A stretch of 64,000 nt of DNA from an uncultured Tateyamaria sp. (lineage in GTDB: Bacteria; Pseudomonadota; Alphaproteobacteria; Rhodobacterales; Rhodobacteraceae), in assembly GCA_947501275.1 (NCBI GenBank), contig CANMVD010000005.1, positions 62,001-126,000 of the forward strand, written 5' to 3'. The notes beneath the pieces were generated by a model. It was not told the DNA's origin. It searched no databases and saw only the letters and a program-made list of their open reading frames with translations. This document shows positions 1 through 64,000 of this stretch, one piece after another (the stretch's first letter is position 1; every line of letters begins with the position of its first letter). The translations under genes were made by a program, and so were the position numbers.

Positions 1-273
1 GATCTCGAGATCCTGTCGCGCGGCGTGGAACACTTTGACGACGGACGTGTCGCGAAACAGCGTGTATAGCGGTTCAAGAGACAAACCATCTGCCAAAGGG
101 TCAACCAGCACTGCATTGCTGTCATCGGTGCCCGGCATGGCCAACTGAATCAGGCAAAGTTTGGAATAATACGTCCGCTCACGCAGAAATTCAGTGTCGA
201 CGGTGATATAGTCATGTTTTGCCGCCTCTTCGCAAAAGGCGGTCAAATCGGCAGTGGTCGTGATTGTTTTCAT
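1..273 (-). CDS. rnd: Ribonuclease D (N-terminal part, runs off left edge)
   Basis: 3'-5' exoribonuclease of the DEDD superfamily, which trims tRNA 3' ends and structured RNA in the cytoplasm. The gene starts with ATG at 273 and reads leftward out of the window, so only the first 91 residues are visible. The Exo I motif VDTEFLRE (Asp and Glu metal ligands) is near residue 25 and the Exo II motif HAARQDLE is at the truncated end, both in the RNase D arrangement. It shares its strand with purN-purM, with about 70 bp between purN's stop and this start. The HRDC domain lies outside the window. Confident as to family. Confidence 0.9.
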   Translation of the reverse strand, partial: MKTITTTADLTAFCEEAAKHDYITVDTEFLRERTYYSKLCLIQLAMPGTDDSNAVLVDPLADGLSLEPLYTLFRDTSVVKVFHAARQDLEI

Positions 274-342
274 CTGCGGCTTCTTGTTCTTACTTCGTGC
301 AGTGACTGTCTATCGGGTCTACACCACTTTCAGTTGTCTTGG

Positions 343-933
343 CTAGAGCATGACCGGCGTTGTGTTTCCGCTGGCAAATCGACGCAAGACTGCCGGGTAA
401 AGCTTGTGTTCCTGAATAAGGACCCGCTCGGCCAGAATTTCGGGCGTGTCCCCGGCTTTGACGGGAACTCGGGCCTGCCCAAGTATGGGGCCGTCGTCCA
501 ATGCAGGCGTCACAAGGTGTGACGTACATCCATGTTCCGTGTCACCCGCTTCCAAAGCGCGGGCGTGGGTGTTGAGCCCTTTGTATTTGGGCAAAAGCGA
601 TGGATGGATGTTCAACATCCGCCCCTCCCAGGGGGTGACAAACCCGGCCGTCAAAACGCGCATGAAGCCTGCAAGACAGATGATGTCGAGGTCATAGGGC
701 GCAAGGGCTGCGGTGATCGCCGCTTCGAAGGCAGGTCTGTCTTTGCCAAAGGGGCGATGATCAATCACTTCGGTGGCAATGCCCTGCTGGCGCGCCCATC
801 CAACTCCGCCCGAATCTTCGTTGTTTGAGACCACAACGGCGGGTCGTGCCGGGTGATCACCCGTCATGTCCTGCACCAGCGCGCGCATGTTGGAGCCACC
901 GCCGGAGATAAAGATGCCGACGCGTTTGCTCAC
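343..933 (-). CDS. purN: Phosphoribosylglycinamide formyltransferase
   Basis: GAR transformylase, the third step of de novo purine synthesis, using 10-formyl-tetrahydrofolate. The 196-residue length is normal for PurN. The N-terminal loop SGGGSNM (residues 10-16) binds phosphate. The catalytic set is visible as Asn108 and His110 in [13 protein letters not shown] and Asp146 in ALDDGPI. The start is GTG at 933, overlapping the purM stop as GTGA, which indicates translational coupling in a purM-purN operon read leftward. Confidence 0.96.
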
Positions 934-1982
934 CCAAGTTGCCCGCTGTAGCGCACGCCCTCGCCTTCTTCGATCACACCTATGCGCGTGACATCCTGCC
1001 CCGCGCCCTCCAGCGCGGCGCTCACGGCGTCAACACGATCTGCGGCCACAACCACGACCATACCAATGCCCGCGTTAAAGGTTTTCAGCATCTCGGGGCC
1101 AGTGATCCCGCCTTGCGCACCAAGCCATTGAAACACGTCGGGCAGCGCCCACGCATCCAGCTCGACACGAGCACCAAGCCCGTCGGGCAGAACGCGCGGC
1201 AGGTTTTCCGTCAAACCGCCGCCCGTGATATGGGCAAACCCATGCACCCCGCCAGCCTTGATGGCCGCAAGTGCCGCTTTGACATAAAGCCGGGTGGGCG
1301 TGAGCAATGCCGCGCCCAGCGTCGTGCTGTCATCCCAAGGGCACGTATCGCCCCACCCTAGCCCCGACGTCTCGACCACACGGCGCACCAGCGAATATCC
1401 GTTGGAATGTACGCCATCAGATGCAAGTCCCAACAGCACGTCGCCTGCCCCGACGCCTGTCGGCAAGGCCGTGCCGCGTTCCATTGCGCCCACTGAAAAC
1501 CCGGCCAGATCAAAGTCTCCGGCGGGGTACATCCCCGGCATTTCGGCAGTTTCGCCACCTATCAGCGCGCAGCCCGACGCTTTGCACCCTGCGGCGATCC
1601 CTTCGACAATCCGAGCGGCCTGATCAATGTCCAGCTTACCGGTTGCAAAGTAATCCAGAAAGAACAGAGGCTCGGCACCTTGGCACACCAGATCATTCAC
1701 GCACATGGCAACCAGATCGATGCCAACGCCGTCCACATTGCCTGTATCAATAGCAATACGCAGTTTGGTGCCGACCCCGTCTGTGGCTGCCACAAGAACT
1801 GGATCAACAAAACCCGCGGCCTTGAGATCAAAGAGGCCACCAAAGCCCCCCAACCCTGACGCCACACCTGCGCGTGTCGTGCTGGCTGCAGCGGGCTTGA
1901 TTCGATCCACCAGAGCGTTGCCTGCGTCAATGTCCACGCCCGCGTCTGCGTAGGTCAGTCCGTTCTTGTTCTGCTCAGCCAT
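930..1982 (-). CDS. purM: Phosphoribosylformylglycinamidine cyclo-ligase (AIR synthetase)
   Basis: ATP-dependent ring closure of FGAM to AIR, the fifth step of purine synthesis. At 350 residues it is full length for PurM. The [10 protein letters not shown] segment, [11 protein letters not shown] and the glycine-rich [15 protein letters not shown] segment are characteristic of the PurM ATPase fold. An earlier in-frame ATG at 1988 exists, but the GGGGG-containing ribosome site is spaced correctly for the ATG at 1982. It is first gene of the purM-purN pair and is coupled to purN by a GTGA overlap. Confidence 0.96.
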
Positions 1983-2048
1983 AAACATGCCCCCTGCCTG
2001 TTTGCATGCCCCCCTATCAAGGCGACCGGGCGACGTCCATATGGCGTA

Positions 2049-2489
2049 TTACGTCTTGGGTTGGTTGAGGTGTTTGAGAGCGGTGCGCGCACCCAGACCA
2101 AGGAAGATCCGCGATGCCAAAACGTAGAGGGCGAAAACCACAATCAGGATGATCACCAGTCCGGGTAATCCGATGTTGGCAAAACTTGCCAGAAAGCCAG
2201 CGCCAGCAAAAATCGCAAATGCGGCAAAGATCACAACGCCAATCCCGAGATTGATCAGCGTGAACACACTCGACAGTCGCCACATGCGCCCTTTGTCCAG
2301 GGGTTGACCGGTACGCCGCACATAGGTTTGCCCGGCATCCAGTGCCGGTAAAATTGCGCTAATGACACCGCTGGCTGATCCAAGGTCAAAGTCTGTAAAC
2401 GCAACAAGAAGTCCGTTGATGACCATCAAGGCAAACATCGTGATCACACACGCAACCAAATACCTCAAATAGAGTGCTGCGTTCGACAT
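2049..2489 (-). CDS. ABZJ_00895-like small integral membrane protein
   Basis: A 146-residue protein with four predicted membrane segments (about residues 7-30, 33-50, 75-96 and 103-130). Between the second and third is a polar loop with AGQTYVRRTGQPLDKGRMWRLS. That pattern (A-Q-x-Y-x-x-T-G, then G-R-x-W-R) recalls the uncharacterised ABZJ_00895 membrane family; recognition is from memory and function is unknown. Start ATG 2489 follows AAGGAAC. It lies upstream of purM on the same strand, about 65 bp away, with no sign of a functional link. Confidence 0.75.
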   Translation of the reverse strand: MSNAALYLRYLVACVITMFALMVINGLLVAFTDFDLGSASGVISAILPALDAGQTYVRRTGQPLDKGRMWRLSSVFTLINLGIGVVIFAAFAIFAGAGFLASFANIGLPGLVIILIVVFALYVLASRIFLGLGARTALKHLNQPKT

Positions 2490-2610
2490 GACCTGTTCCT
2501 TTCGTTCGGATCGCTGCCAGCGTCCCTATGCATGTGCGATGTGAGCGTCAACAGAGCCGCGTTGCCCCTTGACCCCGCGCACGCCTGTGAGTAGCCCTCA
2601 CTCTTATGGC

Positions 2611-2687
2611 GGGCCTGTAGCTCAATTGGTTAGAGCAGAGCGCTCATAACGCTTTGGTTGCGGGTTCAAGTCCTGCCGGGCCTACCA
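2611..2687 (+). tRNA. tRNA with CAU anticodon (tRNA-Ile2 or elongator tRNA-Met)
   Basis: A 77-nt cloverleaf ending in encoded CCA. The acceptor GGGCCTG pairs with CGGGCCT, with G-U pairs at 1-72 and 6-67. A GCTC/GAGC D-stem and the T-loop TTCAAGT are visible. The anticodon CAT is at 2645-2647. It is not the initiator, because the C1-A72 mismatch and three G-C anticodon-stem pairs of fMet are absent. The GGGCC acceptor suggests the lysidine-modified Ile2 form, but sequence alone does not settle Ile versus Met. Confidence 0.93.
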
Positions 2688-2737
2688 ATCCTGCCTATCT
2701 TGTTTTTGGTGCCGAGAATTGCGGCAACCATAGGTTT

Positions 2738-2767
2738 TTGCGCAAAATTTGCAGGCACGCGTATGGT
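2738..2767 (+). promoter_or_regulatory. Candidate promoter of the Anbu operon
   Basis: TTGCGC (2738-2743) and TATGGT (2762-2767) are separated by 18 bp, resembling a housekeeping sigma -35/-10 pair. They lie about 60 bp before the first start codon of the four-gene operon. This is the best candidate in the 2688-2829 gap, which is otherwise featureless. Weak, motif-only evidence. Confidence 0.3.
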
Positions 2768-2829
2768 GTGCAACAGTGCGATGACCGGATGTCGTTTAGA
2801 ACGGCACGACAGGCTGCATAGGGTTGCGT

Positions 2830-4257
2830 ATGAACGATCAACCAGTTTTTGACGAAATGTGGGGCCATGGCAGCGACGATGCGCGCACGCCGTACAAGGA
2901 ATTCTACAACTGGTTTGAAGGCGAAGATCCCGCACGGTTGCGGCGTAAACAACGCGAAGCCGAAGAAGTGTTCCGGCTTATGGGGATCACGTTCAACGTC
3001 TACGGCAAATCCGAAGCCGAAGAGCGTCTGATCCCCTTTGACATCATTCCGCGGATTATCTCTGGGCAGGAATGGCGCACGTTGAGCCGCGGGATCGAAC
3101 AACGTGTCAGAGCCATCAATGCCTTTCTGCACGACATTTATCACCGGCAGGAGATCGTGCGCGCAGGGCGCCTGCCCGCCCATATGATCTCGCAAAACGC
3201 AGCCTACTTGCCCCAGATGATTGGGGTCACGCCTCCCGGCGGCATCTACACCCATATCGTCGGTATTGACCTCGTGCGCACGGGCGAAAATCAGTTCTAC
3301 GTTCTTGAGGACAATGCCCGCACCCCGTCGGGGGTGAGCTACATGCTCGAAAATCGCGAAACGATGCTGCAGATGTTCCCGGAGCTGTTTGCCAAGAACC
3401 GTGTCCAATCGGTGCAGACCTACCCCTCCGATCTGTTGCGCTCATTGGCGGCTTCAGCGCCCAAGGGATGTAATTCGCCGCCCACTGTCGCCGTTTTGAC
3501 GCCCGGTATCTATAACTCGGCGTATTTTGAACACTCCTTCCTTGCCGATGAAATGGGTGTTGAGCTTGTTGAGGGGCATGATTTACGTGTCGTGGACGGG
3601 CGCGTCGCGATGCGGACAACGCGGGGCTACAAACCCATCGATGTTCTCTATCGCCGTGTGGATGATGACTTTATCGACCCGCTCAATTTTGATCCTTCAA
3701 GCACGCTTGGCGTACCAGGCATCATGGATGTCTACCGTGCGGGCAATATCACATTGGCCAACGCGCCGGGAACCGGGATTGCTGACGACAAGGCGATCTA
3801 CAGCTACATCCCTGATATTGTTGAGTTCTACACCGGCGAAAAGGCCATCCTGCAAAACGTGCTGACGTGGCGGTGTTCTGAACCGGACTCCTTGGCTTAT
3901 GTGCTCGACAATCTGTCCGATCTTGTCGTGAAGGAAGTCCATGGCTCGGGCGGGTATGGAATGTTGATCGGGCCGACGGCCTCCAAAAAGGAGCTCGAAA
4001 CCTTCCGGCGCAAATTGGTGGCCAACCCGGACAACTACATCGCGCAACCGACCCTGTCGTTGTCATCGGTGCCGATCTTTACCAAACAAGGCCTCGCGCC
4101 GCGCCACGTCGACCTGCGCCCCTTTGTATTGGTCAGCCCGGACCGCGTGGACATCACTCCGGGGGGATTGACCCGCGTGGCCTTGAAGGCGGGATCGCTG
4201 GTGGTGAATTCCAGTCAGGGCGGCGGCACCAAGGACACTTGGGTACTGAAGGACTAA
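2830..4257 (+). CDS. Circularly permuted type 2 ATP-grasp protein (COG2308)
   Basis: A 475-residue member of the circularly permuted ATP-grasp family (DUF404/DUF407), predicted to form an amide bond through an acyl-phosphate. The segments FVLEDNARTPSGVSYMLENR, VVKEVHGSGGYGMLIGP and a C-terminal DLRPFVLVSPD... GGGTKDTWVL are characteristic. The ATG at 2830 follows AGGG with good spacing; an upstream TTG (2824) is in frame but less likely. First gene of a four-gene set, followed 4 bp later by the alpha-E gene. The substrate is unknown; comparative work predicts a peptide or amide-ligation system built from these four families. Confidence 0.93.
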   Translation: MNDQPVFDEMWGHGSDDARTPYKEFYNWFEGEDPARLRRKQREAEEVFRLMGITFNVYGKSEAEERLIPFDIIPRIISGQEWRTLSRGIEQRVRAINAFLHDIYHRQEIVRAGRLPAHMISQNAAYLPQMIGVTPPGGIYTHIVGIDLVRTGENQFYVLEDNARTPSGVSYMLENRETMLQMFPELFAKNRVQSVQTYPSDLLRSLAASAPKGCNSPPTVAVLTPGIYNSAYFEHSFLADEMGVELVEGHDLRVVDGRVAMRTTRGYKPIDVLYRRVDDDFIDPLNFDPSSTLGVPGIMDVYRAGNITLANAPGTGIADDKAIYSYIPDIVEFYTGEKAILQNVLTWRCSEPDSLAYVLDNLSDLVVKEVHGSGGYGMLIGPTASKKELETFRRKLVANPDNYIAQPTLSLSSVPIFTKQGLAPRHVDLRPFVLVSPDRVDITPGGLTRVALKAGSLVVNSSQGGGTKDTWVLKD

Positions 4258-4261
4258 CCGG

Positions 4262-5206
4262 ATGCTTGGGAAAACCGCCAATGGCCTGTTCTGGATGTAC
4301 CGTTATTTTGAGCGAGCCGAAAACACGGCACGTTTGCTGGATACGGGTCAACGCATCGCCCTGACACGCTCTGGCAATACCGATGATGAATGGGACCCGA
4401 TTCTGAAGACGGCCGGTGTGGCGGACGAATACTACACCCAACACCCAGAAGGTCTGTCCAAATCAGAAGCGATTGATTGGATGCTGCGTTCCAAGGACAA
4501 TCCGTCGTCTGTTTTGTCCTCGATGCTTGCTGCGCGGCAGAACGCACGATTGGTGCGGACGGCCCTGACCCACGAAGTGTGGGAGGCCACAAATGGCTGC
4601 CATATGCGGGTCAAGGATATGCTGTCGCGCAAGGTCAACGAACGGGATTTACCCAGTGTCTTAGGCGCACTGCGCCAGCACATTGCACTGGTGCGTGGCG
4701 CGACCCACGGCACAATGATGCGCAACGAGATTTACAATTTTGCGCGCATCGGCACTTTTCTCGAGCGGGCGGATAACACGGCTCGGATTCTTGACGTAAA
4801 ATACTATGTGCTGCTGCCATCAATCCGTTCGGTGGGCTCAGCCGTGGACAACGTACAATGGGAGACCATTTTGCGTTCGGTTTCCGCTCGGGGAGGTTTT
4901 AGGCTGGAATATGGGCCGGATGCCGGTCCGCGCGATATAGCCAGCTTTATGATACTGGACCGGCGGATGCCGCGTTCCCTTGCGTTCTGCACGCACAAGA
5001 TCTGCGAAAATCTCGGCTTTCTTGCGGCGGATGATGGCGGTGCCACACCGTCCATTGATGCCGCTCTGGACATCCAGAAAAATCACCTGAGCAAATCCAT
5101 AGACGATATCTTTGACGATGGGCTGCACGAATTCATTGAAACGATGCTGGGGTGTTATCGCAACTTGAGTCATCAGATTGAACGCGATTTCAGGTTCTCG
5201 GTATAG
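4262..5206 (+). CDS. Alpha-E domain-containing protein (COG2307)
   Basis: A 314-residue all-helical alpha-E protein. The opening MLGKTANGLFWMYRYFERAENTARLLD (a family signature) recurs in degenerate form as FARIGTFLERADNTARILDVKYY around residues 160-182, suggesting internal repetition. Alpha-E proteins almost always accompany COG2308 ATP-grasp and transglutaminase genes, as here, and are presumed to act with the ligase; the biochemical role is not established. The start ATG at 4262 comes 4 bp after the ATP-grasp stop, so co-translation is likely. Confidence 0.93.
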   Translation: MLGKTANGLFWMYRYFERAENTARLLDTGQRIALTRSGNTDDEWDPILKTAGVADEYYTQHPEGLSKSEAIDWMLRSKDNPSSVLSSMLAARQNARLVRTALTHEVWEATNGCHMRVKDMLSRKVNERDLPSVLGALRQHIALVRGATHGTMMRNEIYNFARIGTFLERADNTARILDVKYYVLLPSIRSVGSAVDNVQWETILRSVSARGGFRLEYGPDAGPRDIASFMILDRRMPRSLAFCTHKICENLGFLAADDGGATPSIDAALDIQKNHLSKSIDDIFDDGLHEFIETMLGCYRNLSHQIERDFRFSV

Positions 5207-5209
5207 CTC

Positions 5210-6007
5210 ATGCATCTCAAAATTACCCACACCACACGCTACCGATTTGACGCACCCGTCACATACGGATTGCAGCAGGTTCGTAAAACACCCAAGTCCA
5301 ATCACCAGCAGGACATCAAAAAGTGGACCACAACCGTGGTTGGCGGGCGCAACGAAGTCGCCTTTGAAGACCACCATCGCAATTCCGTTCAATTGATCAG
5401 TTTTGACCGGGACGCGCAGTCCTTGGACATCGTATGCGAAGGCGAAGTGGCGATGACAGACACCCAAGGAATCGTGGGGCGCCATATGGGCCCTGCCCCC
5501 TTGTGGCTCTACAAGCACGAAACTGCCTTGACCAAGTCTGGCAAAGCCACGCGAGCCTTGGCACAGAGTGTCGAACAAGGCTCACCACTTGAGCGAATGC
5601 ACAGCCTGTCCGGCATGATCCGCAATGCCGTCGCCTACAAGGTGGGCGCGTCGCAACCCGATTGGACTGCCGAAACCGTGCTGGCCGAAGGCTGCGGCGT
5701 TTGTCAGGATCACACACATGTTTTCCTCACATGTGCGCGGCTGATGGATATCCCTGCCCGCTATGTTTCCGGTTATCTGATGCTCGATGATCGGATTGCG
5801 CAAGAGGCCATGCATGCGTGGGCCGAGGCTTATGTTGATGGGCTTGGTTGGGTCGGTTTTGACATCTCGAACGGGATCAGCCCGGATATGCGCTATGTGC
5901 GTGTCGCAACTGGGCTGGACTATAGTGATGCGGCGCCTGTAATTGGAACCCGTCAGGGCGGCACTGGTGAAACGCTGTCTGTCCAGATCGAAGTCGCACA
6001 GCAGTAG
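5210..6007 (+). CDS. Transglutaminase-like cysteine protease (COG1305)
   Basis: A 265-residue cytoplasmic transglutaminase-fold protein (no signal peptide). It has the N-terminal bacterial transglutaminase domain (HTTRYRFDAPVTYGLQQVRKTP) followed by the catalytic core. The triad is intact: Cys165 in GCGVCQDHTH, His202 in MHAWAEAYV and Asp218 in GFDIS. Such proteins usually cleave or exchange amide bonds. Gene spacing (3 bp from the alpha-E gene) and context point to editing or hydrolysing whatever the neighbouring ATP-grasp ligase makes. Confidence 0.93.
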   Translation: MHLKITHTTRYRFDAPVTYGLQQVRKTPKSNHQQDIKKWTTTVVGGRNEVAFEDHHRNSVQLISFDRDAQSLDIVCEGEVAMTDTQGIVGRHMGPAPLWLYKHETALTKSGKATRALAQSVEQGSPLERMHSLSGMIRNAVAYKVGASQPDWTAETVLAEGCGVCQDHTHVFLTCARLMDIPARYVSGYLMLDDRIAQEAMHAWAEAYVDGLGWVGFDISNGISPDMRYVRVATGLDYSDAAPVIGTRQGGTGETLSVQIEVAQQ

Positions 6008-6019
6008 AGAACAACAAGA

Positions 6020-6751
6020 ATGACATATTGCGTCGGAATGGTTCTGGACGAAGGCCTGCTTTTCATGTCCGACACCCGCACCAATGCCGGTCTCGACAAT
6101 GTATCGACCTTCAAGAAGATGCATGTCTTTGACGTACCGGGCGAACGTAACATCACCTTGATGACTGCCGGAAATCTGGCCACGACCCAAGCGGTCATCA
6201 GCCTGCTCGAAGAGCGCACAAAAGCACCCGAAGACCGCAATCCGTCAATCCTGTCAGTCCCGTCGATCTTTCAGGCGGCTGTTCTGGTGGCTGAGACCCT
6301 CAAGGAAGTGGTGAATGCCCATTCCGGTGCGGGCCTGAACGCGGAAGCCACGTTTGGCGCGACCATCATTCTGGGTGGACAAGTCGCGGGCGGTCCCCCG
6401 CGCCTGTTCCTGATCTATCCAGAGGGCAATTTCATCGAAGCCGGTGGCGATACGCCCTTCTTCCAGATTGGCGAAACCAAGTATGGGCGTCCCATTCTTG
6501 TGCGCGCGTACAACGCCGCAATGACTTTCGAAGCGGCGATGAAACTGATGCTTGTCAGCTTTGATTCAACGCTCAAGGCGAACCTGTCCGTCGGCTTGCC
6601 CTTTGATTACCATTTCTACAAGGCAGACAGCCTGTGTTCTGGCAAGACTGGCAGGATTGACGGCGAAAACCCGTACTTCCTGAGCATTTCCGAAGGTTGG
6701 GGAGATGCGTTGAAAACCGCGCTGGACAGCCTGCCTGACTTCACTGCCTGA
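6020..6751 (+). CDS. Anbu (ancestral beta subunit) proteasome-like peptidase
   Basis: A 243-residue Ntn-hydrolase of the proteasome/HslV superfamily. It starts MTYCVGM; removal of Met would expose Thr2 as the nucleophile. Asp18 in FMSDTRTNAG and Lys32/33 in STFKKMHVF supply the other proteasomal active-site residues. TAGNLATTQAVI and FGATIILGGQ are typical of Anbu, and the longer C-terminal tail separates it from HslV (about 175 residues). It is the last gene of the ATP-grasp/alpha-E/transglutaminase operon. Published Anbu structures show open helical or ring assemblies, but the substrate is unknown. The 6752-6905 gap downstream holds no clear terminator. Confidence 0.94.
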   Translation: MTYCVGMVLDEGLLFMSDTRTNAGLDNVSTFKKMHVFDVPGERNITLMTAGNLATTQAVISLLEERTKAPEDRNPSILSVPSIFQAAVLVAETLKEVVNAHSGAGLNAEATFGATIILGGQVAGGPPRLFLIYPEGNFIEAGGDTPFFQIGETKYGRPILVRAYNAAMTFEAAMKLMLVSFDSTLKANLSVGLPFDYHFYKADSLCSGKTGRIDGENPYFLSISEGWGDALKTALDSLPDFTA

Positions 6752-6905
6752 GCAGACGTCACAGGGCGGGCCTTTCGCTGCGCGATGCAGCCGGATGCAC
6801 GACTATCCCAGGACATTTTCTTGATCGCATGAACGGCGACTAGGTTTTCCCCGCCCCGACAGCCGTCCTTTCGTCACCATCCCAACGCCATGGCGCGCAA
6901 CTGCC

Positions 6906-7352
6906 TCAGGCTTTGCGCACATGCCATCCGACCGTCATTGTCACTACGGTGTCACCCTCGCCATCGCGTATGTCGACCAGAACATCAAACGCGACTTTGC
7001 CTGTCTCTTTAAGGGTTTGCAGCAATTCTGCACCCGGCGTGTCGGTCTTTGCGTGGGCTTTCAACGTGCCTTTTGCGATCTTCACATAGGAAATCTGCGC
7101 CCCGGACGCGACGGGACGCACCTCAAGGATGACGGGGGCCAAGGCTCCGGCCAAAGCCGCTCCAGAGGCCGCCTCGCCCAATGTGAACATGGCCCCTGCA
7201 TGTTGCGACTTGATATGGTTGGATGTCTCTGTGCGCTGATCAAGCGTGGCTGTCGCGATGCCATCCCCGATTTCGCCCAAGGTGATGCCGACATGGTTCG
7301 CAAAGGGAATGGACTGTTCCAAGTGGGTTTTGATCATTTCGTATGGGGTCAT
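6906..7352 (-). CDS. Hotdog-fold thioesterase, PaaI/DUF4442-like
   Basis: A 148-residue single-domain protein of hotdog-thioesterase length. The order NHVGITLGEIGDGIATATLDQR, then SQHAGAMFTLGEAASGAALAG (central helix of the hotdog), then YVKIAKGTLKAHAKT matches DUF4442/PaaI-like acyl-CoA thioesterases. The start at 7352 follows AGGAGA; an open frame extends further upstream but has no such site and is not family-like. The acyl-CoA substrate cannot be inferred. It is convergent with the Anbu operon. Confidence 0.85.
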   Translation of the reverse strand: MTPYEMIKTHLEQSIPFANHVGITLGEIGDGIATATLDQRTETSNHIKSQHAGAMFTLGEAASGAALAGALAPVILEVRPVASGAQISYVKIAKGTLKAHAKTDTPGAELLQTLKETGKVAFDVLVDIRDGEGDTVVTMTVGWHVRKA

Positions 7353-7446
7353 GTCGCGTCTCCTGCTTGCGTTGCGCAATGCTAGGCACAAGGTGCGCAT
7401 CAATCGCAAGCGTGCCGCCACGGCATCAATCGAGGATAAGTCTCGC

Positions 7447-8766
7447 TCAGCGGGCGATGACGATATCAGCCCGCAGACCACCAAGGCGCTCACTTTGACC
7501 AAGGCGTAAAACACCACCATGCGCCCGCGCGATGTCTGTCGCTATTGCGAGGCCAAGACCGACACCCGATCCCTTGTCCTGATTGCGGGCCGGATCAAGT
7601 CGGGTGAAGGGTTGCTGGGCATCTGCACGGCGATCTTCAGGAATGCCTGGACCGGGGTCTTCAACGCGCAGGCGCAGGGATTTGTCGGTAATGGCCACTG
7701 ACACTTCCGCGCAACCGCCATAGCGCACCGCGTTGCTGACCAGATTGGACAAGGCGCGCCGCATTGCGACCGGACGCAACATTACCGAGCCTGCGCCCTT
7801 AACATCGTGAAGCGTCACGATTTGCCCGCCGCGCGTTGCATCCTCGACCACGCTACGGGCCAGTGCGATGGGGTCAGTTGGCTCCGGTTCGCCCTCGCCT
7901 TCACCCTTGGCAAAGTCAAGGAATGCATCAATCATCTGTTGCATGTCCTCCACGTCCGCTTCCAACGCCTCTCGGGTTTCGTCATCCGCCATGCTCAGAG
8001 ACAAGCGCATCCGCGTGAGCGGTGTGCGCAAGTCATGGCTGACCCCGGAAAGCATGAGCGTGCGCGTTTCCATCTGCCGTTCAATACGGTTGCGCATATC
8101 AACAAAGGCGGTCCCGGCAGCGCGCACTTCGGTGGCACCGGCCGGTGAGTAGGTCATGTGACGCCCACGCCCAAACGCTTCGGCTGCGCGCGCCAGACGC
8201 TTGATGGGGCGCAACTGGTTGCGCAGATAAATGAACGAAATCAACGTTGTCAGGATCGAGAAGAAACCAAGATAGACCAGCAGCTGGTGCGGGTTGCGTG
8301 CCGAGATGCGCCGCCGGTCAAACGTGATGGAGACGGGTCCGGCATCAGACACGGCAAAAAGCCGGACAACACCCCGTGTCGACAAGTCAAACGACCGTAT
8401 TTCGCTCAACCGTTCGCCGAGACGGCGGATAATGATACGTCCCGAAAAGTCATTCCAGTCACGCGTGTTGCCTGCGGTCAGGGCGTTCGGGTCCACAGGC
8501 TGCACACGCATATCCAGTGCCGCAACACGCGCGGCAATCGCCTCTTCCACCGACATGCCCGGCGCGCGTTCAGCAATGGCATCCAGCACCAGTTCAACTT
8601 CGCGCGCCACGGTATCTGACATCTGGACCGTCACGCCCTCGAAATGCCGCTGCACAAATACGACGGCCACGACAACCTGCACCACAATGACAGGCAGCAG
8701 CAGGATTAAAGCGGCCCGGCCGTAGATGCCGCGCGGCAGATAACGTTTGAGCCAGACAAAGGACAT
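7447..8766 (-). CDS. EnvZ-like sensor histidine kinase (no partner regulator nearby)
   Basis: A 439-residue inner-membrane histidine kinase. TM1 (about 18-38) and TM2 (about 163-181) flank a periplasmic sensor of about 125 residues. A HAMP linker follows, then the H-box SHDLRTPLTRMRLS with His244, the N-box NLVSNAVRYG, and the ATP lid motifs DPGPGIP and GSGVGLGLAI. Organisation matches EnvZ. No response regulator gene adjoins it: the next gene upstream is divergent (MBL hydrolase), and downstream is a thioesterase. The partner must be elsewhere, so naming it envZ is not justified. Confidence 0.92.
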   Translation of the reverse strand: MSFVWLKRYLPRGIYGRAALILLLPVIVVQVVVAVVFVQRHFEGVTVQMSDTVAREVELVLDAIAERAPGMSVEEAIAARVAALDMRVQPVDPNALTAGNTRDWNDFSGRIIIRRLGERLSEIRSFDLSTRGVVRLFAVSDAGPVSITFDRRRISARNPHQLLVYLGFFSILTTLISFIYLRNQLRPIKRLARAAEAFGRGRHMTYSPAGATEVRAAGTAFVDMRNRIERQMETRTLMLSGVSHDLRTPLTRMRLSLSMADDETREALEADVEDMQQMIDAFLDFAKGEGEGEPEPTDPIALARSVVEDATRGGQIVTLHDVKGAGSVMLRPVAMRRALSNLVSNAVRYGGCAEVSVAITDKSLRLRVEDPGPGIPEDRRADAQQPFTRLDPARNQDKGSGVGLGLAIATDIARAHGGVLRLGQSERLGGLRADIVIAR

Positions 8767-8811
8767 GGGATAACCCTAGCCGCGCAGGCGTGCAGGGAAA
8801 AGGGGATGGCT

Positions 8812-9723
8812 ATGCAAGATGGGAACGATTTTGATCCCCCCGTTGGCAAGGCGGAAACGCTGGCACCGGGATTGCGCCGTATCGTCGCCCCGAACCCATC
8901 CCCCATGACGTTTCGCGGCACCAACACGTACATCGTGGGGAATACAGAGCTGGCCGTAATTGACCCGGGGCCGGATCATTGCGAACATCTGCAAGCCATC
9001 CTGTCCGCTGTCACAGCCGACCAACGCATCAGCCACATCATTGTCACCCACAGCCATCTTGATCACTCACCGCTTGCGCGCGCATTGTCACGCGACACCG
9101 GTGCGCCGGTCTATGCGTTTGGGGATGCGCTGGCTGGGCGCAGTGCGGCCATGCAATCACTGGCCGCAACCGGTTTGGCGGGCGGCGGCGAAGGGATCGA
9201 TACGCAGTTTGCGCCCGACATTCATGTGAGCGACGGTGCTGTGATCTCCGGCCCGGATTGGCGCCTTGATGTCATCCACACGCCGGGGCATTTGGGCAAT
9301 CACATCTGTCTTGGATGGAACGATATCTGCTTTACCGCGGATCATGTCATGGGGTGGGCCAGTTCGCTTGTCTCACCTCCTGACGGAGACCTCACCGACT
9401 TCATGAACTCCTGCATCAGGTTGCAAGACGAGGACTGGCGCGTATTTTACCCCGGGCACGGCGCGCCGATCAACGCGCCGCAAGAGCGTCTGGCGTGGCT
9501 CATTGCGCACAGAAAGGGTCGAGAAGAGGCCATACTGGCCTCCCTCGCACAGGGGGCGGCGCACGCTGAAGCACTGGCGCAAGCCATCTATGTCGATACG
9601 GCGCCCGCATTGCTTCCGGCAGCGACGCGCAATGTGTTGGCCCATCTCATTGACCTGACGCAGAAATCGCATATCGCGCCCGTTGGCTCTTTGCGTGCTG
9701 ACGCCATATTTCAGCTGATTTAA
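8812..9723 (+). CDS. Metallo-beta-lactamase-fold hydrolase (LACTB2/glyoxalase II-like)
   Basis: A 303-residue cytoplasmic MBL-fold hydrolase. The metal-binding motif THSHLDHSPLAR, the second His in HTPGHLGNHICL, the Asp in CFTADHVMGW and the late His in YPGHGAPI complete the dinuclear site. MTFRGTNTYIVG and a C-terminal winged-helix-like tail (HLIDLTQKSHIAPVGS) match the LACTB2-like group. An ATG at 8806 is in frame, but AGGGG is better spaced for 8812. Substrate unknown. The 9724-9804 gap downstream carries the tRNA-Asn promoter region (a -10-like TGCTATAC near 9784). Confidence 0.9.
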   Translation: MQDGNDFDPPVGKAETLAPGLRRIVAPNPSPMTFRGTNTYIVGNTELAVIDPGPDHCEHLQAILSAVTADQRISHIIVTHSHLDHSPLARALSRDTGAPVYAFGDALAGRSAAMQSLAATGLAGGGEGIDTQFAPDIHVSDGAVISGPDWRLDVIHTPGHLGNHICLGWNDICFTADHVMGWASSLVSPPDGDLTDFMNSCIRLQDEDWRVFYPGHGAPINAPQERLAWLIAHRKGREEAILASLAQGAAHAEALAQAIYVDTAPALLPAATRNVLAHLIDLTQKSHIAPVGSLRADAIFQLI

Positions 9724-9804
9724 GCCAGCGCGAAAATAATTGCACTTTGGCTGTTCAAACCCACTGGACGCGCGGAATCGCCCTTGCTATACGGCGCGAA
9801 CCGT

Positions 9805-9879
9805 TCCGGCGTAGCTCAGCGGTAGAGCAGTTGACTGTTAATCAATTGGTCGTAGGTTCGATCCCTACCGCCGGAGCCA
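9805..9879 (+). tRNA. tRNA-Asn (GTT), integration site of the adjacent element
   Basis: A 75-nt cloverleaf with acceptor TCCGGCG/CGCCGGA, encoded GCCA end, D-stem GCTC/GAGC, T-loop TTCGATC and anticodon GTT at 9837-9839. The copy is intact. Its 3' 46 nt (9834-9879) are repeated at 20609-20654, showing that an element integrated into the tRNA 3' half and restored the gene, as is usual for tyrosine integrases that target tRNAs. Confidence 0.97.
9834..9879 (+). repeat. attL: 46-bp direct repeat (3' half of tRNA-Asn)
   Basis: Perfect 46-bp match to 20609-20654, beginning ACTGTTAATC and ending GCCGGAGCCA at the tRNA CCA end. Flanks differ on both sides (upstream TTG vs GTA, downstream AAATTC vs TGACAA), so the repeat limits are exact. 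It includes the anticodon loop, the usual crossover region for integrases of this type. Confidence 0.95.
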
Positions 9880-9942
9880 AAATTCCCCTAAAATCAATAG
9901 CTTATACATCTGATTTTCAGGGCTGATTTGGTGCAGAAATGC

Positions 9943-9962
9943 CTAGTAGTCGTCTAGTAGTC
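9943..9962 (+). repeat. Left arm-type repeat pair (CTAGTAGTC x2)
   Basis: CTAGTAGTCGTCTAGTAGTC: two copies of CTAGTAGTC at 11-bp pitch, 64 bp inside attL. A third, inverted partial copy (CTACTAGG) is near 9979. The same tandem pair, differing at one base, sits just inside the right end at 20457-20476. Paired short repeats at both ends fit arm-type binding sites of the DUF4102-type integrase. Confidence 0.75.
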
Positions 9963-9981
9963 ACCCACCCCACTGCGGCTA

Positions 9982-10263
9982 CTAGGACGATTCAACGGGC
10001 TTGGTGATATGCACCGCTTTCAGCTTCGGCATCAGTTCCCAGATCACGCGGGCGTCTTTGAACCCGGCGGTGCCTTTCTGGTGATTCACGGCCACCCGGC
10101 GCAGTCGCATCAGATCAGCATCGGACAAGCCCGCGTCTTTTAGTTGGCCCAGCCGTTGCGACAAAGTCCATTCAATCAGGTCGCCAAGACACGCCCTGAT
10201 CTCGTGAATGCTGGCATCGGGTGCGGGCTTAAACGGCAGTGAGGATTTGGTCACAGGCATCAT
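9982..10263 (-). CDS. Uncharacterised satellite protein, last gene of the capsid operon
   Basis: A 93-residue protein not recognised as a known family. Its mostly helical sequence (SIHEIRACLGDLIEWTLSQRLGQLKDAGLSDADLMRLRRVAVNH) is charged and contains no cysteine-based metal site. The start overlaps the previous stop by 4 bp, so it is translated with the structural genes. A connector, completion or small-terminase role is conceivable from position only; nothing in the sequence proves one. Confidence 0.7.
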   Translation of the reverse strand: MMPVTKSSLPFKPAPDASIHEIRACLGDLIEWTLSQRLGQLKDAGLSDADLMRLRRVAVNHQKGTAGFKDARVIWELMPKLKAVHITKPVESS

Positions 10264-10649
10264 GCGTTCCGAATGTTGGGTGCTTCATCGGCGGGCAAGC
10301 TGGTGCAGTCGAGGGTGACGGATACGCCCAGCACGTCACCAGCATGAACACTCAGCACGGCATAGAACACACCGTCTAGCAGGATCAGCGCTAAGCCATT
10401 GGGGGCCACATCCGATATGATGGTGACGCGGTGACTACCCTCATACGAAGCGGCAACGGTGAGATTGGTTTCTTTGGTGCGATCCAAATAGCCGTAGGTT
10501 TGGCTGATCCGGTCATATTGCATTTGACCTTCGGCGTCGTACACGGTTGTGCCGTTGTCTTCGGACACACCATAAAGAACCGCTTGCTTGTAGAGCGGGG
10601 AGTGTTTGGCCATGCGCAGTTGCGCTTGCATGGGTGTCAGAGTGTTCAT
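10260..10649 (-). CDS. Uncharacterised satellite structural-operon protein
   Basis: A 129-residue protein, not recognised. The N-terminal third is polar and helical. The C-terminal part looks beta-rich (TNLTVAASYEGSHRVTIISDVAPNGLALILLDGVFYAVLSVHAGDVLGV...), which could suit a head-completion or decoration protein, but that is inference from position after portal. It overlaps portal upstream (ATGA) and the next gene downstream by 4 bp each. Confidence 0.75.
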   Translation of the reverse strand: MNTLTPMQAQLRMAKHSPLYKQAVLYGVSEDNGTTVYDAEGQMQYDRISQTYGYLDRTKETNLTVAASYEGSHRVTIISDVAPNGLALILLDGVFYAVLSVHAGDVLGVSVTLDCTSLPADEAPNIRNA

Positions 10650-11653
10650 TCCCAGCCCACCAGTTTCATCGCTTTGTCGAGTTCCACACCGGCACCCGTC
10701 AGCACGCCCACGGCTCTTGCACGGCCCGCCACATCTGCGCTCATCATCTGGTCAATGGACACGCCGGTCACGCCCAGCTTTGCTCTCAGTTCGGGCAGCA
10801 TCATCTTGGCCATCGGCAGAACGGTTTGCAGGGCGAATAATCTATAGCCCTCGCGCATTGCCCCGGCGTTGCCGCTCCCCGTGGTGAGTGCCGGTGGAAT
10901 GCCAGCTGCGTTTAACAGCCGATGATGCAGGCTGTCCGTAAAGGGATTGAGGTCTGCCCTTTGCAGGTCAGGGGTAAGGTCTACCTTGCGCCATTCGGAG
11001 CGTTCACCGCCGGTGTGGTGGGCAAGGTCGCTCTTGGATGCAATCACCGCCAGTGATCCGCTACGCAGCCCTGAGGTCGCTTTCTGGCGTTCTTCCGGGG
11101 CAATGTTTGCTGGGAACGGCAGCACACCCTTGCCTGCGTAGTTGGTGGCGGTGGACACGGCTTGCTCAATCTCAGCCATCAAGGCGGGGCTGAGGCCCAT
11201 CATCCGCCACGGGCTGCGCCCGCGCCACGGCTGAGCAGGATCAGGGTTGATCGTGAAGTGCAGCACTTCATCCTCAACCGCCTTGATGGTCTCGGTCTTG
11301 TTCACGCGAGGGATATGCAGGTGATACTGGCCTTCGCTCACCTGATCCCAATACGGGACGGATTGCAGGTCTAGCTGGCCTCTGGTGAGACGGATGTGCC
11401 AGCATGACTCCCCACGAAACAACAGGTCGCGGGCGATGGTGGACAGCACGTTGGGGTCAATTGGCTCTGGCGCGGTCTCCACCATGCTCAGCCCGCTGGA
11501 CCAGAAATGCAGGGCGGTGCCGATGGTGGCGCTCAAAGGCACACCCTGATCCGACACCAGCCCTTGGCGACGGGTGTTGATAAAGTCAGCGGTCACTGTG
11601 CCGAATGCCCGCGTCTCAATCTGGGGGGACTTGCGCTTGAAGGGCCAGATCAT
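10646..11653 (-). CDS. HK97-family phage portal protein
   Basis: A 335-residue portal, which would form the dodecameric DNA-entry ring at one capsid vertex. WPFKRKSP at the N-terminus, VSTATNYAGKGVLPFPANI and LNPFTDSLHHRLLNAAGIPPALTTGSGNAGAMREGYRLF (stem/clip region of HK97 portals) support the call. It is shorter than many HK97 portals (about 400). It lies downstream of capsid, protease and connector, whereas HK97-type phages normally place portal right after TerL. Four-base overlaps on both sides. Confidence 0.9.
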   Translation of the reverse strand: MIWPFKRKSPQIETRAFGTVTADFINTRRQGLVSDQGVPLSATIGTALHFWSSGLSMVETAPEPIDPNVLSTIARDLLFRGESCWHIRLTRGQLDLQSVPYWDQVSEGQYHLHIPRVNKTETIKAVEDEVLHFTINPDPAQPWRGRSPWRMMGLSPALMAEIEQAVSTATNYAGKGVLPFPANIAPEERQKATSGLRSGSLAVIASKSDLAHHTGGERSEWRKVDLTPDLQRADLNPFTDSLHHRLLNAAGIPPALTTGSGNAGAMREGYRLFALQTVLPMAKMMLPELRAKLGVTGVSIDQMMSADVAGRARAVGVLTGAGVELDKAMKLVGWE

Positions 11654-12219
11654 ATGTGCACCTCGCCTGATAGCAGGGCACCAGCACCAGAGCCGTACAT
11701 CACACCTTTGAGGTCTTCGCGCGTAAGCGATGAATCCCCTGCGGATTGGCTGCGGAATTCACGGCGCAAGGGATTTTGGATGATTTGATAGGCGGCGAGG
11801 TTCCACACCGCTTGCCGTACATGCGGCCCTGCAGTGGCACCGGGCGTGGTGGCGGCATGGCTCAGGCGGTATAGGGAACTGGGTTCCAGTTCGATCATGC
11901 CCAAGCCCGCGATGTAGGTGTCCTGCCACGGCATCCATGTGCCGTTTGCCAGACACTCAACAGTCAATTCTTCTGGGAACGGATAGCGCGGCCAAACCCA
12001 TGTGATGGGCGAGTGTACTTTGATGATCACGCGACCCGATGTCATGTCCCGGTAAGTGCGTCCGGTGAAGGTTTCCACCTGCACCCATGCGGCCTCAATC
12101 ATGCTGGTGGCGTCGTCTTCACTCACGCCCGTTTCCAGAGCAAGTGCGACAGGATCAACGCCCTCTGGAACAGCCCCGAACGTCCATTGTGGTTCAAAGT
12201 GAGTCACGGCGTCATTCAT
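11650..12219 (-). CDS. Putative head-tail connector (gp6-like) protein
   Basis: A 189-residue protein resembling phage head-tail connector/adaptor proteins. An acidic helical N-terminus (GVSEDDATSMIEAAWVQVETFTGRTYRD) leads into a beta-rich middle (VECLANGTWMPWQDTYIAGLGMIELEPSSLYRL) and a helical end (VRQAVWNLAAYQIIQNP). The first part matches the usual connector pattern of a short helix bundle with FTGRxY. The role is inferred from this and from its place between protease and portal. Confidence 0.7.
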   Translation of the reverse strand: MNDAVTHFEPQWTFGAVPEGVDPVALALETGVSEDDATSMIEAAWVQVETFTGRTYRDMTSGRVIIKVHSPITWVWPRYPFPEELTVECLANGTWMPWQDTYIAGLGMIELEPSSLYRLSHAATTPGATAGPHVRQAVWNLAAYQIIQNPLRREFRSQSAGDSSLTREDLKGVMYGSGAGALLSGEVHI

Positions 12220-12806
12220 GGCAAAATCACCCTATGTGGCGTGCTGTGCAATTGATTGCACGACATCTTGCGAAGTTCGGCGGATGTGGTGGGGTATGCA
12301 GGGCGAGTGACCAGACTTAGCTCGTAGAGTACCGCGTGGGCGATTTGCCTGATCTTTACGGATGGGTTGCCCGGCTCAGGCACAAGCGTCTCAGCATCGG
12401 CCACAACGTTCTTGGGTGGCACGCGAAACCCCGGTGAAACGCCCGTCACCAGCCCCGCACCGATCATGGCGAGGGCATCGGTGATATGGGTCGCACGCTC
12501 TGCGCCTTCTGGAATCTCTGCGAAGAATTCCAGTGCTTTATCGGTGTCTTCTAAAGTGAGATTGCCTGCTTGCCGCGATGCGAGCGGCTTTCCGTAGTCA
12601 TGCCCGAACAGCAGATGGATGTCCCGGCTTAGGTCTTCGAGTGCGAACGCGAATGCGCCAGCAGCGAATGTCTCTTTGCGGACGGTGCCCCGGTCGCTCA
12701 TCACGGCCAAGGCCCCGTAGGGAAACCGGCCCGCAATCAACGGGCGCTTATTGCGCTGGCGCACTTCGAGGGCGTCAACGTCCCATATCATGCGAGCCGG
12801 TTCCAT
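12216..12806 (-). CDS. HK97-family prohead protease
   Basis: A 196-residue capsid maturation serine protease of the herpesvirus-assemblin fold. It would cleave the delta domain from the capsid protein after prohead assembly. LIAGRFPYG, RDIHLLFGHDYGKPLA (His69 candidate) and GLVTGVSPGFRVP (Ser124 candidate) are the expected motifs in order. It directly follows the capsid gene, the reverse of the usual protease-capsid order. The last 15 codons contain a 16-bp palindrome also found in the element's noncoding region. Confidence 0.9.
   Translation of the reverse strand: MEPARMIWDVDALEVRQRNKRPLIAGRFPYGALAVMSDRGTVRKETFAAGAFAFALEDLSRDIHLLFGHDYGKPLASRQAGNLTLEDTDKALEFFAEIPEGAERATHITDALAMIGAGLVTGVSPGFRVPPKNVVADAETLVPEPGNPSVKIRQIAHAVLYELSLVTRPAYPTTSAELRKMSCNQLHSTPHRVILP
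12246..12261. repeat. 16-bp palindrome, copy 1 (GTGCAATTGATTGCAC)
   Basis: Perfect 7-bp arms around TG. Its reverse complement GTGCAATCAATTGCAC matches 15 of 16 bases at 17167-17182. Both copies have CAAGATGT next to them, on opposite sides. Located in the 3' end of the protease gene. Possible binding site of a satellite or helper protein, or a packaging signal. Confidence 0.5.
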
Positions 12807-14038
12807 TACGCGACGCTCACATTCGTGATGCGCTTGAAGCGAGTAGCAAGGCGCTGCACCAAGACGTCTTGGAAGCTGAACACTGTCAGTGCCACCTTGC
12901 CCGTTTTTGACTCACTGTAGGGGTCTACGATCAGTTCAGGACTGCCCCAGTTCACCATCCAGGCATGTTGCGCAGGCGCTCCCACGTAGACGTTGCTCAG
13001 GTCGTTCGTGATGCCGGACACTTGCGAGGAAAACGTCATGTTCGACACGATCTTCTTGGCTTGATCGTATTCGGTCAGGATATCGCCAAACGTGCCTGTC
13101 AAAAGCGTGTGCAGGTGATACGGAACGCCCGCAACATGGACGCCATTTAGGTCGTTCAGCTTGGCGCTGACCATCACGTCAGTCATCCACCGCACCAGCG
13201 ACGAATAACCAATCACCGCGCTCTCATTGTCGTTTGGCGAAGACAGCAGCGTCTCAAGGCCAGCGGGTTGATTGTCCGTGCCGGTGCCTTGGAAGGCGGC
13301 CAAGTCCATGGCTTCGCGAATGACTTCTGCCAGATCACGCCGCAGCATCGGTTGCAGGGCCGAGTTCTGGCGAATGGCTTGGCGGCTGAGAAGATACCGG
13401 GCCGTCAGCGTCTTGATGCCCGGTTCCTGCACGTTCGTGTTGATCGTGGCAGCGTCCACCCCTGCGCCTTCTGACACCCATGCGGCGCTGGTACCGTCGG
13501 TGAGTTCCGGGAAACGGGGTTGGCCGGATACTTGGATTGTCTGGAAACCAAATTTCTGAGCGGCACTTGCCTCAAAAACGCGTTCAAGGGCCTGCATGGT
13601 CGGGCGCGATGCGAGTTCACCAGAAGACGCATCGGGTGCCGTAACGGTGGCGTCTGCCCGTTGTTCAAGCGCTTCCCATGGGAACCGGGTGCCCTTCATG
13701 GCTTTGCCGTCCCGTTTTTCCAGTTCGGCGCTGATTTCAGCTTCCCGACCAGACAAAGGTTTTTGGTCTTCGAGAGCTTCAACCATCTTTGCGATGTCAA
13801 ACGACCGACATTCGGCGTTAAAGTCCTTGTCTGCGGTATCAGGCTCTTTGATCTTCTCACGCTCAGCGTCTTCGAGGATCAACGCTGTCCGCAACTCCAC
13901 CTCTGCGCTTTGATATTCATCTGTCAGGGACCGCAGTTCTGTGCGGGCATCATCGGTGATTTCATCGACCTTCTGAATCTCGGCCATTTTTTCGCGCCGC
14001 TTCGACTGCGCCAATTGAATTTCTTGGGATTTCAGCAT
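12806..14038 (-). CDS. HK97-type major capsid protein with scaffolding delta domain
   Basis: A 410-residue HK97-fold capsid protein. Residues 1-85 are a charged coiled coil (the delta scaffolding domain), followed by a linker near 110-125 where the prohead protease would cut, then the shell domain. FGFQTIQVSGQPRFPELTDGTSAAWVSEGAGV and AEVIREAMDLAAFQGTGTDNQPAGL are classic family segments. The ATG at 14038 follows GAAGGAAC; the longer open frame to 14089 lacks such a site. Having its own capsid gene is what separates cf-PICIs from classical PICIs. Confidence 0.93.
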   Translation of the reverse strand: MLKSQEIQLAQSKRREKMAEIQKVDEITDDARTELRSLTDEYQSAEVELRTALILEDAEREKIKEPDTADKDFNAECRSFDIAKMVEALEDQKPLSGREAEISAELEKRDGKAMKGTRFPWEALEQRADATVTAPDASSGELASRPTMQALERVFEASAAQKFGFQTIQVSGQPRFPELTDGTSAAWVSEGAGVDAATINTNVQEPGIKTLTARYLLSRQAIRQNSALQPMLRRDLAEVIREAMDLAAFQGTGTDNQPAGLETLLSSPNDNESAVIGYSSLVRWMTDVMVSAKLNDLNGVHVAGVPYHLHTLLTGTFGDILTEYDQAKKIVSNMTFSSQVSGITNDLSNVYVGAPAQHAWMVNWGSPELIVDPYSESKTGKVALTVFSFQDVLVQRLATRFKRITNVSVA

Positions 14039-14051
14039 TGTTGAGGTTCCT

Positions 14052-14390
14052 TCATTGGGCGGCTTGAATGGCCGTGAGAAAGGCGTCACGCCCCTTCACT
14101 GGGGTGCGGCGGCGTTGCTTGGGTTTAGGTTCGTGTTTCTTGAAGCGTTCGGCGTTGGTGCGCTTCGCGTGGCAAGAGGCGCAGAGCCATTGCAGGTTGC
14201 GCATGTCGAATGGATCAATGCCCTGCGCGGCGCAGTTTGCGCGGCTGACAATGTGGTCACCTTGCCCAGCCATGCCGGTGAAACAGTTGCAGCACTCGCA
14301 CCGGAAATTGGCGCGCAGGGCCAGTGCTCGGCGCACGCGTTGCCAGCGGGCGGTGTTGATCGTGGATTTTTCAGACTGGTGAGGCATCAA
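14052..14390 (-). CDS. HNH endonuclease (packaging-associated)
   Basis: A 112-residue HNH nuclease. Zinc-binding CxxC pairs at Cys31/Cys34 and Cys70/Cys73 flank the active-site Asp45-His46 (GDHIVSR) and Asn65. Small HNH proteins beside TerL are needed for cos cleavage in HK97-like phages and occur in cf-PICIs. It overlaps the TerL stop by 4 bp. Its position here, after TerL and not before it, is slightly unusual. A role in genome packaging is inferred from this context. Confidence 0.9.
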   Translation of the reverse strand: MMPHQSEKSTINTARWQRVRRALALRANFRCECCNCFTGMAGQGDHIVSRANCAAQGIDPFDMRNLQWLCASCHAKRTNAERFKKHEPKPKQRRRTPVKGRDAFLTAIQAAQ

Positions 14391-15916
14391 AACACCTCAA
14401 CTTCATATTCAGGCTTGGGCGCTTCGCGGTCGCGCATATAGGCCCCAGCGGCGAGGATCAGGGCTGCGGCCACATCATTGCGCCCGTCGCGGTGCGCGCG
14501 GTCCAGTTGAACCGCCCCAGTGGTGCTGACCTTGCAATCGGCTTCCGCAAGCGACGCCTCTAGCAGTAGGTTGCGGCATAGCTTGGCCTTGCCCGCTAAA
14601 AACATTCGGCGTGTGGCAAGGATATCGGCGTTGCCGTCTTTGGGACCGTTGGCGCGAAGATTGAGGGGCCAGTCCACACCGGCCTTGGCAAGAGCGTTGC
14701 GCAACTCACCTTCGCGGTATCGGTCCCCGGTGACGCTTTGCACGGGATGGCCCCGTATCATGTCCAGCACATGCGGGATGAATTCGGACAGTTCGGTGAC
14801 GTGGCCGGTGGTCTCTTTGAGTTCGCCGCGCTCAGCGCATTGCACCCATGTCATGCCCACCAGATCACGCTTGCCGCGCTGCAACAGATTCATATCAGCA
14901 GATGGAAAGGCCCCTACCGCCCTCACAACGCCGCTTTCAAAGACAGCGACGGCGGCAGTCATGGACGCGGCCCCGCCTAGATCAAGGCCAAGCCACACGG
15001 GTTCGCCGGAGATGGGTTCGGCGGCTTCATCATAGGCGCGTTGCAGCGTCTTGTATTCGAGTAGCAGTTGCCGTTGCGGATCAAGTGGAGCGTTGAGTTG
15101 CCAAGCCATGAAAGCCGTGGTGGTGCCTGCGGCCTCCGCCTCAGTAAATGCGTCTTCGAGGAAGCGGCGGGACTTAATGCCAGAAGCCAACCCCGGATTG
15201 ACCTTTTCCCATAGGTCGCGGTCACCCGGATCAGCATCTAAGGGCGCGGACCAGCAATGGACCTTGGTGGAACGCGATGGGCGCTCTATCCGTTCGTTAA
15301 ACTGTTTGCTGGTGCCTCTTGTGCCGGTGATGATCAGCCTGCCGTCGCGGGCGGCGAGGCTATCGGTGAGGTTTTGAATGACTTCGCTGTTATCGGTGAG
15401 AAGGCCCGCTTCATCCACGAGCGCGAAGTCGAGGCTCAAGCCGTGGCCTTGGGTCTTGGACCCGGACAGGATTTCAAGGCGGGAATTGTTGTCACCCAGG
15501 ACAACGCCGGGGGCCGGATTCTTGCGCACCTTGATGTGATCCAGCCCGTTCGCCTCGCACAACTCTTGAATGGCGAGGGCAAGCATCAATGAATGATTTT
15601 CGGAAGGGCTGGCAATGGCACCGCGCCAGCCGGGCAAGTGCAGCGGTGACCCTTCCGTCAGATAGGCCAGTGCCAAGGCGGCACACATGCTCGTCTTGCC
15701 GTTCTTACGGGCAATGCTGAATAGGACCGTGCGGTGAAGCGGTGATCCGAATTCATCATTCGCTAGATGATCGTCAATGACGTCCCGCTGAAAGTCATGC
15801 AGCACATACGGCTTGCCACGACTGATACCGCTGGGGATTTTGAATTGCTCAAGCCACGAGGCAAGTGCCTCGGTTTTGTCGATTGGCCGATGTGGTTTCT
15901 TGAGTTTTAGAGCCAT
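14387..15916 (-). CDS. Terminase large subunit
   Basis: The 509-residue ATPase/nuclease motor that cuts and pumps DNA into the prohead. ATPase domain: Walker A-like SIARKNGKTS (about 67-76) and Walker B FALVDEA (Asp168-Glu169). Nuclease domain of RNase H fold: Asp312 (LGLDLGG), Asp398 (VTGDRY) and Asp481 (GRNDVAAALILA). All catalytic residues are present. No small terminase gene is evident upstream; the preceding gene is divergent. First gene of the leftward structural operon, whose promoter should lie within 15917-16003. Confidence 0.95.
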   Translation of the reverse strand: MALKLKKPHRPIDKTEALASWLEQFKIPSGISRGKPYVLHDFQRDVIDDHLANDEFGSPLHRTVLFSIARKNGKTSMCAALALAYLTEGSPLHLPGWRGAIASPSENHSLMLALAIQELCEANGLDHIKVRKNPAPGVVLGDNNSRLEILSGSKTQGHGLSLDFALVDEAGLLTDNSEVIQNLTDSLAARDGRLIITGTRGTSKQFNERIERPSRSTKVHCWSAPLDADPGDRDLWEKVNPGLASGIKSRRFLEDAFTEAEAAGTTTAFMAWQLNAPLDPQRQLLLEYKTLQRAYDEAAEPISGEPVWLGLDLGGAASMTAAVAVFESGVVRAVGAFPSADMNLLQRGKRDLVGMTWVQCAERGELKETTGHVTELSEFIPHVLDMIRGHPVQSVTGDRYREGELRNALAKAGVDWPLNLRANGPKDGNADILATRRMFLAGKAKLCRNLLLEASLAEADCKVSTTGAVQLDRAHRDGRNDVAAALILAAGAYMRDREAPKPEYEVEVF

Positions 15917-16003
15917 ACATCTGGCCTAGAACCCATGAGTCCAGACGGTCAACAGGATAAGGCCAGATTAGAGGTCTAGTGGTTCAAGGGCGGGGCCAGT
16001 ATC

Positions 16004-17041
16004 ATGGCTCTAGGCAAGAACGAGCGGTGCAAAATGCAGTTTATCTACAGTGAGCCTCAAACAGAATTTGAGAAAATGATCGGTGGCTGTCGCCATATCA
16101 ACGCCTTTGGCACCATTCAGAGAGGCGACGCAGATCGACTCGTGGACATAATCCGCAAGTGCGAAGTCCCACCACAAACGAACGTTTATATCAATTCCAC
16201 GGGCGGCGATTTGGAAGAGGGTTTAAAGATTGGCTGCGTTATTCGCGCTTACAACTTAGAGACTTCGATTGGCACGTACACGCTGGAGCCACCTCAGGGC
16301 GATGTGCCTATGGCGTCTAGAACCCTTACACCTGGAGTGTGCTACAGCGCAGCAACAATGGCCTTCGCGGGGGGGCGTTTACGGCACTTCCCCAAAGGCT
16401 CAAAATTCGGTGTTCACCGTTTCATGTTTCAAACACCAGACCCTAGTAACGTGGAGAAGTCCCAAGAACTATCTGCCAGCATGGCATCTTTTTTAGAGAA
16501 AATGGGGGTTGCGCTTTCGTTTCTTCAAACATCTGCAGCGGTCCCTAGCGATACCATTTTGGAGTTAGATGAAACCCAGCTTGAGTCGCACCAAATGGTT
16601 ACAGGTGGTCAAACAGGAGTCGAGTGGGGCACCGAGATGCGCAGAAACATGATGTACGTTCGCGGTACCAGAGACTCTATCTACGGCAAACACAAGGTCA
16701 TGCTAGCGCACGCGAAAGACGCTGGTTTTATGTTCTGTGCAGTAATCGAGGCGCAAGGACGCCAACAGGAACTTTGTGATCTCGGTCTGGTGGAGATCGT
16801 CGTCAATGGCGAAGATCATCGGATCAACATTTCGGACAGATGCGACCGAATGGCAAACGATGTAGACGTCATCCTCATCTCAAAAATCACAAGTCAAGAA
16901 GCGGCTCTTATTGCTTACAGTAACAGTTTCGGTGTGCAAATTCGCTTTTGGGAAGATTCAGAGATGTTTCTCGGCATCTCCGCGATGGATACGACAGGCG
17001 GACAAGATAGCCTCATAACGCTCTACAAAAACATGAGCTAG
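16004..17041 (+). CDS. ClpP/SppA-fold serine protease-like protein with C-terminal extension (satellite cargo)
   Basis: A 345-residue cytoplasmic protein, the only plus-strand gene in the satellite. Residues 30-200 form a ClpP/crotonase-like domain related to COG3904: oxyanion turn NSTGGD (64-69), candidate nucleophile Ser115 in CYSAATMAFAGG and His138 in FGVHRF, with spacing close to ClpP. The about 130 C-terminal residues are not recognised. Codon use and AT content look unlike the packaging operon, suggesting separate acquisition. PICIs carry anti-phage cargo at comparable positions, so a defence role is plausible but unproven. The start could also be the internal ATG at 16034. Confidence 0.8.
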   Translation: MALGKNERCKMQFIYSEPQTEFEKMIGGCRHINAFGTIQRGDADRLVDIIRKCEVPPQTNVYINSTGGDLEEGLKIGCVIRAYNLETSIGTYTLEPPQGDVPMASRTLTPGVCYSAATMAFAGGRLRHFPKGSKFGVHRFMFQTPDPSNVEKSQELSASMASFLEKMGVALSFLQTSAAVPSDTILELDETQLESHQMVTGGQTGVEWGTEMRRNMMYVRGTRDSIYGKHKVMLAHAKDAGFMFCAVIEAQGRQQELCDLGLVEIVVNGEDHRINISDRCDRMANDVDVILISKITSQEAALIAYSNSFGVQIRFWEDSEMFLGISAMDTTGGQDSLITLYKNMS

Positions 17042-17363
17042 ATGGACAACAGCCCAACTCCCTTGTCCCGCCTTCAGCGGTACTAGGCGCGCTCCCTCTA
17101 CCTCCCGACAGTGGTCTCCAAGGGGTTATATACAAGATTTGGTTCAGATATGCACTGATAGTGGTCGTGCAACCAATTGCACAAGATGTGGCATGTCACC
17201 GAGCGGCTATCGCGAGATGAATGTAGACTGAACCCATAGGCTCTGCCATGATCAACACACGGGACAGCATAGATCAGCCACCCTGTGACAGGGCTTAGAC
17301 TACTAGCGGCGGGCTGGTGAGTGAATCAGGATTGTGAGGGGTGGTCCACTGTGTGGGCCACGT
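17042..17363. other. Noncoding region of the satellite (candidate cos or regulatory region)
   Basis: About 320 bp without a credible gene, between the 3' ends of the convergent ClpP-like gene and the small ORF at 17364. It contains the palindrome GTGCAACCAATTGCAC (17167-17182), a stray arm-type motif GACTACTAG (17298-17306) and a GTGG/CCAC-rich dyad near 17341-17361. No terminator with a T-run is obvious. A cos site would fit in such a region, but no cleavage sequence can be identified. Confidence 0.4.
17167..17182. repeat. 16-bp palindrome, copy 2 (GTGCAACCAATTGCAC)
   Basis: Arms GTGCAA and TTGCAC around CCAA; 15 of 16 bases equal to the reverse complement of 12246-12261. It is followed directly by AAGATGT. 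Its recurrence in a noncoding stretch of the same element suggests a protein-binding site, but two copies are limited evidence. Confidence 0.5.
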
Positions 17364-17645
17364 TCACCACATGGCGTGAAGGTCGATACCAGCCTGCTCT
17401 GACGCCAAGGCAACAAACCTGCGCAATACCGCATTGGTGAGCCACGTCTTTTCAGACAACTGGAACACCCAACTCAAAATCTGCCCCGCGTCTGCACACT
17501 GATCCAGCGGAATATCGTAAGTTGATGGCGCGTCACAAAGAACGAACAGATCAATCACTATGTGACCGTCTTCGATGAATACCGTGCGCTCCATCAATTC
17601 GCCGTGTTCAAGGGCTGACTGGCGTACTTCATCGAGATTGCTCAT
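17364..17645 (-). CDS. Uncharacterised small satellite protein
   Basis: A 93-residue acidic protein starting MSNLDEVRQSALEHGELMERTVFIEDGHIVIDLFVLCDAPSTYDIPLDQC. No family recognised. The amphipathic beta/alpha pattern suggests a small folded cytoplasmic protein. The ATG at 17645 was preferred to the frame's upstream start (17684), although its ribosome site is weak. It could be an accessory or interference gene of the satellite. Confidence 0.55.
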   Translation of the reverse strand: MSNLDEVRQSALEHGELMERTVFIEDGHIVIDLFVLCDAPSTYDIPLDQCADAGQILSWVFQLSEKTWLTNAVLRRFVALASEQAGIDLHAMW

Positions 17646-17698
17646 GGCGCTGTTACTTTCTACTGTTCGAGGTCCGTAACACACTAGTGGCTGCGACT

Positions 17699-17920
17699 TC
17701 AGGCTTCAATTGCATAGGCTGGCAGATCGGGCGCGGCGCGTCTCTCTATCCTACTCAGGCACGTTGCCTTGTTGTCCCGTGGAAACTGATCATCTGGCAT
17801 GTTGCTTTCCCTGAGCGCAGCGAGGGGTAAGCCTTCTGGTTTATCTATGTCCCTTTCTTTTCTTCCTCCTGTGAGTAATAGACAAACAAGAAGTATTACT
17901 CCTGTAGATATATGGAACAA
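17699..17920 (-). CDS. Doubtful small ORF downstream of the Rep-like gene
   Basis: A 73-codon frame beginning with TTG at 17920. A shorter version (MPDDQFPRDNKATC..., 33 residues) has GGGAAAG before it. The 5' half coincides with nested inverted repeats at 17847-17934, so the frame may be fortuitous. Listed because the satellite is otherwise densely coding. Confidence 0.2.
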   Translation of the reverse strand: MFHISTGVILLVCLLLTGGRKERDIDKPEGLPLAALRESNMPDDQFPRDNKATCLSRIERRAAPDLPAYAIEA

Positions 17921-17934
17921 AAAGAAAGGGACAT
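17847..17934. repeat. Nested inverted repeats beside the Rep-like gene (candidate replication origin)
   Basis: The outer perfect 15-bp arms ATGTCCCTTTCTTTT (17847-17861) and AAAAGAAAGGGACAT (17920-17934) enclose inner perfect 8-bp arms GAGTAATA (17873-17880) and TATTACTC (17894-17901). The right outer arm touches the stop codon of the Rep-like gene. The purine/pyrimidine-biased, AT-rich structure stands out from the surroundings. PICI replication origins typically lie next to the rep gene; a regulatory RNA or attenuator is the alternative. Confidence 0.5.
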
Positions 17935-18761
17935 CACCCTGACACGTCCTTGATAGGGTCGATTTCAGAAGAGTAATCCGGCTCCCAATCGTGCAATGCA
18001 GCCGTGTCCCGTTCTGCCCACCATTCTTCCCAGAAGTCCACTTCCTCTTTCGGCACTTCTGACAAGTTGGTCTTCATGTGACTGGCCACGAAAGCACTCT
18101 CCGCACACATCCAGAACACCCGCAACGTCCGTATGTTCGGGTAGTGGTGAAACAGGTGTGCCTTGCCGGGTTTTAGCTTGATGAAAGACGCGCCTTTGTT
18201 CTCTTCCAAAATACCGCACATGGGCGTCTCAAGGTCTTCGGTCTTGTACTTTGACAGGTCTTTGGTTCGTTTCCATCCATCCGCGCTGATCGCATATTTG
18301 AAAATATCTAATTGCCAGTCTTGCCGAAAGTCTTGGGCCAGCCCGATCAAGCACCCATACTCTTTGGGCGTTACGTCTTTCTTGGGTTTCCACTCGCGCC
18401 CTGCAGCTTCGCAGATGGCCTTCTGTTTGGCGTTCACGGCGTCGTTCTGCACGATATTGTCTAGAAAAATCTTGGCCATTGTGGCGGCTAGTCGAGACGG
18501 TTGATTAGGGTCAGGCTTGCCGATCCTGACAAGGGCAGCTTGTCTCCCCTCCACCCGCTTTCGGAGTGTGTCAAACGGCGCTTTCTGGAAGACGCGGGTC
18601 ACGGTTTTTGCGCTCACGCCCGCCATTTCGGCCCAATCTTGACGCGGGCGTATGGCCCAAGTCTTGCCTTCAAGTAGTTGGCCCTGTTCTTCGATAGTCT
18701 GGCGCACCAGTGTCTCCAGCCGCACTTGCGCACTGGAATCTGCATTGCTAGATTCTGGCAT
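17934..18761 (-). CDS. HTH-containing protein, candidate satellite replication initiator or regulator
   Basis: A 275-residue protein, not assigned to a named family. Residues 38-60 (RPRQDWAEMAGVSAKTVTRVFQK) form a convincing helix-turn-helix. The rest is basic and alpha-rich, with several Trp-containing helices near the acidic C-terminus. No Walker or primase motif is visible. ATG 18761 follows GGGGAG with good spacing; the longer frame to 18986 runs through the alpA terminator and part of alpA and was rejected. The position after int-alpA is where PICIs carry replication genes, so a Rep role is a reasonable hypothesis only. Confidence 0.75.
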   Translation of the reverse strand: MPESSNADSSAQVRLETLVRQTIEEQGQLLEGKTWAIRPRQDWAEMAGVSAKTVTRVFQKAPFDTLRKRVEGRQAALVRIGKPDPNQPSRLAATMAKIFLDNIVQNDAVNAKQKAICEAAGREWKPKKDVTPKEYGCLIGLAQDFRQDWQLDIFKYAISADGWKRTKDLSKYKTEDLETPMCGILEENKGASFIKLKPGKAHLFHHYPNIRTLRVFWMCAESAFVASHMKTNLSEVPKEEVDFWEEWWAERDTAALHDWEPDYSSEIDPIKDVSG

Positions 18762-18815
18762 GTAACATGCTCCCCTTTGCCGAGGTCGGATCGTGTTCTC
18801 TTTTGCTTCGCAGGC

Positions 18816-18850
18816 AAAAACGGCCCCCGGATCAGCGTCCGGGGGCTTTT
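18816..18850 (-). terminator. Strong hairpin terminator after alpA
   Basis: Nine-bp perfect arms GCCCCCGGA (18823-18831) and TCCGGGGGC (18838-18846) with a 6-nt loop. On the minus strand it is followed by CGTTTTTG, giving a Rho-independent terminator between alpA and the Rep-like gene. TTTT also follows on the plus strand. It implies that the Rep-like gene has its own promoter or depends on read-through. Confidence 0.75.
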
Positions 18851-18852
18851 GC

Positions 18853-19077
18853 TTATTCCACCCTATTGGCGTCTTGAAATGCCAACACATCCGAGCGGCG
18901 GTAGCGCACCGTCCGATGGCCATGTTTGTTATAGGGTATCTTGGGGGACGTCCCGTTGGCGCGGGATTCAGACCTGTCCTTATCAAGGAAGCGGCGGGAA
19001 ACGCCCAGCAGCAAAGCGGCTTGCTCAGTGGTCAACTGATCGGAAAGAGATTGCGATTTTTTCAGATGTAGGGCCAT
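18853..19077 (-). CDS. AlpA-like HTH regulator / excisionase
   Basis: A 74-residue MerR/AlpA-type winged-HTH protein: LTTEQAALLLGVSRRFLDKDR is the recognition HTH, and IPYNKHGHRTVRYRRSDVLAFQDAN is the typical beta-wing of excisionase-family proteins. AlpA-type proteins in P4-like satellites and gram-negative PICIs activate integrase/excision genes and are thought to switch the island on. It lies 180 bp downstream of int on the same strand and is closed by a strong terminator. The 19078-19258 gap should hold its promoter. Confidence 0.85.
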   Translation of the reverse strand: MALHLKKSQSLSDQLTTEQAALLLGVSRRFLDKDRSESRANGTSPKIPYNKHGHRTVRYRRSDVLAFQDANRVE

Positions 19078-19258
19078 CAGCCATTCTCCACGGATCGAAG
19101 CACAACCGACGGCTTGGCCGTGCGGTCATGGGGTTACCATTTTCTTCGCGCCTCAGGCTTCCTGTCCTTGCAGACCCGTAACCTGAACCCTCCGTGGTAT
19201 AACGACGCTCGCATCATCGCCGATGCTGGTTAAACAATGAGGCTTGCCTTAACAGTTT

Positions 19259-20446
19259 TCAAGTCCCCCGTTGTTTGTCGATGTGGTCTGATACCATCTG
19301 CACAGACTTTCGCAGCGTTTCCGGGTTCTTTGACACTTGATAGCCAAGGGTCACATTGCCCCCGCTGGCATGATTCAACAGACGCATGATTTTGGACTGT
19401 TGTAGGTCCAGATCGGTGGCGATGGTGGCAAAGGATCGGCGCAGATCGTGAAAGTTCACATCCCAGCCCAGAGCCTTTCTAAATGCCGTGAGGGTTTTTC
19501 TAGGGTCACCATAAGGCGTAGCCCCCCAAACGTACCTCTCACCCTCTGTGCGCTCTTGCAGGCGTTCAAACAGGTCCAGAGTTTGATCGGCCATGGGAAG
19601 CGTTAGGGCTTCCCCGTTCTTGGCCCGTTCAGCCGTGATGGTGAACGTCTTTGCGTCAAGGTCTACGTCTGCCCAAGCCAGATTTGTAGCCTCACCCATC
19701 CGCATCCCAGTGCGGGCTAACAGTTCCATGAATACCTTGAAGTTCTCGCCCGCGTGCTTGTGGCGGTTTGAGGTGGTTTCGAGGTTTCCCAAGGCTGAGA
19801 AAAACTTGGGCCAGTCGGACACGAAAGACTGTTTCCGTTTGGCCTTGGGCAAAAGCTTTTTTGCTCGGACAATTTCGGCTGGGCATTGGGGCAAGAGCAT
19901 GTTGCCTTCCCTGTCTGTCACATCCGCCCGTGCCCAGTTCCAACATGATTTGAACGTGCGAACAGCCAAAGCGGCACCACTTGGTGTTCGGTCAATCATC
20001 TCTTTGAACCTGGCTTGAAACAGCTTTGGCGTGATCCGACGCAGTTCAGTGTTATACCAGTCGCCAAACTCGCGGGACATGGTGGCGCGATAGTTGGCGG
20101 CAGTGCTTTCACGGTGCCCGCGTTCTTTTAACCATCCGTCTACGGCTTGGCTGAGGGTCATCAGCTTAGCTCTTGCAAGGCGCAGTTCGGCATTCCTATC
20201 CTGCCCATCAGCCATTTCAGCTAATGCCTTCATAGCCAGCTTACGGGCATCGCTCAGGGTAAGTTTGTCGGTTCGGCCAAGGGTCACACGGCGCGGCCTG
20301 CCACGTACGCGGCTCTCCGCATAGTATGCCTTCGCCGTTTTCCCGACACGAACGCCAAAGCCCGGTTGTGCATCATCCACGACGAACCTTTGACCCCCAG
20401 TGGTGAGGGGCAAGTCACGCACAAGGTTGGCGGTGAGACGTGGCAT
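19259..20446 (-). CDS. Tyrosine integrase with N-terminal DUF4102 arm-binding domain
   Basis: A 395-residue P4-type integrase. The N-terminal arm-DNA-binding domain (residues 1-90, GFGVRVGKTAKAYYAESRVRGRPRRVTLGRTDKLTLSDARK) is followed by a SAM-like core-binding domain and the catalytic domain. Catalytic residues are intact: Arg249 (TGMRMGE), His333 and Arg336 (FHDLRRSF), His359 and Tyr369 (TLGYQ). The gene starts 163 bp inside attR and just downstream of the repeated CTAGTAGTC sites, which lie in its promoter region. This arrangement could allow autoregulation. Confidence 0.95.
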   Translation of the reverse strand: MPRLTANLVRDLPLTTGGQRFVVDDAQPGFGVRVGKTAKAYYAESRVRGRPRRVTLGRTDKLTLSDARKLAMKALAEMADGQDRNAELRLARAKLMTLSQAVDGWLKERGHRESTAANYRATMSREFGDWYNTELRRITPKLFQARFKEMIDRTPSGAALAVRTFKSCWNWARADVTDREGNMLLPQCPAEIVRAKKLLPKAKRKQSFVSDWPKFFSALGNLETTSNRHKHAGENFKVFMELLARTGMRMGEATNLAWADVDLDAKTFTITAERAKNGEALTLPMADQTLDLFERLQERTEGERYVWGATPYGDPRKTLTAFRKALGWDVNFHDLRRSFATIATDLDLQQSKIMRLLNHASGGNVTLGYQVSKNPETLRKSVQMVSDHIDKQRGT

Positions 20447-20456
20447 GGCAGTGCTC

Positions 20457-20476
20457 CTAGTAGTCGCCTAGTAGTC
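20457..20476 (+). repeat. Right arm-type repeat pair (CTAGTAGTC x2), in the integrase promoter region
   Basis: CTAGTAGTCGCCTAGTAGTC matches 19 of 20 bases of 9943-9962, in the same orientation. It lies 10 bp upstream of the integrase start codon and 132 bp inside attR. Predicted integrase arm sites, and possibly an autoregulatory operator for int. Confidence 0.75.
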
Positions 20477-20608
20477 GGCTTATGGGAATCTACAGGCAAA
20501 CATAGGAATCCATGGAGTCGGACACAACACCCTAAAATTATTTAATTTCATGCCCTTGTGGTGCTATGGGTGGCGATGGGATAGTATCGGAACGAACAGC
20601 CTTGGGTA

Positions 20609-20654
20609 ACTGTTAATCAATTGGTCGTAGGTTCGATCCCTACCGCCGGAGCCA
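20609..20654 (+). repeat. attR: 46-bp direct repeat of the tRNA-Asn 3' half
   Basis: Perfect copy of 9834-9879 without the 5' half of the tRNA, so it cannot encode a tRNA. It marks the right boundary of the satellite and the left boundary of the adjacent remnant. Confidence 0.95.
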
Positions 20655-20661
20655 TGACAAG

Positions 20662-20694
20662 CCCTTTAAGATTTTGATCTTAAAGGGTTTTTTT
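20662..20694 (+). terminator. Rho-independent terminator just past attR
   Basis: Perfect 11-bp arms CCCTTTAAGAT (20662-20672) and ATCTTAAAGGG (20677-20687) with a 4-nt loop, then seven Ts. It may be a tRNA-Asn terminator displaced 10.8 kb from the intact tRNA by the satellite; no such hairpin follows the intact copy. Confidence 0.85.
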
Positions 20695-20710
20695 GTGTTT
20701 TGCGGATTTG

Positions 20711-20743
20711 AATGTTGCGGGTTTTGCAAAATCCCGCAACATT
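20711..20743. repeat. Inverted pair of AATGTTGCGGG / CCCGCAACATT
   Basis: Perfect 11-bp arms (20711-20721 and 20733-20743) separated by 11 bp. The core CCCGCAACA recurs twice in tandem at 21565-21587, on the other side of the DUF4145 gene. Candidate arm-type sites of a lost integrase, or an operator 30 bp upstream of the gene. Confidence 0.6.
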
Positions 20744-20772
20744 CTCGACATAAGACTAGCTTGGAATGGAAC

Positions 20773-21551
20773 ATGAAGTACGTATCCCCATCGATCCGTG
20801 AAACAGCATTCAACTGCCCACATTGTGGAGCACTTGCACGGCAATACTGGCACACAGTCCACGCCAATCCGATGGATAAGACGAAGCTGCCGTTTGTTAT
20901 GGACGAAGCCAACTGAAAGAACTCAATCTTGATCATGTGCAAGATAAGGAAGAGCGCAACCGGATTCAGCAATGGGCTAAACGCAAAGCCAAGGGAAGAC
21001 CCTTTCTGGAGGGCAATCAGGGGTATCAAGACTTTGACGTGAACAATGTCTGGATCAGCCGTTGCTATAACTGCGACGATGTCGCGGTATGGATCTACGA
21101 TCGGATGATCTACCCACAGCGCGGTGAAGCGCCACCAGCCAACGCAAACTTACCCGAAGAAATCCGTCGGGAGTACGAGGAGGCAAGTTCGATTCTGGAT
21201 CACTCACCGAGAGGGGCAGCAGCCCTGATCCGATTGGCCATTCAAAAACTATGCAAACACCTATGCCAGCCCGGGACAAACATTAACACGGACATAAAAT
21301 CTCTAGTCGCTTCTGGCCTCGACGCACGTGTTCAGAAAGCACTCGATGCAGTTCGAGTAATCGGGAACAATGCTGTACATCCGGGCCAGATCGATCTTCA
21401 AGATGATCGAGCTACGGCGGAGAGCCTGTTTCGTCTGCTGAACTTGGTTGTAGAAAAAATGATCTCAGAGCCAAAGCACGTTGATGAGGTCTATGCGAGT
21501 TTGCCGGACTCTGGGCGCGAGGCCATAGAGAAGCGCGACCAATCCGACTAG
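20773..21551 (+). pseudogene. DUF4145 domain protein, frameshifted
   Basis: Two adjacent frames together match the DUF4145 pattern. Residues 1-48 start MKYVSPSIRETAFNCPHCGALARQYWH, with a CPHC zinc motif, and stop at TGA 20914-20916. The downstream frame continues KELNLDHVQDKEERNRIQQWAKRKAKGRPFLEGN, then a CYNC pair and the helical DUF4145 core (HSPRGAAALIRLAIQKLCKHL... VRVIGNNAVHPG). One missing base at about 20913-20914 (AACTGAAAG for a likely AACCTGAAAG) explains the break. DUF4145 domains also occur in restriction/defence proteins; function here unknown. A sequencing error cannot be excluded. Confidence 0.8.
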
Positions 21552-21564
21552 TTTAATCAGGTTT

Positions 21565-21587
21565 CCCGCAACAATTCCCGCAACATT
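21565..21587 (+). repeat. Tandem direct repeat of CCCGCAACA
   Basis: CCCGCAACA occurs at 21565-21573 and 21577-21585, the second copy extended to CCCGCAACATT, as at 20733-20743. It sits about 80 bp before the third att fragment. Spacing and placement mirror integrase arm sites. Confidence 0.6.
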
Positions 21588-21668
21588 TTCGGAAAGCGCA
21601 CATCTGGAACGGTGGATTTAAGCGTTTAAAATCAGTATTTTATGTCGATGTTAGACTTTCATGCAACA

Positions 21669-21684
21669 CCTACCGCCGGAGCCA
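21669..21684 (+). repeat. Third partial copy of the tRNA-Asn 3' end (remnant att site)
   Basis: CCTACCGCCGGAGCCA, identical to the last 16 nt of tRNA-Asn with its encoded CCA; similarity stops abruptly upstream. It marks the right limit of the decayed second element. Host sequence resumes with the monooxygenase gene about 45 bp further on. Confidence 0.75.
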
Positions 21685-21729
21685 ATTCCACCTTACCGCA
21701 GATTGGACGCATCCGCGCATCACGTGCGA

Positions 21730-23496
21730 TCATGCATCGACATGCGCCAGAACCGCACCAAGAACGCGCTTCAAGGTGCCCGCAGGATCACTGACCATGT
21801 CTTCGGTGCGCCAGCATACGTGATGATCCGGGCGCACCAAAACGCAACCACCGTCCCCGATTTCGCTGGCCCGCGCCCAATCGCCGGTATGGTCTTCGTG
21901 TTCGCGGCGTGGCCCGATGACGTGAACTGTCAGCGTCAGGCCAAAGGCGTCACCCGCTTCCTGTGCGGCAGCCGCCCATGCATCCCCCCCCGCCCCTGTC
22001 AGCAGTGAAAATGTGCCTTTTCCACACAGGTCCAATGTCGAGACTTTTACGCCTCCGTCGCGTTTGAACACCCACGCATGGGGCAACCTCGCGCCAGGCC
22101 ATGTCGTGGGTTGGTAGTGCAGTTCTGCATCCAGCTCGAAGGCGGGCTCAAGCTGTCCGTCTGTGACAACTGCGTTGGAGCGATAACGCTGGTTCATCTC
22201 GACACCGTGGGCATCGAATTCGTACTTTTTGAAAGCAATAGCCTCGCGAATGGCGGCACGTTGCTTTTCAGCGGCAGGCCCAGCGTCACAGCGCGCCTCC
22301 ATGCTGGCCTGAATTTTTACGATATCCGTACCGCCGTCCATGCCCAGCGATTCAAAGATCGGACCAAATTCTCCGATTGACTGGTTGGCTCGCGTCACAA
22401 CTTGCTTGGCGATCGGCGCGCGTTCGGTTGTGTAACTGTCCAGCAGCGTCGCATTGGCCTGTCCCTTGAGAACTGACGCCAGTTTCCACGCCAGATTGAA
22501 CCCGTCCTGAATGGATGTATTTGACCCCAATCCGTTTGAGGGAGGATGGCGGTGCGCCGCATCTCCCATGATGAACACCCGGCCCTTTTGCATGTCGGTG
22601 GCATACATGTTGTTCACGGTCCACGTGCCGGCTGACAACAACTCAATCTCCAGATGCGGATCACCCACAAGCTGTCGGGCAACCTGCGTCGCAAAGGCTT
22701 CGTCAACAACCGGCGCGGGTTCGTTGATGTCATACCCCCAAATCAGCAGCCATTCATTCCATGGCCGCACCATGCGGACAACGCCCATGCCAATGCCCCC
22801 AACATCCGCGCCGGGCTGCATGACCCAGTACAAAACGGACGGGCGGTGCGCGACGTATTTTGACAGATCAGCCCGCATCACGATGTTGATCGACCCCCCG
22901 ACACCCATTTCGCCCTCAAATGGCAGTCCAAGGTCCTCGGCCACCTTGGAATTGCCGCCATCCGCCCCCACGAGATACTTCGAGCGAATGGTGAATTCCT
23001 GCCCGGTGAGACGATCAAGGCAGGTTGTTGTCACGCCGTCGCTGTCCTGCGCATGACTGAGGTATTCTGTGCTCATGCGCCCATGGGTGCCGCGCTTGCA
23101 GGCGGTGGAATACAGGATTGGCTCCATGAAGGTCTGGGGCAGATCGTTCATCAAACAGGGCGAGCTCAGTTGATGTTCGGCGCGCGACAAGGGGTGATTG
23201 CCCCATGTCTTGATACGTCCGATTTCTTCTCCGGCCAGGCTTTCGCAAAATACGTTCTCACCCATCAATTCTTGATGTGTGGCATGTAGATAGGCTTCGG
23301 CTTCGACCTCGTGTCCCAGATCACGCAACACTTCCATTGTGCGTTGATTGGTGATGTGGGCGCGCGGCGTGTTCGCCAGCCAACGGTAGCGGTTCACCAC
23401 CATGTTCTCGATCCCGTAACTGGACAGCAGCGCCGCTGTCGCCGAGCCAGCAGGACCTGTGCCAATGATCAGAACGTCGGTTTGAATGTCGGCCAT
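21730..23496 (-). CDS. TfdB-like FAD-dependent phenol monooxygenase
   Basis: A 588-residue class A flavoprotein of the 2,4-dichlorophenol 6-monooxygenase/phenol 2-monooxygenase group, which ortho-hydroxylates phenols with NADPH and O2. FAD sites: IIGTGPAGSATAALL at the N-terminus, YLVGADGGNSKVAEDLG, and FIMGDAAHRHPPSNGLGSNTSIQDGFNLAWKL. A C-terminal thioredoxin-like domain follows. The next gene downstream in transcription is host DNA ending at the tRNA hotspot; upstream is maleylacetate reductase on the same strand (42-bp gap). The physiological phenol could be chlorinated or a resorcinol. Confidence 0.88.
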   Translation of the reverse strand: MADIQTDVLIIGTGPAGSATAALLSSYGIENMVVNRYRWLANTPRAHITNQRTMEVLRDLGHEVEAEAYLHATHQELMGENVFCESLAGEEIGRIKTWGNHPLSRAEHQLSSPCLMNDLPQTFMEPILYSTACKRGTHGRMSTEYLSHAQDSDGVTTTCLDRLTGQEFTIRSKYLVGADGGNSKVAEDLGLPFEGEMGVGGSINIVMRADLSKYVAHRPSVLYWVMQPGADVGGIGMGVVRMVRPWNEWLLIWGYDINEPAPVVDEAFATQVARQLVGDPHLEIELLSAGTWTVNNMYATDMQKGRVFIMGDAAHRHPPSNGLGSNTSIQDGFNLAWKLASVLKGQANATLLDSYTTERAPIAKQVVTRANQSIGEFGPIFESLGMDGGTDIVKIQASMEARCDAGPAAEKQRAAIREAIAFKKYEFDAHGVEMNQRYRSNAVVTDGQLEPAFELDAELHYQPTTWPGARLPHAWVFKRDGGVKVSTLDLCGKGTFSLLTGAGGDAWAAAAQEAGDAFGLTLTVHVIGPRREHEDHTGDWARASEIGDGGCVLVRPDHHVCWRTEDMVSDPAGTLKRVLGAVLAHVDA

Positions 23497-23538
23497 GTTA
23501 AGTCTCCTGCCTTTGGTTCGTGTCGTGATTTCAGATGC

Positions 23539-24600
23539 TTATGCGTTGGGAGGCGCGCCAGCCCACGCGCGCTCCAGCAAGGCCCGCACGCCATCGGCGG
23601 TCACAGGGCGCGGGTTCCAATAGGGGTTTTGGGTCGCCAGCGTGACGACGCGTTCGATGTCATTTTTCTGCAATCCCAAATCTCGCAAGGCCAGAGGCGC
23701 GTCCAAACGCGCGGCGAAATCCCACAAGGCCTGCCCGGGATCAGAGCCCCCAAACAATCGCGCAACCGGAGCAAGGGCTGTTGCGGCCGCCTTGGCATTG
23801 GACGCCGTTGCATGTGGCAAGATGATCGCGTGTGTTTGCGCATGGGGCAGACCAAAGCTACCCCCAAGCGTGTGGCAAAGCTTGTGGTGCAGCGCCATGC
23901 CCACCTGCCCCAGCACTGTACCACATGCCCAAGTACCGCGCTGTGTGTCCTCGCGGGCTTGTAAATCGTCCGGGGTGTGCACGACATGCGGCAAGGCGGT
24001 GTGAAAAGCAGTCAGCCCTTCCATCGCCATGGCATCAGACAGTGCAGTGCGGTCGCGCGCATATAGCGCCTCAACCGCGTGGGCCATGGCGTTCAGTGCA
24101 CTGGTCACTGTCATTTCTCTTGGCAACGTCGCCACCAATTCGGGATCATAAAGCACGGATGCAGGCCGCAATTTGGGATCGCTGAGAGTGGTTTTCTTTC
24201 CTTCTTCCGTCTGGCCAAGGATGGGTGTGCATTCGCTGCCGGCATAGGTGGTCGGGACAGCAATGTGGTGCAGCGGATGGCGCAGCGCCAATGCCTTGCC
24301 CAAGCCGATGGTTGATCCGCCGCCCACCGAAACAACACAGTCCGCTGCGACACTGTGAAGATGGGCCAAGGCCTCTTGGGTCACCTCAACGGGCGTATGC
24401 ATCACAGCCTTGGCAAAAAGCCCAACAGCGCGCGTGCCCAAGGCCTCAACACATTCCATACCAAGATCGGATTGCTGTGCGGTGCTGAGCACCAGAACCC
24501 GCTTTGCGTCTACAGCATCCACAAATGCGGCGACTTCACGGCGCACGCCCGGTGCATAAACCACCGTTTGACCGCTGCCATGTTTCTCAGTGTCGCGCAT
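23539..24600 (-). CDS. Maleylacetate reductase
   Basis: A 353-residue iron-alcohol-dehydrogenase-family enzyme of the TfdF/MacA type, reducing (chloro)maleylacetate to 3-oxoadipate with NAD(P)H. GGGSTIGLGKALALR (nucleotide binding), PTTYAGSECTPILGQTEEGKKTT and HHKLCHTLGGSFGLPHAQTHAIILPH are characteristic of this clade. The ATG at 24600 follows GGGGAG; an upstream frame start at 24630 is rejected. Together with the monooxygenase it implies a catechol or hydroxyquinol route, but no intradiol ring-cleavage dioxygenase is encoded in this window. Confidence 0.9.
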   Translation of the reverse strand: MRDTEKHGSGQTVVYAPGVRREVAAFVDAVDAKRVLVLSTAQQSDLGMECVEALGTRAVGLFAKAVMHTPVEVTQEALAHLHSVAADCVVSVGGGSTIGLGKALALRHPLHHIAVPTTYAGSECTPILGQTEEGKKTTLSDPKLRPASVLYDPELVATLPREMTVTSALNAMAHAVEALYARDRTALSDAMAMEGLTAFHTALPHVVHTPDDLQAREDTQRGTWACGTVLGQVGMALHHKLCHTLGGSFGLPHAQTHAIILPHATASNAKAAATALAPVARLFGGSDPGQALWDFAARLDAPLALRDLGLQKNDIERVVTLATQNPYWNPRPVTADGVRALLERAWAGAPPNA

Positions 24601-24642
24601 ACGTCTCCCCGCCTGGAGACACAGTGTCAAAATCGGACGGGC

Positions 24643-24658
24643 CTATTGATCCAAATAG
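24643..24658. promoter_or_regulatory. Candidate LysR-regulator binding dyad
   Basis: CTATTGATCCAAATAG: perfect 5-bp arms CTATT/AATAG with a 6-bp centre, between the divergent lysR-type gene and the maleylacetate reductase gene (82-bp intergenic). Position and size fit a LysR-type recognition site, 25 bp upstream of the regulator start. Confidence 0.5.
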
Positions 24659-24682
24659 CCGCTGGCTACATAACTTGGCGTT

Positions 24683-25633
24683 ATGAAGATTGATCCGCGT
24701 CACCTCGAAATGTTGTTTGCGATCGTGCATCGCGGTGGTTTGACCGAAGGGGCAGATGTGTTGGGCAAGTCGCAACCCAGCGTGTCACGGTCCCTTGCGC
24801 TGCTTGAGACACGCATAGGCGCCCCACTGTTCGAGCCCGGTAAACGGCCGCTAAAGCCAACGGAACTGGGGGCGACACTGGCCGCTGAGGGGCGCAAGGT
24901 GTTTGAGGCCGGGCAACACGCCACCGGCCTGCTGGAACGGTTCACCACCGGAAAGACCGGTGCCGTACGTGTGGCTGGAACGCCGGTGTTCCTTGACGGT
25001 GTGATTTCCGGGATGATCGGCGCCTTTCAGGTCGAACACCCGGATGTGCGCATTGACCAAAGCTATGGGTATGCGTCTGATCTGTTGCCCAAGCTGGAAG
25101 ACGGCGCGCTGGATCTGGCCATTCTGCCCATGCGACACGGAGCGATCCCCGACGGACTTGTGGCCGAACAGATCCTGCCGGGGCGCAACGTCATTGCCTG
25201 TCGTGCCGGGCATCCACTGGTACGCCGGGGGGCGGTCAAGTTGAACGAGTTGGGTCAGTACCCATGGATTGCGCCACCCCCGGACAGCCCCCTATTTCAT
25301 GACCTGCGGCTGGTTCTGGACAGCGTTGGTGTGACCGACTTCAAGGTCAGCTTTTCGGGGGGATCGCTCAGTGCTGTGATCAGCATCCTGTCGGGATCAG
25401 ATGCGTTGACTGTGCTGCCCTTTTCGGTGGTGTTCATGATGCGGCGGCAAAAGCTGATCAGTGCATTGCCCGTTCGCATTGGCGATCCGGATCGCCATCT
25501 GAGTATTTTGCACAACACAGCCTTTGCCATGCGCCCTTCGGTCAAACGATTTGCCGCACATATCAAGGCGGAATTCCAGACCCTTGCAGGCAGCATCATG
25601 CGAGTCAGTCAGGATCAGGTGTGGCGCCCTTAG
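24683..25633 (+). CDS. LysR-family transcriptional regulator
   Basis: A 316-residue LTTR: N-terminal winged HTH (LEMLFAIVHRGGLTEGADVLGKSQPSVSRSLALLETRIGAPLFE), then the two-lobe effector-binding domain (GVISGMIGAFQVEHPDVRIDQSYGY...). Divergently transcribed from the aromatic genes across 82 bp, the standard layout for an activator of the maleylacetate reductase/monooxygenase genes. The inducer is probably a pathway intermediate such as a muconate or hydroxyquinol, but this is inference. Confidence 0.93.
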   Translation: MKIDPRHLEMLFAIVHRGGLTEGADVLGKSQPSVSRSLALLETRIGAPLFEPGKRPLKPTELGATLAAEGRKVFEAGQHATGLLERFTTGKTGAVRVAGTPVFLDGVISGMIGAFQVEHPDVRIDQSYGYASDLLPKLEDGALDLAILPMRHGAIPDGLVAEQILPGRNVIACRAGHPLVRRGAVKLNELGQYPWIAPPPDSPLFHDLRLVLDSVGVTDFKVSFSGGSLSAVISILSGSDALTVLPFSVVFMMRRQKLISALPVRIGDPDRHLSILHNTAFAMRPSVKRFAAHIKAEFQTLAGSIMRVSQDQVWRP

Positions 25634-25692
25634 GGCAGTTTCGGAAAAGCTAAACCTCTAAAACCTACCAAGAAACAGGAGATTACAGAGCG

Positions 25693-26451
25693 TTACGCCA
25701 TCAATTCCGCATGGATCTGCGCGAACAGCGTGGCGGCGTAATCAGCGTTCATGTGGGTATAATCCGCCAGTGTGGTCGGCACGTCGGCAGCCTTGCTGCG
25801 CTGCCGCGCATATTCGGGTTTGCTGAAGAATGGACTGTGCAGGTGATCAGGCGGCGCCGGGAACAACGATACGCCTTCGGCGTGGCATTGCGCTTGCACG
25901 GCATTGTTGAACAGCTGAAACAGATGCGCCAATTCCGGCTGACGCTGCAACTCTGCGAGAACGGGGCTGTGATCCACCGCTTCAATAGAGGGATAGGCGG
26001 TTTGGATAGTCATCAAATGGGCGTGACGCGGAAAGAACTGGCGCAATCTCAGGGCATAGGATTGCACGATGTCCGTAATCATGTCTGTGACGCACGGCAA
26101 AGACACCAATGGAAACCGCTCGTTCGCGGGACGCAGACCCAACACGTTGATCCCGGCAAGGCCGGTTAGCACGTGCATCATGTAAAAACTATGTGACGTC
26201 AGCAGAACCAAATCGAATGCGTCCAGATCAAGCGCATGCTCCCCATCCGGGTCGATCACTTGATCCGGCATTTCCGAAACAGGCATCTTCAGGTTCAGCG
26301 CCGTCCCCTTCAGGTGCTCTGACTGAAAAAACACCTCGTTCGGCAGACCAAAGTAGCTGAGTGATAGGTCCGGAAAACGCCCCTCGATTGCGGATTGCGC
26401 ATCTTTGAATGCGGTCAGGTGTGAGTTTCCAATGAAAGCGATCCGCGTCAC
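25693..26451 (-). CDS. SGNH-hydrolase-like protein of unknown substrate
   Basis: A 252-residue protein opening MTRIAFIGNSHLTAFKDA, the SGNH/GDSL block I position with G-N-S-H in place of GDS. LVLLTSHSFYMMHVLTGL and DYTHMNADYAATLFAQIHAEL (candidate terminal D/H block) support the fold. The substrate is unknown. It overlaps the GSCFA-domain gene by 4 bp (ATGA), so the two are co-translated and probably act on the same glycan or polymer modification. Confidence 0.7.
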   Translation of the reverse strand: MTRIAFIGNSHLTAFKDAQSAIEGRFPDLSLSYFGLPNEVFFQSEHLKGTALNLKMPVSEMPDQVIDPDGEHALDLDAFDLVLLTSHSFYMMHVLTGLAGINVLGLRPANERFPLVSLPCVTDMITDIVQSYALRLRQFFPRHAHLMTIQTAYPSIEAVDHSPVLAELQRQPELAHLFQLFNNAVQAQCHAEGVSLFPAPPDHLHSPFFSKPEYARQRSKAADVPTTLADYTHMNADYAATLFAQIHAELMA

Positions 26452-27512
26452 TTGGCAAATGCCTCAAGCAGAATATCCTCACATTCCACATCCCAGTCAG
26501 GCATGTCCGAAACCGTTTGGCGCTTAATCCCTTTTGCCGCCTTGTCCGTGCCGCCGTAGGAGTCCTCAAACACCTGCATAACACGTTTTACCCCGATCTC
26601 GGACGGAGTGCGCAGGTTGTCGGCAAAATGCGGGCCGCCCAGCACTGGCGTTGTGATGATTTCGTAAGACGGGAAGTAATCCACATCCCCGTGGCGCCGC
26701 AGCATCGTGTCGCAAACCGTGCGCAGCATCGCCTTTGAGGCAGTGGAGGCAAGCGCAACGTGCTGCGGCGTTGCCGTTGCCGTCAGCGGCACAGGTGAGA
26801 CAGTCAGCAGCAGCCGCATATCCGGATTGATGGCACGCAACATGTCCCGGACCCCCTCCATGTCGGCGCACACCTCCTCGTAAGTGAAATTCACGAAGTC
26901 GGCCGGGGTGTCAGCCATGGAGCCGGCAATTGTGCCGGGCGCCGTTGGCACCGTGCGCCCTGAGGATCGGTCGATCCACGCTTCGGTCAGGCCCAGCGTG
27001 AAAATCACACAATCTGCAGCGCAGAGCGCATCACGCACCGCCTCCAGATGTGCGGCCCTGGCCAGGGTAACCTCTTCAATACTGGCCAGACCCTTGGGTT
27101 CAACGCTTGGTCGCAAGGCATCAAAATACCGCCCCTCTCGTTCCCAGATAACGGGTTGAGGCGGGACTTCGACTGTTGCCTCAGTGATGAGTTCGCGAAA
27201 TTGGCGGGCAGTGTAGATGTTGCCATACCGCGCGGAATACTGACCATAACCATAGGATTTCGCGACACGCTGCGGGATCAATCCAGTTACATCTTCTTCG
27301 ACGATCACGCCCCAGCCAAGGGCCATCAATTTGCGATGCAGGTGCTGGGCAAAACAACTGCCCGCCGTCATCACCTGCGTGTCGGGCGTCAACGCGAAGC
27401 GCGGTTGATGCAGCGCCGCGATCGTGTCGGGCTTGCGCTCCACCACGGCAGAGCGCCAGAACGCATGTGCGGGCTGCTTGGCGTAAGGAGACGTATCCAT
27501 TGGATCTGGCAT
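26448..27512 (-). CDS. GSCFA-domain protein
   Basis: A 354-residue GSCFA family protein, related to SGNH hydrolases. The signature TAGSCFAQHLHRKL is near residues 49-62, and LTVSPVPLTATATPQHVALASTASKAMLRTVCDTML, YFPSYEIITTPVLGG and DNLRTPSEIGVKRVMQVF follow in family order. It is usually linked to polysaccharide or capsule decoration; no glycosyltransferase is adjacent here. First gene of a two-gene unit with the SGNH-like protein. Start ATG 27512; an ATG at 27500 is possible. Confidence 0.88.
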   Translation of the reverse strand: MPDPMDTSPYAKQPAHAFWRSAVVERKPDTIAALHQPRFALTPDTQVMTAGSCFAQHLHRKLMALGWGVIVEEDVTGLIPQRVAKSYGYGQYSARYGNIYTARQFRELITEATVEVPPQPVIWEREGRYFDALRPSVEPKGLASIEEVTLARAAHLEAVRDALCAADCVIFTLGLTEAWIDRSSGRTVPTAPGTIAGSMADTPADFVNFTYEEVCADMEGVRDMLRAINPDMRLLLTVSPVPLTATATPQHVALASTASKAMLRTVCDTMLRRHGDVDYFPSYEIITTPVLGGPHFADNLRTPSEIGVKRVMQVFEDSYGGTDKAAKGIKRQTVSDMPDWDVECEDILLEAFAK

Positions 27513-27563
27513 ATATGGAAATAGAGGCCTCCCGGTCGTTGATGTAAAGGCAAAACCACCGCC

Positions 27564-28490
27564 CTACCCCGCAGCACGCTCCGCTGCGATCAGGGCCTTA
27601 TACGCCGCACGCAGTTGCAAAAAGACCGGACCGGCAACGCCGCCGCTCATGGTGCGTCCATCAATTTCAAAAACCGGGGTCTGCGCGCCAAATGTGCCGG
27701 TCAAAAACGCTTCGTCCGCGCTGTATGTATCCACGAGCGAGTAGTTGCGCTCGTGCACTGCAATCCCTTCGGCGCGGCATAGATCAATGACCTTCTGGCG
27801 CGTAATGCCATTCATGCAGTAATCCCCTGAAGAGGTCCAAACCGCCCCCTTTTTCACGATGAAGAAGTTGCAGGCATTGGTTGTGTTCACAAACCCGAAC
27901 GGGTCCAGCATCAACGCTTCGTCCGCGCCTGCGCGCAGCGCATGGTTGAGCGCGATGATGCAGTTGAGTTTTGAATGCGAATTCAGTTTGGCGTCCTGCG
28001 TCAGAGGCAAGCCGCGGTGATGTGGAACAGTGTGCAGGCGAATGCCGCGTTTTATGACGCTGTCATCGGGCTTGGAATGTTCGGCAATGATCACGATGGT
28101 CGACCCGAACACGCTGAGATGGGGGTGTTGGAACGGTTTGGTTTTCCGCCCCCTTGTCACCATAAGTCGAATGTGCACATCATTCGTCATCTGGTTTGCA
28201 TCCAAAGTGTCCCACACCGCCGCTTTGAGCGCGGCACGGTCTAGCCCGACGTCGATTTCCGTGTAGGCGGCGGCCTCGAACAAGCGATCAAGATGGTCGT
28301 CCATGAACGGAATGAACCCGTCATAAAGGCGTAACCCTTCCCAAATGCCATCACCCAGCAAAAATCCACTGTCATAGACAGACACCATGGCCTCGGCCTT
28401 GGGGACAATCTGCCCGTCCACGTAAATCTTGATGTGGTCATTGCGCGCGTCTGCGGCGGCGTCATGAGTGGACACGTGATTGTCTTGCAT
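27564..28490 (-). CDS. Class IV aminotransferase (branched-chain or D-amino-acid type)
   Basis: A 308-residue fold-type IV PLP enzyme. IYVDGQIVPKAEAMVSVYDSGFLLGDGIWEGLRLYDG is the class IV start; the PLP Lys lies in AKLNSHSKLNCIIALNHAL; LDPFGFVNTTNACNFFIVK and YCMNGITRQKVIDLC complete it. The class includes IlvE, D-alanine aminotransferase and 4-amino-4-deoxychorismate lyase; sequence alone does not separate the first two. ATG 28490 follows AGGAG. Divergent from the aldose epimerase. Confidence 0.88.
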   Translation of the reverse strand: MQDNHVSTHDAAADARNDHIKIYVDGQIVPKAEAMVSVYDSGFLLGDGIWEGLRLYDGFIPFMDDHLDRLFEAAAYTEIDVGLDRAALKAAVWDTLDANQMTNDVHIRLMVTRGRKTKPFQHPHLSVFGSTIVIIAEHSKPDDSVIKRGIRLHTVPHHRGLPLTQDAKLNSHSKLNCIIALNHALRAGADEALMLDPFGFVNTTNACNFFIVKKGAVWTSSGDYCMNGITRQKVIDLCRAEGIAVHERNYSLVDTYSADEAFLTGTFGAQTPVFEIDGRTMSGGVAGPVFLQLRAAYKALIAAERAAG

Positions 28491-28586
28491 GGGGGCTCCT
28501 ATTTGTTGATGCACATCAGCGCGCGTCCGTCCTCGGGGTCAAGGACAAAGGTTTGCACCCGGGCTCAAGCTTTGTCATGGTCAGGA

Positions 28587-29495
28587 ATGTCTGATGTTCT
28601 GACCATTTCCTCTGCCGCATTGAAAGTACAGTTTGCACTGAACGGCGCGCGGATGCGCGGTGTGTTTCTGAACGGCGGGGAAAACCTGATCCTCGACGCA
28701 GACCCGGAGGAACATCCCGAATGGGTCGGAAGCTACGGCGGAACGATTGTAGGGCCGTTGGCGAACCGAGTGCGGGATGGGCGGGTCGTGATTGGTGACA
28801 CAGCCCACCAGATGCCCCAAAACGAAGGCAGCACGTGCCTGCACAGTGGTCCCGACGGTGTTCACGTGCGTCCGTGGACCGTGGTGGCTCATGCGCCGTC
28901 ATCGCTTACGTTGGCATGTGATTTGCCTGACGGTGCCTGCGGTTTACCCGGAGAACGGCATTTGGAGACCCATTGCGAGATCAGCGGCTCCAGCCTTGTC
29001 CTGACACTCACAGGCACAACATCCCGACCAACGGCCATGGCCCTGGCGCATCACCCCTACTGGCGTTTGGGCACGCAGCACCGTTTGCGCGTCGCGGCCA
29101 GTCGCTACCTACCCAAAGACGAATTGAACCTGCCCACCGGTGACATCAAGGATGTCACGGGTACACCGTATGATTTCCGCACATCGCGGGCCATCCCTCG
29201 TGACATCGACCACTGTCTGTGCCTAAACCAATCGAGCATGGGGAAGCTGTCGTCGGTCGCCACGTTGGATGGGTCGGGAGGAACGTCGCTCGATATCGCC
29301 ACAACCGAGCCGGGATTACAGGTCTATGGGGGCGCATTTCTGCCCACTATTGCCGGAACGCCAATCGCTCCGGGGGCGGGAATCGCGCTTGAACCGCAAG
29401 GATGGCCGGACGCGATCAACAATTCAGGCTTTCCCTCTGTTCTGATTACGCCGGATGCGCCGTACCGCCAAATTACACGGTACACCCTTCGATAG
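28587..29495 (+). CDS. Aldose 1-epimerase
   Basis: A 302-residue galactose mutarotase-fold enzyme interconverting alpha and beta sugar anomers. STCLHSGPDGVH and ALAHHPYWRLG contain the catalytic/binding His residues, DHCLCL the Asp region, and GIALEPQGWPDAINN the catalytic Glu. The ATG at 28587 begins MSDVLTISSAALKVQF; AGGA lies immediately before it, so an upstream TTG (28572) is possible. No sugar-uptake genes adjoin it. Confidence 0.88.
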   Translation: MSDVLTISSAALKVQFALNGARMRGVFLNGGENLILDADPEEHPEWVGSYGGTIVGPLANRVRDGRVVIGDTAHQMPQNEGSTCLHSGPDGVHVRPWTVVAHAPSSLTLACDLPDGACGLPGERHLETHCEISGSSLVLTLTGTTSRPTAMALAHHPYWRLGTQHRLRVAASRYLPKDELNLPTGDIKDVTGTPYDFRTSRAIPRDIDHCLCLNQSSMGKLSSVATLDGSGGTSLDIATTEPGLQVYGGAFLPTIAGTPIAPGAGIALEPQGWPDAINNSGFPSVLITPDAPYRQITRYTLR

Positions 29496-29604
29496 ATCCG
29501 CCGCCCGGACAAGTTCTTGGACACAAAATCGCCACATTTCAGCCGCATGCGCGGCAAACTCCTGTGCTGAGGTAATTGCGTAGCAGTCAAAGAAAGGCAT
29601 CGTT

Positions 29605-29697
29605 ATGCCAAAACAAACACAAAAACCAACGCCCAAACCGCAGCCCAGAAAAGAACCACAGCCAACGCCGATCTTTACGGACTACGCGAGCATCTGA
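29605..29697 (+). CDS. Possible 30-residue basic, proline-rich small protein
   Basis: ATG at 29605 after AAAGG (about 8 bp spacing) opens MPKQTQKPTPKPQPRKEPQP, then a short hydrophobic end TPIFTDYASI before TGA. The K/P/Q repeat character and good ribosome site suggest a real small protein, but it is short, unrecognised and untested. It occupies a 329-bp stretch between galM-like and tfoX-like genes that otherwise holds one hairpin. Confidence 0.35.
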   Translation: MPKQTQKPTPKPQPRKEPQPTPIFTDYASI

Positions 29698-29758
29698 GGC
29701 AAAAAGACCCCGGGAACACCGGTTGGGTACAAATTGTGGGCTTTTGCGCGCTGAGGTT

Positions 29759-29792
29759 TCACGCCGTTTAATTTGCCACTGGAACGGCGTGA
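29759..29792. promoter_or_regulatory. Hairpin upstream of the TfoX-like gene
   Basis: Perfect 10-bp arms TCACGCCGTT (29759-29768) and AACGGCGTGA (29783-29792) around a 14-nt loop, ending 31 bp before the start codon. No T-run follows, so it is more likely an operator or leader structure than a terminator. Confidence 0.4.
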
Positions 29793-29823
29793 CAGGCTTT
29801 GCATCCCGTCTTAAACTGACCGC

Positions 29824-30156
29824 ATGAGCACTCCTGTTTCCAGCATCCGCAACTTGGGTCCCATGATGGACGAAGCCTGTGCGAAGGCCGGTATTCCAGA
29901 TGCCGAAACATTGCAGAAATTGGGTGCAGATGAGGCATATAGCCGTCTCCTGCGCAACGGAACCAAGCCCCACTTTATCGGGTACTACGTCTTGGTGATG
30001 GGATTGCAGGGCCGTCCATGGAACGACTGCAAGGGCGAGGAGAAAAAAGCGTTGCGCAAACGCTTTGACGCGATCAAGGCGACATCCTTTGATCAGGAGT
30101 TGTCGAGTTTCGAACGCGTTCTGAACGAAATCGGCGTCATAGCAAAAAGCACTTAG
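29824..30156 (+). CDS. TfoX C-terminal domain protein
   Basis: A 110-residue protein consisting of the TfoX/Sxy C-terminal helix-hairpin-helix-like domain: SIRNLGPMMDEACAKAGIPDAETLQKLGADEAYSRLL. The N-terminal TfoX domain is absent. TfoX activates natural competence in gamma-proteobacteria; C-terminal-only proteins in alphaproteobacteria have no established role. It ends at a shared bidirectional terminator facing ndk. Confidence 0.85.
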   Translation: MSTPVSSIRNLGPMMDEACAKAGIPDAETLQKLGADEAYSRLLRNGTKPHFIGYYVLVMGLQGRPWNDCKGEEKKALRKRFDAIKATSFDQELSSFERVLNEIGVIAKST

Positions 30157-30250
30157 ACTTTCCTGCACCCAAAGATGGGCTGCAAATTGCTCCATCCCTT
30201 TGAAGACAAAGCAGCAGGCGCCAGTTGCATGTGCGTGGCATCACGCAAGG

Positions 30251-30280
30251 AAAAGGCGCGCCCAACCAGGCGCGCCTTTT
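30251..30280. terminator. Bidirectional terminator between the tfoX-like gene and ndk
   Basis: Perfect 12-bp arms AAAAGGCGCGCC (30251-30262) and GGCGCGCCTTTT (30269-30280), 6-nt loop. A-tract on the left and T-tract on the right let it serve both convergent genes. Confidence 0.9.
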
Positions 30281-30403
30281 AAGTTTTGTACTCGTGCAAT
30301 TTGGCAGGTTTTCGAACGAAATTTGGATGAACCTAGTCGCTTAACGTATTGAAATTGCGTTATTCAGTGAACGTCAGACGATCCAATTTATGCGAAGACT
30401 GTT

Positions 30404-30826
30404 TTAACCAACCAGTTCGAGACCGGAGAAGAAATAGGCGATTTCCTCGGCCGCTGTTTCTGGCGCGTCGGACCCGTGTACGGAGTTCTCACCCACACAT
30501 TGCGCGAATTCGGCGCGGATGGTGCCGGGGGCCGCATCCGCCGGGTTTGTCGCGCCCATGACTTCGCGGTTCTTTGTGATCGCGTTCTCGCCTTCCAGCA
30601 CCTGACAAACGATTGGCGCGGACGCCATGAAATCGCACAACTCGTCATAGAACGGACGTTCAGCGTGCACGGCATAAAACACACCGGCTTGTGCCTTGGT
30701 CAGGTGGATGCGTTTTTGTGCGACGATGCGCAGGCCTGCTTCTTCGAACTTGGCGTTGATCGCGCCTGTCAGGTTGCGGCGGGTTGCATCGGGTTTGATG
30801 ATGGAAAAAGTACGCTCAAGCGCCAT
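30404..30826 (-). CDS. ndk: Nucleoside diphosphate kinase
   Basis: A 140-residue enzyme transferring gamma-phosphate among NTPs and NDPs through a phospho-His. [18 protein letters not shown] at the N-terminus, [16 protein letters not shown] and the active site [20 protein letters not shown] (His117) are canonical. ATG follows AGGAGTG. Single-gene unit, convergent with tfoX-like. Confidence 0.97.
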
Positions 30827-31222
30827 GGGATCACTCCTGTTTGCACGGCGAGGCCGCCGTATTGAATTGCGCGCCGCCTAACACGACCTGTCGCGGCGGA
30901 AAAGTGGATTATTGCCGCAACCGGAAATACAGCCCATTTGTCACCCCGTGCCGGGCCGTCAACATCTGCGCAGAACGCGCAAGGCAGACACCTATTTACA
31001 AGGCGCGCGCGGGCCTCGTTGAATGCAACGTCGCGCATTGGAGCCAGACACGCCAATATTGCCATGGATCGCAACGCGCGGCGCTTGATACTCCGGATGG
31101 TTCGTTACAACGGTCCTTGGGCCCGTTGCCTCCCATGCCCTGTACCACCCGTGGTGACATCACGACAATAAGTGCACCGGCCCGCATTGACTTGGGACGA
31201 TGACTGCTGCAGTCGTCGCGCC
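30827..31222. other. Divergent intergenic region ndk / ABC-F
   Basis: About 400 bp with no credible coding frame. It must contain the ndk promoter on the left; GC-rich short dyads are present, but no recognised riboswitch, repeat or RNA gene was seen. Confidence 0.5.
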
Positions 31223-33070
31223 ATGCTGAAAATATCTGATATCACCTACGCTGTTGCGGGCCGCCCCTTGTTCGAGGGGGCCAATGCCGTGATCCCGAAT
31301 GGTCACAAAGTTGGACTTGTCGGGCGCAACGGGACGGGAAAAACCACGTTGTTCCGCCTGATCCGGGGTGAACTGGCACTGGAGTCAGGTGACATTTCAT
31401 TGCCTTCCGGTGCGCGGATCGGCGGTGTCGCACAGGAAGTGCCCGCGTCTGACACGTCCCTGCTCGACACTGTACTCGCCGCAGACACCGAGCGCGCTGC
31501 GTTGTTGGCCGAAGAAACCGACGATCCGGGCCGGATTGCTGAAATTCAAACTCGACTTGCTGATATCGATGCGTGGTCGGCAGAGGCGCGCGCAGCCACT
31601 ATCCTCAAAGGGCTTGGCTTTGACGATGACGAGCAACTCAAACCTTGTGCTGACTTTTCGGGTGGGTGGCGGATGCGCGTGGCGCTGGCGGCCGTGCTTT
31701 TTGCACAACCCGACCTGTTGCTGCTGGACGAACCGACCAACTATCTCGATCTCGAAGGGGCTTTGTGGCTGGAAACTTACCTCGCCAAATACCCCCATAC
31801 CGTTGTGATCATCAGCCACGACCGCGGATTGCTGAACCGCGCAGTTGGCGCGATCCTGCATCTGGAAGATCGCAAGCTGACCTTTTACCAGGGCCCCTAC
31901 GATCAGTTTGCCCGCCAGCGGGCCGAAAAGCTGGCACTGGCCGCTGCGATGGCCAAAAAGCAGGATGCGCGGCGTGCGCATCTGCAATCCTATGTGGACC
32001 GGTTCCGCTACAAGGCAGACAAGGCCCGCCAGGCCCAATCGCGCCTCAAGGCGCTGGCCAAGATGCAACCGATCACAACGCCGCAAGAGGCTGGCCTTAA
32101 GCGTTTCGATTTTCCCAACCCGGAAGAACTGTCGCCACCGATCATCCATCTGGATGGCGCTTCAACGGGCTATGGCGACACAACCGTGCTGGCAAAGTTG
32201 AACCTGCGGATTGATCAGGACGACCGCATTGCGCTGCTTGGCAAGAACGGCATGGGCAAATCCACCTTGTCCAAGTTGCTGAGTGACCGGCTGCCAAAGC
32301 TGGCGGGCAAAATCACCCGTTCCAGCAAGCTGCGCATCGGCTATTTCGCCCAACATCAGGTGGATGAATTGTTCATCGACGAAACCCCACTGGATCACTT
32401 GCGCCGCGAACGCCCGACGGAAAGCCCGGCAAAGTGGCGCGCACGTCTGTCCGGGTTTGGATTGATGGCGGATCAGGCGGACACGGTTGTTGGCAAATTG
32501 TCTGGTGGTCAAAAGGCGCGCCTGTCGTTGCTGCTGGCCACTCTGGATGCGCCGCACATGCTGATCCTCGATGAACCGACAAACCACCTTGATATCGAAA
32601 GCCGCGAAGCACTGGTCGAGGCGCTGACGCAGTACACGGGCGCTGTTATTCTGGTCAGCCACGACATGCACTTGCTGGAACTGGTGGCCGATCGGTTGTG
32701 GCTTGTGTCCGGTGGCACCGTCACGCCGTTCGAGGACGATCTGGAAGCCTATCGCAAGTTGCTGCTGAACGAGGGCAAGCCGGCCAAACCCAGTAAACCC
32801 GAAGCCCCAAAGCCCAAAAGACCAACCCGTGATGCAATACTGGCCTTGAAGTCAGAGGCGCGCAAGTCAGAAGCACGGGTCGAAAAGCTCAACCAAATGC
32901 GCGACAAACTCGCCGACAAACTGGCGGACCCGGATCTTTATGAAGATGCGAATATCGGTGAAATGGAAGTCTGGCAGAAGAAGTACGCCGAGGTCATGGA
33001 TGCTTTGGAGCGCGCAGAATCCCTTTGGATGCAGGATCTGGAAAGGCTTGAAACAGCGGAACGCACCTGA
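31223..33070 (+). CDS. ABC-F family ATP-binding protein
   Basis: A 615-residue soluble tandem-ABC ATPase, a ribosome-associated translation factor family (Uup/YheS/EttA-like). Walker A motifs GRNGTGKTTL and GKNGMGKSTL, signatures FSGGWRMRVALA and LSGGQKARLSLL, and Walker B LLLLDEPTNYLD and MLILDEPTNHLD are intact. A positively charged inter-ABC linker (residues about 230-290) and a C-terminal coiled coil (from about 545) are present. No transmembrane domain. The ATG at 31223 has a poor ribosome site; an in-frame start further upstream is possible but would add non-family sequence. Confidence 0.93.
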   Translation: MLKISDITYAVAGRPLFEGANAVIPNGHKVGLVGRNGTGKTTLFRLIRGELALESGDISLPSGARIGGVAQEVPASDTSLLDTVLAADTERAALLAEETDDPGRIAEIQTRLADIDAWSAEARAATILKGLGFDDDEQLKPCADFSGGWRMRVALAAVLFAQPDLLLLDEPTNYLDLEGALWLETYLAKYPHTVVIISHDRGLLNRAVGAILHLEDRKLTFYQGPYDQFARQRAEKLALAAAMAKKQDARRAHLQSYVDRFRYKADKARQAQSRLKALAKMQPITTPQEAGLKRFDFPNPEELSPPIIHLDGASTGYGDTTVLAKLNLRIDQDDRIALLGKNGMGKSTLSKLLSDRLPKLAGKITRSSKLRIGYFAQHQVDELFIDETPLDHLRRERPTESPAKWRARLSGFGLMADQADTVVGKLSGGQKARLSLLLATLDAPHMLILDEPTNHLDIESREALVEALTQYTGAVILVSHDMHLLELVADRLWLVSGGTVTPFEDDLEAYRKLLLNEGKPAKPSKPEAPKPKRPTRDAILALKSEARKSEARVEKLNQMRDKLADKLADPDLYEDANIGEMEVWQKKYAEVMDALERAESLWMQDLERLETAERT

Positions 33071-33133
33071 TCTTCCGCAGGTCGGACAAACAACTCAGCG
33101 CGCACCGCACGGTGCCCAATTTCGAAGTGACAC

Positions 33134-33760
33134 ATGATTGATACCGCATTTTTGATCACCGCCTTTGTGACCATGTTCGTGGTGATCGATCCCATTGGGT
33201 TGGCACCCTTGTTTGTGGCTCTGACGCAAGGGGTGCCAGAACGTCGACGCAGGGCCATTGCGATGCGGGCCTGTGCAATCGGAATGGGCATTCTCGTCGT
33301 CTTTGCGCTGTTTGGCGAAGCTGTGCTGGGCTTTATCGGGATCTCGATGCCTGCCTTCCGCGTGGCGGGTGGCATTTTGTTGTTTCTGACCGCGTTGGAC
33401 ATGCTGTTCGAACGGCGTACCAAACGACGCGAAGATCAAAGCGAAGAAGAAGACGGCACTGACGATCCGAGTGTGTTCCCGCTGGCAATTCCGCTGATTT
33501 CGGGGCCCGGCTCCATTGCGTCTGTCATCCTGCTGACTGGCCAAAAGCCGGGCGTGGAGGGTCTCGCGCTGGTGTTGGCCATTACTGCTTTGGTGCTGGG
33601 CGTGTGCCTTGGTCTGTTTCTCGCCTCTTCCGTTCTGGAACGGGCACTGGGCAAAACCGGGATCACGGTTGTCACGCGACTGCTTGGCATGTTGCTGGCG
33701 GCGCTGTCAGTACAATTTGTACTGGATGGTTTGAACAACTTCGGGCTGCTGCCGGGATGA
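33134..33760 (+). CDS. MarC family integral membrane protein
   Basis: A 208-residue protein with six predicted membrane segments. FVTMFVVIDPIGLAPLFVALTQG at the N-terminus and PLAIPLISGPGSIASVILLTG in the middle are the two MarC hallmark repeats. Despite the name, MarC proteins are not shown to give multiple antibiotic resistance; a transporter role is presumed. An acidic cytoplasmic loop (RREDQSEEEDGTDD) separates the halves. 63 bp after the ABC-F gene, likely co-transcribed. Confidence 0.92.
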   Translation: MIDTAFLITAFVTMFVVIDPIGLAPLFVALTQGVPERRRRAIAMRACAIGMGILVVFALFGEAVLGFIGISMPAFRVAGGILLFLTALDMLFERRTKRREDQSEEEDGTDDPSVFPLAIPLISGPGSIASVILLTGQKPGVEGLALVLAITALVLGVCLGLFLASSVLERALGKTGITVVTRLLGMLLAALSVQFVLDGLNNFGLLPG

Positions 33761-33805
33761 GGGCATACGGGCTGACATGGCGCGCGCAATCCCTATATTG
33801 ATCCC

Positions 33806-34387
33806 ATGGAGTCCAACGACATTGCCCGCATCATCTATCTTGGCGCTTTTGCCCTCGTTCTGGGCGCTGGTTTCTTGCTGACCAACAAGCTCAAGCTGGG
33901 TCAAACCCTGCAAATGGCAGCGACATGGGTATTGATTTTTATCGGTGCGATTGGGGCATTCGGGATTTGGAGCGACATTCAGGGCGATCTGTTTCCGAAC
34001 CAGACCAGATTTGAAGACGGTGGCAGTATCGTTGTGCCGCGTGCGCGCGACGGACACTATTACATCACCCTTGATTTGAACGGGACGGCGACGGAATTTG
34101 TGATCGATACCGGGGCAACAGACATCGTGCTGACACAAGACGACGCGGTGCAGGCTGGGCTGAACCTTCAGGAACTCGCCTTTGTCGGTCGCGCCATGAC
34201 TGCAAACGGAGAAGTGCGCACCGCACCTGTCCGCCTTGATACAATCTCGATCGGGCCCTTTGAGGACACCGATGTTTTTGCTGTCGTGAATAATGGCCAG
34301 ATGGATCAATCCCTGCTGGGCATGGGATACCTGCAACGCTGGGGCAGGATCGAAATATCGGGCAATGAACTGACGCTGACTCGCTAG
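33806..34387 (+). CDS. Membrane-anchored retropepsin-like aspartic protease (TIGR02281 type)
   Basis: A 193-residue protein with two N-terminal membrane segments (about 7-25 and 35-55), then a retropepsin-like domain with the active site FVIDTGATDIVL and a later LLGMGYLQRWGRIEISGNELTL flap/C-terminal segment. Clan AA single-domain proteases of this type dimerise to form one active site. The protease part would face the periplasm. Substrate unknown. Follows marC by 45 bp. Confidence 0.88.
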   Translation: MESNDIARIIYLGAFALVLGAGFLLTNKLKLGQTLQMAATWVLIFIGAIGAFGIWSDIQGDLFPNQTRFEDGGSIVVPRARDGHYYITLDLNGTATEFVIDTGATDIVLTQDDAVQAGLNLQELAFVGRAMTANGEVRTAPVRLDTISIGPFEDTDVFAVVNNGQMDQSLLGMGYLQRWGRIEISGNELTLTR

Positions 34388-34433
34388 ACTTCGGCCCCCG
34401 TTCCTGAAGCGACCTAACCCACGACGCGATGCA

Positions 34434-34889
34434 TCAGGTCTCGGCCTTCTTCTCCCACCGACCGGATTCTTCGGACCAGTACTGCGCCGACGCGCCTGCG
34501 TCTTTCAAAGCCTTCCACTGCCCCCGCGCCACATCAAGCGCCTGAGGATCGTTGCCGTCAAACAGGACACAAACCCTGTCCAGTGCCGCGACCTCATCTG
34601 CCCCAACCGCAGCGCCATCGACACTCATGATGCAATTGGTGCCGTGGGTATCGCTGTCGGTTGTCAGCAAAACGGGCTGATCCGCATCATGCGCACCGCC
34701 GGCCAGACCATGCGGCAAGAAAGCCTCTTGCGGGCCAAGCCACAGTTTCTCGTCCAACGCCGCCATGCGTGCCGCATCAGTGCCGCGCACAGCAACGCGC
34801 CAGCCTGCCTGCAATGCCTTGTCCAACAACATTAATAACGTGTCTTCCTTGGACCGGTGTGTCAGGTGATAGAAATAGGCCGCACCCAC
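34434..34889 (-). CDS. holC: DNA polymerase III subunit chi
   Basis: A 151-residue chi subunit, linking the clamp loader to SSB. AAYFYHLTHRSKEDTLLMLLDKALQAGWRVAVRG and LTTDSDTHGTNCIMSVDGA are typical. Starts with GTG at 34889, 2 bp after the pepA stop, the common pepA-holC arrangement in proteobacteria. Confidence 0.93.
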   Translation of the reverse strand: MGAAYFYHLTHRSKEDTLLMLLDKALQAGWRVAVRGTDAARMAALDEKLWLGPQEAFLPHGLAGGAHDADQPVLLTTDSDTHGTNCIMSVDGAAVGADEVAALDRVCVLFDGNDPQALDVARGQWKALKDAGASAQYWSEESGRWEKKAET

Positions 34890-34891
34890 TG

Positions 34892-36361
34892 TCAGCCCTC
34901 GTAAATGTCAGCCACAAGCCTGTTCAGGGCCATGACGCCCCAGCCTGTCGCACCCTTGGGGGCCAGCGCGGTGTCTGATTTGACTGATGCAACCCCTGCA
35001 ATATCGAGGTGAATCCACGGTGTTTCTGGCTTCACAAAGCGTTGCAGGAATTGCGCAGCGGTGACGGAACCAGCCGGACGGCCACCGATGTTCTTCATGT
35101 CGGCAATGCGCGACTTGAGCAGATCATCATAGGCCTGACCCAATGGCATCCGCCACGCGCCCTCGTTTTCTGCCGCAGCAGATTTGAGGAACGCATTGCA
35201 GAGCCCGTCATTGTTGGAAAACACACCCGCATTCTCGTGGCCCAGTCCAATGATGATCGCGCCGGTAAGCGTCGCCAGATCAATCATGCCCGCAGGCTTA
35301 AACCGCTCTTGAGCGTACCACATGACATCGCACAGTACCAAACGGCCTTCAGCGTCCGTGTTGATGACTTCTACGGTATCGCCCTTCATTGAGGTGACAA
35401 CATCGCCGGGCCGTGTTGCATTGCCCGACGGCATGTTCTCGACCAGCCCAACAAGGCCAACCACATTGGCTTTGGCCTTGCGCAGTGCCAACGCCTTCAT
35501 CGTGCCCGCAACAACACCGGCGCCGCCCATATCCATGGTCATGTCTTCCATGCCACCCGCAGGCTTTAGGCTGATACCCCCGGTGTCAAAGACGACACCT
35601 TTACCGACCAACGCCAAAGGTGCGGCGTCGTGCACGCCACCATTCCACTGCATGACCACAACCTTTGAGGGACTATCAGATCCCTGCCCTACACATAAAA
35701 GTGTTCGCATTCCGAGCTTTGCAAGCTCATCTTCATCCAACACCTCAACGGCAACGCCAAGCGATGACAACTCAACAAGACGGTCTGCAAAGTCGGTTGT
35801 GGTCAAAACGTTTGCAGGCTCGTTGACGAGATCGCGCGTAAAGAAAACGCCACTGGCAATCGCGAGCAATGGATCAGCCGCCGCCGTCGCATCCTGCGGC
35901 TTGGAACACATAACGTGAACCGAGCCGGATTGCTCTGCCGACGCAGTCTTGTGGACGTCAAACGTGTAGTCGCGCATGGCCAGTCCAAAGGCCACGTCGG
36001 CGACGCGGCGTGTGCCATCCACCGCGAGCAGCAGATTGTCGCTGCCGCGCAGCTTGGCCAGTGCCGCCCCTGCCTTGCGGGCGTCTTCGACGGAATGGTT
36101 GCGCGGCAGGCAGACGACATCAACGGCATGTGCCGCCATGCCAACTGGCCATGCCATCGACGTCACCCCACCCGGCTTGACCTTACCAAAAGCGTCGCTG
36201 TCCATGAAACGCTGCACCGCTCCCTTGGTCAGACGATTGACCCGGCGTGCGGATTGACCCATGCGCCCTTCCGGGGACACAACCACCGCGACCCGCCCTT
36301 CATGTCCTGCAAGCGCGTCGATATCGGTCTCGATAAAGGTGATCGGGGTAAGGTCAGTCAT
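34892..36361 (-). CDS. pepA: Leucyl aminopeptidase (M17)
   Basis: A 489-residue two-zinc cytosolic aminopeptidase. LVGKGVVFDTGGISLKPAGGMEDMTMDMGGAG (Lys and Asp ligands), the M17 signature VINTDAEGRLVLCD and RPAGSVTAAQFLQRFV define the C-terminal catalytic domain. Releases N-terminal residues from peptides; some PepA also bind DNA. The 36362-36547 gap upstream is shared with divergent lptF and holds promoters for both, but no other feature is evident. Confidence 0.96.
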   Translation of the reverse strand: MTDLTPITFIETDIDALAGHEGRVAVVVSPEGRMGQSARRVNRLTKGAVQRFMDSDAFGKVKPGGVTSMAWPVGMAAHAVDVVCLPRNHSVEDARKAGAALAKLRGSDNLLLAVDGTRRVADVAFGLAMRDYTFDVHKTASAEQSGSVHVMCSKPQDATAAADPLLAIASGVFFTRDLVNEPANVLTTTDFADRLVELSSLGVAVEVLDEDELAKLGMRTLLCVGQGSDSPSKVVVMQWNGGVHDAAPLALVGKGVVFDTGGISLKPAGGMEDMTMDMGGAGVVAGTMKALALRKAKANVVGLVGLVENMPSGNATRPGDVVTSMKGDTVEVINTDAEGRLVLCDVMWYAQERFKPAGMIDLATLTGAIIIGLGHENAGVFSNNDGLCNAFLKSAAAENEGAWRMPLGQAYDDLLKSRIADMKNIGGRPAGSVTAAQFLQRFVKPETPWIHLDIAGVASVKSDTALAPKGATGWGVMALNRLVADIYEG

Positions 36362-36547
36362 TTGAGGCTCCAGCAGCTTGGAAAAACGGCAATTTCAACA
36401 GACCTAACCCGCCCATGCAGGCGTGACCAGCACAGGACGTCAATTTAGACGCTGTTTAGGAGTTTTCCCCGGGCGCTGCTTGGGATAATTTGCCCCCAAG
36501 CGCGCTGTCACGCACCAACAAGAACAGATAAACCAAAGGGGGGCAGA

Positions 36548-37678
36548 TTGGCCAAGTTCGACCGCTATATGCTGTCACAACTCCTTGTGTTGTTTGGGTT
36601 TTTCGCGCTTGTTCTTGTGGCAGTGTTCTGGATCAACCGGGCCGTTTCGCTGTTTGATCAACTGATTGGTGATGGTCAAAGCGCGCTGGTATTCTTGGAA
36701 TTGAGCGCGCTCACCATGCCGCGACTTGTCACGACGGTTCTGCCGATCGCGACATTTGCCGCCACTGTTTACGTCACAAACCGCTTGAACAACGAAAGCG
36801 AGTTGACAGTGATGATGTCCACAGGTTCTTCGCCATGGCGTCTGGCGCGACCCGTGGTTTTGTTTGGTTTGGTGTCGGCCTTCATGATGTCAATCCTCGC
36901 GCATGATCTGGAGCCGCGCGCCTCGGCGCAGCTGAGCGAACGTCAGGCCGAGATCTCGCAAAACGTAACCGCCCGACTGCTGACCGAAGGCACCTTTCTC
37001 AGCCCCGCCTTGGGCATCACCTTTTACACGCGCACGATTGGCGAAGATGGCGTTCTGCGCGATGTGTTTCTCGCAGATCGCCGTGTCCCCGACGAACGGG
37101 TTATCTACACAGCCGCAGAGGCCTACCTTGTACGTAATGATGAAACGACTTCGCTGATCATGGTGGATGGGCTGGCCCAACGCCTGACACCAACTGACCA
37201 GCGCCTTTCAACTGCCAAGTTTCAGGACTTCTCCTTTGATATTTCTGGACTGATCGACGCGGATGGCCCGGCATCCGTTGCCCTGCGCAATCAGGGCAGT
37301 CTGGCCTTGCTGAGCGACTGGGATGGATTGGCCGAACGATTTGCGACAACACCAGGCGCGATCGCAGAAGAACTGCACAGCCGCTTTGCAAGGGCCACGT
37401 TCTGCCTTGTGACTGCCTTGGTCGGATTCGCCACATTGCTGGCGGGCGGGTATTCCCGCTTCGGCGTTTGGCGCGAGATTGTCTTGGCGTTTGCGCTGTT
37501 GCTGGTGCTTGACGGCGCACGTGGTGTTCTGACGGAACCCGTCGTACAGGACGCGCGGTTGTGGCCCATTCTTTATGCTCCGTCCCTGACAGGTCTTGTC
37601 ATCACCGTGGTCCAACTTTGGAGTGCGGCTCGTCCCGGCTGGCTGCGCCGAAAATTCCGCCGAGGTGTTCCAGCATGA
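36548..37678 (+). CDS. lptF: LPS export ABC transporter permease LptF
   Basis: A 376-residue inner-membrane permease of the LptB2FG complex, extracting LPS from the membrane. Membrane helices at the N-terminus (FDRYMLSQLLVLFGFFALVLVAVFWINRAV) and after about 285 flank a periplasmic beta-jellyroll domain. YVTNRLNNESELTVMMSTGSSPWRLARPVV is the family coupling region. The start is TTG at 36548, four bases after AAAGGGGGG-CAGA; no ATG suits. It overlaps lptG by ATGA. Confidence 0.94.
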   Translation: MAKFDRYMLSQLLVLFGFFALVLVAVFWINRAVSLFDQLIGDGQSALVFLELSALTMPRLVTTVLPIATFAATVYVTNRLNNESELTVMMSTGSSPWRLARPVVLFGLVSAFMMSILAHDLEPRASAQLSERQAEISQNVTARLLTEGTFLSPALGITFYTRTIGEDGVLRDVFLADRRVPDERVIYTAAEAYLVRNDETTSLIMVDGLAQRLTPTDQRLSTAKFQDFSFDISGLIDADGPASVALRNQGSLALLSDWDGLAERFATTPGAIAEELHSRFARATFCLVTALVGFATLLAGGYSRFGVWREIVLAFALLLVLDGARGVLTEPVVQDARLWPILYAPSLTGLVITVVQLWSAARPGWLRRKFRRGVPA

Positions 37679-38772
37679 TCCTGCACACCTATTTTGCGCG
37701 CCGTTTTTTGCAAAGCGTTCTGGTGGTGACCGCCGTGTTGCTGTCGGTTGTGGTGCTTGTCGATCTGATCGACCAAACACGCAAGTTTTCGGATGTTGGC
37801 GTCAGCTTTGGTCAACGTGTGCGGCTGACGATCCTGAACGTGCCCGAAACGATCAATCAGATTCTGCCGCTGATCATGATCATGGGCACTGTAGGCCTTT
37901 TCCTCAACCTCGCACGCACATCAGAGCTGGTTGTAACGCGTGCCTCTGGTCGCTCGGCGCTGCGTGCATTGGTGGCACCTGTGCTTGTTGCGCTGGCCAT
38001 CGGTATCTTTGCCACGACCATGTTGGGGCCAATCGTGGCAGCCACTTCGAAACGCTACGCTGTCTTGTCTGAAACATACCGTTCTGGTGGCGTGGCAGCC
38101 CTGTCAGTGTCTGAAAACGGGCTTTGGTTGCGCCAGGGGGGCGCGCAGGGCCAAACCGTTATCCGCGCGGCGCGCTCCAATGCGGATGCGTCGGTGCTGT
38201 ATGACGTGACCTTTATTGCCTATGCGCCAAACGGCGGGCCCGTGCGCCGGATCGAGGCGGCAAGTGCCGCGCTGCGGGAAGGCGCGTGGTCATTGCGCTC
38301 GGCCAAGGTCTGGCCGCTGGTGGCCGGGATCAACCCCGAAGCCAACGCGGTCACGCATGAGTTGCTGAGTGTGCCGTCGACACTCACGCTGGACCGGATC
38401 CGCGAAAGCCTTGGCACGCCGGCGGGCGTGTCGATCTGGGACATGCCTGAATTCATCGCGCAACTGGAACAGGCCGGGTTTTCCGCGCGGCGCCACGAGG
38501 TCTGGCTGCAATCGGAACTCGCGCGCCCGATCTTCCTGATGGGGATGGTTCTTGTTGCCGCAGCCTTCACGATGCGCCATACCAGATTTGGGGGCACCGG
38601 AACGGCGGTGTTGGCAGCAGTGCTATTGGGGTTTGCGTTGTATTTCGTTCGCAGCTTTGCGCAGATTTTAGGGGAGAACGGGCAAATTCCGGTCTTGCTG
38701 GCTGCGTGGGCACCGCCCTTGGCCTCAATCCTGCTCGCGCTTGGGCTTTTGCTACAGACCGAAGATGGGTAG
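37675..38772 (+). CDS. lptG: LPS export ABC transporter permease LptG
   Basis: A 365-residue partner of LptF with the same topology: N-terminal helices, then the coupling stretch NQILPLIMIMGTVGLFLNLARTSELVVTRASGRSALRALV, a periplasmic domain and C-terminal helices (PIFLMGMVLVAAAFTMRH...). The ATG at 37675 overlaps lptF's stop; the longer frame starting at 37561 is a shadow of lptF. Confidence 0.94.
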   Translation: MILHTYFARRFLQSVLVVTAVLLSVVVLVDLIDQTRKFSDVGVSFGQRVRLTILNVPETINQILPLIMIMGTVGLFLNLARTSELVVTRASGRSALRALVAPVLVALAIGIFATTMLGPIVAATSKRYAVLSETYRSGGVAALSVSENGLWLRQGGAQGQTVIRAARSNADASVLYDVTFIAYAPNGGPVRRIEAASAALREGAWSLRSAKVWPLVAGINPEANAVTHELLSVPSTLTLDRIRESLGTPAGVSIWDMPEFIAQLEQAGFSARRHEVWLQSELARPIFLMGMVLVAAAFTMRHTRFGGTGTAVLAAVLLGFALYFVRSFAQILGENGQIPVLLAAWAPPLASILLALGLLLQTEDG

Positions 38773-40936
38773 TGCGCTGCGCATATGGGCGCTTGGGGCC
38801 GTGTTTGCGTGGCTCTGCGGCGCTGTTGCCTTGGCGCAAGATCTTGCACCCCCTGCCCCGGCGGTGCTCGTGGCTGACGAAATCGAAGTGACGTCTGATC
38901 GCCGCCTGATTGCACGTGGCAATGTCGAAGCGTTCCAAGGCACAACACGGATCACCGCGCAGGCCATCGAGTACAATCCCAACACAGGCGGTCTGACGAT
39001 CACCGGCCCGATCACCATGATGGACGGCGAAGGTATCACAATTCTGGCCAGTCAGGCCGAGTTGAGCCAGGATTTGCAAAACGGCCTGCTGACAGGTGCG
39101 CGTCTGGTGCTGAACGACCAATTACAATTGGCCGCAGTCCAGATGAACCGGGTCGGCGGACGCTACACACAGCTTTACAAGACTGCCGTCACGTCGTGCC
39201 GCATTTGCGAAGACGACCCACGTCCGCCCCTTTGGCAAATTCGGGCGGAACGGATCATACACGACCAGCAGGAACAGCAACTCTATTTCGACAAGGCGCA
39301 GGTGCGTGTGCGCGGCATCCCGATCTTTTATCTGCCCCGCCTGCGGCTGCCCGACCCGACGCTGGACCGGGCCAATGGCTTTCTGATCCCGGAAATCCGC
39401 TCCAGCAACCTTTTGGGGACCGGCATCAAGGTGCCGTATTTTATCAAGCTTGGAGATCATCGTGATCTGACGCTTACCCCGTACATCTCGAACCGGACCG
39501 AGACGCTCGAATTCCGCTATCGTCAGGCGTTCAAACGAGGGCGGATCGCGTTTGAGGGTGCCGGCTCGAACGATGATCTTCGCCCTAACAACAATCGCGG
39601 CTATCTGTTCGGCGTTGGAGAGTTTGATCTGGGGGGCGATTTCCGCCTGCAATTTGATGTCGAACTGACCTCAGACGACGCTTACTTGTCGACCTATGGC
39701 TATTCTGACAAGGACAGGCTGGACAGCGAAATCCGCGTAAGCCGCACGCGGCGCGACAGTTATGTGCGCTTTGGCTTCATCAAAACCAAAACACTGCGCG
39801 ACGACGAAGACAATGACCTGTTGCCGTCGAATATCGTTGAGGCAGTGTACGAGCATCGGTTTTTCCCGGCAGTCATTGGCGGCGAATTCAGGATCGGAGC
39901 CGAGGCCCGTGCGTATCGTCGCCGTTCCAGCGAGCCGTTGGATTTGAATGCGGACGGTGTTGCGGATGGGCGGGACGTGTCGCGCGTGAACGTTGAGGCC
40001 GACTGGCGGCACACGTTTTATGCTGGCGGGCTGGAGGTATCGACGCTTTTGGGTGTGGCCGCTGATGCGTTCCATATTGATCAGGACAGTGTGTTTGACG
40101 GCTCAGAGGCCGAAGTAACCCCTCAGGGCGCAGTTACGCTGCGCTACCCCATGGCCCGCACCGACAGCAGTGGTGCACGTCAAGTTCTCGAACCAACGAT
40201 GCAGGTGGCTTGGGTTGGCGGTGATGGCCTGAACATACCGAACGAAGAAAGCACTCGCCCCGATTTTGATGAAGGCAATTTGTTGTCCCTGTCACGCTTT
40301 CCCGGTCCTGATCGGCGGGAACGCGGATGGGCGGTTGCGTTCGGAGCGACATGGGCGCGGTTTGATCCAGACGGGTGGAACGCAAACCTGACGGTGGGTC
40401 AGATCATACGCGAAGAAGCCCAGGTCGACTTTTCCCCATCATCCGGCTTGACCGGGACAACATCCGACTTCCTGCTTGCTGGTCAATTGAAGTTCGATGG
40501 TGGTTTGTCGATCACTGGTCGCTCAATCTTTAACGAAAGCTTTGATGTATCGCGTGCCGAGTTCCGAAGTGCTTGGAAAAATGATCGCCTGGATCTAGGC
40601 GGCAGTTACGTGTGGCTTGCAGATGACATTGTCCTCGATCGTCCGGAAGCGATCAACGAACTGACCTTTGATGGGTCTTTCAAGATCGACAACTTTTGGA
40701 CAGCCAATCTGGACATGCGGTACGATCTGACCGAGGGGCGCGCGGCCACTGCGCGCGCCGGTGTGGCCTACACAAATGAATGCGTCACGATAGCGGCCTC
40801 GTTGACACGCCGCTTTGCGGACTCAACAACGGTTGAGCCTTCGACAAATCTGGGCTTTACAGTCTCCCTAAGAGGTTTTTCGGCCAACACAGGCGCAGAA
40901 ACACAGGTAAGAACATGCACAAAGCAGGCAAAATGA
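38765..40936 (+). CDS. lptD: LPS-assembly protein LptD
   Basis: A 723-residue outer-membrane barrel that inserts LPS with LptE. A signal peptide (WALGAVFAWLCGAVALA) is followed by the OstA/LptA-like jellyroll (VLVADEIEVTSDRRLIARGNVEAFQGTTRITAQAIEYN) and the beta-barrel (GIPIFYLPRLRLPDPTLDRANGFLIPEIRSSNLLGTGIKVPYF...). Paired cysteines early in the mature part (TSCRIC) and near the C-terminus (ECVTI, RTCT) suit the inter-domain disulfides. It overlaps lptG by 8 bp. Confidence 0.95.
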   Translation: MGSALRIWALGAVFAWLCGAVALAQDLAPPAPAVLVADEIEVTSDRRLIARGNVEAFQGTTRITAQAIEYNPNTGGLTITGPITMMDGEGITILASQAELSQDLQNGLLTGARLVLNDQLQLAAVQMNRVGGRYTQLYKTAVTSCRICEDDPRPPLWQIRAERIIHDQQEQQLYFDKAQVRVRGIPIFYLPRLRLPDPTLDRANGFLIPEIRSSNLLGTGIKVPYFIKLGDHRDLTLTPYISNRTETLEFRYRQAFKRGRIAFEGAGSNDDLRPNNNRGYLFGVGEFDLGGDFRLQFDVELTSDDAYLSTYGYSDKDRLDSEIRVSRTRRDSYVRFGFIKTKTLRDDEDNDLLPSNIVEAVYEHRFFPAVIGGEFRIGAEARAYRRRSSEPLDLNADGVADGRDVSRVNVEADWRHTFYAGGLEVSTLLGVAADAFHIDQDSVFDGSEAEVTPQGAVTLRYPMARTDSSGARQVLEPTMQVAWVGGDGLNIPNEESTRPDFDEGNLLSLSRFPGPDRRERGWAVAFGATWARFDPDGWNANLTVGQIIREEAQVDFSPSSGLTGTTSDFLLAGQLKFDGGLSITGRSIFNESFDVSRAEFRSAWKNDRLDLGGSYVWLADDIVLDRPEAINELTFDGSFKIDNFWTANLDMRYDLTEGRAATARAGVAYTNECVTIAASLTRRFADSTTVEPSTNLGFTVSLRGFSANTGAETQVRTCTKQAK

Positions 40937-42192
40937 GCGGTAAAGCAATGAAACAAGTGATGCATCGCGTCCTCAAAGGTGCGGCTGTGAGCGCCTTCGC
41001 ATTCGCGGGTCTGGTCTCCTCGCCGGTGACAGCCCAAAATCTCTTTGCAAATGTCGCACAGGTCGACGATGCGCTGATTACTGAATTCGAAATCCAGCAA
41101 CGCATCCGCTTTCTTCAGGTGTTGAACGCGCCGGGCGCAGATCGTCAAAGCGTACTGGATGAACTGATCCGTGACCGCCTGCGCGTGTCCGAAACGGCGC
41201 AGTCCGGCATCGTTCTGTCTGACGAGGCTTTGCAGCAAGGGCTTGCTGATTTTGCGGCCCGTGCGAACCTCACTACCGAAGAGTTTGTCCAAGGTCTTGC
41301 CAGCGCCGGGATCGACCGTACAACGTTCCGCGACTTCGTGTCGGCCTCACTGGTCTGGCGCGACTATATCCGGGCCCGTTTCGGATCACGCGTCCAGATC
41401 ACGGAACAGGAAATTGATCGTGCAGTTTCCTCTGTCGGCAGTGCCACCGGAATCGAGGTGCTGGTCTCCGAAATTATCATCCCCGCGCCGCCCAACCGTG
41501 CCGACGCGGTACTTGCACAGGCAGAACAAATTTCGCAAGTGCGCACGGAGGCGGAGTTTTCCAGCTTTGCACGCCGGTTCTCCGCTACAGCATCACGTGG
41601 CAATGGGGGTCGTCTGGAATGGTTACCCATTACCGATTTGCCTGCGGTTCTGCGCCCATTGCTCCTGTCGCTCAGCCCGGGTGAAGTGACGGCCCCCCTT
41701 CCTATTCCAAACGCGGTGGCGCTGTTCCAGTTGCGTGACATTCGCGAAACGGACGCACCACCCCGGACCTTCTCGGCTATCGAGTATGCCGCCTACTATA
41801 TCAACGGCGGACGTACGCCCGAGGCACTGGCGCGCGCGCGCACCATTCGTGCAAACGTGGATCGCTGCGATGATCTTTACGGGATTGCCAAGGGGCAACC
41901 AGAAAATGTGCTGGACCGCGGTAGCCTGCCCCCGGAAGAGATTCCTGAGGATATTGCAATCGAATTGGCCAAGCTGGATCCCGGAGAGGTGTCGACAGCC
42001 CTGACACGTGCCAATGGTCAGACACTTGTATTTCTGATGCTGTGTGGTCGCGCCCCGACGCTGGAAGAAAATCAGACGGTCGACCGCGAGGCGATTGCAG
42101 GCGAATTGCGCAACCAGCGCCTGACCGCTTTTTCAAACAACCTGCTGGCGGAATTGGCGGCCGAAGCAACCATCGTCATTTTTGACGAATGA
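40933..42192 (+). CDS. surA: SurA-like periplasmic chaperone / peptidyl-prolyl isomerase
   Basis: A 419-residue SurA relative that escorts outer-membrane proteins. A signal peptide ends near SSPVTAQ. The N-terminal chaperone domain (VAQVDDALITEFEIQQRIRFLQVLNAPG) is followed by a parvulin domain (EVLVSEIIIPAPPNRADAVLAQAEQISQV... FSATASRGNGGRLEWLPITDLP) and a degenerate second region. ATG 40933 overlaps the lptD stop as ATGA. SurA assists LptD assembly, consistent with the operon. Confidence 0.9.
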   Translation: MSGKAMKQVMHRVLKGAAVSAFAFAGLVSSPVTAQNLFANVAQVDDALITEFEIQQRIRFLQVLNAPGADRQSVLDELIRDRLRVSETAQSGIVLSDEALQQGLADFAARANLTTEEFVQGLASAGIDRTTFRDFVSASLVWRDYIRARFGSRVQITEQEIDRAVSSVGSATGIEVLVSEIIIPAPPNRADAVLAQAEQISQVRTEAEFSSFARRFSATASRGNGGRLEWLPITDLPAVLRPLLLSLSPGEVTAPLPIPNAVALFQLRDIRETDAPPRTFSAIEYAAYYINGGRTPEALARARTIRANVDRCDDLYGIAKGQPENVLDRGSLPPEEIPEDIAIELAKLDPGEVSTALTRANGQTLVFLMLCGRAPTLEENQTVDREAIAGELRNQRLTAFSNNLLAELAAEATIVIFDE

Positions 42193-43154
42193 GTCGCCCC
42201 ATCGCGATCACCTGTGGCGAACCTGCAGGGATCGGACCGGAGATTGTTGCAAAAGCATGGGCTGAACTGTCCGATACGGTGCTGATGATGTGGTTGGGCG
42301 ATCCCAGACATCTGCCTGAAGGCACACCTTGGACATCAATTTCGGACGCATCCGAAGCCCACACCGTCTGCGGCGAAGCCTTGCCTGTTCTTGAACACCG
42401 CTTTGCGCAGCCCGCGACGCCGGGGACTCCCGACTTGGCAAATGCCCAAGGGGTTATTGATGTCATCGCTAAGGGCGTGGAGCTGGTACGCACAGGCGCA
42501 GCCTCTGCACTGTGCACCGCCCCCATCAACAAAAAGGTGCTCATGGATGGCGCGAATTTTGCGTATCCCGGTCACACGGAATACCTGCAAGCGCTGACAG
42601 ATGCGCCGCGGGCGGTGATGATGCTTGCCTCGGATCAATTGCGTGTTGTGCCCGCGACAATCCACATTGCGCTAGACGCAGTGCCCACAGCGCTGACTCC
42701 AGAGTTGCTGGCTGAAACGATATCCATCACTGCTCACGGACTACGTGAGCAATTCGGGATCGCCGATCCGCGCATCGCCGTAGCGGGCTTGAACCCACAT
42801 GCAGGCGAAGGCGGCGCAATGGGACATGAGGAAGGCACTTGGATCGCAGCGCTCATCGCTGACATGGCAGCAAACGATTTGGACGTGTCCGGACCGTGGC
42901 CTGCAGACACGATGTTTCACGCGAAGGCGCGGGAAAAATATGATGCAGCGGTCTGTATGTATCACGATCAGGCCCTGATCCCCATCAAGACGCTGGATTT
43001 TGATCGCGGCGTGAACGTCACGTTGGGCTTGCCGATTTTTCGAACATCTCCGGACCACGGGACGGCCTTTGACATTGCAGGCCAAGGCATCGCCAACCCT
43101 ACCAGCATGATCGAGGCCATCCGTTTGGCCGCCAAGATGGCAGCAGGCGCATGA
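42189..43154 (+). CDS. pdxA: 4-hydroxythreonine-4-phosphate dehydrogenase
   Basis: A 321-residue NAD-dependent enzyme of the DXP-dependent vitamin B6 pathway. [16 protein letters not shown] (start), [43 protein letters not shown] and [20 protein letters not shown] carry the metal/substrate residues. The surA-pdxA-rsmA linkage is as in E. coli. ATGA overlaps on both sides. Confidence 0.96.
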
Positions 43155-43993
43155 GCGGGATCGACACCCTGCCCCCGTTGCGCGCCGTGATTGCCAACCA
43201 CGGTTTGAGCGCGCGCAAGTCGCTTGGGCAGAACTTCCTGCTGGACCTGAACCTTACGGCCAAGATTGCGCGCCAAGCAGGCGATGTCGCAGAGTGCGAC
43301 GTTCTTGAAATCGGCCCTGGCCCCGGTGGTTTGACGCGTGGGTTGTTGGCCGAAGGCGCGCGGCACGTTCTGGCCATTGAAAAAGATGCGCGCTGCCTGC
43401 CTGCGTTGGCCGAGATAGCGGCGGCTTATCCAGGCAGATTGACGGTAGTGGAAGGCGACGCGTTGGAAATCGACCCGTTGGCGCATCTGCGCGCCCCAAT
43501 CCGTGTGGCTGCCAACTTGCCTTATAACGTGGGCACCGAACTGTTGGTGCGCTGGCTGACCCCTCCGACATGGCCGCCGTTCTGGCAATCGCTGACATTG
43601 ATGTTTCAGCGGGAGGTTGCAGACCGGATCGTGGCGCAGCCCGGATCAAAAGCCTATGGTCGCCTTGCCGTTCTGTCGCAATGGCGCAGCGATGCACGCA
43701 TCGCGATGTCGCTTCCGCCAGAGGCATTTACACCGCCGCCCAAAGTCTCAAGCGCGGTGGTCCATCTGACCGCCTTGCCCGCGCCACGCTTTCCAGCGGA
43801 CGCAGATGTGCTGAGCCGGGTGGTTGCCAAAGCGTTCAACCAAAGGCGCAAGATGCTGCGCGCCGCGTTGAAAGGCGTCGCGCCCGATATAGAAGACAAG
43901 TTGATCGCCGCAGGTTTGAAACCGACAGACCGGGCCGAGCAGATCCCACTGGAGGGGTTCTGCGCTTTGGCACGGTTGGTGGCAGACGCCTGA
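43151..43993 (+). CDS. rsmA: 16S rRNA dimethyladenosine transferase
   Basis: A 280-residue SAM-dependent enzyme dimethylating the two adjacent adenines near the 3' end of 16S r[40 protein letters not shown] (SAM motif I) and [18 protein letters not shown] (catalytic NLPY) are present. Last gene of the lpt-surA-pdxA-rsmA run; convergent with the DUF4167 gene, 3 bp away. Confidence 0.96.
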
Positions 43994-43996
43994 CGC

Positions 43997-44566
43997 TTAC
44001 TCTGCCGCTTCGGGAGTGGATCCGTCACCTTCATCAGCTGTCGCTGGAGTCTCGGCCGCGGGAGCTTCGGCACTTGGTTCTGCAGGCGCTTTGGGCTTGC
44101 GTGACCGGCTGCGAGTCGATTTTGGCTTAGGCTGGCTTTCCGGTGTTTCCACAAGTCCGCTGTCGCTGTCCGTCTCTGGCACGTCCGGTTGCGGGGCCTG
44201 AGCGGGATCCGCATTGGCTTCGGCTTCATGGCGTGCAGCACGATCACGATCACGCTCGGCCTGACGTTCGCGGTTCTGACGTTCCTGCTCTTCGCGGCGG
44301 CTGTCCATTTCGCGCTGCGCTTCGCTCAGCAGACGTAAGTAGTGCTCTGCGTGTTGTTGGAAGTTCTCGGTTGCAACACGATCACCAGACAACTGCGCAT
44401 CGCGCGCCAGTTGGTTGTACTTGTCAATAATCTGTTGCGGTGTGCCGCGCACCTTGCCCTCTGGGCCGGAGCTGTCAAACACCCTATTGACGACGTTACC
44501 GCCGCCACCGCCACCACCGCGATTGCGATTGTTCTTGGACCGGGACCGTGATCTCGAAGATTTCAT
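43997..44566 (-). CDS. DUF4167 domain protein (low-complexity, basic/acidic)
   Basis: A 189-residue alphaproteobacterial DUF4167 protein. It opens with a basic, Arg/Ser/Gly-rich tract (SRSRSRSKNNRNRGGGGGGG), followed by the DUF4167 helix (GTPQQIIDKYNQLARDAQLSGDRVATENFQQHAEHYLRLL). An E/R-rich coiled coil and a Pro/Ala/Glu-rich tail follow. The basic N-terminus suggests nucleic-acid binding; no function is established. It lies downstream of prfA-prmC on the same strand. The 44567-44766 gap probably carries its promoter and nothing else recognisable. Confidence 0.9.
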   Translation of the reverse strand: MKSSRSRSRSKNNRNRGGGGGGGNVVNRVFDSSGPEGKVRGTPQQIIDKYNQLARDAQLSGDRVATENFQQHAEHYLRLLSEAQREMDSRREEQERQNRERQAERDRDRAARHEAEANADPAQAPQPDVPETDSDSGLVETPESQPKPKSTRSRSRKPKAPAEPSAEAPAAETPATADEGDGSTPEAAE

Positions 44567-44766
44567 GTAGTCTGTTCAGCTCTCTGGCAGGTTTCTCTGA
44601 TCGCCCGCAGCGGGCAACATGTGCCAAGCGCATCGGGTTCCGCGATCTTTGGATGGGACGCAAGCAAATGGCGAAAATCCATATCGCCTGCGACTGAGCA
44701 ACGAATAAACATGCAAACCGGTGTTCGACAAGTCAAAAACCCGCATTTACCTCAATTTTAAACAGA

Positions 44767-45600
44767 TCACGCTGGATTTCGCGCAAGAATGACACGGGGA
44801 CGCCCATCCAAATCGGGCAAGACGCGCACTTGCCCCCAGCCTTCGGCCTCAAAGATGGCGCGCACGGCGTCCCCTTGCTGGTGCCCGATTTCGCAAATGA
44901 CACGGCCCTGCGATGTCAGGTATCCGCCCGCCTGACCGGCAAGCAGGCGGTATACCGACAATCCGTCCCCTTCATCGGTCAGGGCAAGACGGGGCTCATG
45001 ATTGCGCACCTCAGGTGACAGCGCATCCATTTCATCCAACGCAATATAGGGCGGGTTGGAAACGATCAGATCAAACCGCCCCTCCACCCCGTCAAGCCAG
45101 TCACCTTGCAAAATGTCAGCACGATCCGCGACGCCGTGACTGACCGCATTTGCACTGGCCTGCAGGCACGCGGCCTCGCTGACATCAACGCCAATCCCGT
45201 GCACATCAGGCCGCTCGGCCAGCAATGTCACGAGAATGCATCCCGAGCCGGTCCCAAGGTCCAGCACGCGGGTGAAATCTTCGCTCAACGACGCCTCAAT
45301 CAGGCTCTCTGTCTCCGGGCGCGGGTCCAGCACATCTGCACTGATCTTGAACGCACGTCCGTAAAACGCACGGGCACCGATCAAATGGCTGACGGGCACC
45401 CGCACGGCGCGCAGAGCGATCAACTGATCATAGCGTTCCTCGATATCCGGAGCGAGGTCTTCGGGGGCGATCAACGTCACGCGGGCCGCGTCCACCTGTG
45501 CTGCATGGGCCAGCAGCAACCGCGCATCACGGGCGGGGTCCGGTACACCTGCCGCGCGCAAACGGGCCGTTGCCGACGCCATCGCCTGGGCCGCCGTCAC
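44767..45600 (-). CDS. prmC: Release factor glutamine N5-methyltransferase
   Basis: A 277-residue SAM methyltransferase modifying the GGQ glutamine of RF1 and RF2. SAM motif [20 protein letters not shown] and catalytic [16 protein letters not shown] are canonical; the N-terminal helical substrate-binding domain is present. It overlaps the stop of prfA by 4 bp, so enzyme and substrate are co-expressed. Confidence 0.95.
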
Positions 45601-46646
45601 CCCTCCATCTCCGCCATCAGACGGGCCTGCGCATCTGCAGTCAGCGCATCGATCACTTCGTCCAGATCGCCCTGCATGACCTGATCCAGCTTGTACAGTG
45701 TCAGGTTAATACGGTGGTCCGTCATGCGACCCTGCGGAAAGTTGTAGGTGCGGATACGTTCCGAACGATCACCAGAGCCGACCTGCGCAGCCCGATCGGC
45801 ACTGCGTTCGCTGTCCACGCGGCTGCGCTCCAGATCATATAGACGGGCACGCAGCACCTGCATGGCGATCTCGCGGTTGCGATGCTGGGATTTCTCGGAA
45901 CTGGTGACAACAAGGCCGGTGGGCAAATGCGTGATGCGCACCGCGGAATCAGTTGTGTTGACGTGCTGACCACCCGCCCCTGACGCACGCATCGTATCAA
46001 TCCGGATGTCTTGCGGTGCAATGTCAATGTCAACGTCTTCGGCTTCCGGCAAAACCGCCACGGTTGCAGCCGAGGTGTGAATGCGGCCACCGCTTTCGGT
46101 GCTCGGCACGCGCTGCACCCGGTGCACACCGGATTCGTACTTCAGCCGGGCAAAAACGTTCTGTCCCGTAATATGGGCAACCACTTCCTTGATTCCGCCC
46201 AACTCGGTCGCCTGTTCCTCGATGATGTCGACCTTCCAGCCATGCGCTTCGGCATAGCGGTGATACATCCGCAACAAATCACCCGCAAACAAGGCTGCTT
46301 CATCCCCACCTGTGCCGGGTCTGATTTCCAACATGGCCGGGCGGGCATCCGCGGCGTCCTTGGGCAACAAGGACAATTGCAGCGCAGCCTCGGCCTCAGG
46401 CAAGGCGGCCTTGAGCCTTGGGAGCTCTTCCAGCGCCAGTTCCGCCATGTCCGGGTCGTCAAGCATCTGTTTAGCCTCGGCCATGTCATCCACGATCTGA
46501 CGATAGGCCTGGATCTGCTCGACCACCGGGCGCAAATCCGAATATTCCTTGGCCAATGCGGCAATATCGCCTGATCCATCAGCCATTGCGGCCTCAAGAT
46601 ATTGAAAGCGTTGGGTGATCTGGAAAAGGCGGTCTTGGGGGATCAT
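45597..46646 (-). CDS. prfA: Peptide chain release factor 1
   Basis: A 349-residue RF1 recognising UAA and UAG. The GGQ loop [21 protein letters not shown] contacts the peptidyl-transferase centre. The RF1 anticodon-like region is compatible with Px[22 protein letters not shown] matches family N-termini, so ATG 46646 is chosen over an in-frame TTG at 46664. Confidence 0.95.
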
Positions 46647-46702
46647 AACGGAGGTGTGATGCAAGGCGGGGCTTTGGTCAAGGGCCCCCCTGTGCTATAC
46701 GT

Positions 46703-47008
46703 ATGGGCATGCTACGTGTGTTTTTTCTGACCTGCCTCATGGCCAGCCCTGCGCTGGCAGACGTCACCTCGCCTTCCGGCAAGACGGTGGAATGTTATTG
46801 CACCGACAAAGCGGGATCCCGGATCGAGTTGGGACAAACCGTTTGTTTGCAGGTGGATGGCCGGATGTTCATGGCACAGTGCCAAATGTCGCTGAACGTG
46901 CCGATGTGGCGCGAAGTGCAACAGGGATGTCTCAGCTCGTCGCTGTCATCCCCCTTCGGCGGCAGCGCGCAGCCGCTGCAGTCGTTTGCCGTTGACGCCC
47001 AGATCTGA
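46703..47008 (+). CDS. Small secreted cysteine-containing protein
   Basis: A 101-residue protein with a signal peptide (MLRVFFLTCLMASPALA) and a mature domain with five cysteines (VECYCTDKAGSRIELGQTVCLQVDGRMFMAQCQMSLNVPMWREVQQGC), likely disulfide-bonded in the periplasm. Not recognised as a named family. Its last 60 bp overlap the convergent DUF1499 gene. Confidence 0.75.
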   Translation: MGMLRVFFLTCLMASPALADVTSPSGKTVECYCTDKAGSRIELGQTVCLQVDGRMFMAQCQMSLNVPMWREVQQGCLSSSLSSPFGGSAQPLQSFAVDAQI

Positions 47009-47362
47009 CAGGCCATACCGCAGCCGCGCATGCATTCGCAGTTGCCCATCGCGATATTCGACCGTGGTATAATCAGGAAATCCGGCCCATTTGGTGCGGG
47101 TGACATAAGTGATGCGTCCGTCTTCTACAGATCCCGCCAACACACGGGTGCGCGGCAAGGCGCGCGCAGCGGCATCGACACGCATCAACGCGTCCGGTTC
47201 GGCGTTAAACACACGCATGGCCCCTGACGCAAAGTCTTTGCTTGATGTCGCGTTGATCGGCTGGTGCCAGCGCGCAACATCGTCCGGGGCCAGCCGGACG
47301 TAAGCCGCCAGTCCTGACAGGCAAAGTAACACAAAACCAGCAAGATACATGCGATACCTCAT
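46946..47362 (-). CDS. DUF1499 domain membrane-anchored protein
   Basis: A 138-residue protein: one N-terminal membrane segment (YLAGFVLLCLSGLAAYV), then a compact domain (WHQPINATSSKDFASGAMRVFNAEPDALMRVDAAARALPRTRVLAGSVEDGRITYVTRTKWAGFPDYTTVEY) that fits DUF1499. Function unknown. The start could be 47362 or 47350; both ATGs are in frame. Overlaps the 3' end of the convergent secreted-protein gene. Confidence 0.75.
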   Translation of the reverse strand: MRYRMYLAGFVLLCLSGLAAYVRLAPDDVARWHQPINATSSKDFASGAMRVFNAEPDALMRVDAAARALPRTRVLAGSVEDGRITYVTRTKWAGFPDYTTVEYRDGQLRMHARLRYGLSDLGVNGKRLQRLRAAAEGG

Positions 47363-47414
47363 GTTGTTCCAGGCGTTGACGAAACGGTGCCTACCCCACA
47401 TCGTTCTCCGGCCA

Positions 47415-48362
47415 TCAGCGATAGGCCACCCCGGGCAGCACACACAGCAATTCGTACAGGATATTGGCCCCGGTCAAAGCGGTGTTGCCGGACGGGTCAT
47501 AGGGCGGCGACACTTCGACCAGATCACATCCCACAATGTTCACACCGCGCAGAGCACGGATGAATTGAAGCGCCTGCGGTGTTGTCAGCCCACCAATCTC
47601 CGGCGTCCCTGTGCCGGGTGCAAAGGCTGGGTCCAAACTGTCGATGTCGTAGGACACATAGGTGGCGATGTCGCCGATGTCGCGACGGATTTCTGACCCC
47701 AATGTGCCAAGGTCCCGCCCCCACAATTCAGACGCCAGAAATTGCTGAAAGCCCCAACCTTGCGCTTCTGTAAAGTCTTCCGCTGAATATCCCGTGCCGC
47801 GCAAGCCGACCTGATAGGTCTTCTCGGGAATGATCAGACCCTCTTCGTATGCGCGGCGAAAAACAGTGCCATGGGTTTCGCGCTCTCCGAACATTTCGTC
47901 ATTCACATCCGCGTGGGCGTCTACATGGATCAGCGCCACAGGCCCGTAACGCGCGGCCATGCTACGCAGGATCGGCAACGTGATCGAATGATCACCCCCA
48001 ATGGCCATGGGCATGGCGTCATAGTTCAGGATCGCCGCGTAACTCTCTGCAATAATGCGCAAACTATCCTTCAAAGAGAACGTGTTGATCGCCAGATCGC
48101 CAATATCGGCGACCTGTAAACTGTCAAAAGGCGCGGCACCTGTCTGCAGATTGTAGGGGCGGATCATGGCGCTTTCGGCGCGCACCTGTTTGGGGCCCAT
48201 GCGCGTGCCCGAACGCCAGGATGTGCCGATATCCATAGGAATGCCCAAGACCGCTACATCCAACCCTTTCAGCCCGTTGGCCGAAGGCAGTCGCATGAAC
48301 GTGTTGGGGCCGGAAAAGCGCGCCAGATCATTGCCGCTGACAGGTTGGTTTTTAGTCGCCAC
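47415..48362 (-). CDS. Agmatinase-type ureohydrolase (first of two)
   Basis: A 315-residue Mn-dependent arginase-family enzyme releasing urea from a guanidino compound. Metal motifs are complete: GGDHSITLP, HVDAHADVNDEM and SYDIDSLDPAFAPGTGTPEIGGL. Substrate (agmatine, guanidinobutyrate or other) is not determined by these motifs. The start is GTG 48362 (VATKNQPVSG...), overlapping the stop of the second ureohydrolase; the longer frame to 48524 is a shadow. Confidence 0.9.
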   Translation of the reverse strand: MATKNQPVSGNDLARFSGPNTFMRLPSANGLKGLDVAVLGIPMDIGTSWRSGTRMGPKQVRAESAMIRPYNLQTGAAPFDSLQVADIGDLAINTFSLKDSLRIIAESYAAILNYDAMPMAIGGDHSITLPILRSMAARYGPVALIHVDAHADVNDEMFGERETHGTVFRRAYEEGLIIPEKTYQVGLRGTGYSAEDFTEAQGWGFQQFLASELWGRDLGTLGSEIRRDIGDIATYVSYDIDSLDPAFAPGTGTPEIGGLTTPQALQFIRALRGVNIVGCDLVEVSPPYDPSGNTALTGANILYELLCVLPGVAYR

Positions 48363-49320
48363 TGCGCATCCTCCAGCCCAGCAATTGGCAGATTTCGGTT
48401 GCAACGTGCGCCCCCGCAATGGCGGTTGCGCCTGTGGTGTCAAAGGGTGGCGACACTTCGACAATGTCGCCACCGCGAATGTTGATACCGGCCAGATTAC
48501 GCAGCAATGCCGCCGCCTGCGCACTGCTCAGACCACCCCAGACAGGTGTTCCCGTGCCGGGTGCAAAGGCGGGGTCCAACCCATCAATGTCAAAACTCAG
48601 ATAGACTGGGCGCTCCCCCACAATTTCGCGTGCCCGCGCGGCAGCCTTTTCCGGCCCAATCCGATGAAATTCCGGCGCATCGATAATATTGACACCCAAC
48701 GTGTCGTCGTTGGTGGTGCGGATGCCGATCTGCACAGAGGTGGCGGGATCGACGATGCCCGACTTCACTGCCTTGTAGAACATGGTGCCATGATCCACAC
48801 GAGACATATCATCATCCGGCCACGTGTCTGTATGCGCATCAATCTGGATAAGGGACATCGGGCCGTAGACGTCGGCGTAAGCCTGCAAAATCGGAAACGA
48901 GATGTAGTGATCACCACCCAGCACGACACTGGCAGCTCCCGAAGACAGAATGCCAGCAATGTGCGCGCGCAAAAGGCCGGGAAAGGTGGGGACATCGGCA
49001 TAGTCAAAAGCGACATCACCGTAGTCCACAATGGTCCGCTCGCTGATCACATCAAATGGCCAGCCATATGGCGCATCCGGCGCCTGCAAACTCGAGGCCT
49101 CACGAATGGCGCGCGGCCCCAGGCGTGTGCCCGGTCGATTGGTGACAGCCTGATCAAAAGGCACGCCAGTTACGGCAATGTCGACGCCCGTCAGATCCTT
49201 TGTGTAACGGCGGCGCAGAAATGAGGTCGCACCGCCAAAGGTCAACTCAAACGAAGGCCCCCGCGGATCTTCCCGGGTAAAGGCAAGGTCTATCTGGGTT
49301 TTTGCATCTTCCAGCGCCAT
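48352..49320 (-). CDS. Agmatinase/guanidinobutyrase-type ureohydrolase (second of two)
   Basis: A 322-residue paralogue of its neighbour, clearly diverged: GGDHYISFP, QIDAHTDTWPDDD and SFDIDGLDPAFAPGTGTPVWGGL. Start MALEDAKTQIDLAFTRED at 49320, after AAAGGA at 10-bp spacing. Together with the adjacent M20 amidohydrolase this forms a guanidine/amide catabolic cluster read leftward: 84 bp to the amidohydrolase, 11-bp overlap with the other ureohydrolase. Confidence 0.9.
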   Translation of the reverse strand: MALEDAKTQIDLAFTREDPRGPSFELTFGGATSFLRRRYTKDLTGVDIAVTGVPFDQAVTNRPGTRLGPRAIREASSLQAPDAPYGWPFDVISERTIVDYGDVAFDYADVPTFPGLLRAHIAGILSSGAASVVLGGDHYISFPILQAYADVYGPMSLIQIDAHTDTWPDDDMSRVDHGTMFYKAVKSGIVDPATSVQIGIRTTNDDTLGVNIIDAPEFHRIGPEKAAARAREIVGERPVYLSFDIDGLDPAFAPGTGTPVWGGLSSAQAAALLRNLAGINIRGGDIVEVSPPFDTTGATAIAGAHVATEICQLLGWRMRSGD

Positions 49321-49404
49321 GGCGTGCCACGTCCTTTTTCTCTGTTCCAAAAAATCCCGGGGTGAGGCCACAGGCCGAGAGGCAGAGCCCCTGCGACCCT
49401 GCGA

Positions 49405-50568
49405 TCATCGTAAGGGCTGCGCTGTTTCCACCAAGCGTGCAAAAAACGAGGCTCCGATCGGAGCGATCTCGTCATTGAAATTGTACTTGGGGTGGTGAAC
49501 GCCAGCGCCGTCACCCTGCCCCAGCATCAAATAGGCCCCGGGGCGTTTTTCCAGCATATAGGAAAAATCCTCGGCCCCCATGACAGGATCGATATTCGCA
49601 TCAACGCCCGCCTCTCCCGCGACATCCGCAGCAACTTCGGCCGCGAAGTCTACTTTTGCCGCATCATTGACCGTTGGAGGATAGCCAAATTCAATGTCCA
49701 ACTTGGCGTCACAGCCATACGCCACCGCCTGCCCCGCAACGACCTCTTCCATCCGGCGCACAACCATGGACTGCACATCCTTGTCAAAGGTGCGGATGGT
49801 TCCGTTGATGTAAGCGGTTTCCGGGATCACATTATCTGTGGTGCCGGTATGGATTTGCGTTGTGGATATGACCAAGCTGTCGCGGGTGTTGTGATTGCGG
49901 CTGACGATGGTCTGAAGGGCCGTGACAATGCCACAGGCTGCCACCACCGGGTCCACGCAATCGTAAGGACGTGCGCCATGGCCACCCTTGCCGGTGACGT
50001 GGATATGGAACGTGTCCGCCGCAGCCATGATCGGACCCGCACGTGTATGAAAGCGTCCAAAATCTTTTCCAGGCGCGTTGTGGATTGCGTAAACCTCCCC
50101 AATGTTGAAGCGGTCCATGATTCCTTCCTGTACCATGACTTCACCACCGCCCCCGTCTTCCTCGGCCGGCTGAAAAATCAGCGCTACCGATCCTGAGAAA
50201 TTGCGCGTCTCGGCAAGGTATTTGCCGGCCCCCAGCAACATCGCTGTGTGCCCGTCGTGGCCACAAGCGTGCATTTGGCCCGGGTGGGTTGAAGCGTATT
50301 CCACACCGGTCTCTTCTTCTATCGGTAAGGCATCAAAGTCCGCGCGTAACCCGATTGTCGGCCCCTCGCCCACACCACGAATAATGGCGACAATCCCGGT
50401 CTGTGCGATTGAGCCGTGGATCTCATCCACACCCATTTCCTCAAGCCGCTCCTTGATAAAGGCGGATGTCTTGGGGCAGTCAAAACTCAACTCCGGAATT
50501 GTGTGCAGATGCTGGCGCCATGCGGCCATGTCAGGGGCGAGATCGCCGATGCGGTTGATGATGGCCAT
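49405..50568 (-). CDS. M20 family amidohydrolase (hippurate hydrolase-like)
   Basis: A 387-residue metallo-amidohydrolase hydrolysing N-acyl amino acids or related amides. HACGHDGHTAMLLGAGKYLAE and QPAEEDGGGGEVMVQEG are the dinuclear metal motifs; the dimerisation domain (FHIHVTGKGGHGARPYDCVDPVVAACGIV) lies between. The C-terminal MGAEDFSYML motif is present. ATG 50568 follows AGGAG at 8-bp spacing. First gene of the ureohydrolase cluster, suggesting use of N-acylated guanidino compounds. Confidence 0.92.
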   Translation of the reverse strand: MAIINRIGDLAPDMAAWRQHLHTIPELSFDCPKTSAFIKERLEEMGVDEIHGSIAQTGIVAIIRGVGEGPTIGLRADFDALPIEEETGVEYASTHPGQMHACGHDGHTAMLLGAGKYLAETRNFSGSVALIFQPAEEDGGGGEVMVQEGIMDRFNIGEVYAIHNAPGKDFGRFHTRAGPIMAAADTFHIHVTGKGGHGARPYDCVDPVVAACGIVTALQTIVSRNHNTRDSLVISTTQIHTGTTDNVIPETAYINGTIRTFDKDVQSMVVRRMEEVVAGQAVAYGCDAKLDIEFGYPPTVNDAAKVDFAAEVAADVAGEAGVDANIDPVMGAEDFSYMLEKRPGAYLMLGQGDGAGVHHPKYNFNDEIAPIGASFFARLVETAQPLR

Positions 50569-50631
50569 GTCTGGACTCCTGAGCGTGGGATGCGTCACAT
50601 ATCAACAAAGCGCAAAGCGACGGGGGCTGCA

Positions 50632-51453
50632 ATGGGCGATGACCTGATCCATGATCAACACGCAGGGATTGAACGACTTCTCGAAATCATGCGCCGGTTA
50701 CGCGACCCCCAGTCTGGGTGTCCCTGGGACATCGAACAGACGTTTGACACCATTGCGCCCTACACGATCGAAGAAGCCTACGAAGTGGCTGACGCCATTG
50801 AGCGCCAGGACTGGCCCGAGCTGGAAGGTGAACTGGGCGATTTGCTTCTGCAGTCGGTTTATCACACCGCGATCGGCGAAGAGGCTGGGCATTTTTCGTT
50901 TCAATCGGTTGTCACGGCGATCTCGGACAAGATGGTTGCGCGCCACCCACATGTGTTTGGCAGCGAATCCCGTGATAAATCGGCGGAACAACAAACCCGC
51001 GACTGGGAAGCGATCAAAGCCACGGAACGCGCAGGCAAAGCGCAAGGCGGCACACTTGACGGTGTGGCCCGAAATCTTCCGGCGCTGCTGCGCGCGGTAA
51101 AGCTGCAAAAACGTGCGGCGCGTGTGGGGTTTGACTGGCCCGAGACGACTCAGGTTCTGGCCAAGTTACAAGAAGAAGCCTCTGAGCTGGTTGAGGCGCG
51201 TGATACGTTGACCCACGATCAGGTTGTCGAGGAAATGGGCGACTTGCTGTTCGTCATGGCAAATCTTGCCCGCCATTTGGATGTTGATCCAGAAGAAGCC
51301 CTGCGCAAGACAAATGCCAAGTTCACGCGCCGTTTTGGGTCCGTCGAAGCCGCATTGCACGCCATGGGCAAGCGTCCCGAAGACAGCACGTTGGAAGAAA
51401 TGGACGCCTTGTGGACTGAAGCCAAACAGCTTGAAAAGGCGACGAAAGACTAG
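50632..51453 (+). CDS. mazG: Nucleoside triphosphate pyrophosphohydrolase MazG
   Basis: A 273-residue two-domain MazG hydrolysing NTPs to NMP and PPi. Domain 1: CPWDIEQTFDTIAPYTIEEAYEVADAIE with the E-E-x-x-D helix; domain 2: EEASELVEARDT... VVEEMGDLLFVMANLARHL. ATG 50632 follows a GGGGG-containing site. The neighbouring frame to 50416 is rejected because it overlaps the divergent amidohydrolase. Confidence 0.94.
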   Translation: MGDDLIHDQHAGIERLLEIMRRLRDPQSGCPWDIEQTFDTIAPYTIEEAYEVADAIERQDWPELEGELGDLLLQSVYHTAIGEEAGHFSFQSVVTAISDKMVARHPHVFGSESRDKSAEQQTRDWEAIKATERAGKAQGGTLDGVARNLPALLRAVKLQKRAARVGFDWPETTQVLAKLQEEASELVEARDTLTHDQVVEEMGDLLFVMANLARHLDVDPEEALRKTNAKFTRRFGSVEAALHAMGKRPEDSTLEEMDALWTEAKQLEKATKD

Positions 51454-52319
51454 CCGAAGGTTACGCCGTCCATAGCGGCAATCGTTGCCAAATCCGCGTC
51501 ATACCGTGCGGTCCAGTGTTCTTCTTCTTGCTCCGAAAAGGCCGCAAATCCACGCGGTGCAACATCGTTTGCATGGGCCTCGATCACTGCCTTCCACTCC
51601 GGTCGCGTCAGGCTTTCACCGTTGTGATACCGGGCCTGCAACGCCTCCAGCGCAGCGTCAGTGGCGCTGACATTGACCTGCGAATGCGGTTCCTCGATCT
51701 TACTCATGTCGAGATCAGGCACCAACCGTGCCAGCAGGTCCGCGCTGCTGCCCCTGTATGCATAGGGCACAACACTCAACTGGTCAGGGCGCAGAACATC
51801 ACGCAAGATCTCGACCAGTGCGGGCCAACCACGATCCATCGCCATGTATTTGGGACGCAACGTGTCAAAGGACGGAACCGGATTATCCTCTGCCCGCTTG
51901 CGGAAACCGGATGAAAACATTTGCCCATAGGGCCGCACAACCAACAAAACATGTGCGATCGGCCCATCCCACGCGGCGCGCAAGACACTTGCTCGCGCTT
52001 CAGCCGCGGGATAAAACCGGCCTTGCATGAAATGCATCATTCGGCCGGGAATGTTTTCCTCTGACAGGATAAAGGGACGGCCCGCCGCATGTGCGCGCAA
52101 TGTGCGGGCTGCCTTGGGCACCAACCCTTGGGCGGTGCCGTCTTTGGGGCCGGGCAACCGCAACGCCAATTTGCCGCTCGGGATTCCGTCTCGACCCGGA
52201 TAGGCTGCCGACCAACCTGCACCCTCCAGCACCTGTCGATTTTCGTGCAGGCACATTTGAAAGGAAGATGTGCCTGTGCGGTGCGCGCCGACATGGCAAT
52301 AAAGAGGCGTTTGCGTCAT
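51450..52319 (-). CDS. Sulfotransferase-like (P-loop) protein
   Basis: A 289-residue protein opening MTQTPLYCHVGAHRTGTSSFQMCL; HVGAHRTGTSS is the PAPS-binding 5'-PSB loop of bacterial sulfotransferases. HVLLVVRPYGQMFSSGFRKRAED resembles the 3'-phosphate-binding RxxxxxxxxS region. The acceptor is unknown, possibly a surface polymer. It overlaps the mazG stop convergently. The earlier start at 52391 has no supporting ribosome site. Confidence 0.72.
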   Translation of the reverse strand: MTQTPLYCHVGAHRTGTSSFQMCLHENRQVLEGAGWSAAYPGRDGIPSGKLALRLPGPKDGTAQGLVPKAARTLRAHAAGRPFILSEENIPGRMMHFMQGRFYPAAEARASVLRAAWDGPIAHVLLVVRPYGQMFSSGFRKRAEDNPVPSFDTLRPKYMAMDRGWPALVEILRDVLRPDQLSVVPYAYRGSSADLLARLVPDLDMSKIEEPHSQVNVSATDAALEALQARYHNGESLTRPEWKAVIEAHANDVAPRGFAAFSEQEEEHWTARYDADLATIAAMDGVTFG

Positions 52320-52439
52320 GAGCCCCGCCTTAGGCCAAGCGCGCTTGCTCGCGCAAGGTTTTGCGCAACAGCCTTCGCAGGTTCTGGACAAGGGGTGCCA
52401 AACTGGCCACGGTGCGGGCTGATTGAATTGAGGTTAAAC

Positions 52440-53381
52440 ATGTCAGCGCGCAAAATCATCATAGACACAGACCCCGGGCAGGACGATGCCGTTGCCATTT
52501 TGCTGGCCCTTGCAAGCCCGGAAGACCTCGACGTACTGGGAATCACGGCAGTTGCGGGCAACGTTCCGCTTGATCTGACGTCCAAAAATGCACTTATTGT
52601 GTGTGAGTTAGCGGGCAAAGTTGATGTGCCTGTATATGCAGGTTGCGACCGACCCATGGCACGCGAGCTCGTGACCGCAGAGCATGTGCATGGCAAGTCC
52701 GGTCTGGACGGTCCCAATCTGCCTGACCCCGAAATGACCTTGTCAGACGGGCATGCTGTCGATTTCATCATCGAGACGCTGCGCAAGGAAGACCCCCGAA
52801 CCGTCACGCTTTGCCCGCTCGGTCCATTGACCAACATCGCGACCGCATTCCAGCGCGCCCCTGATGTCATTGAGCGCGTGCAACAGATTGTATTGATGGG
52901 TGGGGCGTATTTCGAGGTTGGCAACATCACTCCAACAGCCGAATTCAACATCTACGTCGATCCGCAAGCCGCTGATATTGTTTTTAAAAGCGGAATAGAT
53001 ATTGTTGTTATCCCTTTGGACGTCACCCATAAGGCACTTGTAACACAACCACGCAACGATGCGTTTCGTGCACTCGGCAATGCGGCGGGCATTGCGGTTG
53101 CGGAAATGACCGATTTCTTCGAGCGTTTCGACAAGGAGAAATACGGCTCGACCGGCGCACCTTTGCATGATCCCTGTGTCACCGCCTACCTGATCAAGCC
53201 GGAGTTGTTCTCGGGCCGTCATATCAACGTCGAGATCGAGACCCAGTCGCCCCTCACGATGGGCATGACCGTTGCAGACTGGTGGGGCGTGACGGACCGT
53301 CCGCCCAACGCCACGTTCATCGGAGATGTCGATTCCGATGGCTTCTTTGCCTTGCTCACGGACCGGTTGGGGCGGTTGTGA
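52440..53381 (+). CDS. Inosine-uridine-preferring nucleoside hydrolase
   Basis: A 313-residue Ca-dependent nucleoside N-ribohydrolase. IIIDTDPGQDDAVAILLAL carries the Asp11/Asp15/Asp16 calcium site; LDVTHKALVT and TGAPLHDPCVTAYL complete the family motifs (Asp near the C-terminal His). Releases base and ribose for salvage. ATG 52440 follows GAGG at 7 bp. Coupled to GrpB by a GTGA overlap. Confidence 0.93.
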   Translation: MSARKIIIDTDPGQDDAVAILLALASPEDLDVLGITAVAGNVPLDLTSKNALIVCELAGKVDVPVYAGCDRPMARELVTAEHVHGKSGLDGPNLPDPEMTLSDGHAVDFIIETLRKEDPRTVTLCPLGPLTNIATAFQRAPDVIERVQQIVLMGGAYFEVGNITPTAEFNIYVDPQAADIVFKSGIDIVVIPLDVTHKALVTQPRNDAFRALGNAAGIAVAEMTDFFERFDKEKYGSTGAPLHDPCVTAYLIKPELFSGRHINVEIETQSPLTMGMTVADWWGVTDRPPNATFIGDVDSDGFFALLTDRLGRL

Positions 53382-53887
53382 GCCTTTTGGTCGCCCCTGA
53401 TCCGTCCTGGGCGGCGCAAGCGGCTGATGCGGCACAGCGGTGGCGCACGCGGGTTGCCGGGCTGATCACCGTGCACCACATCGGATCTACGGCGGTGCTT
53501 GGCCTGCCCGCCAAACCAATCCTCGATCTGTTGCCGGTATTTGTCGACGACGCGGCGGCGGATCAGGCCAGAGACGCCGTTGTGGATATGGGATATGAAT
53601 GGATGGGCGACTACGGCCTCCCCGGGCGTCGGTACGCGCGCTTGATCGACAGTAAAACCGGCGTGCGGCGGGTACATGCGCATGCCTACGTGCAGGGACA
53701 TGCGGATATCCGCCGCCACCTTGCCTTTCGCGACGCCTTGCGCGCCAATGCCTCTTTGCGGGCGGCCTATAGTGCGCTCAAAGAGGCCTGCGCCGCCCGT
53801 CATCCGGATGGTGGCGCAGCATATGGGGCCTGCAAATCCGGCTGGATTGCCAAGGCCGAAGAAATAGCATTGGAACACCACCCATGA
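53378..53887 (+). CDS. GrpB family protein
   Basis: A 169-residue GrpB/UPF0157 protein of the nucleotidyltransferase-like fold. ITVHHIGSTAVLGLPAKPILDLLPVF is the signature and RVHAHAYVQGHADIRRHLAFRDALRAN follows. Substrate unknown; often fused to or beside acetyltransferases, as here. Start GTG 53378 within the previous stop (GTGA). Confidence 0.9.
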   Translation: MSLLVAPDPSWAAQAADAAQRWRTRVAGLITVHHIGSTAVLGLPAKPILDLLPVFVDDAAADQARDAVVDMGYEWMGDYGLPGRRYARLIDSKTGVRRVHAHAYVQGHADIRRHLAFRDALRANASLRAAYSALKEACAARHPDGGAAYGACKSGWIAKAEEIALEHHP

Positions 53888-54333
53888 GCGCCGTTCTTAC
53901 CCTAGCCACACCTGACCATTTCGACAGGCTGGACGCCCTTGTTGCCGCCTTCCACGTCGAAGAAGGCATCACATTAAGCGCCGAGGCCCGCGCAAATGGC
54001 ATCAAGCCGCTGCTTGAGGGGATCCCTCATGGGGCGGCATACCTGATTGGCCCACCCCGCGCGCCCATCGGTTATATCATTGTGACATTCGGGTGGTCAG
54101 TCGAATTTGGCGGCATGGATGGCTTTATCGACGAAATCTATATTCGCCCCGGCGTGCGCGGGCGCGGTGTCGCGTCCGAAGTCTTGCTGTCCCTGCCCCG
54201 CGCTTTGGCGGGAGGCGGCGTCAAGGCGCTGCACCTTGAGGTTGGGACGGAAAATACGACGGCCCAACGGCTCTATGCCCGCGCGGGATTTCGGTTGCGC
54301 GATGGTTACCACCTGATGACGCGCCGCCTTTGA
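53884..54333 (+). CDS. GNAT family N-acetyltransferase
   Basis: A 149-residue acetyltransferase: the acetyl-CoA loop IRPGVRGRGVASEVLLSL (motif A, Q/RxxGxG/A) and ALHLEVGTENTTAQRLYARAGFRLRDGYHLM (motif B) are clear. Substrate unknown. ATGA overlap with the GrpB gene. Confidence 0.92.
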   Translation: MSAVLTLATPDHFDRLDALVAAFHVEEGITLSAEARANGIKPLLEGIPHGAAYLIGPPRAPIGYIIVTFGWSVEFGGMDGFIDEIYIRPGVRGRGVASEVLLSLPRALAGGGVKALHLEVGTENTTAQRLYARAGFRLRDGYHLMTRRL

Positions 54334-54366
54334 TACCGATTGACCAGAAGGGTTTCACACGTCGCC

Positions 54367-55770
54367 ATGCCTTTGCACATCCCCTTTGACAACAGCTATG
54401 CCGCGCTTCCGGCGGCCTTTTACACGCGACAAGCGCCAACACCCGTGCGCGAGGCGACTCCGCTTGCATGGAACGAAGCGCTTGCTGCGCAACTGGGCAT
54501 AACAGGACAGGACGCAGCCGTTTTTGCCGGAAACACTGTGCCTGCCGGGGCGGACCCGCTGGCCCAACTCTATGCGGGTCATCAATTTGGCAATTACAAT
54601 CCGCAACTTGGCGATGGCCGGGCCATACTCTTGGGCGAAGTTTTTGATACCAAGGGCATTCGCCGCGATATCCAGCTGAAAGGGTCCGGCCCCACGCCCT
54701 ATTCCCGCATGGGCGATGGGCGCGCGTGGCTTGGGCCGGTCTTGCGGGAATACGTGGTCAGCGAGGCAATGCATGCTCTTGGTATCCCGACCACGCGGGC
54801 GCTGGCCGCTGTCGCAACCGGCGAGCCGGTGTTGCGCGAACAGGGGCCTCTGCCTGGCGCAGTCTTGACCCGTGTCGCCGCCAGCCACCTGCGTGTGGGG
54901 ACGTTCCAGATCTTTGCCCATCGCGGTCATATCGAAGAACTGCGCACGCTCACGAACTATGCCATCGAACGCCACTACCCGGACGCTGATGGCCCCATGG
55001 GACTGCTGGCGGCTGTGTGCCGCGCGCAAGCCGAGCTTGTTGCGGCATGGATGTCTGTCGGGTTCATCCACGGTGTGATGAACACTGACAATTGCACGAT
55101 CTCTGGTGAGACCATCGACTATGGTCCCTGCGCGTTCATGGACGCCTATCACGAGGCGCGCGTGTTCTCGTCGATTGACCAGACGGGGCGCTATGCCTAC
55201 GGCAACCAGCCCAGGATTGCCGTCTGGAACATGGCGCAATGCGCAACCGCCCTGATCCAGTTGGCCGACGACAAAGAGGCCGCGGTCGAAGAAGCCACCG
55301 CAATTGTGCACGCCATGCCTGAACAGTTGCAATCGGCGTGGCTGCACCGATTTGGTGCCAAGATCGGACTGGAGCACGCGATGGAGGATGATCAGCCCCT
55401 GATCGAGGATTTGCTGGCCTTGATGCAAGCGGATGGGGCTGATTTCACCAACGTGTTCGCCGCGCTCGGAACAGCCACCGCCCGCGACCAGTTCACGGAC
55501 CGCGATGCCTTTGATGCATGGGAACAGCGGCGGCAGGATCGTATCGGCCCGGACGCTATGCAGATCATGGCACGCGCCAACCCACACATCATTCCGCGCA
55601 ATCACCGGATCGAAGACATGATCGCAGCCGCCCAAGGCGGTGACATGGCGCTTTTCGAGCGGCTTATGTCCGCACTGTCTTCGCCCCATGATGTTCCATC
55701 TGATTTTGACGACCTCAGGCGGCCCCCGACCAAAGACGAAATTGTACCGGCAACGTTTTGTGGCACGTGA
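54367..55770 (+). CDS. selO: Protein AMPylase SelO (YdiU)
   Basis: A 467-residue pseudokinase-fold AMPylase, transferring AMP to Ser/Thr/Tyr in redox-linked proteins. DIQLKGSGPTPYSRMGDGRAWLGPVLREY, GFIHGVMNTDNCTISGETIDYGPCAFMDAY (active-site Asp and metal-binding region) and NQPRIAVWNMAQCATALI are the SelO motifs. It ends FCGT, with a near-terminal Cys as in many bacterial SelO; no selenocysteine codon. Confidence 0.94.
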   Translation: MPLHIPFDNSYAALPAAFYTRQAPTPVREATPLAWNEALAAQLGITGQDAAVFAGNTVPAGADPLAQLYAGHQFGNYNPQLGDGRAILLGEVFDTKGIRRDIQLKGSGPTPYSRMGDGRAWLGPVLREYVVSEAMHALGIPTTRALAAVATGEPVLREQGPLPGAVLTRVAASHLRVGTFQIFAHRGHIEELRTLTNYAIERHYPDADGPMGLLAAVCRAQAELVAAWMSVGFIHGVMNTDNCTISGETIDYGPCAFMDAYHEARVFSSIDQTGRYAYGNQPRIAVWNMAQCATALIQLADDKEAAVEEATAIVHAMPEQLQSAWLHRFGAKIGLEHAMEDDQPLIEDLLALMQADGADFTNVFAALGTATARDQFTDRDAFDAWEQRRQDRIGPDAMQIMARANPHIIPRNHRIEDMIAAAQGGDMALFERLMSALSSPHDVPSDFDDLRRPPTKDEIVPATFCGT

Positions 55771-55785
55771 CCTTTGGACCCGCCC

Positions 55786-56673
55786 CTAGCGGCGGTTGAT
55801 GAGCACAAGACCGATAGCCACCAATCCAAGTGCCGCCCATGTGGACGCAGCAATCGCCTCGCCCAGAACCATCCAGCCTAATACAACCGCAAAAACAGGC
55901 GACAGAAAGCTGAACGACGCAACGCCGGAAGCGGGATAGATCTTCATCAGCCAGAACCAGAACAAGAATCCGAAACTGGCGATAAACACGATCTGGTACG
56001 TCAGACCGATGAAATGAACGGCCTCGAGATCGCGGATCAAGGGGCCAAAAGCGGGGGCCAGCACCAACAGCAATGGCGCAGACACCAGCAATTGCCAGAA
56101 CAATTGCTGCTCTGCGGGGGCCTTGCTGAGCGGTGTGACGCGCACGCAGAGCGCTATCCCGGCCCAACAGAGTGCCGCACCCAAAGCGAACAGATCACCC
56201 AAAATGCTGGCCTCTCCTGTCTGGCCCGCATCACCGCGCACACCGACAGCCAGCACAACGCCCGCCATCGCAAATCCAAGACCCAGCAAACGCAGGCCCG
56301 TCAACCGCTCGCCCGGCAACCACACATGCGCGGCAAGTGCCAGCCACACCGGCATCGAATAAAACAGGATGGACGTCCGCGCGACGCTTGTCAGATCCAA
56401 GGCAATGAAAAGGCATGTAAATTCAACCGCAAACAGAACACCAGCAATCAGGCCGCCGATCCGCCCCTCACGCGGCAGCTTCAGTGAAATGCCACGCGCC
56501 CGCATCCATAACGCAAGCAGGATCAGCGCACCCAATGACCGCAACCCAGCCATGAACACGGGTTGAAACCCGCCATTGGTCACCTTGATCACAACCTGGT
56601 TGAACCCAAGGTTCAGCGAGAACAGGGTCAGCGCCAAAGCGCCCCAAATATCGATGTGGGTTTTGCGATCCAT
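55786..56673 (-). CDS. EamA/DMT family transporter
   Basis: A 295-residue, ten-helix drug/metabolite exporter: two EamA repeats with LNLGFNQVVIKVTNGGFQPVFMAGLRSLGA and LTYQIVFIASFGFLFWFWLMKIYPASGVASFSFLSPVFAVVLGWMVLGE. Substrate unknown. ATG 56673 preferred to the in-frame GTG at 56682. Convergent with selO. Confidence 0.9.
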   Translation of the reverse strand: MDRKTHIDIWGALALTLFSLNLGFNQVVIKVTNGGFQPVFMAGLRSLGALILLALWMRARGISLKLPREGRIGGLIAGVLFAVEFTCLFIALDLTSVARTSILFYSMPVWLALAAHVWLPGERLTGLRLLGLGFAMAGVVLAVGVRGDAGQTGEASILGDLFALGAALCWAGIALCVRVTPLSKAPAEQQLFWQLLVSAPLLLVLAPAFGPLIRDLEAVHFIGLTYQIVFIASFGFLFWFWLMKIYPASGVASFSFLSPVFAVVLGWMVLGEAIAASTWAALGLVAIGLVLINRR

Positions 56674-56790
56674 TGCCGCCACTTGGGCGCTGCGCCGCCG
56701 GAAAAGTCAATTGGCTCAAATAATTCCCCATCGCACGGGTCCATGGATGTGCCAAGATCAACGCATATGATTCTGGGAAGGGAGAAAGCC

Positions 56791-57606
56791 ATGAGCTTGA
56801 TGAGTACATTGGCAAAGGTTGCAGTCGGCGTGGCAGTGGCCAAGGGGGCAAGCGCCCTGATGAACAAGCAGGGTGGCGCTGCTGGCGCGGGAGGCCTGGG
56901 CGGCCTGCTGGGTGGATTGACCGGTGGCGGTGCGTCGGGCGGCATGTCCCAAGCGGGTGCCGGTGGCGGTCTGCAGGACATGTTGGGCGGCCTAATGGGC
57001 GGCGCTGGCGGCGGTGCCGGAGGTCTTGGCGGCCTTCTTGAGGGCTTGGGTGGTGCGGGCGGCACACAGGGCGGCGGTTTGCAGGGTATGCTGGGTGGTT
57101 TGGCGGGCGCTGCGGGTGCGGGCGGATTGCTGAGCGCACTTGGCGGGGGCGCGCAATCGGCCCCGGCGGACAATGGCGCGAGTTTCGGGCAGGTTCTGAA
57201 TTCGCAATTTGACCAGACGCCGGAACCGGCCATCGCACCGACACCGGATCAAGAGGCCATTGCCGCCTTGATGCTGCGCGCCATGATCCAAGCTGCGAAA
57301 TGTGATGGCAATCTGGATGCCGAAGAAGAAGAAAAACTGGTGGGTCAGCTCGGCGGCGATGTCGACAGCGAAGAAGCCGCCTTTGTACGGGCCGAGATGT
57401 CTGCGCCTGTGGATGTCGATGGATTGGTATCGCAAGTCCCACAAGGGATGGGACCGCAGGTCTATGCCATGTCGGTGTTGGCCATCAATCTCGACAGTCA
57501 GGCAGAGGCACAGTATCTGCACAGCCTCGCCCAAGGTCTGGGGCTTGACGCGGGCGCTGTCAACGAAGTTCACGCGCAACTTGGTGTGCCGTCGCTTTAT
57601 ACCTGA
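56791..57606 (+). CDS. DUF533 / TerB-like protein with glycine-rich N-terminal half
   Basis: A 271-residue DUF533 (YebE-type) protein. After MSLMSTLAKVAVGVAVAKGASALMNK comes a tract of about 110 residues of Gly/Ala/Leu/Gln repeats (GGLGGLLGG-like). The TerB-like C-terminal domain follows: PDQEAIAALMLRAMIQAAKCDGNLDAEEEEKLVGQL, with a D-G-x-L-D-x-E-E acidic metal-binding helix. Function unknown; TerB-like domains are linked to membrane stress responses. ATG 56791 follows GGGAG. Confidence 0.88.
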   Translation: MSLMSTLAKVAVGVAVAKGASALMNKQGGAAGAGGLGGLLGGLTGGGASGGMSQAGAGGGLQDMLGGLMGGAGGGAGGLGGLLEGLGGAGGTQGGGLQGMLGGLAGAAGAGGLLSALGGGAQSAPADNGASFGQVLNSQFDQTPEPAIAPTPDQEAIAALMLRAMIQAAKCDGNLDAEEEEKLVGQLGGDVDSEEAAFVRAEMSAPVDVDGLVSQVPQGMGPQVYAMSVLAINLDSQAEAQYLHSLAQGLGLDAGAVNEVHAQLGVPSLYT

Positions 57607-57733
57607 GGTTCACCTCAAGAGGCATTTTGGGGGGCATGTGGCCCCTCAAACACCGCCGCCAAGTTTCGCCACCTTCCCGCACCCCTCAAGGTGGCCCGAC
57701 AAGATCAGGACCACAACGCAAGCGAGCCTGAAC

Positions 57734-59008
57734 TCAAGCCTTCGGTTTGGGTTTGCGCCGCCGCCGATTTGACGGCTTTGACGTTCCGGGCGCACCGCTT
57801 CCGCCTTGTTGGGCGGGACGTCCGCCGGGTCGGCCTCGTCCCCTGCCCCGTCCACCGCTTGGCTTGGCCTTGGGATCAGGGATTTCCTCCCAAGGGCGGC
57901 CCGACGCAATGGGGATCGAAATCTTCATGACTTTCTGAATGTCTTTCAGCTGCGCCATCTCTTCGGGCGCGCAAAAGGCAACGGCCGCGCCGTCCTTGCC
58001 TGCCCGCGCCGTGCGCCCGATACGGTGCACATAGGCTTCGGGCACATTGGGCAGTTCGTAGTTGTAGACATGTTTCACATCCGGGATGTCCAATCCCCGC
58101 GCAGCCACATCCGTTGCCACCAACACACGCACTTCGCGCGCCTTGAAGGCTGCCAAAGCGCGATCGCGCTGCCCCTGCCGTTTGTCGCCATGAATGGCAG
58201 CCACGGCGAACCCGGCGCGATCCAGATTGCGCGCCAGTTTGTCAGCGCCGTGTTTGGTCCGGGTAAAAACAAGCGCGCGGTTTTCGCGATGCTTGTCCAT
58301 CAATTCGATCAGCAACGCCGACTTCTCGGACTTGGCGATGAAATGCACAGCCTGTGTGACCTTGTCGGCGGCCTTGCCGGGCGGAGAAACCTCGATCCGG
58401 ATCGGGTTTTGCAGATAGGAGCCTGCAATCTCGGCCATCTGTTTGGGCATCGTGGCCGAAAACAGCATCGTCTGGCGATCCTCGCCCATCATCTTGGCGA
58501 TCTTGCGCAGATCGTGGACAAAGCCGAGATCAAGCATCTGGTCCGCCTCGTCCAGTACCAGGAAGTCGGTCTGGTCCAGCCGTACTGCCTTGCGATCCAC
58601 CAGATCCAGCAAACGCCCCGGCGTTGCGACCAGGATGTCGACGCCTTTGGACAGTCGTTGAATTTGCGGGTTGATCGACACACCGCCGACAACAATCTGA
58701 ACCTTGAGACTGGTCAGACCGCGCAGCACTTGCGCAATCTGCCCGGCCAGTTCGCGGGTGGGGGCCAGTACAAGCCCGCGTGCGGTTTTCGGCGCAGGGC
58801 GCATGTCGTCCTCGATCATGCGCGCAACAAGCGGAATACCAAAGGCGGCTGTCTTGCCGGTGCCGGTCTGGGCCAATCCCATCACATCACGCCCGTTCAT
58901 GGCATGCGGAATCGCTTGTGCCTGGATCGGCGTGGGTTGGGTCAAACCCATCTCTGCCACACGCGCCGCAAGGGGGGCTGGCAGGTTCATCATTTCAAAA
59001 TCACTCAT
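57734..59008 (-). CDS. DEAD-box RNA helicase
   Basis: A 424-residue RhlE/DeaD-like ATP-dependent RNA helicase. Q-motif PTPIQAQAIPHAM, Walker A AQTGTGKTAAF, DEAD box LVLDEADQML, SAT (FSATMP) and motif VI HRIGRTARAG are complete. A basic Gly/Arg-rich tail (PSGGRGRGRGRPGGRPA... RRRRKPKPKA) suits RNA binding. Start ATG 59008; ribosome site weak. The 57607-57733 gap has a GGGG/CCCC dyad but no clear T-run. Confidence 0.94.
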   Translation of the reverse strand: MSDFEMMNLPAPLAARVAEMGLTQPTPIQAQAIPHAMNGRDVMGLAQTGTGKTAAFGIPLVARMIEDDMRPAPKTARGLVLAPTRELAGQIAQVLRGLTSLKVQIVVGGVSINPQIQRLSKGVDILVATPGRLLDLVDRKAVRLDQTDFLVLDEADQMLDLGFVHDLRKIAKMMGEDRQTMLFSATMPKQMAEIAGSYLQNPIRIEVSPPGKAADKVTQAVHFIAKSEKSALLIELMDKHRENRALVFTRTKHGADKLARNLDRAGFAVAAIHGDKRQGQRDRALAAFKAREVRVLVATDVAARGLDIPDVKHVYNYELPNVPEAYVHRIGRTARAGKDGAAVAFCAPEEMAQLKDIQKVMKISIPIASGRPWEEIPDPKAKPSGGRGRGRGRPGGRPAQQGGSGAPGTSKPSNRRRRKPKPKA

Positions 59009-59085
59009 ACCGGGTGCAGTGGACCCATCCCATCCCAGCGTCAACCGCAATTGCTACGCATGACACCCTGCGCTAAGACACGCCC

Positions 59086-59505
59086 ATGAGCACCAAACGC
59101 GCCACCATTATCGACCGCAGCGAGGCCAAGGGCCTGCGCATGACCCACCCGCGCCGCGTGATTGCGCAGGTGCTCGAAGCGTCTGACGACCATCCTGATG
59201 TCGAAGAACTTTATAACCGGGCGAACGCGGTGGATTCGGGCATTTCAATCGCGACGGTCTATCGCACCGTGAAACTGTTTGAAGAGGCCGGCATTCTGGA
59301 CAAGCTGGAATTTGGCGACGGGCGGGCACGCTATGAAGATGCCGAACGCGAGCATCACGACCACCTCATCGACATGAATTCAGGCGAAGTGATCGAATTC
59401 GTGGATGCCGAGATTGAGGCACTTCAGGAAAAGATAGCGGAAAAGCTGGGATATGAGCTGCGCGGGCACCGTCTGGAACTCTACGGCGTTCCGAAAAAGC
59501 GGTGA
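59086..59505 (+). CDS. Fur family transcriptional regulator (Fur/Mur-like)
   Basis: A 139-residue metalloregulator. DNA-binding wing: RMTHPRRVIAQVLEASDDHPDVEELYNRANAVDSGISIATVYRTVKLFEE. Metal site: EREHHDHLIDMNSGEVIEFVD. It lacks the CxxC zinc pairs of E. coli Fur, as in alphaproteobacterial Fur/Mur proteins. Iron versus manganese sensing cannot be decided by eye. GTGA overlap with the following transporter gene. Confidence 0.92.
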   Translation: MSTKRATIIDRSEAKGLRMTHPRRVIAQVLEASDDHPDVEELYNRANAVDSGISIATVYRTVKLFEEAGILDKLEFGDGRARYEDAEREHHDHLIDMNSGEVIEFVDAEIEALQEKIAEKLGYELRGHRLELYGVPKKR

Positions 59506-60404
59506 ACACCACATCCCCACCCCTCAGTGACAATCTGCGCGGCGCCGGTCTTATGGTCCTGGCGATGCTGTGTTTTGCCATTGAGGATATGTTTATCAAA
59601 TTCCTTGGCGGCGCAATCCCGGTGGGACAATTGCTGGCCCTTCTGGGGGCCGGGGGCGCTGTAATCATGGCCGTGGCTTGCCTTGTGCAGCGTGAACCCC
59701 TGGTGTCCAAAGACCTGCTGCACCGCGCCGTTGTTGTGCGCAACATCGGCGAGTTGATCGGCACAATTGGCTTCGTATCCGCCTTGACGCTGATCCCACT
59801 CGCCACGGCGTCAGCGATCCTGCAGACCAATCCGCTGGTGGTGACGCTCGGGGCCGCGATCTTTTTTAACGAAGCTGTGGGGTGGCGGCGCTGGAGCGCG
59901 ATTATCGTCGGGCTGTTTGGGGTCTTGTTGATCCTGCGGCCCGGAATGGACGGGTTTGACTGGAATGCCCTGTTTGCCGTGCAAGGCATGATTGGACTGT
60001 CGATCCGCGATCTGGCGACCCGCAAGGCACCGGCCAACCTGTCCGCCTTGCAATTGAGCCTTGTCGCCTTTGCCCTGCTGATACCAACCGGCATCGTGAT
60101 GATGTGGGTGCAGGGAACGGTCTACGAACCACCAACCATGCGCGAGTGGGGCATTCTGGTGATCGCCGCTATCATCGGCGCGTTTTCTTACCGCTTTATC
60201 GTGGGGGCCATGCGCATCGGTGAAATCAGCGTCGTCACACCGTTTCGCTACACTCGCATGGTCTTTGCCCTGATCATCGGGCTGGTTGTTTTTGCCGAAG
60301 TGCCCGACGCGCTGACCCTGATCGGCGTGGCCATCGTCATAGCATCCGGGCTCTATACCTTGTGGCGTGAACAGATCCGCAAGACCGCCACGGAAAAGGT
60401 TTGA
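59502..60404 (+). CDS. EamA/DMT family transporter
   Basis: A 300-residue ten-helix exporter with two EamA domains (GAGLMVLAMLCFAIEDMFIKFLGGAIPVGQLLALLG; MRIGEISVVTPFRYTRMVFALIIGLVVFAEVPDALTLIG). The GTG start at 59502 overlaps the fur-like stop, so expression is tied to the regulator. Substrate unknown; the coupling makes a metal-related metabolite possible but not shown. Confidence 0.9.
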   Translation: MNTTSPPLSDNLRGAGLMVLAMLCFAIEDMFIKFLGGAIPVGQLLALLGAGGAVIMAVACLVQREPLVSKDLLHRAVVVRNIGELIGTIGFVSALTLIPLATASAILQTNPLVVTLGAAIFFNEAVGWRRWSAIIVGLFGVLLILRPGMDGFDWNALFAVQGMIGLSIRDLATRKAPANLSALQLSLVAFALLIPTGIVMMWVQGTVYEPPTMREWGILVIAAIIGAFSYRFIVGAMRIGEISVVTPFRYTRMVFALIIGLVVFAEVPDALTLIGVAIVIASGLYTLWREQIRKTATEKV

Positions 60405-60463
60405 ATAAAGCGACCGCTGTGCGGGTTGTCCTGTCAGAGCAACACCTCACGGAGCTTTTTCAA

Positions 60464-60598
60464 ATGCAGTTTCCCCTCAAATCCCTTGTGCTGGCGGGCC
60501 TCATTATCATCGCCTTTGCCGCCAGCAGCCACGCCACGTCCCCAGATCAGAGCAACCCATTCGAGGCAGGGTTGGTTTCTGAAATCGGGGTACGGTAG
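60464..60598 (+). CDS. Predicted 44-residue exported or membrane peptide
   Basis: MQFPLKSLVLAGLIIIAFAASSHATSPDQSNPFEAGLVSEIGVR: a hydrophobic segment with an Ala-x-Ala-like cleavage region (SSHA), then a short polar tail. ATG 60464 follows GGAG at 9 bp. Unrecognised; too short for certainty. The 60599-60781 gap before eno shows no hairpin terminator. Confidence 0.5.
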   Translation: MQFPLKSLVLAGLIIIAFAASSHATSPDQSNPFEAGLVSEIGVR

Positions 60599-60739
60599 CA
60601 CGCCCCACCCGCCCCAACACCTCACATAGGTCTTCCGGCACTCGGATACACCGCACGCCTGCACCGCGTACCGAGGTGGCGTGTCTGCGCCCGTTAGCGA
60701 TACCATGTCGCAGCGTTTAGGGGGTTCCTTCTGATCTGA

Positions 60740-62357
<1,618 letters not shown>

Positions 62358-62361
<4 letters not shown>

Positions 62362-62867
62362 CCGTCCGCATCCGCTCCGCGACACCGGCAGACATGGACG
62401 AAGTTGCTCACCTGTGCTGGGCCTACCGCGATCTGTTGATCAGCCGCGCAGACGGTGTTGTTGCAACGATGATCGAGCACTACTACGCCGAACAGAAATA
62501 CAGTGACATGATCGCCGATCTGCCGCGCATTCATGCCCGACCACGCGGCGACATTCGCATTGCGGAACTGGACGGCGCGGTTGTGGGTTGTGCGATGTAT
62601 TATCCCATCAACGCCAACACCTGTGAGATCAAACGTGTCTTCGTGGATGCATCGGCCCGCGGCACAGGTGCTGGGCGGGCATTGATGTTGGATGGCATGG
62701 CCCAAGCCAAGGGCGACGGCTACACCCGTATGGTGCTGGATACGATGGTGCGGCTGACCGAAGCGATCGCGCTTTATGAAAAAGTCGGATTTGCGCCGAG
62801 CGATCCGTTTTACGAGCCCGTGCCCGAGTTCCTGCCATATCTGCGGTTCTACGACGCCGCACTTTGA
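62358..62867 (+). CDS. GNAT family N-acetyltransferase
   Basis: A 169-residue acetyltransferase: VRIRSATPADMDEVAHLCWAYRDLL start, EIKRVFVDASARGTGAGRALM (acetyl-CoA loop) and YTRMVLDTMVRLTEAIALYEKVGFAPSDPFYEPVP (motif B). Substrate unknown. Third gene of the eno unit; its 3' end overlaps the convergent oxidoreductase by 19 bp. Confidence 0.9.
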
Positions 62868-63919
62868 AAGCGCGCCAATGCGTAAGGCGCAGACAGATCC
62901 GCTTGCGCATTGCTGAGCGGCGTGTCCAGCACCTGCGCGGCCATCAGATCAGCGGTGATGGCGGCCAGTGTCACTCCAGAGTGCATGACGGCGGCAAACA
63001 ATCCATCCGGGCCGCATGGACCAAAGGCGGGGCGTTCATCCTGCGGCATCGGGCGTGCGGCCAACATCACCTGCTCCCACCCAACATCGATCTCCGGCAG
63101 CAATGCACGGACATGATCCATAGCGCGGTCGGCCAACAGGTTCGGATGCGTTTCCGGCGAATGCGTAGCGTCGCCCTGGTGTTGCGCTGCTGTCGGGGCC
63201 CACAAATACCCAGCCTTGTCCTGTCGCAATTCCAATTCAGGTGTGGCAAGCACATGTGACAGGCATTGCGGAACGGCAGCGGTGCGCATCATCACACCGG
63301 GTCGATCCAGCAGGGGCAAGGCAACGTCCAAAGGCTCCAGCAGTTCTGGGCTAGCAGTGCCTGCCGCAACCACCACACGATCCGCTGCAATGAAACCATT
63401 GGCGGTCTGCACGCCAGTGACATTATCGCCTTGGGTGGCAATTCCCTCGATGGCGACCCCGCGCACGACCTTGAGGCCCCGCAAGATATGCTGTGTGGTG
63501 CCCACAGGATCTGCAACACCCTCGGACGCAAACCGCAATGCACGCGCCGGGGCCGCGACATGCGGTTCCAAGGTGGCAAATCGGTCCGCGTCGATCTCTT
63601 CCACCGCGTAGCCGCGCGCAGTCAGGTCATCGCGCTGAGCGTCAAAGGCGGATCCCTCCGCCTCCCAGCACAGACAGGCCGACCACGACACCGGGATGCC
63701 CCAGGACCGCCACGCCTCGATTCCAGCCGTGCGCAGGGCAAAGTGATGATCGTCAAGATAGAAGCTCGCGTTGATCCACCCGAAGGACGCGGCCGTTGCG
63801 CCGCCGTGACCTGCGTCAAATATCACGACATCCGCACCCGCACGGGACAGTTTGTGGGCAATCGCTGCCCCGATGATCCCGGCCCCTATGACGATGACGC
63901 GCACGTGCTTGCCCTCCAT
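62849..63919 (-). CDS. FAD-dependent oxidoreductase (DAO / glycine-D-amino acid oxidase type)
   Basis: A 356-residue flavoenzyme. VIVIGAGIIGAAIAHKLSRAGADVVIFDAG is the FAD Rossmann motif. TANGFIAADRVVVAAGTASPELL and the C-terminal GPCGPDGLFAAVMHSGVTLAAITADLMA match the DAO family. The substrate could be a D-amino acid, sarcosine or proline-like compound; no accessory subunit adjoins it. Ribosome site weak. Confidence 0.88.
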   Translation of the reverse strand: MEGKHVRVIVIGAGIIGAAIAHKLSRAGADVVIFDAGHGGATAASFGWINASFYLDDHHFALRTAGIEAWRSWGIPVSWSACLCWEAEGSAFDAQRDDLTARGYAVEEIDADRFATLEPHVAAPARALRFASEGVADPVGTTQHILRGLKVVRGVAIEGIATQGDNVTGVQTANGFIAADRVVVAAGTASPELLEPLDVALPLLDRPGVMMRTAAVPQCLSHVLATPELELRQDKAGYLWAPTAAQHQGDATHSPETHPNLLADRAMDHVRALLPEIDVGWEQVMLAARPMPQDERPAFGPCGPDGLFAAVMHSGVTLAAITADLMAAQVLDTPLSNAQADLSAPYALARFQSAAS

Positions 63920-63943
63920 TCAGGGGCACCCTACCCTGTCTTC

Positions 63944-64000
63944 ATGACCGCACAAGAGATCATTGAGCACCTCGGCCTCAGCCCCCATCCCGAAGGTGGT
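63944..64000 (+). CDS. DUF985 cupin-family protein (N-terminal 19 residues; runs off right edge)
   Basis: MTAQEIIEHLGLSPHPEGG matches the conserved opening of DUF985 cupins (xxIIxxLxLxPHPEGG). Only 57 bases are visible. Divergent from the oxidoreductase across 24 bp. Confidence 0.7.
   Translation, partial: MTAQEIIEHLGLSPHPEGG

Follow-up and report, generated by a model that had tools for sequence, protein, structure and literature searches.

A probable capsid-forming phage satellite in a Tateyamaria tRNA-Asn gene, one of a large, apparently undescribed Rhodobacteraceae family

The window, a stretch of 64,000 nucleotides from an uncultured Tateyamaria sp., carries at positions 9834-20654 an element of 10.8 kb between exact 46-nt direct repeats (Table 1). 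The left repeat lies in a tRNA gene, confirming the att-bounded element in tRNA-Asn proposed in a previous sequence-only reading. Near the element ends, the motif CTAGTAGTC occurs in pairs (9943 and 9954; 20457 and 20468), with a further interior copy at 17298; the five copies in the window compare with 0.05 expected, and we infer that the pairs serve as integrase arm sites. A PD-T7-4 defence gene lies directly outside the right att, and a partial third att copy is found at 21669-21685.

Table 1. Features of the element and its boundaries (positions in the window; values after profile names are E-values)
Feature	Position	Strand	Evidence and remarks
tRNA-Asn	9805-9879		ARAGORN
att copy	9834..9879	+	46-nt exact repeat inside 3' end of tRNA-Asn; ARAGORN
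Paired CTAGTAGTC, putative integrase arm sites	9942..9962	+	95% match to 20456-20476
orf93	9982..10263	-	Small, last in head operon; same-place homologues in relatives
orf129	10260..10649	-	Conserved, after portal; position in relatives
Portal protein	10646..11653	-	PF04860 9.9e-8; phrog_12 2.7e-4
Presumed head connector	11650..12219	-	Kept between protease and portal in relatives
Prohead protease, S78	12216..12806	-	PF04586 2e-17; phrog_80 1.6e-22
Major capsid protein, HK97 type	12806..14038	-	PF05065 3.7e-12; phrog_617 1.9e-20; listed ORF to 14089
HNH endonuclease	14052..14390	-	PF01844 7.7e-5; phrog_589 3.9e-19
Large terminase (TerL)	14387..15916	-	phrog_9 9.2e-54; PF20441 2.8e-10
ClpP-like gene, 345 aa	16004..17041	+ (opposite strand)	Weak: phrog_30575 4.5e-5; PF00574 0.14
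orf106, predicted protein	17364..17684	-	phrog_12459 4e-20
HTH protein	17934..18761	-	Homologue in L003; listed ORF to 18986
AlpA-like excisionase/activator, HTH_17	18853..19077	-	PF12728 2.9e-7; phrog_66 4.6e-5
Tyrosine integrase	19259..20446	-	PF00589 1.4e-17; phrog_1 6.7e-49
Paired CTAGTAGTC, putative integrase arm sites	20456..20476	+	Repeat match to 9942-9962; motif count
Second att copy	20609..20654	+	Exact copy of the first (46 nt), spaced by 10,775 bp

Profile matches bear out most of the gene list given in the sequence-only reading, namely integrase, AlpA-like protein, HNH, TerL, capsid, and protease. The portal also matches families in both profile sets, although its Pfam score (PF04860, 32 bits) falls below the cut-off of 39.1; the connector keeps its place in the relatives but matches no family significantly, its best hit being phrog_16194 ‘tail protein’ (E 0.22). 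The four-base gene overlaps noted earlier are present at five junctions (10260/10263, 10646/10649, 11650/11653, 12216/12219, and 14387/14390). The capsid and HNH genes need not overlap, because the family alignment moves the capsid start to Met18 (about 14038) within the listed ORF. Judged from its position, orf129 is a suspected head closure (stopper) protein; it had no family match of its own in the profile scan, and neither it nor the orf129 of relative L040 had a match in the search of phages. Similarly, orf93 had no trusted match among Pfam and PHROG profiles. PDB sequence searches gave a match for the capsid only (8gta_A, 3.3e-5) and nothing useful for orf129 or the connector. The HTH protein, whose start was set from the comparison of genes between two close relatives (L037 and L004), had no family match in the profile scan and, going by position alone, is a possible replication initiator; the L037 protein at this position matches phrog_270 (1.9e-7) and is weakly similar to that of the window (E 0.011). 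The ClpP-like gene, with no relative in phages or IMG/VR, is probably cargo.

The search for missing phage functions covered the window's ORFs and, from 15 att-bounded elements, the 100 of 126 non-core ORFs that reach 78 aa; a second scan took 41 hand-chosen ORFs, all within those 100. Profile scans recognized no tail or lysis gene in the window's element, and no tail tube, tape measure, baseplate, fibre, holin, or endolysin is among the families listed for the relatives (25 of 59 in the 100-ORF scan and 25 of 30 in the 41-ORF scan). The claim that tail and lysis genes are missing is upheld to this extent, with weak exceptions (E 0.0028-0.22) that include one relative's ORF matching ‘tail completion or Neck1’ (E 0.0028), an L062 ORF matching an Rz-like spanin (E 0.01), and an L038 ORF matching a holin family (E 0.098). 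Only 0.3-3.4 kb of DNA lies beyond the portal gene in the 15 att-bounded elements. Small terminases diverge fast, and no separate one was recognized in profile scans of the window's ORFs; the HNH protein, across its HNH part, has a further match to phrog_4581 ‘terminase small subunit’ (4.6e-9).

A phylogenetic tree of the capsid resolved two clades, both separate from phages. Clade A (19 rows, SH-aLRT 100) comprises capsids 47-70% identical to the window's, while those of clade B (31 rows representing 29 different sequences, L015/L043 and L027/L115 being identical; SH-aLRT 99) are about 30% identical and come mostly from the same host family, Rhodobacteraceae. Kept out of the tree were two partial contigs (L002, L005), a capsid remnant (L041), the host's own GTA capsid, and L053 and L056, which are the same elements as L038 and L039. 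L053, a 34-kb IMG/VR provirus, had been a candidate tailed phage with a clade-A capsid and was rejected, as it contains the 10.4-kb att-bounded element of L038. No plasmid capsid exceeds 29% identity to the window's. In phage records capsid identity is at most 28%, and the clade-A loci sit in short elements; thus, in the records searched, the nearest relatives of the head genes are not in full-length tailed phages. Gene order in the clade-A relatives, six of which have att, is as in the window's element, and relatives from many hosts retain this head operon. With a cut of E < 1e-25, picked after the listing was seen, capsid homologues occur in 38 of 394 Rhodobacteraceae genomes searched. Between L037 and L004, dN/dS is 0.04-0.29 in all 11 genes compared, and purifying selection is indicated on each of the 11.

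The 15 elements with tRNA-type att repeats (six of clade A, nine of the 24 clade-B loci) use tRNA-Asn, Thr, Pro, Phe, or Cys, and members differ in integrase as well as in tRNA. Their excised sizes fall between 10,165 and 11,147 bp (mean 10,594, sd 316). In another 12 of the 24 clade-B loci no repeat reached 20 nt, and three with short or doubtful repeats were left outside the 15, a cut made by eye after the listing was seen: L105 (28-nt repeat, 11.3 kb), L106 (23-nt repeat, 9.3 kb, with an integrase candidate lying outside), and L115 (30-nt tRNA-like repeat, 12.1 kb), whose inclusion widens the size range to 12.1 kb. The head block and the remainder of the element are inversely related in size (r = -0.76). 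A packaging limit is suggested, lying at 10.2-11.1 kb and probably imposed by the element's own head. Scaling the HK97 genome by head volume yields 11.1 kb for T=3, and a T=3 head is therefore predicted. Together, the tight size range and the trade-off of head block against remainder offer a testable rule, that the head sets the genome.

In gene content, the element resembles cf-PICIs, which were reportedly described by Alqurainy et al. in 2023. The prototype cf-PICI sits in an E. coli O157 strain, which PMC11389934 names. Like cf-PICIs, on which passages of PMC10690885, PMC10803314, PMC11389934, and PMC13230959 were used, the element is integrated at a chromosomal att, encodes an integrase, an AlpA-like regulator, and its own capsid, protease, portal, connector, and large terminase with HNH, and lacks recognized tail or lysis genes; the likeness is one of gene content, with the element's connector assigned by position and conservation, to published descriptions. 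It differs in size, 10.2-11.1 kb as against a cf-PICI average of 14 kb, and in having no recognized separate small terminase. Published cf-PICI capsids fall in clades, according to PMC11389934. The Streptomyces satellites MulchRoom and MiniFlayer also carry their own head and packaging genes, and MulchRoom takes helper tails; they differ in being actinobacterial, with a recognized small terminase and terminal repeats (sections of PMC10690885). Among open-licence literature, no earlier description of head-making satellites in the host's class was found, and the Rhodobacteraceae elements form a large, apparently undescribed head-making family. Head-making satellites are now extended to this family of bacteria, and the 15 bounded examples are a resource for work on environmental bacteria.

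We are confident, though short of certain, that the window's element is a complete capsid-forming phage satellite belonging to this family. The two clades and the 15 att-bounded elements both support and widen the original proposal of a cf-PICI-like satellite. In general terms, its cycle may be rationalized into three steps. (i) Induction: an infecting tailed phage would be the trigger, with AlpA and the integrase excising the element and the HTH protein possibly aiding its replication. (ii) Packaging: TerL with HNH would fill a small head, built from the satellite's own proteins and closed by the connector and orf129, with one genome unit. (iii) Release: tail and lysis would come from the helper, giving chimeric particles that could take the satellite to new cells.

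Integrase and HK97-type head genes are also prophage genes, and the element could be a decaying prophage, a once-complete phage after loss of its tail and lysis genes; the remnant L041 is an example of such decay. We consider this unlikely, however, since no member of the 19-member capsid clade was found in a tailed phage, 15 elements have two-sided att and tight sizes, and purifying selection is indicated; the varied tRNAs and integrases equally argue against descent by deletion from one prophage, an objection the sequence-only reading had itself raised. A GTA-like head module, packaging host DNA instead of its own, is highly improbable. GTAs have their own tail and are made by Rhodobacteraceae, and family probes of the host genome found one other head module, on contig C2, which we take to be GTA-like. 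The element, however, has an integrase and two att sites, its size fits a unit genome, no tail genes were recognized in it, and no ORF of the GTA-like locus scores above 3.0 bits with the satellite capsid profile; a GTA-type capsid and tail cluster was thus not found in the element. These probes are not sensitive, because two did not detect the portal and TerL of the element itself, and with this low sensitivity they found no helper phage in the host genome. RcGTA and GTA-like clusters do share an alphaproteobacterial HK97-type head with the element; portions of PMC12846349 group the capsid of an E. coli cf-PICI with that of RcGTA by structure, and GTAs package random host DNA, as stated in part of PMC8601537.

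An ordinary PICI-type satellite would travel in helper heads, its capsid genes interfering with or resizing the helper head, a role described for SaPIbov5 capsid homologues in passages of PMC6092414. We regard this as very unlikely here, where the capsid gene is part of an operon, with protease, portal, connector, TerL, and HNH, that is kept under purifying selection. It is scarcely credible that the element is a self-sufficient tailless virus, even though orf93 and orf129 are predicted proteins with no trusted family match and many relatives come from viral contigs: no convincing lysis gene was recognized, and the genes for neck and tail-terminator-like proteins that some members share with long-tailed phages make sense only with a tail.

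A neck protein (neck216) occurs in 11 of the 19 clade-A members and a tail-terminator-like partner (term164) in six of these; the window's element has neither. One neck-bearing relative is that of Jannaschia pagri. In phage searches, the only homologues of these two proteins came from large siphophages of Rhodobacter, Rhizobium, and Agrobacterium. For instance, RcZahn and RHph_TM16 (about 100 kb) have neck and minor-tail genes homologous to neck216 and term164, whereas the head proteins tested from such siphophages do not match those of the satellites. Tentatively, and as a proposal that may well prove wrong, the satellites would form an old, abundant Rhodobacteraceae lineage whose genome is kept near 10.6 kb by a dedicated T=3 head and which is fitted to a helper through an exchangeable neck cassette, members with neck216 and term164 using ~100-kb RcZahn-like tails and others, including the window's, using other tails, possibly those of the host GTA. 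The homology of these neck genes to those of large siphophages names candidate helpers and makes it possible to test directly how a helper tail is joined to a foreign head.

On its gene content, the window element is very probably a head-making phage satellite whose predicted working resembles that of capsid-forming PICIs (cf-PICIs), to which it is likened by description. An exact 46-nt repeat, with its left copy forming the 3' end of tRNA-Asn, bears out the 10.8-kb att-bounded element proposed in the sequence-only reading, and profile searches confirmed its integrase, AlpA-like helix-turn-helix (HTH) protein, TerL, HNH, capsid, and S78 protease. The portal had a significant profile match, with a score under Pfam's cut-off, and the connector, a gene between protease and portal, is placed solely by position and conservation. 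Pairs of CTAGTAGTC lie directly inside each end, this motif having five copies in the window versus 0.05 expected.

A 58-row capsid tree, built by a quick maximum-likelihood run, put capsids 47–70% identical to the window's in one group of 19 rows (clade A, SH-aLRT 100) and those ~30% identical in another of 31 rows (clade B, SH-aLRT 99), with phages and two outgroup genomes apart from both; because the outgroup branches are very long, the root and the A-to-B relation are unsure. No phage capsid match exceeds 28% identity, and TerL is related to HK97 TerL at 25%. Relatives in clade A came from IMG/VR scans (one locus with a TerL query, five with the capsid, and 18 with a capsid alignment, 12 of them new) and from a genome collection, which held the Jannaschia pagri element. 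Of the 394 host-family genomes searched, 60 gave capsid matches at E ≤ 1e-3; besides the window's own, those of G213, G092, and G302 are nearly full-length at 61–66% identity, while that of G053 covers 66 residues at 61%. The recurring order is int-alpA-...-terL-hnh-(neck genes)-mcp-protease-connector-portal-orf129-orf93, not every gene being detected in every locus. The G053 locus, 4.2 kb from a tRNA-Asn and with no att repeat detected, is a clade-A remnant: its capsid is a fragment, yet protease, connector, portal, orf129, and orf93 look intact. A metallo-beta-lactamase-like ORF adjoins tRNA-Asn in both J. pagri and the window. What fills the slots ahead of terL and behind orf93 differs between clade-A members; the five genes tabulated look like cargo, perhaps with a defence role, and gave no good match in PADLOC.

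Features of the window element and its clade-A relatives (L numbers denote fetched loci)
Locus	Feature	Position	Assignment or remark
Window	Element, att both sides	9834-20654	tRNA-Asn
Window	att copies	9834-9879; 20609-20654	exact repeat
Window	Capsid start	~14038	family alignment
Window	HTH gene start, after alpA	18761	more likely than 18986
Window	Fifth CTAGTAGTC copy, alone	17298-17306, minus strand	between cargo gene and orf106
Window	Defence gene	20937-21551	PD-T7-4-like (PADLOC E 4.7e-74); between right att and partial third copy
Window	Partial third att copy	21669-21685	17 nt
Window	Stretch beyond right att	20655-21685	perhaps what is left of another element in this tRNA
L037 (J. pagri)	att both sides		tRNA-Asn
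L038	att both sides		tRNA-Asn end
L039	att both sides		tRNA-Thr
L040	att both sides		tRNA-Pro
L062	att both sides		tRNA-Asn
L038/L053	Second integrase with own 18-nt repeats, beside satellite	near 4883-5992 (L038)	tandem insertion, same site
Window	Cargo slot gene	16004-17041	ClpP-like
L037	Cargo slot gene	11385-11912	MtlR/DUF4145-like (weak)
L039	Cargo slot gene	5562-6026	Trypco2 (PF19631 2.9e-5)
L006	Cargo slot gene	3144-4106	no function assigned
L004	Cargo slot gene	11828-12787	HEPN-like (weak)

Clade-B loci (24 from 21 genomes: L042–L044, L096, L101–L120) also look satellite-like. All 24 have a portal homologue and 23 a TerL, the exception (L114) being cut; nine have tRNA-end repeats of 32–53 nt (Asn, Thr, Phe, Cys), three have doubtful repeats, and 12 lack any repeat of at least 20 nt. 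The integrase candidate in L102, L103, L116, and L117 is an ORF of 336–363 aa on the portal side, adjoining the far att, and four members, not named individually, of ORF set A6 match integrase families. Both clades occur in G213, as one element each (L038 of A, L103 of B). A class-wide capsid search matched 8 of 385 genomes, and G688, from another family of the class, groups in clade B.

The lack of recognised tail genes, likewise claimed from sequence, held in a PHROG scan of 100 non-core ORFs from 15 elements with tRNA-type att (six A, nine B): the best 25 of 59 matched families include those of primases, helicases, and integrases, of regulators, of the head closure protein Hc1, and of a virion structural protein. 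When 41 of these ORFs were scanned a second time, head closure and head–tail adaptors appeared (best 25 of 30 families), with one 'tail completion or Neck1' match (E 0.0028). Weak contrary matches were a spanin (E 0.01, L062 ORF), a holin (E 0.098, L038 ORF), and a 'tail protein' (E 0.22, window connector). The room beyond the portal gene is 0.3–3.4 kb in the 15 elements; the tape measure gene of phage RcZahn by itself is 5.0 kb. Between the J. pagri element and L004, dN/dS was 0.04–0.29 across 11 genes, including orf129, orf93, and both neck genes. The window element has no close relative, and no ratio is given for its comparison with L052 because synonymous sites are near saturation (dS 1.3–2.4).

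Element size is tightly held. Att start-to-start spacing in the 15 elements was 10,165–11,147 bp (mean 10,594, sd 316), a range not imposed by the search, since repeats were sought 7–17 or 7–19 kb apart. The block from TerL to portal averages 5,517 bp (sd 372) and the remainder 5,124 bp (sd 486); the two vary inversely (r = −0.76 overall, −0.81 in A, −0.84 in B), and shuffling them gave so small a total spread in 0 of 20,000 trials. This is suggestive of size compensation, not proof, because shuffling ignores kinship and the two parts share a boundary. The HK97 capsid is T=7; volume scaling from its 39.7 kb would allow 11.1 kb at T=3 and 17.2 kb at T=4.

The tRNA flank matched in all 20 genus genomes searched, over ~1,000 bp in 19 and as 123 bp plus a second piece in G399. 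Among 15 regions fetched, one per genome, three (G400, G409, G401) are the empty site, DNA matching the window from 27.57 kb onward resuming 10–21 bp from the tRNA; two carry a different island together with a second att copy, and the remaining ten had one att copy in the 2.3–6.4 kb fetched. Given the empty sites and other islands, much of window 9.88–27.57 kb is accessory. Both islands lie between two tRNA-Asn end copies. The one in G408 spans 15.0 kb and encodes an integrase, an AlpA-like protein, and an ORF of 764 aa; the one in G404 spans 13.2 kb and contains a methylase-like ORF besides long ORFs. Neither yielded a capsid homologue of the window's family.

In the host genome, the five probes used (PF05065, PF04860, PF03237, PF03354, PF10145) turned up a single further head module, which is on contig C2; these probes are blunt, PF04860 missing the element's own portal and PF03354 its TerL. 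The cluster, at ~104–124 kb, has TerL, portal, capsid, and a 1314-aa ORF, and we take it to resemble a gene transfer agent in gene sizes and order.

In published accounts, cf-PICIs have genes of their own for capsid, protease, portal, connectors, the two terminases, and HNH, and take tails from helpers (PMC10690885); they average 14 kb and are known mainly from Enterobacteriaceae, certain Firmicutes, Pasteurella, and Morganellaceae (PMC10803314). Three clades are described among their capsids (PMC11389934), and in an E. coli PICI, AlpA acts as an activator (PMC6092414). In the window element no separate small terminase was found; for this reason, and since it is likened to the published capsid clades by description only, it is not formally placed among them. 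As far as the open literature searched shows, novelty lies in the host group, the pair of clades in Rhodobacteraceae, the narrow range of genome sizes, and the neck cassette.

This cassette, neck216 and its tail-terminator-like partner term164, lies between hnh and mcp in six of the 19 clade-A rows (L003, L004, L037, L054, L057, L059); neck216 stands there without term164 in two (L040, L052), a neck homologue lies ahead of terL in three (L001, L061, L063), and none was found in eight, including the window and L058, which is cut at terL. In 50,697 phage records, neck216 had 12 matches, with hosts only Rhizobium (6), Rhodobacter (5), and Agrobacterium (1), the ten phages listed being 94–110 kb; term164 matched four Rhizobium phages and, compared directly, RcZahn gene 23 (1.8e-14). 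The published description gives RcZahn an 87-nm head, a 297-nm tail, and an undetermined lifestyle (PMC8601537). The pair directly follows capsid and adaptor genes in RcZahn, RHph_TM16, and RHph_I4, and tail genes come after it in the stretch examined of RcZahn and RHph_I4. Satellite head proteins found no match among the RcZahn, TM16, and HK97 proteins compared (best 0.042, in a set without HK97 capsid and TerL). Taken with the neck matches, this means that some satellites have in common with a group of long-tailed phages the head–tail interface but not the head. On the tree, the pattern of neck gene presence takes a minimum of five changes to explain.
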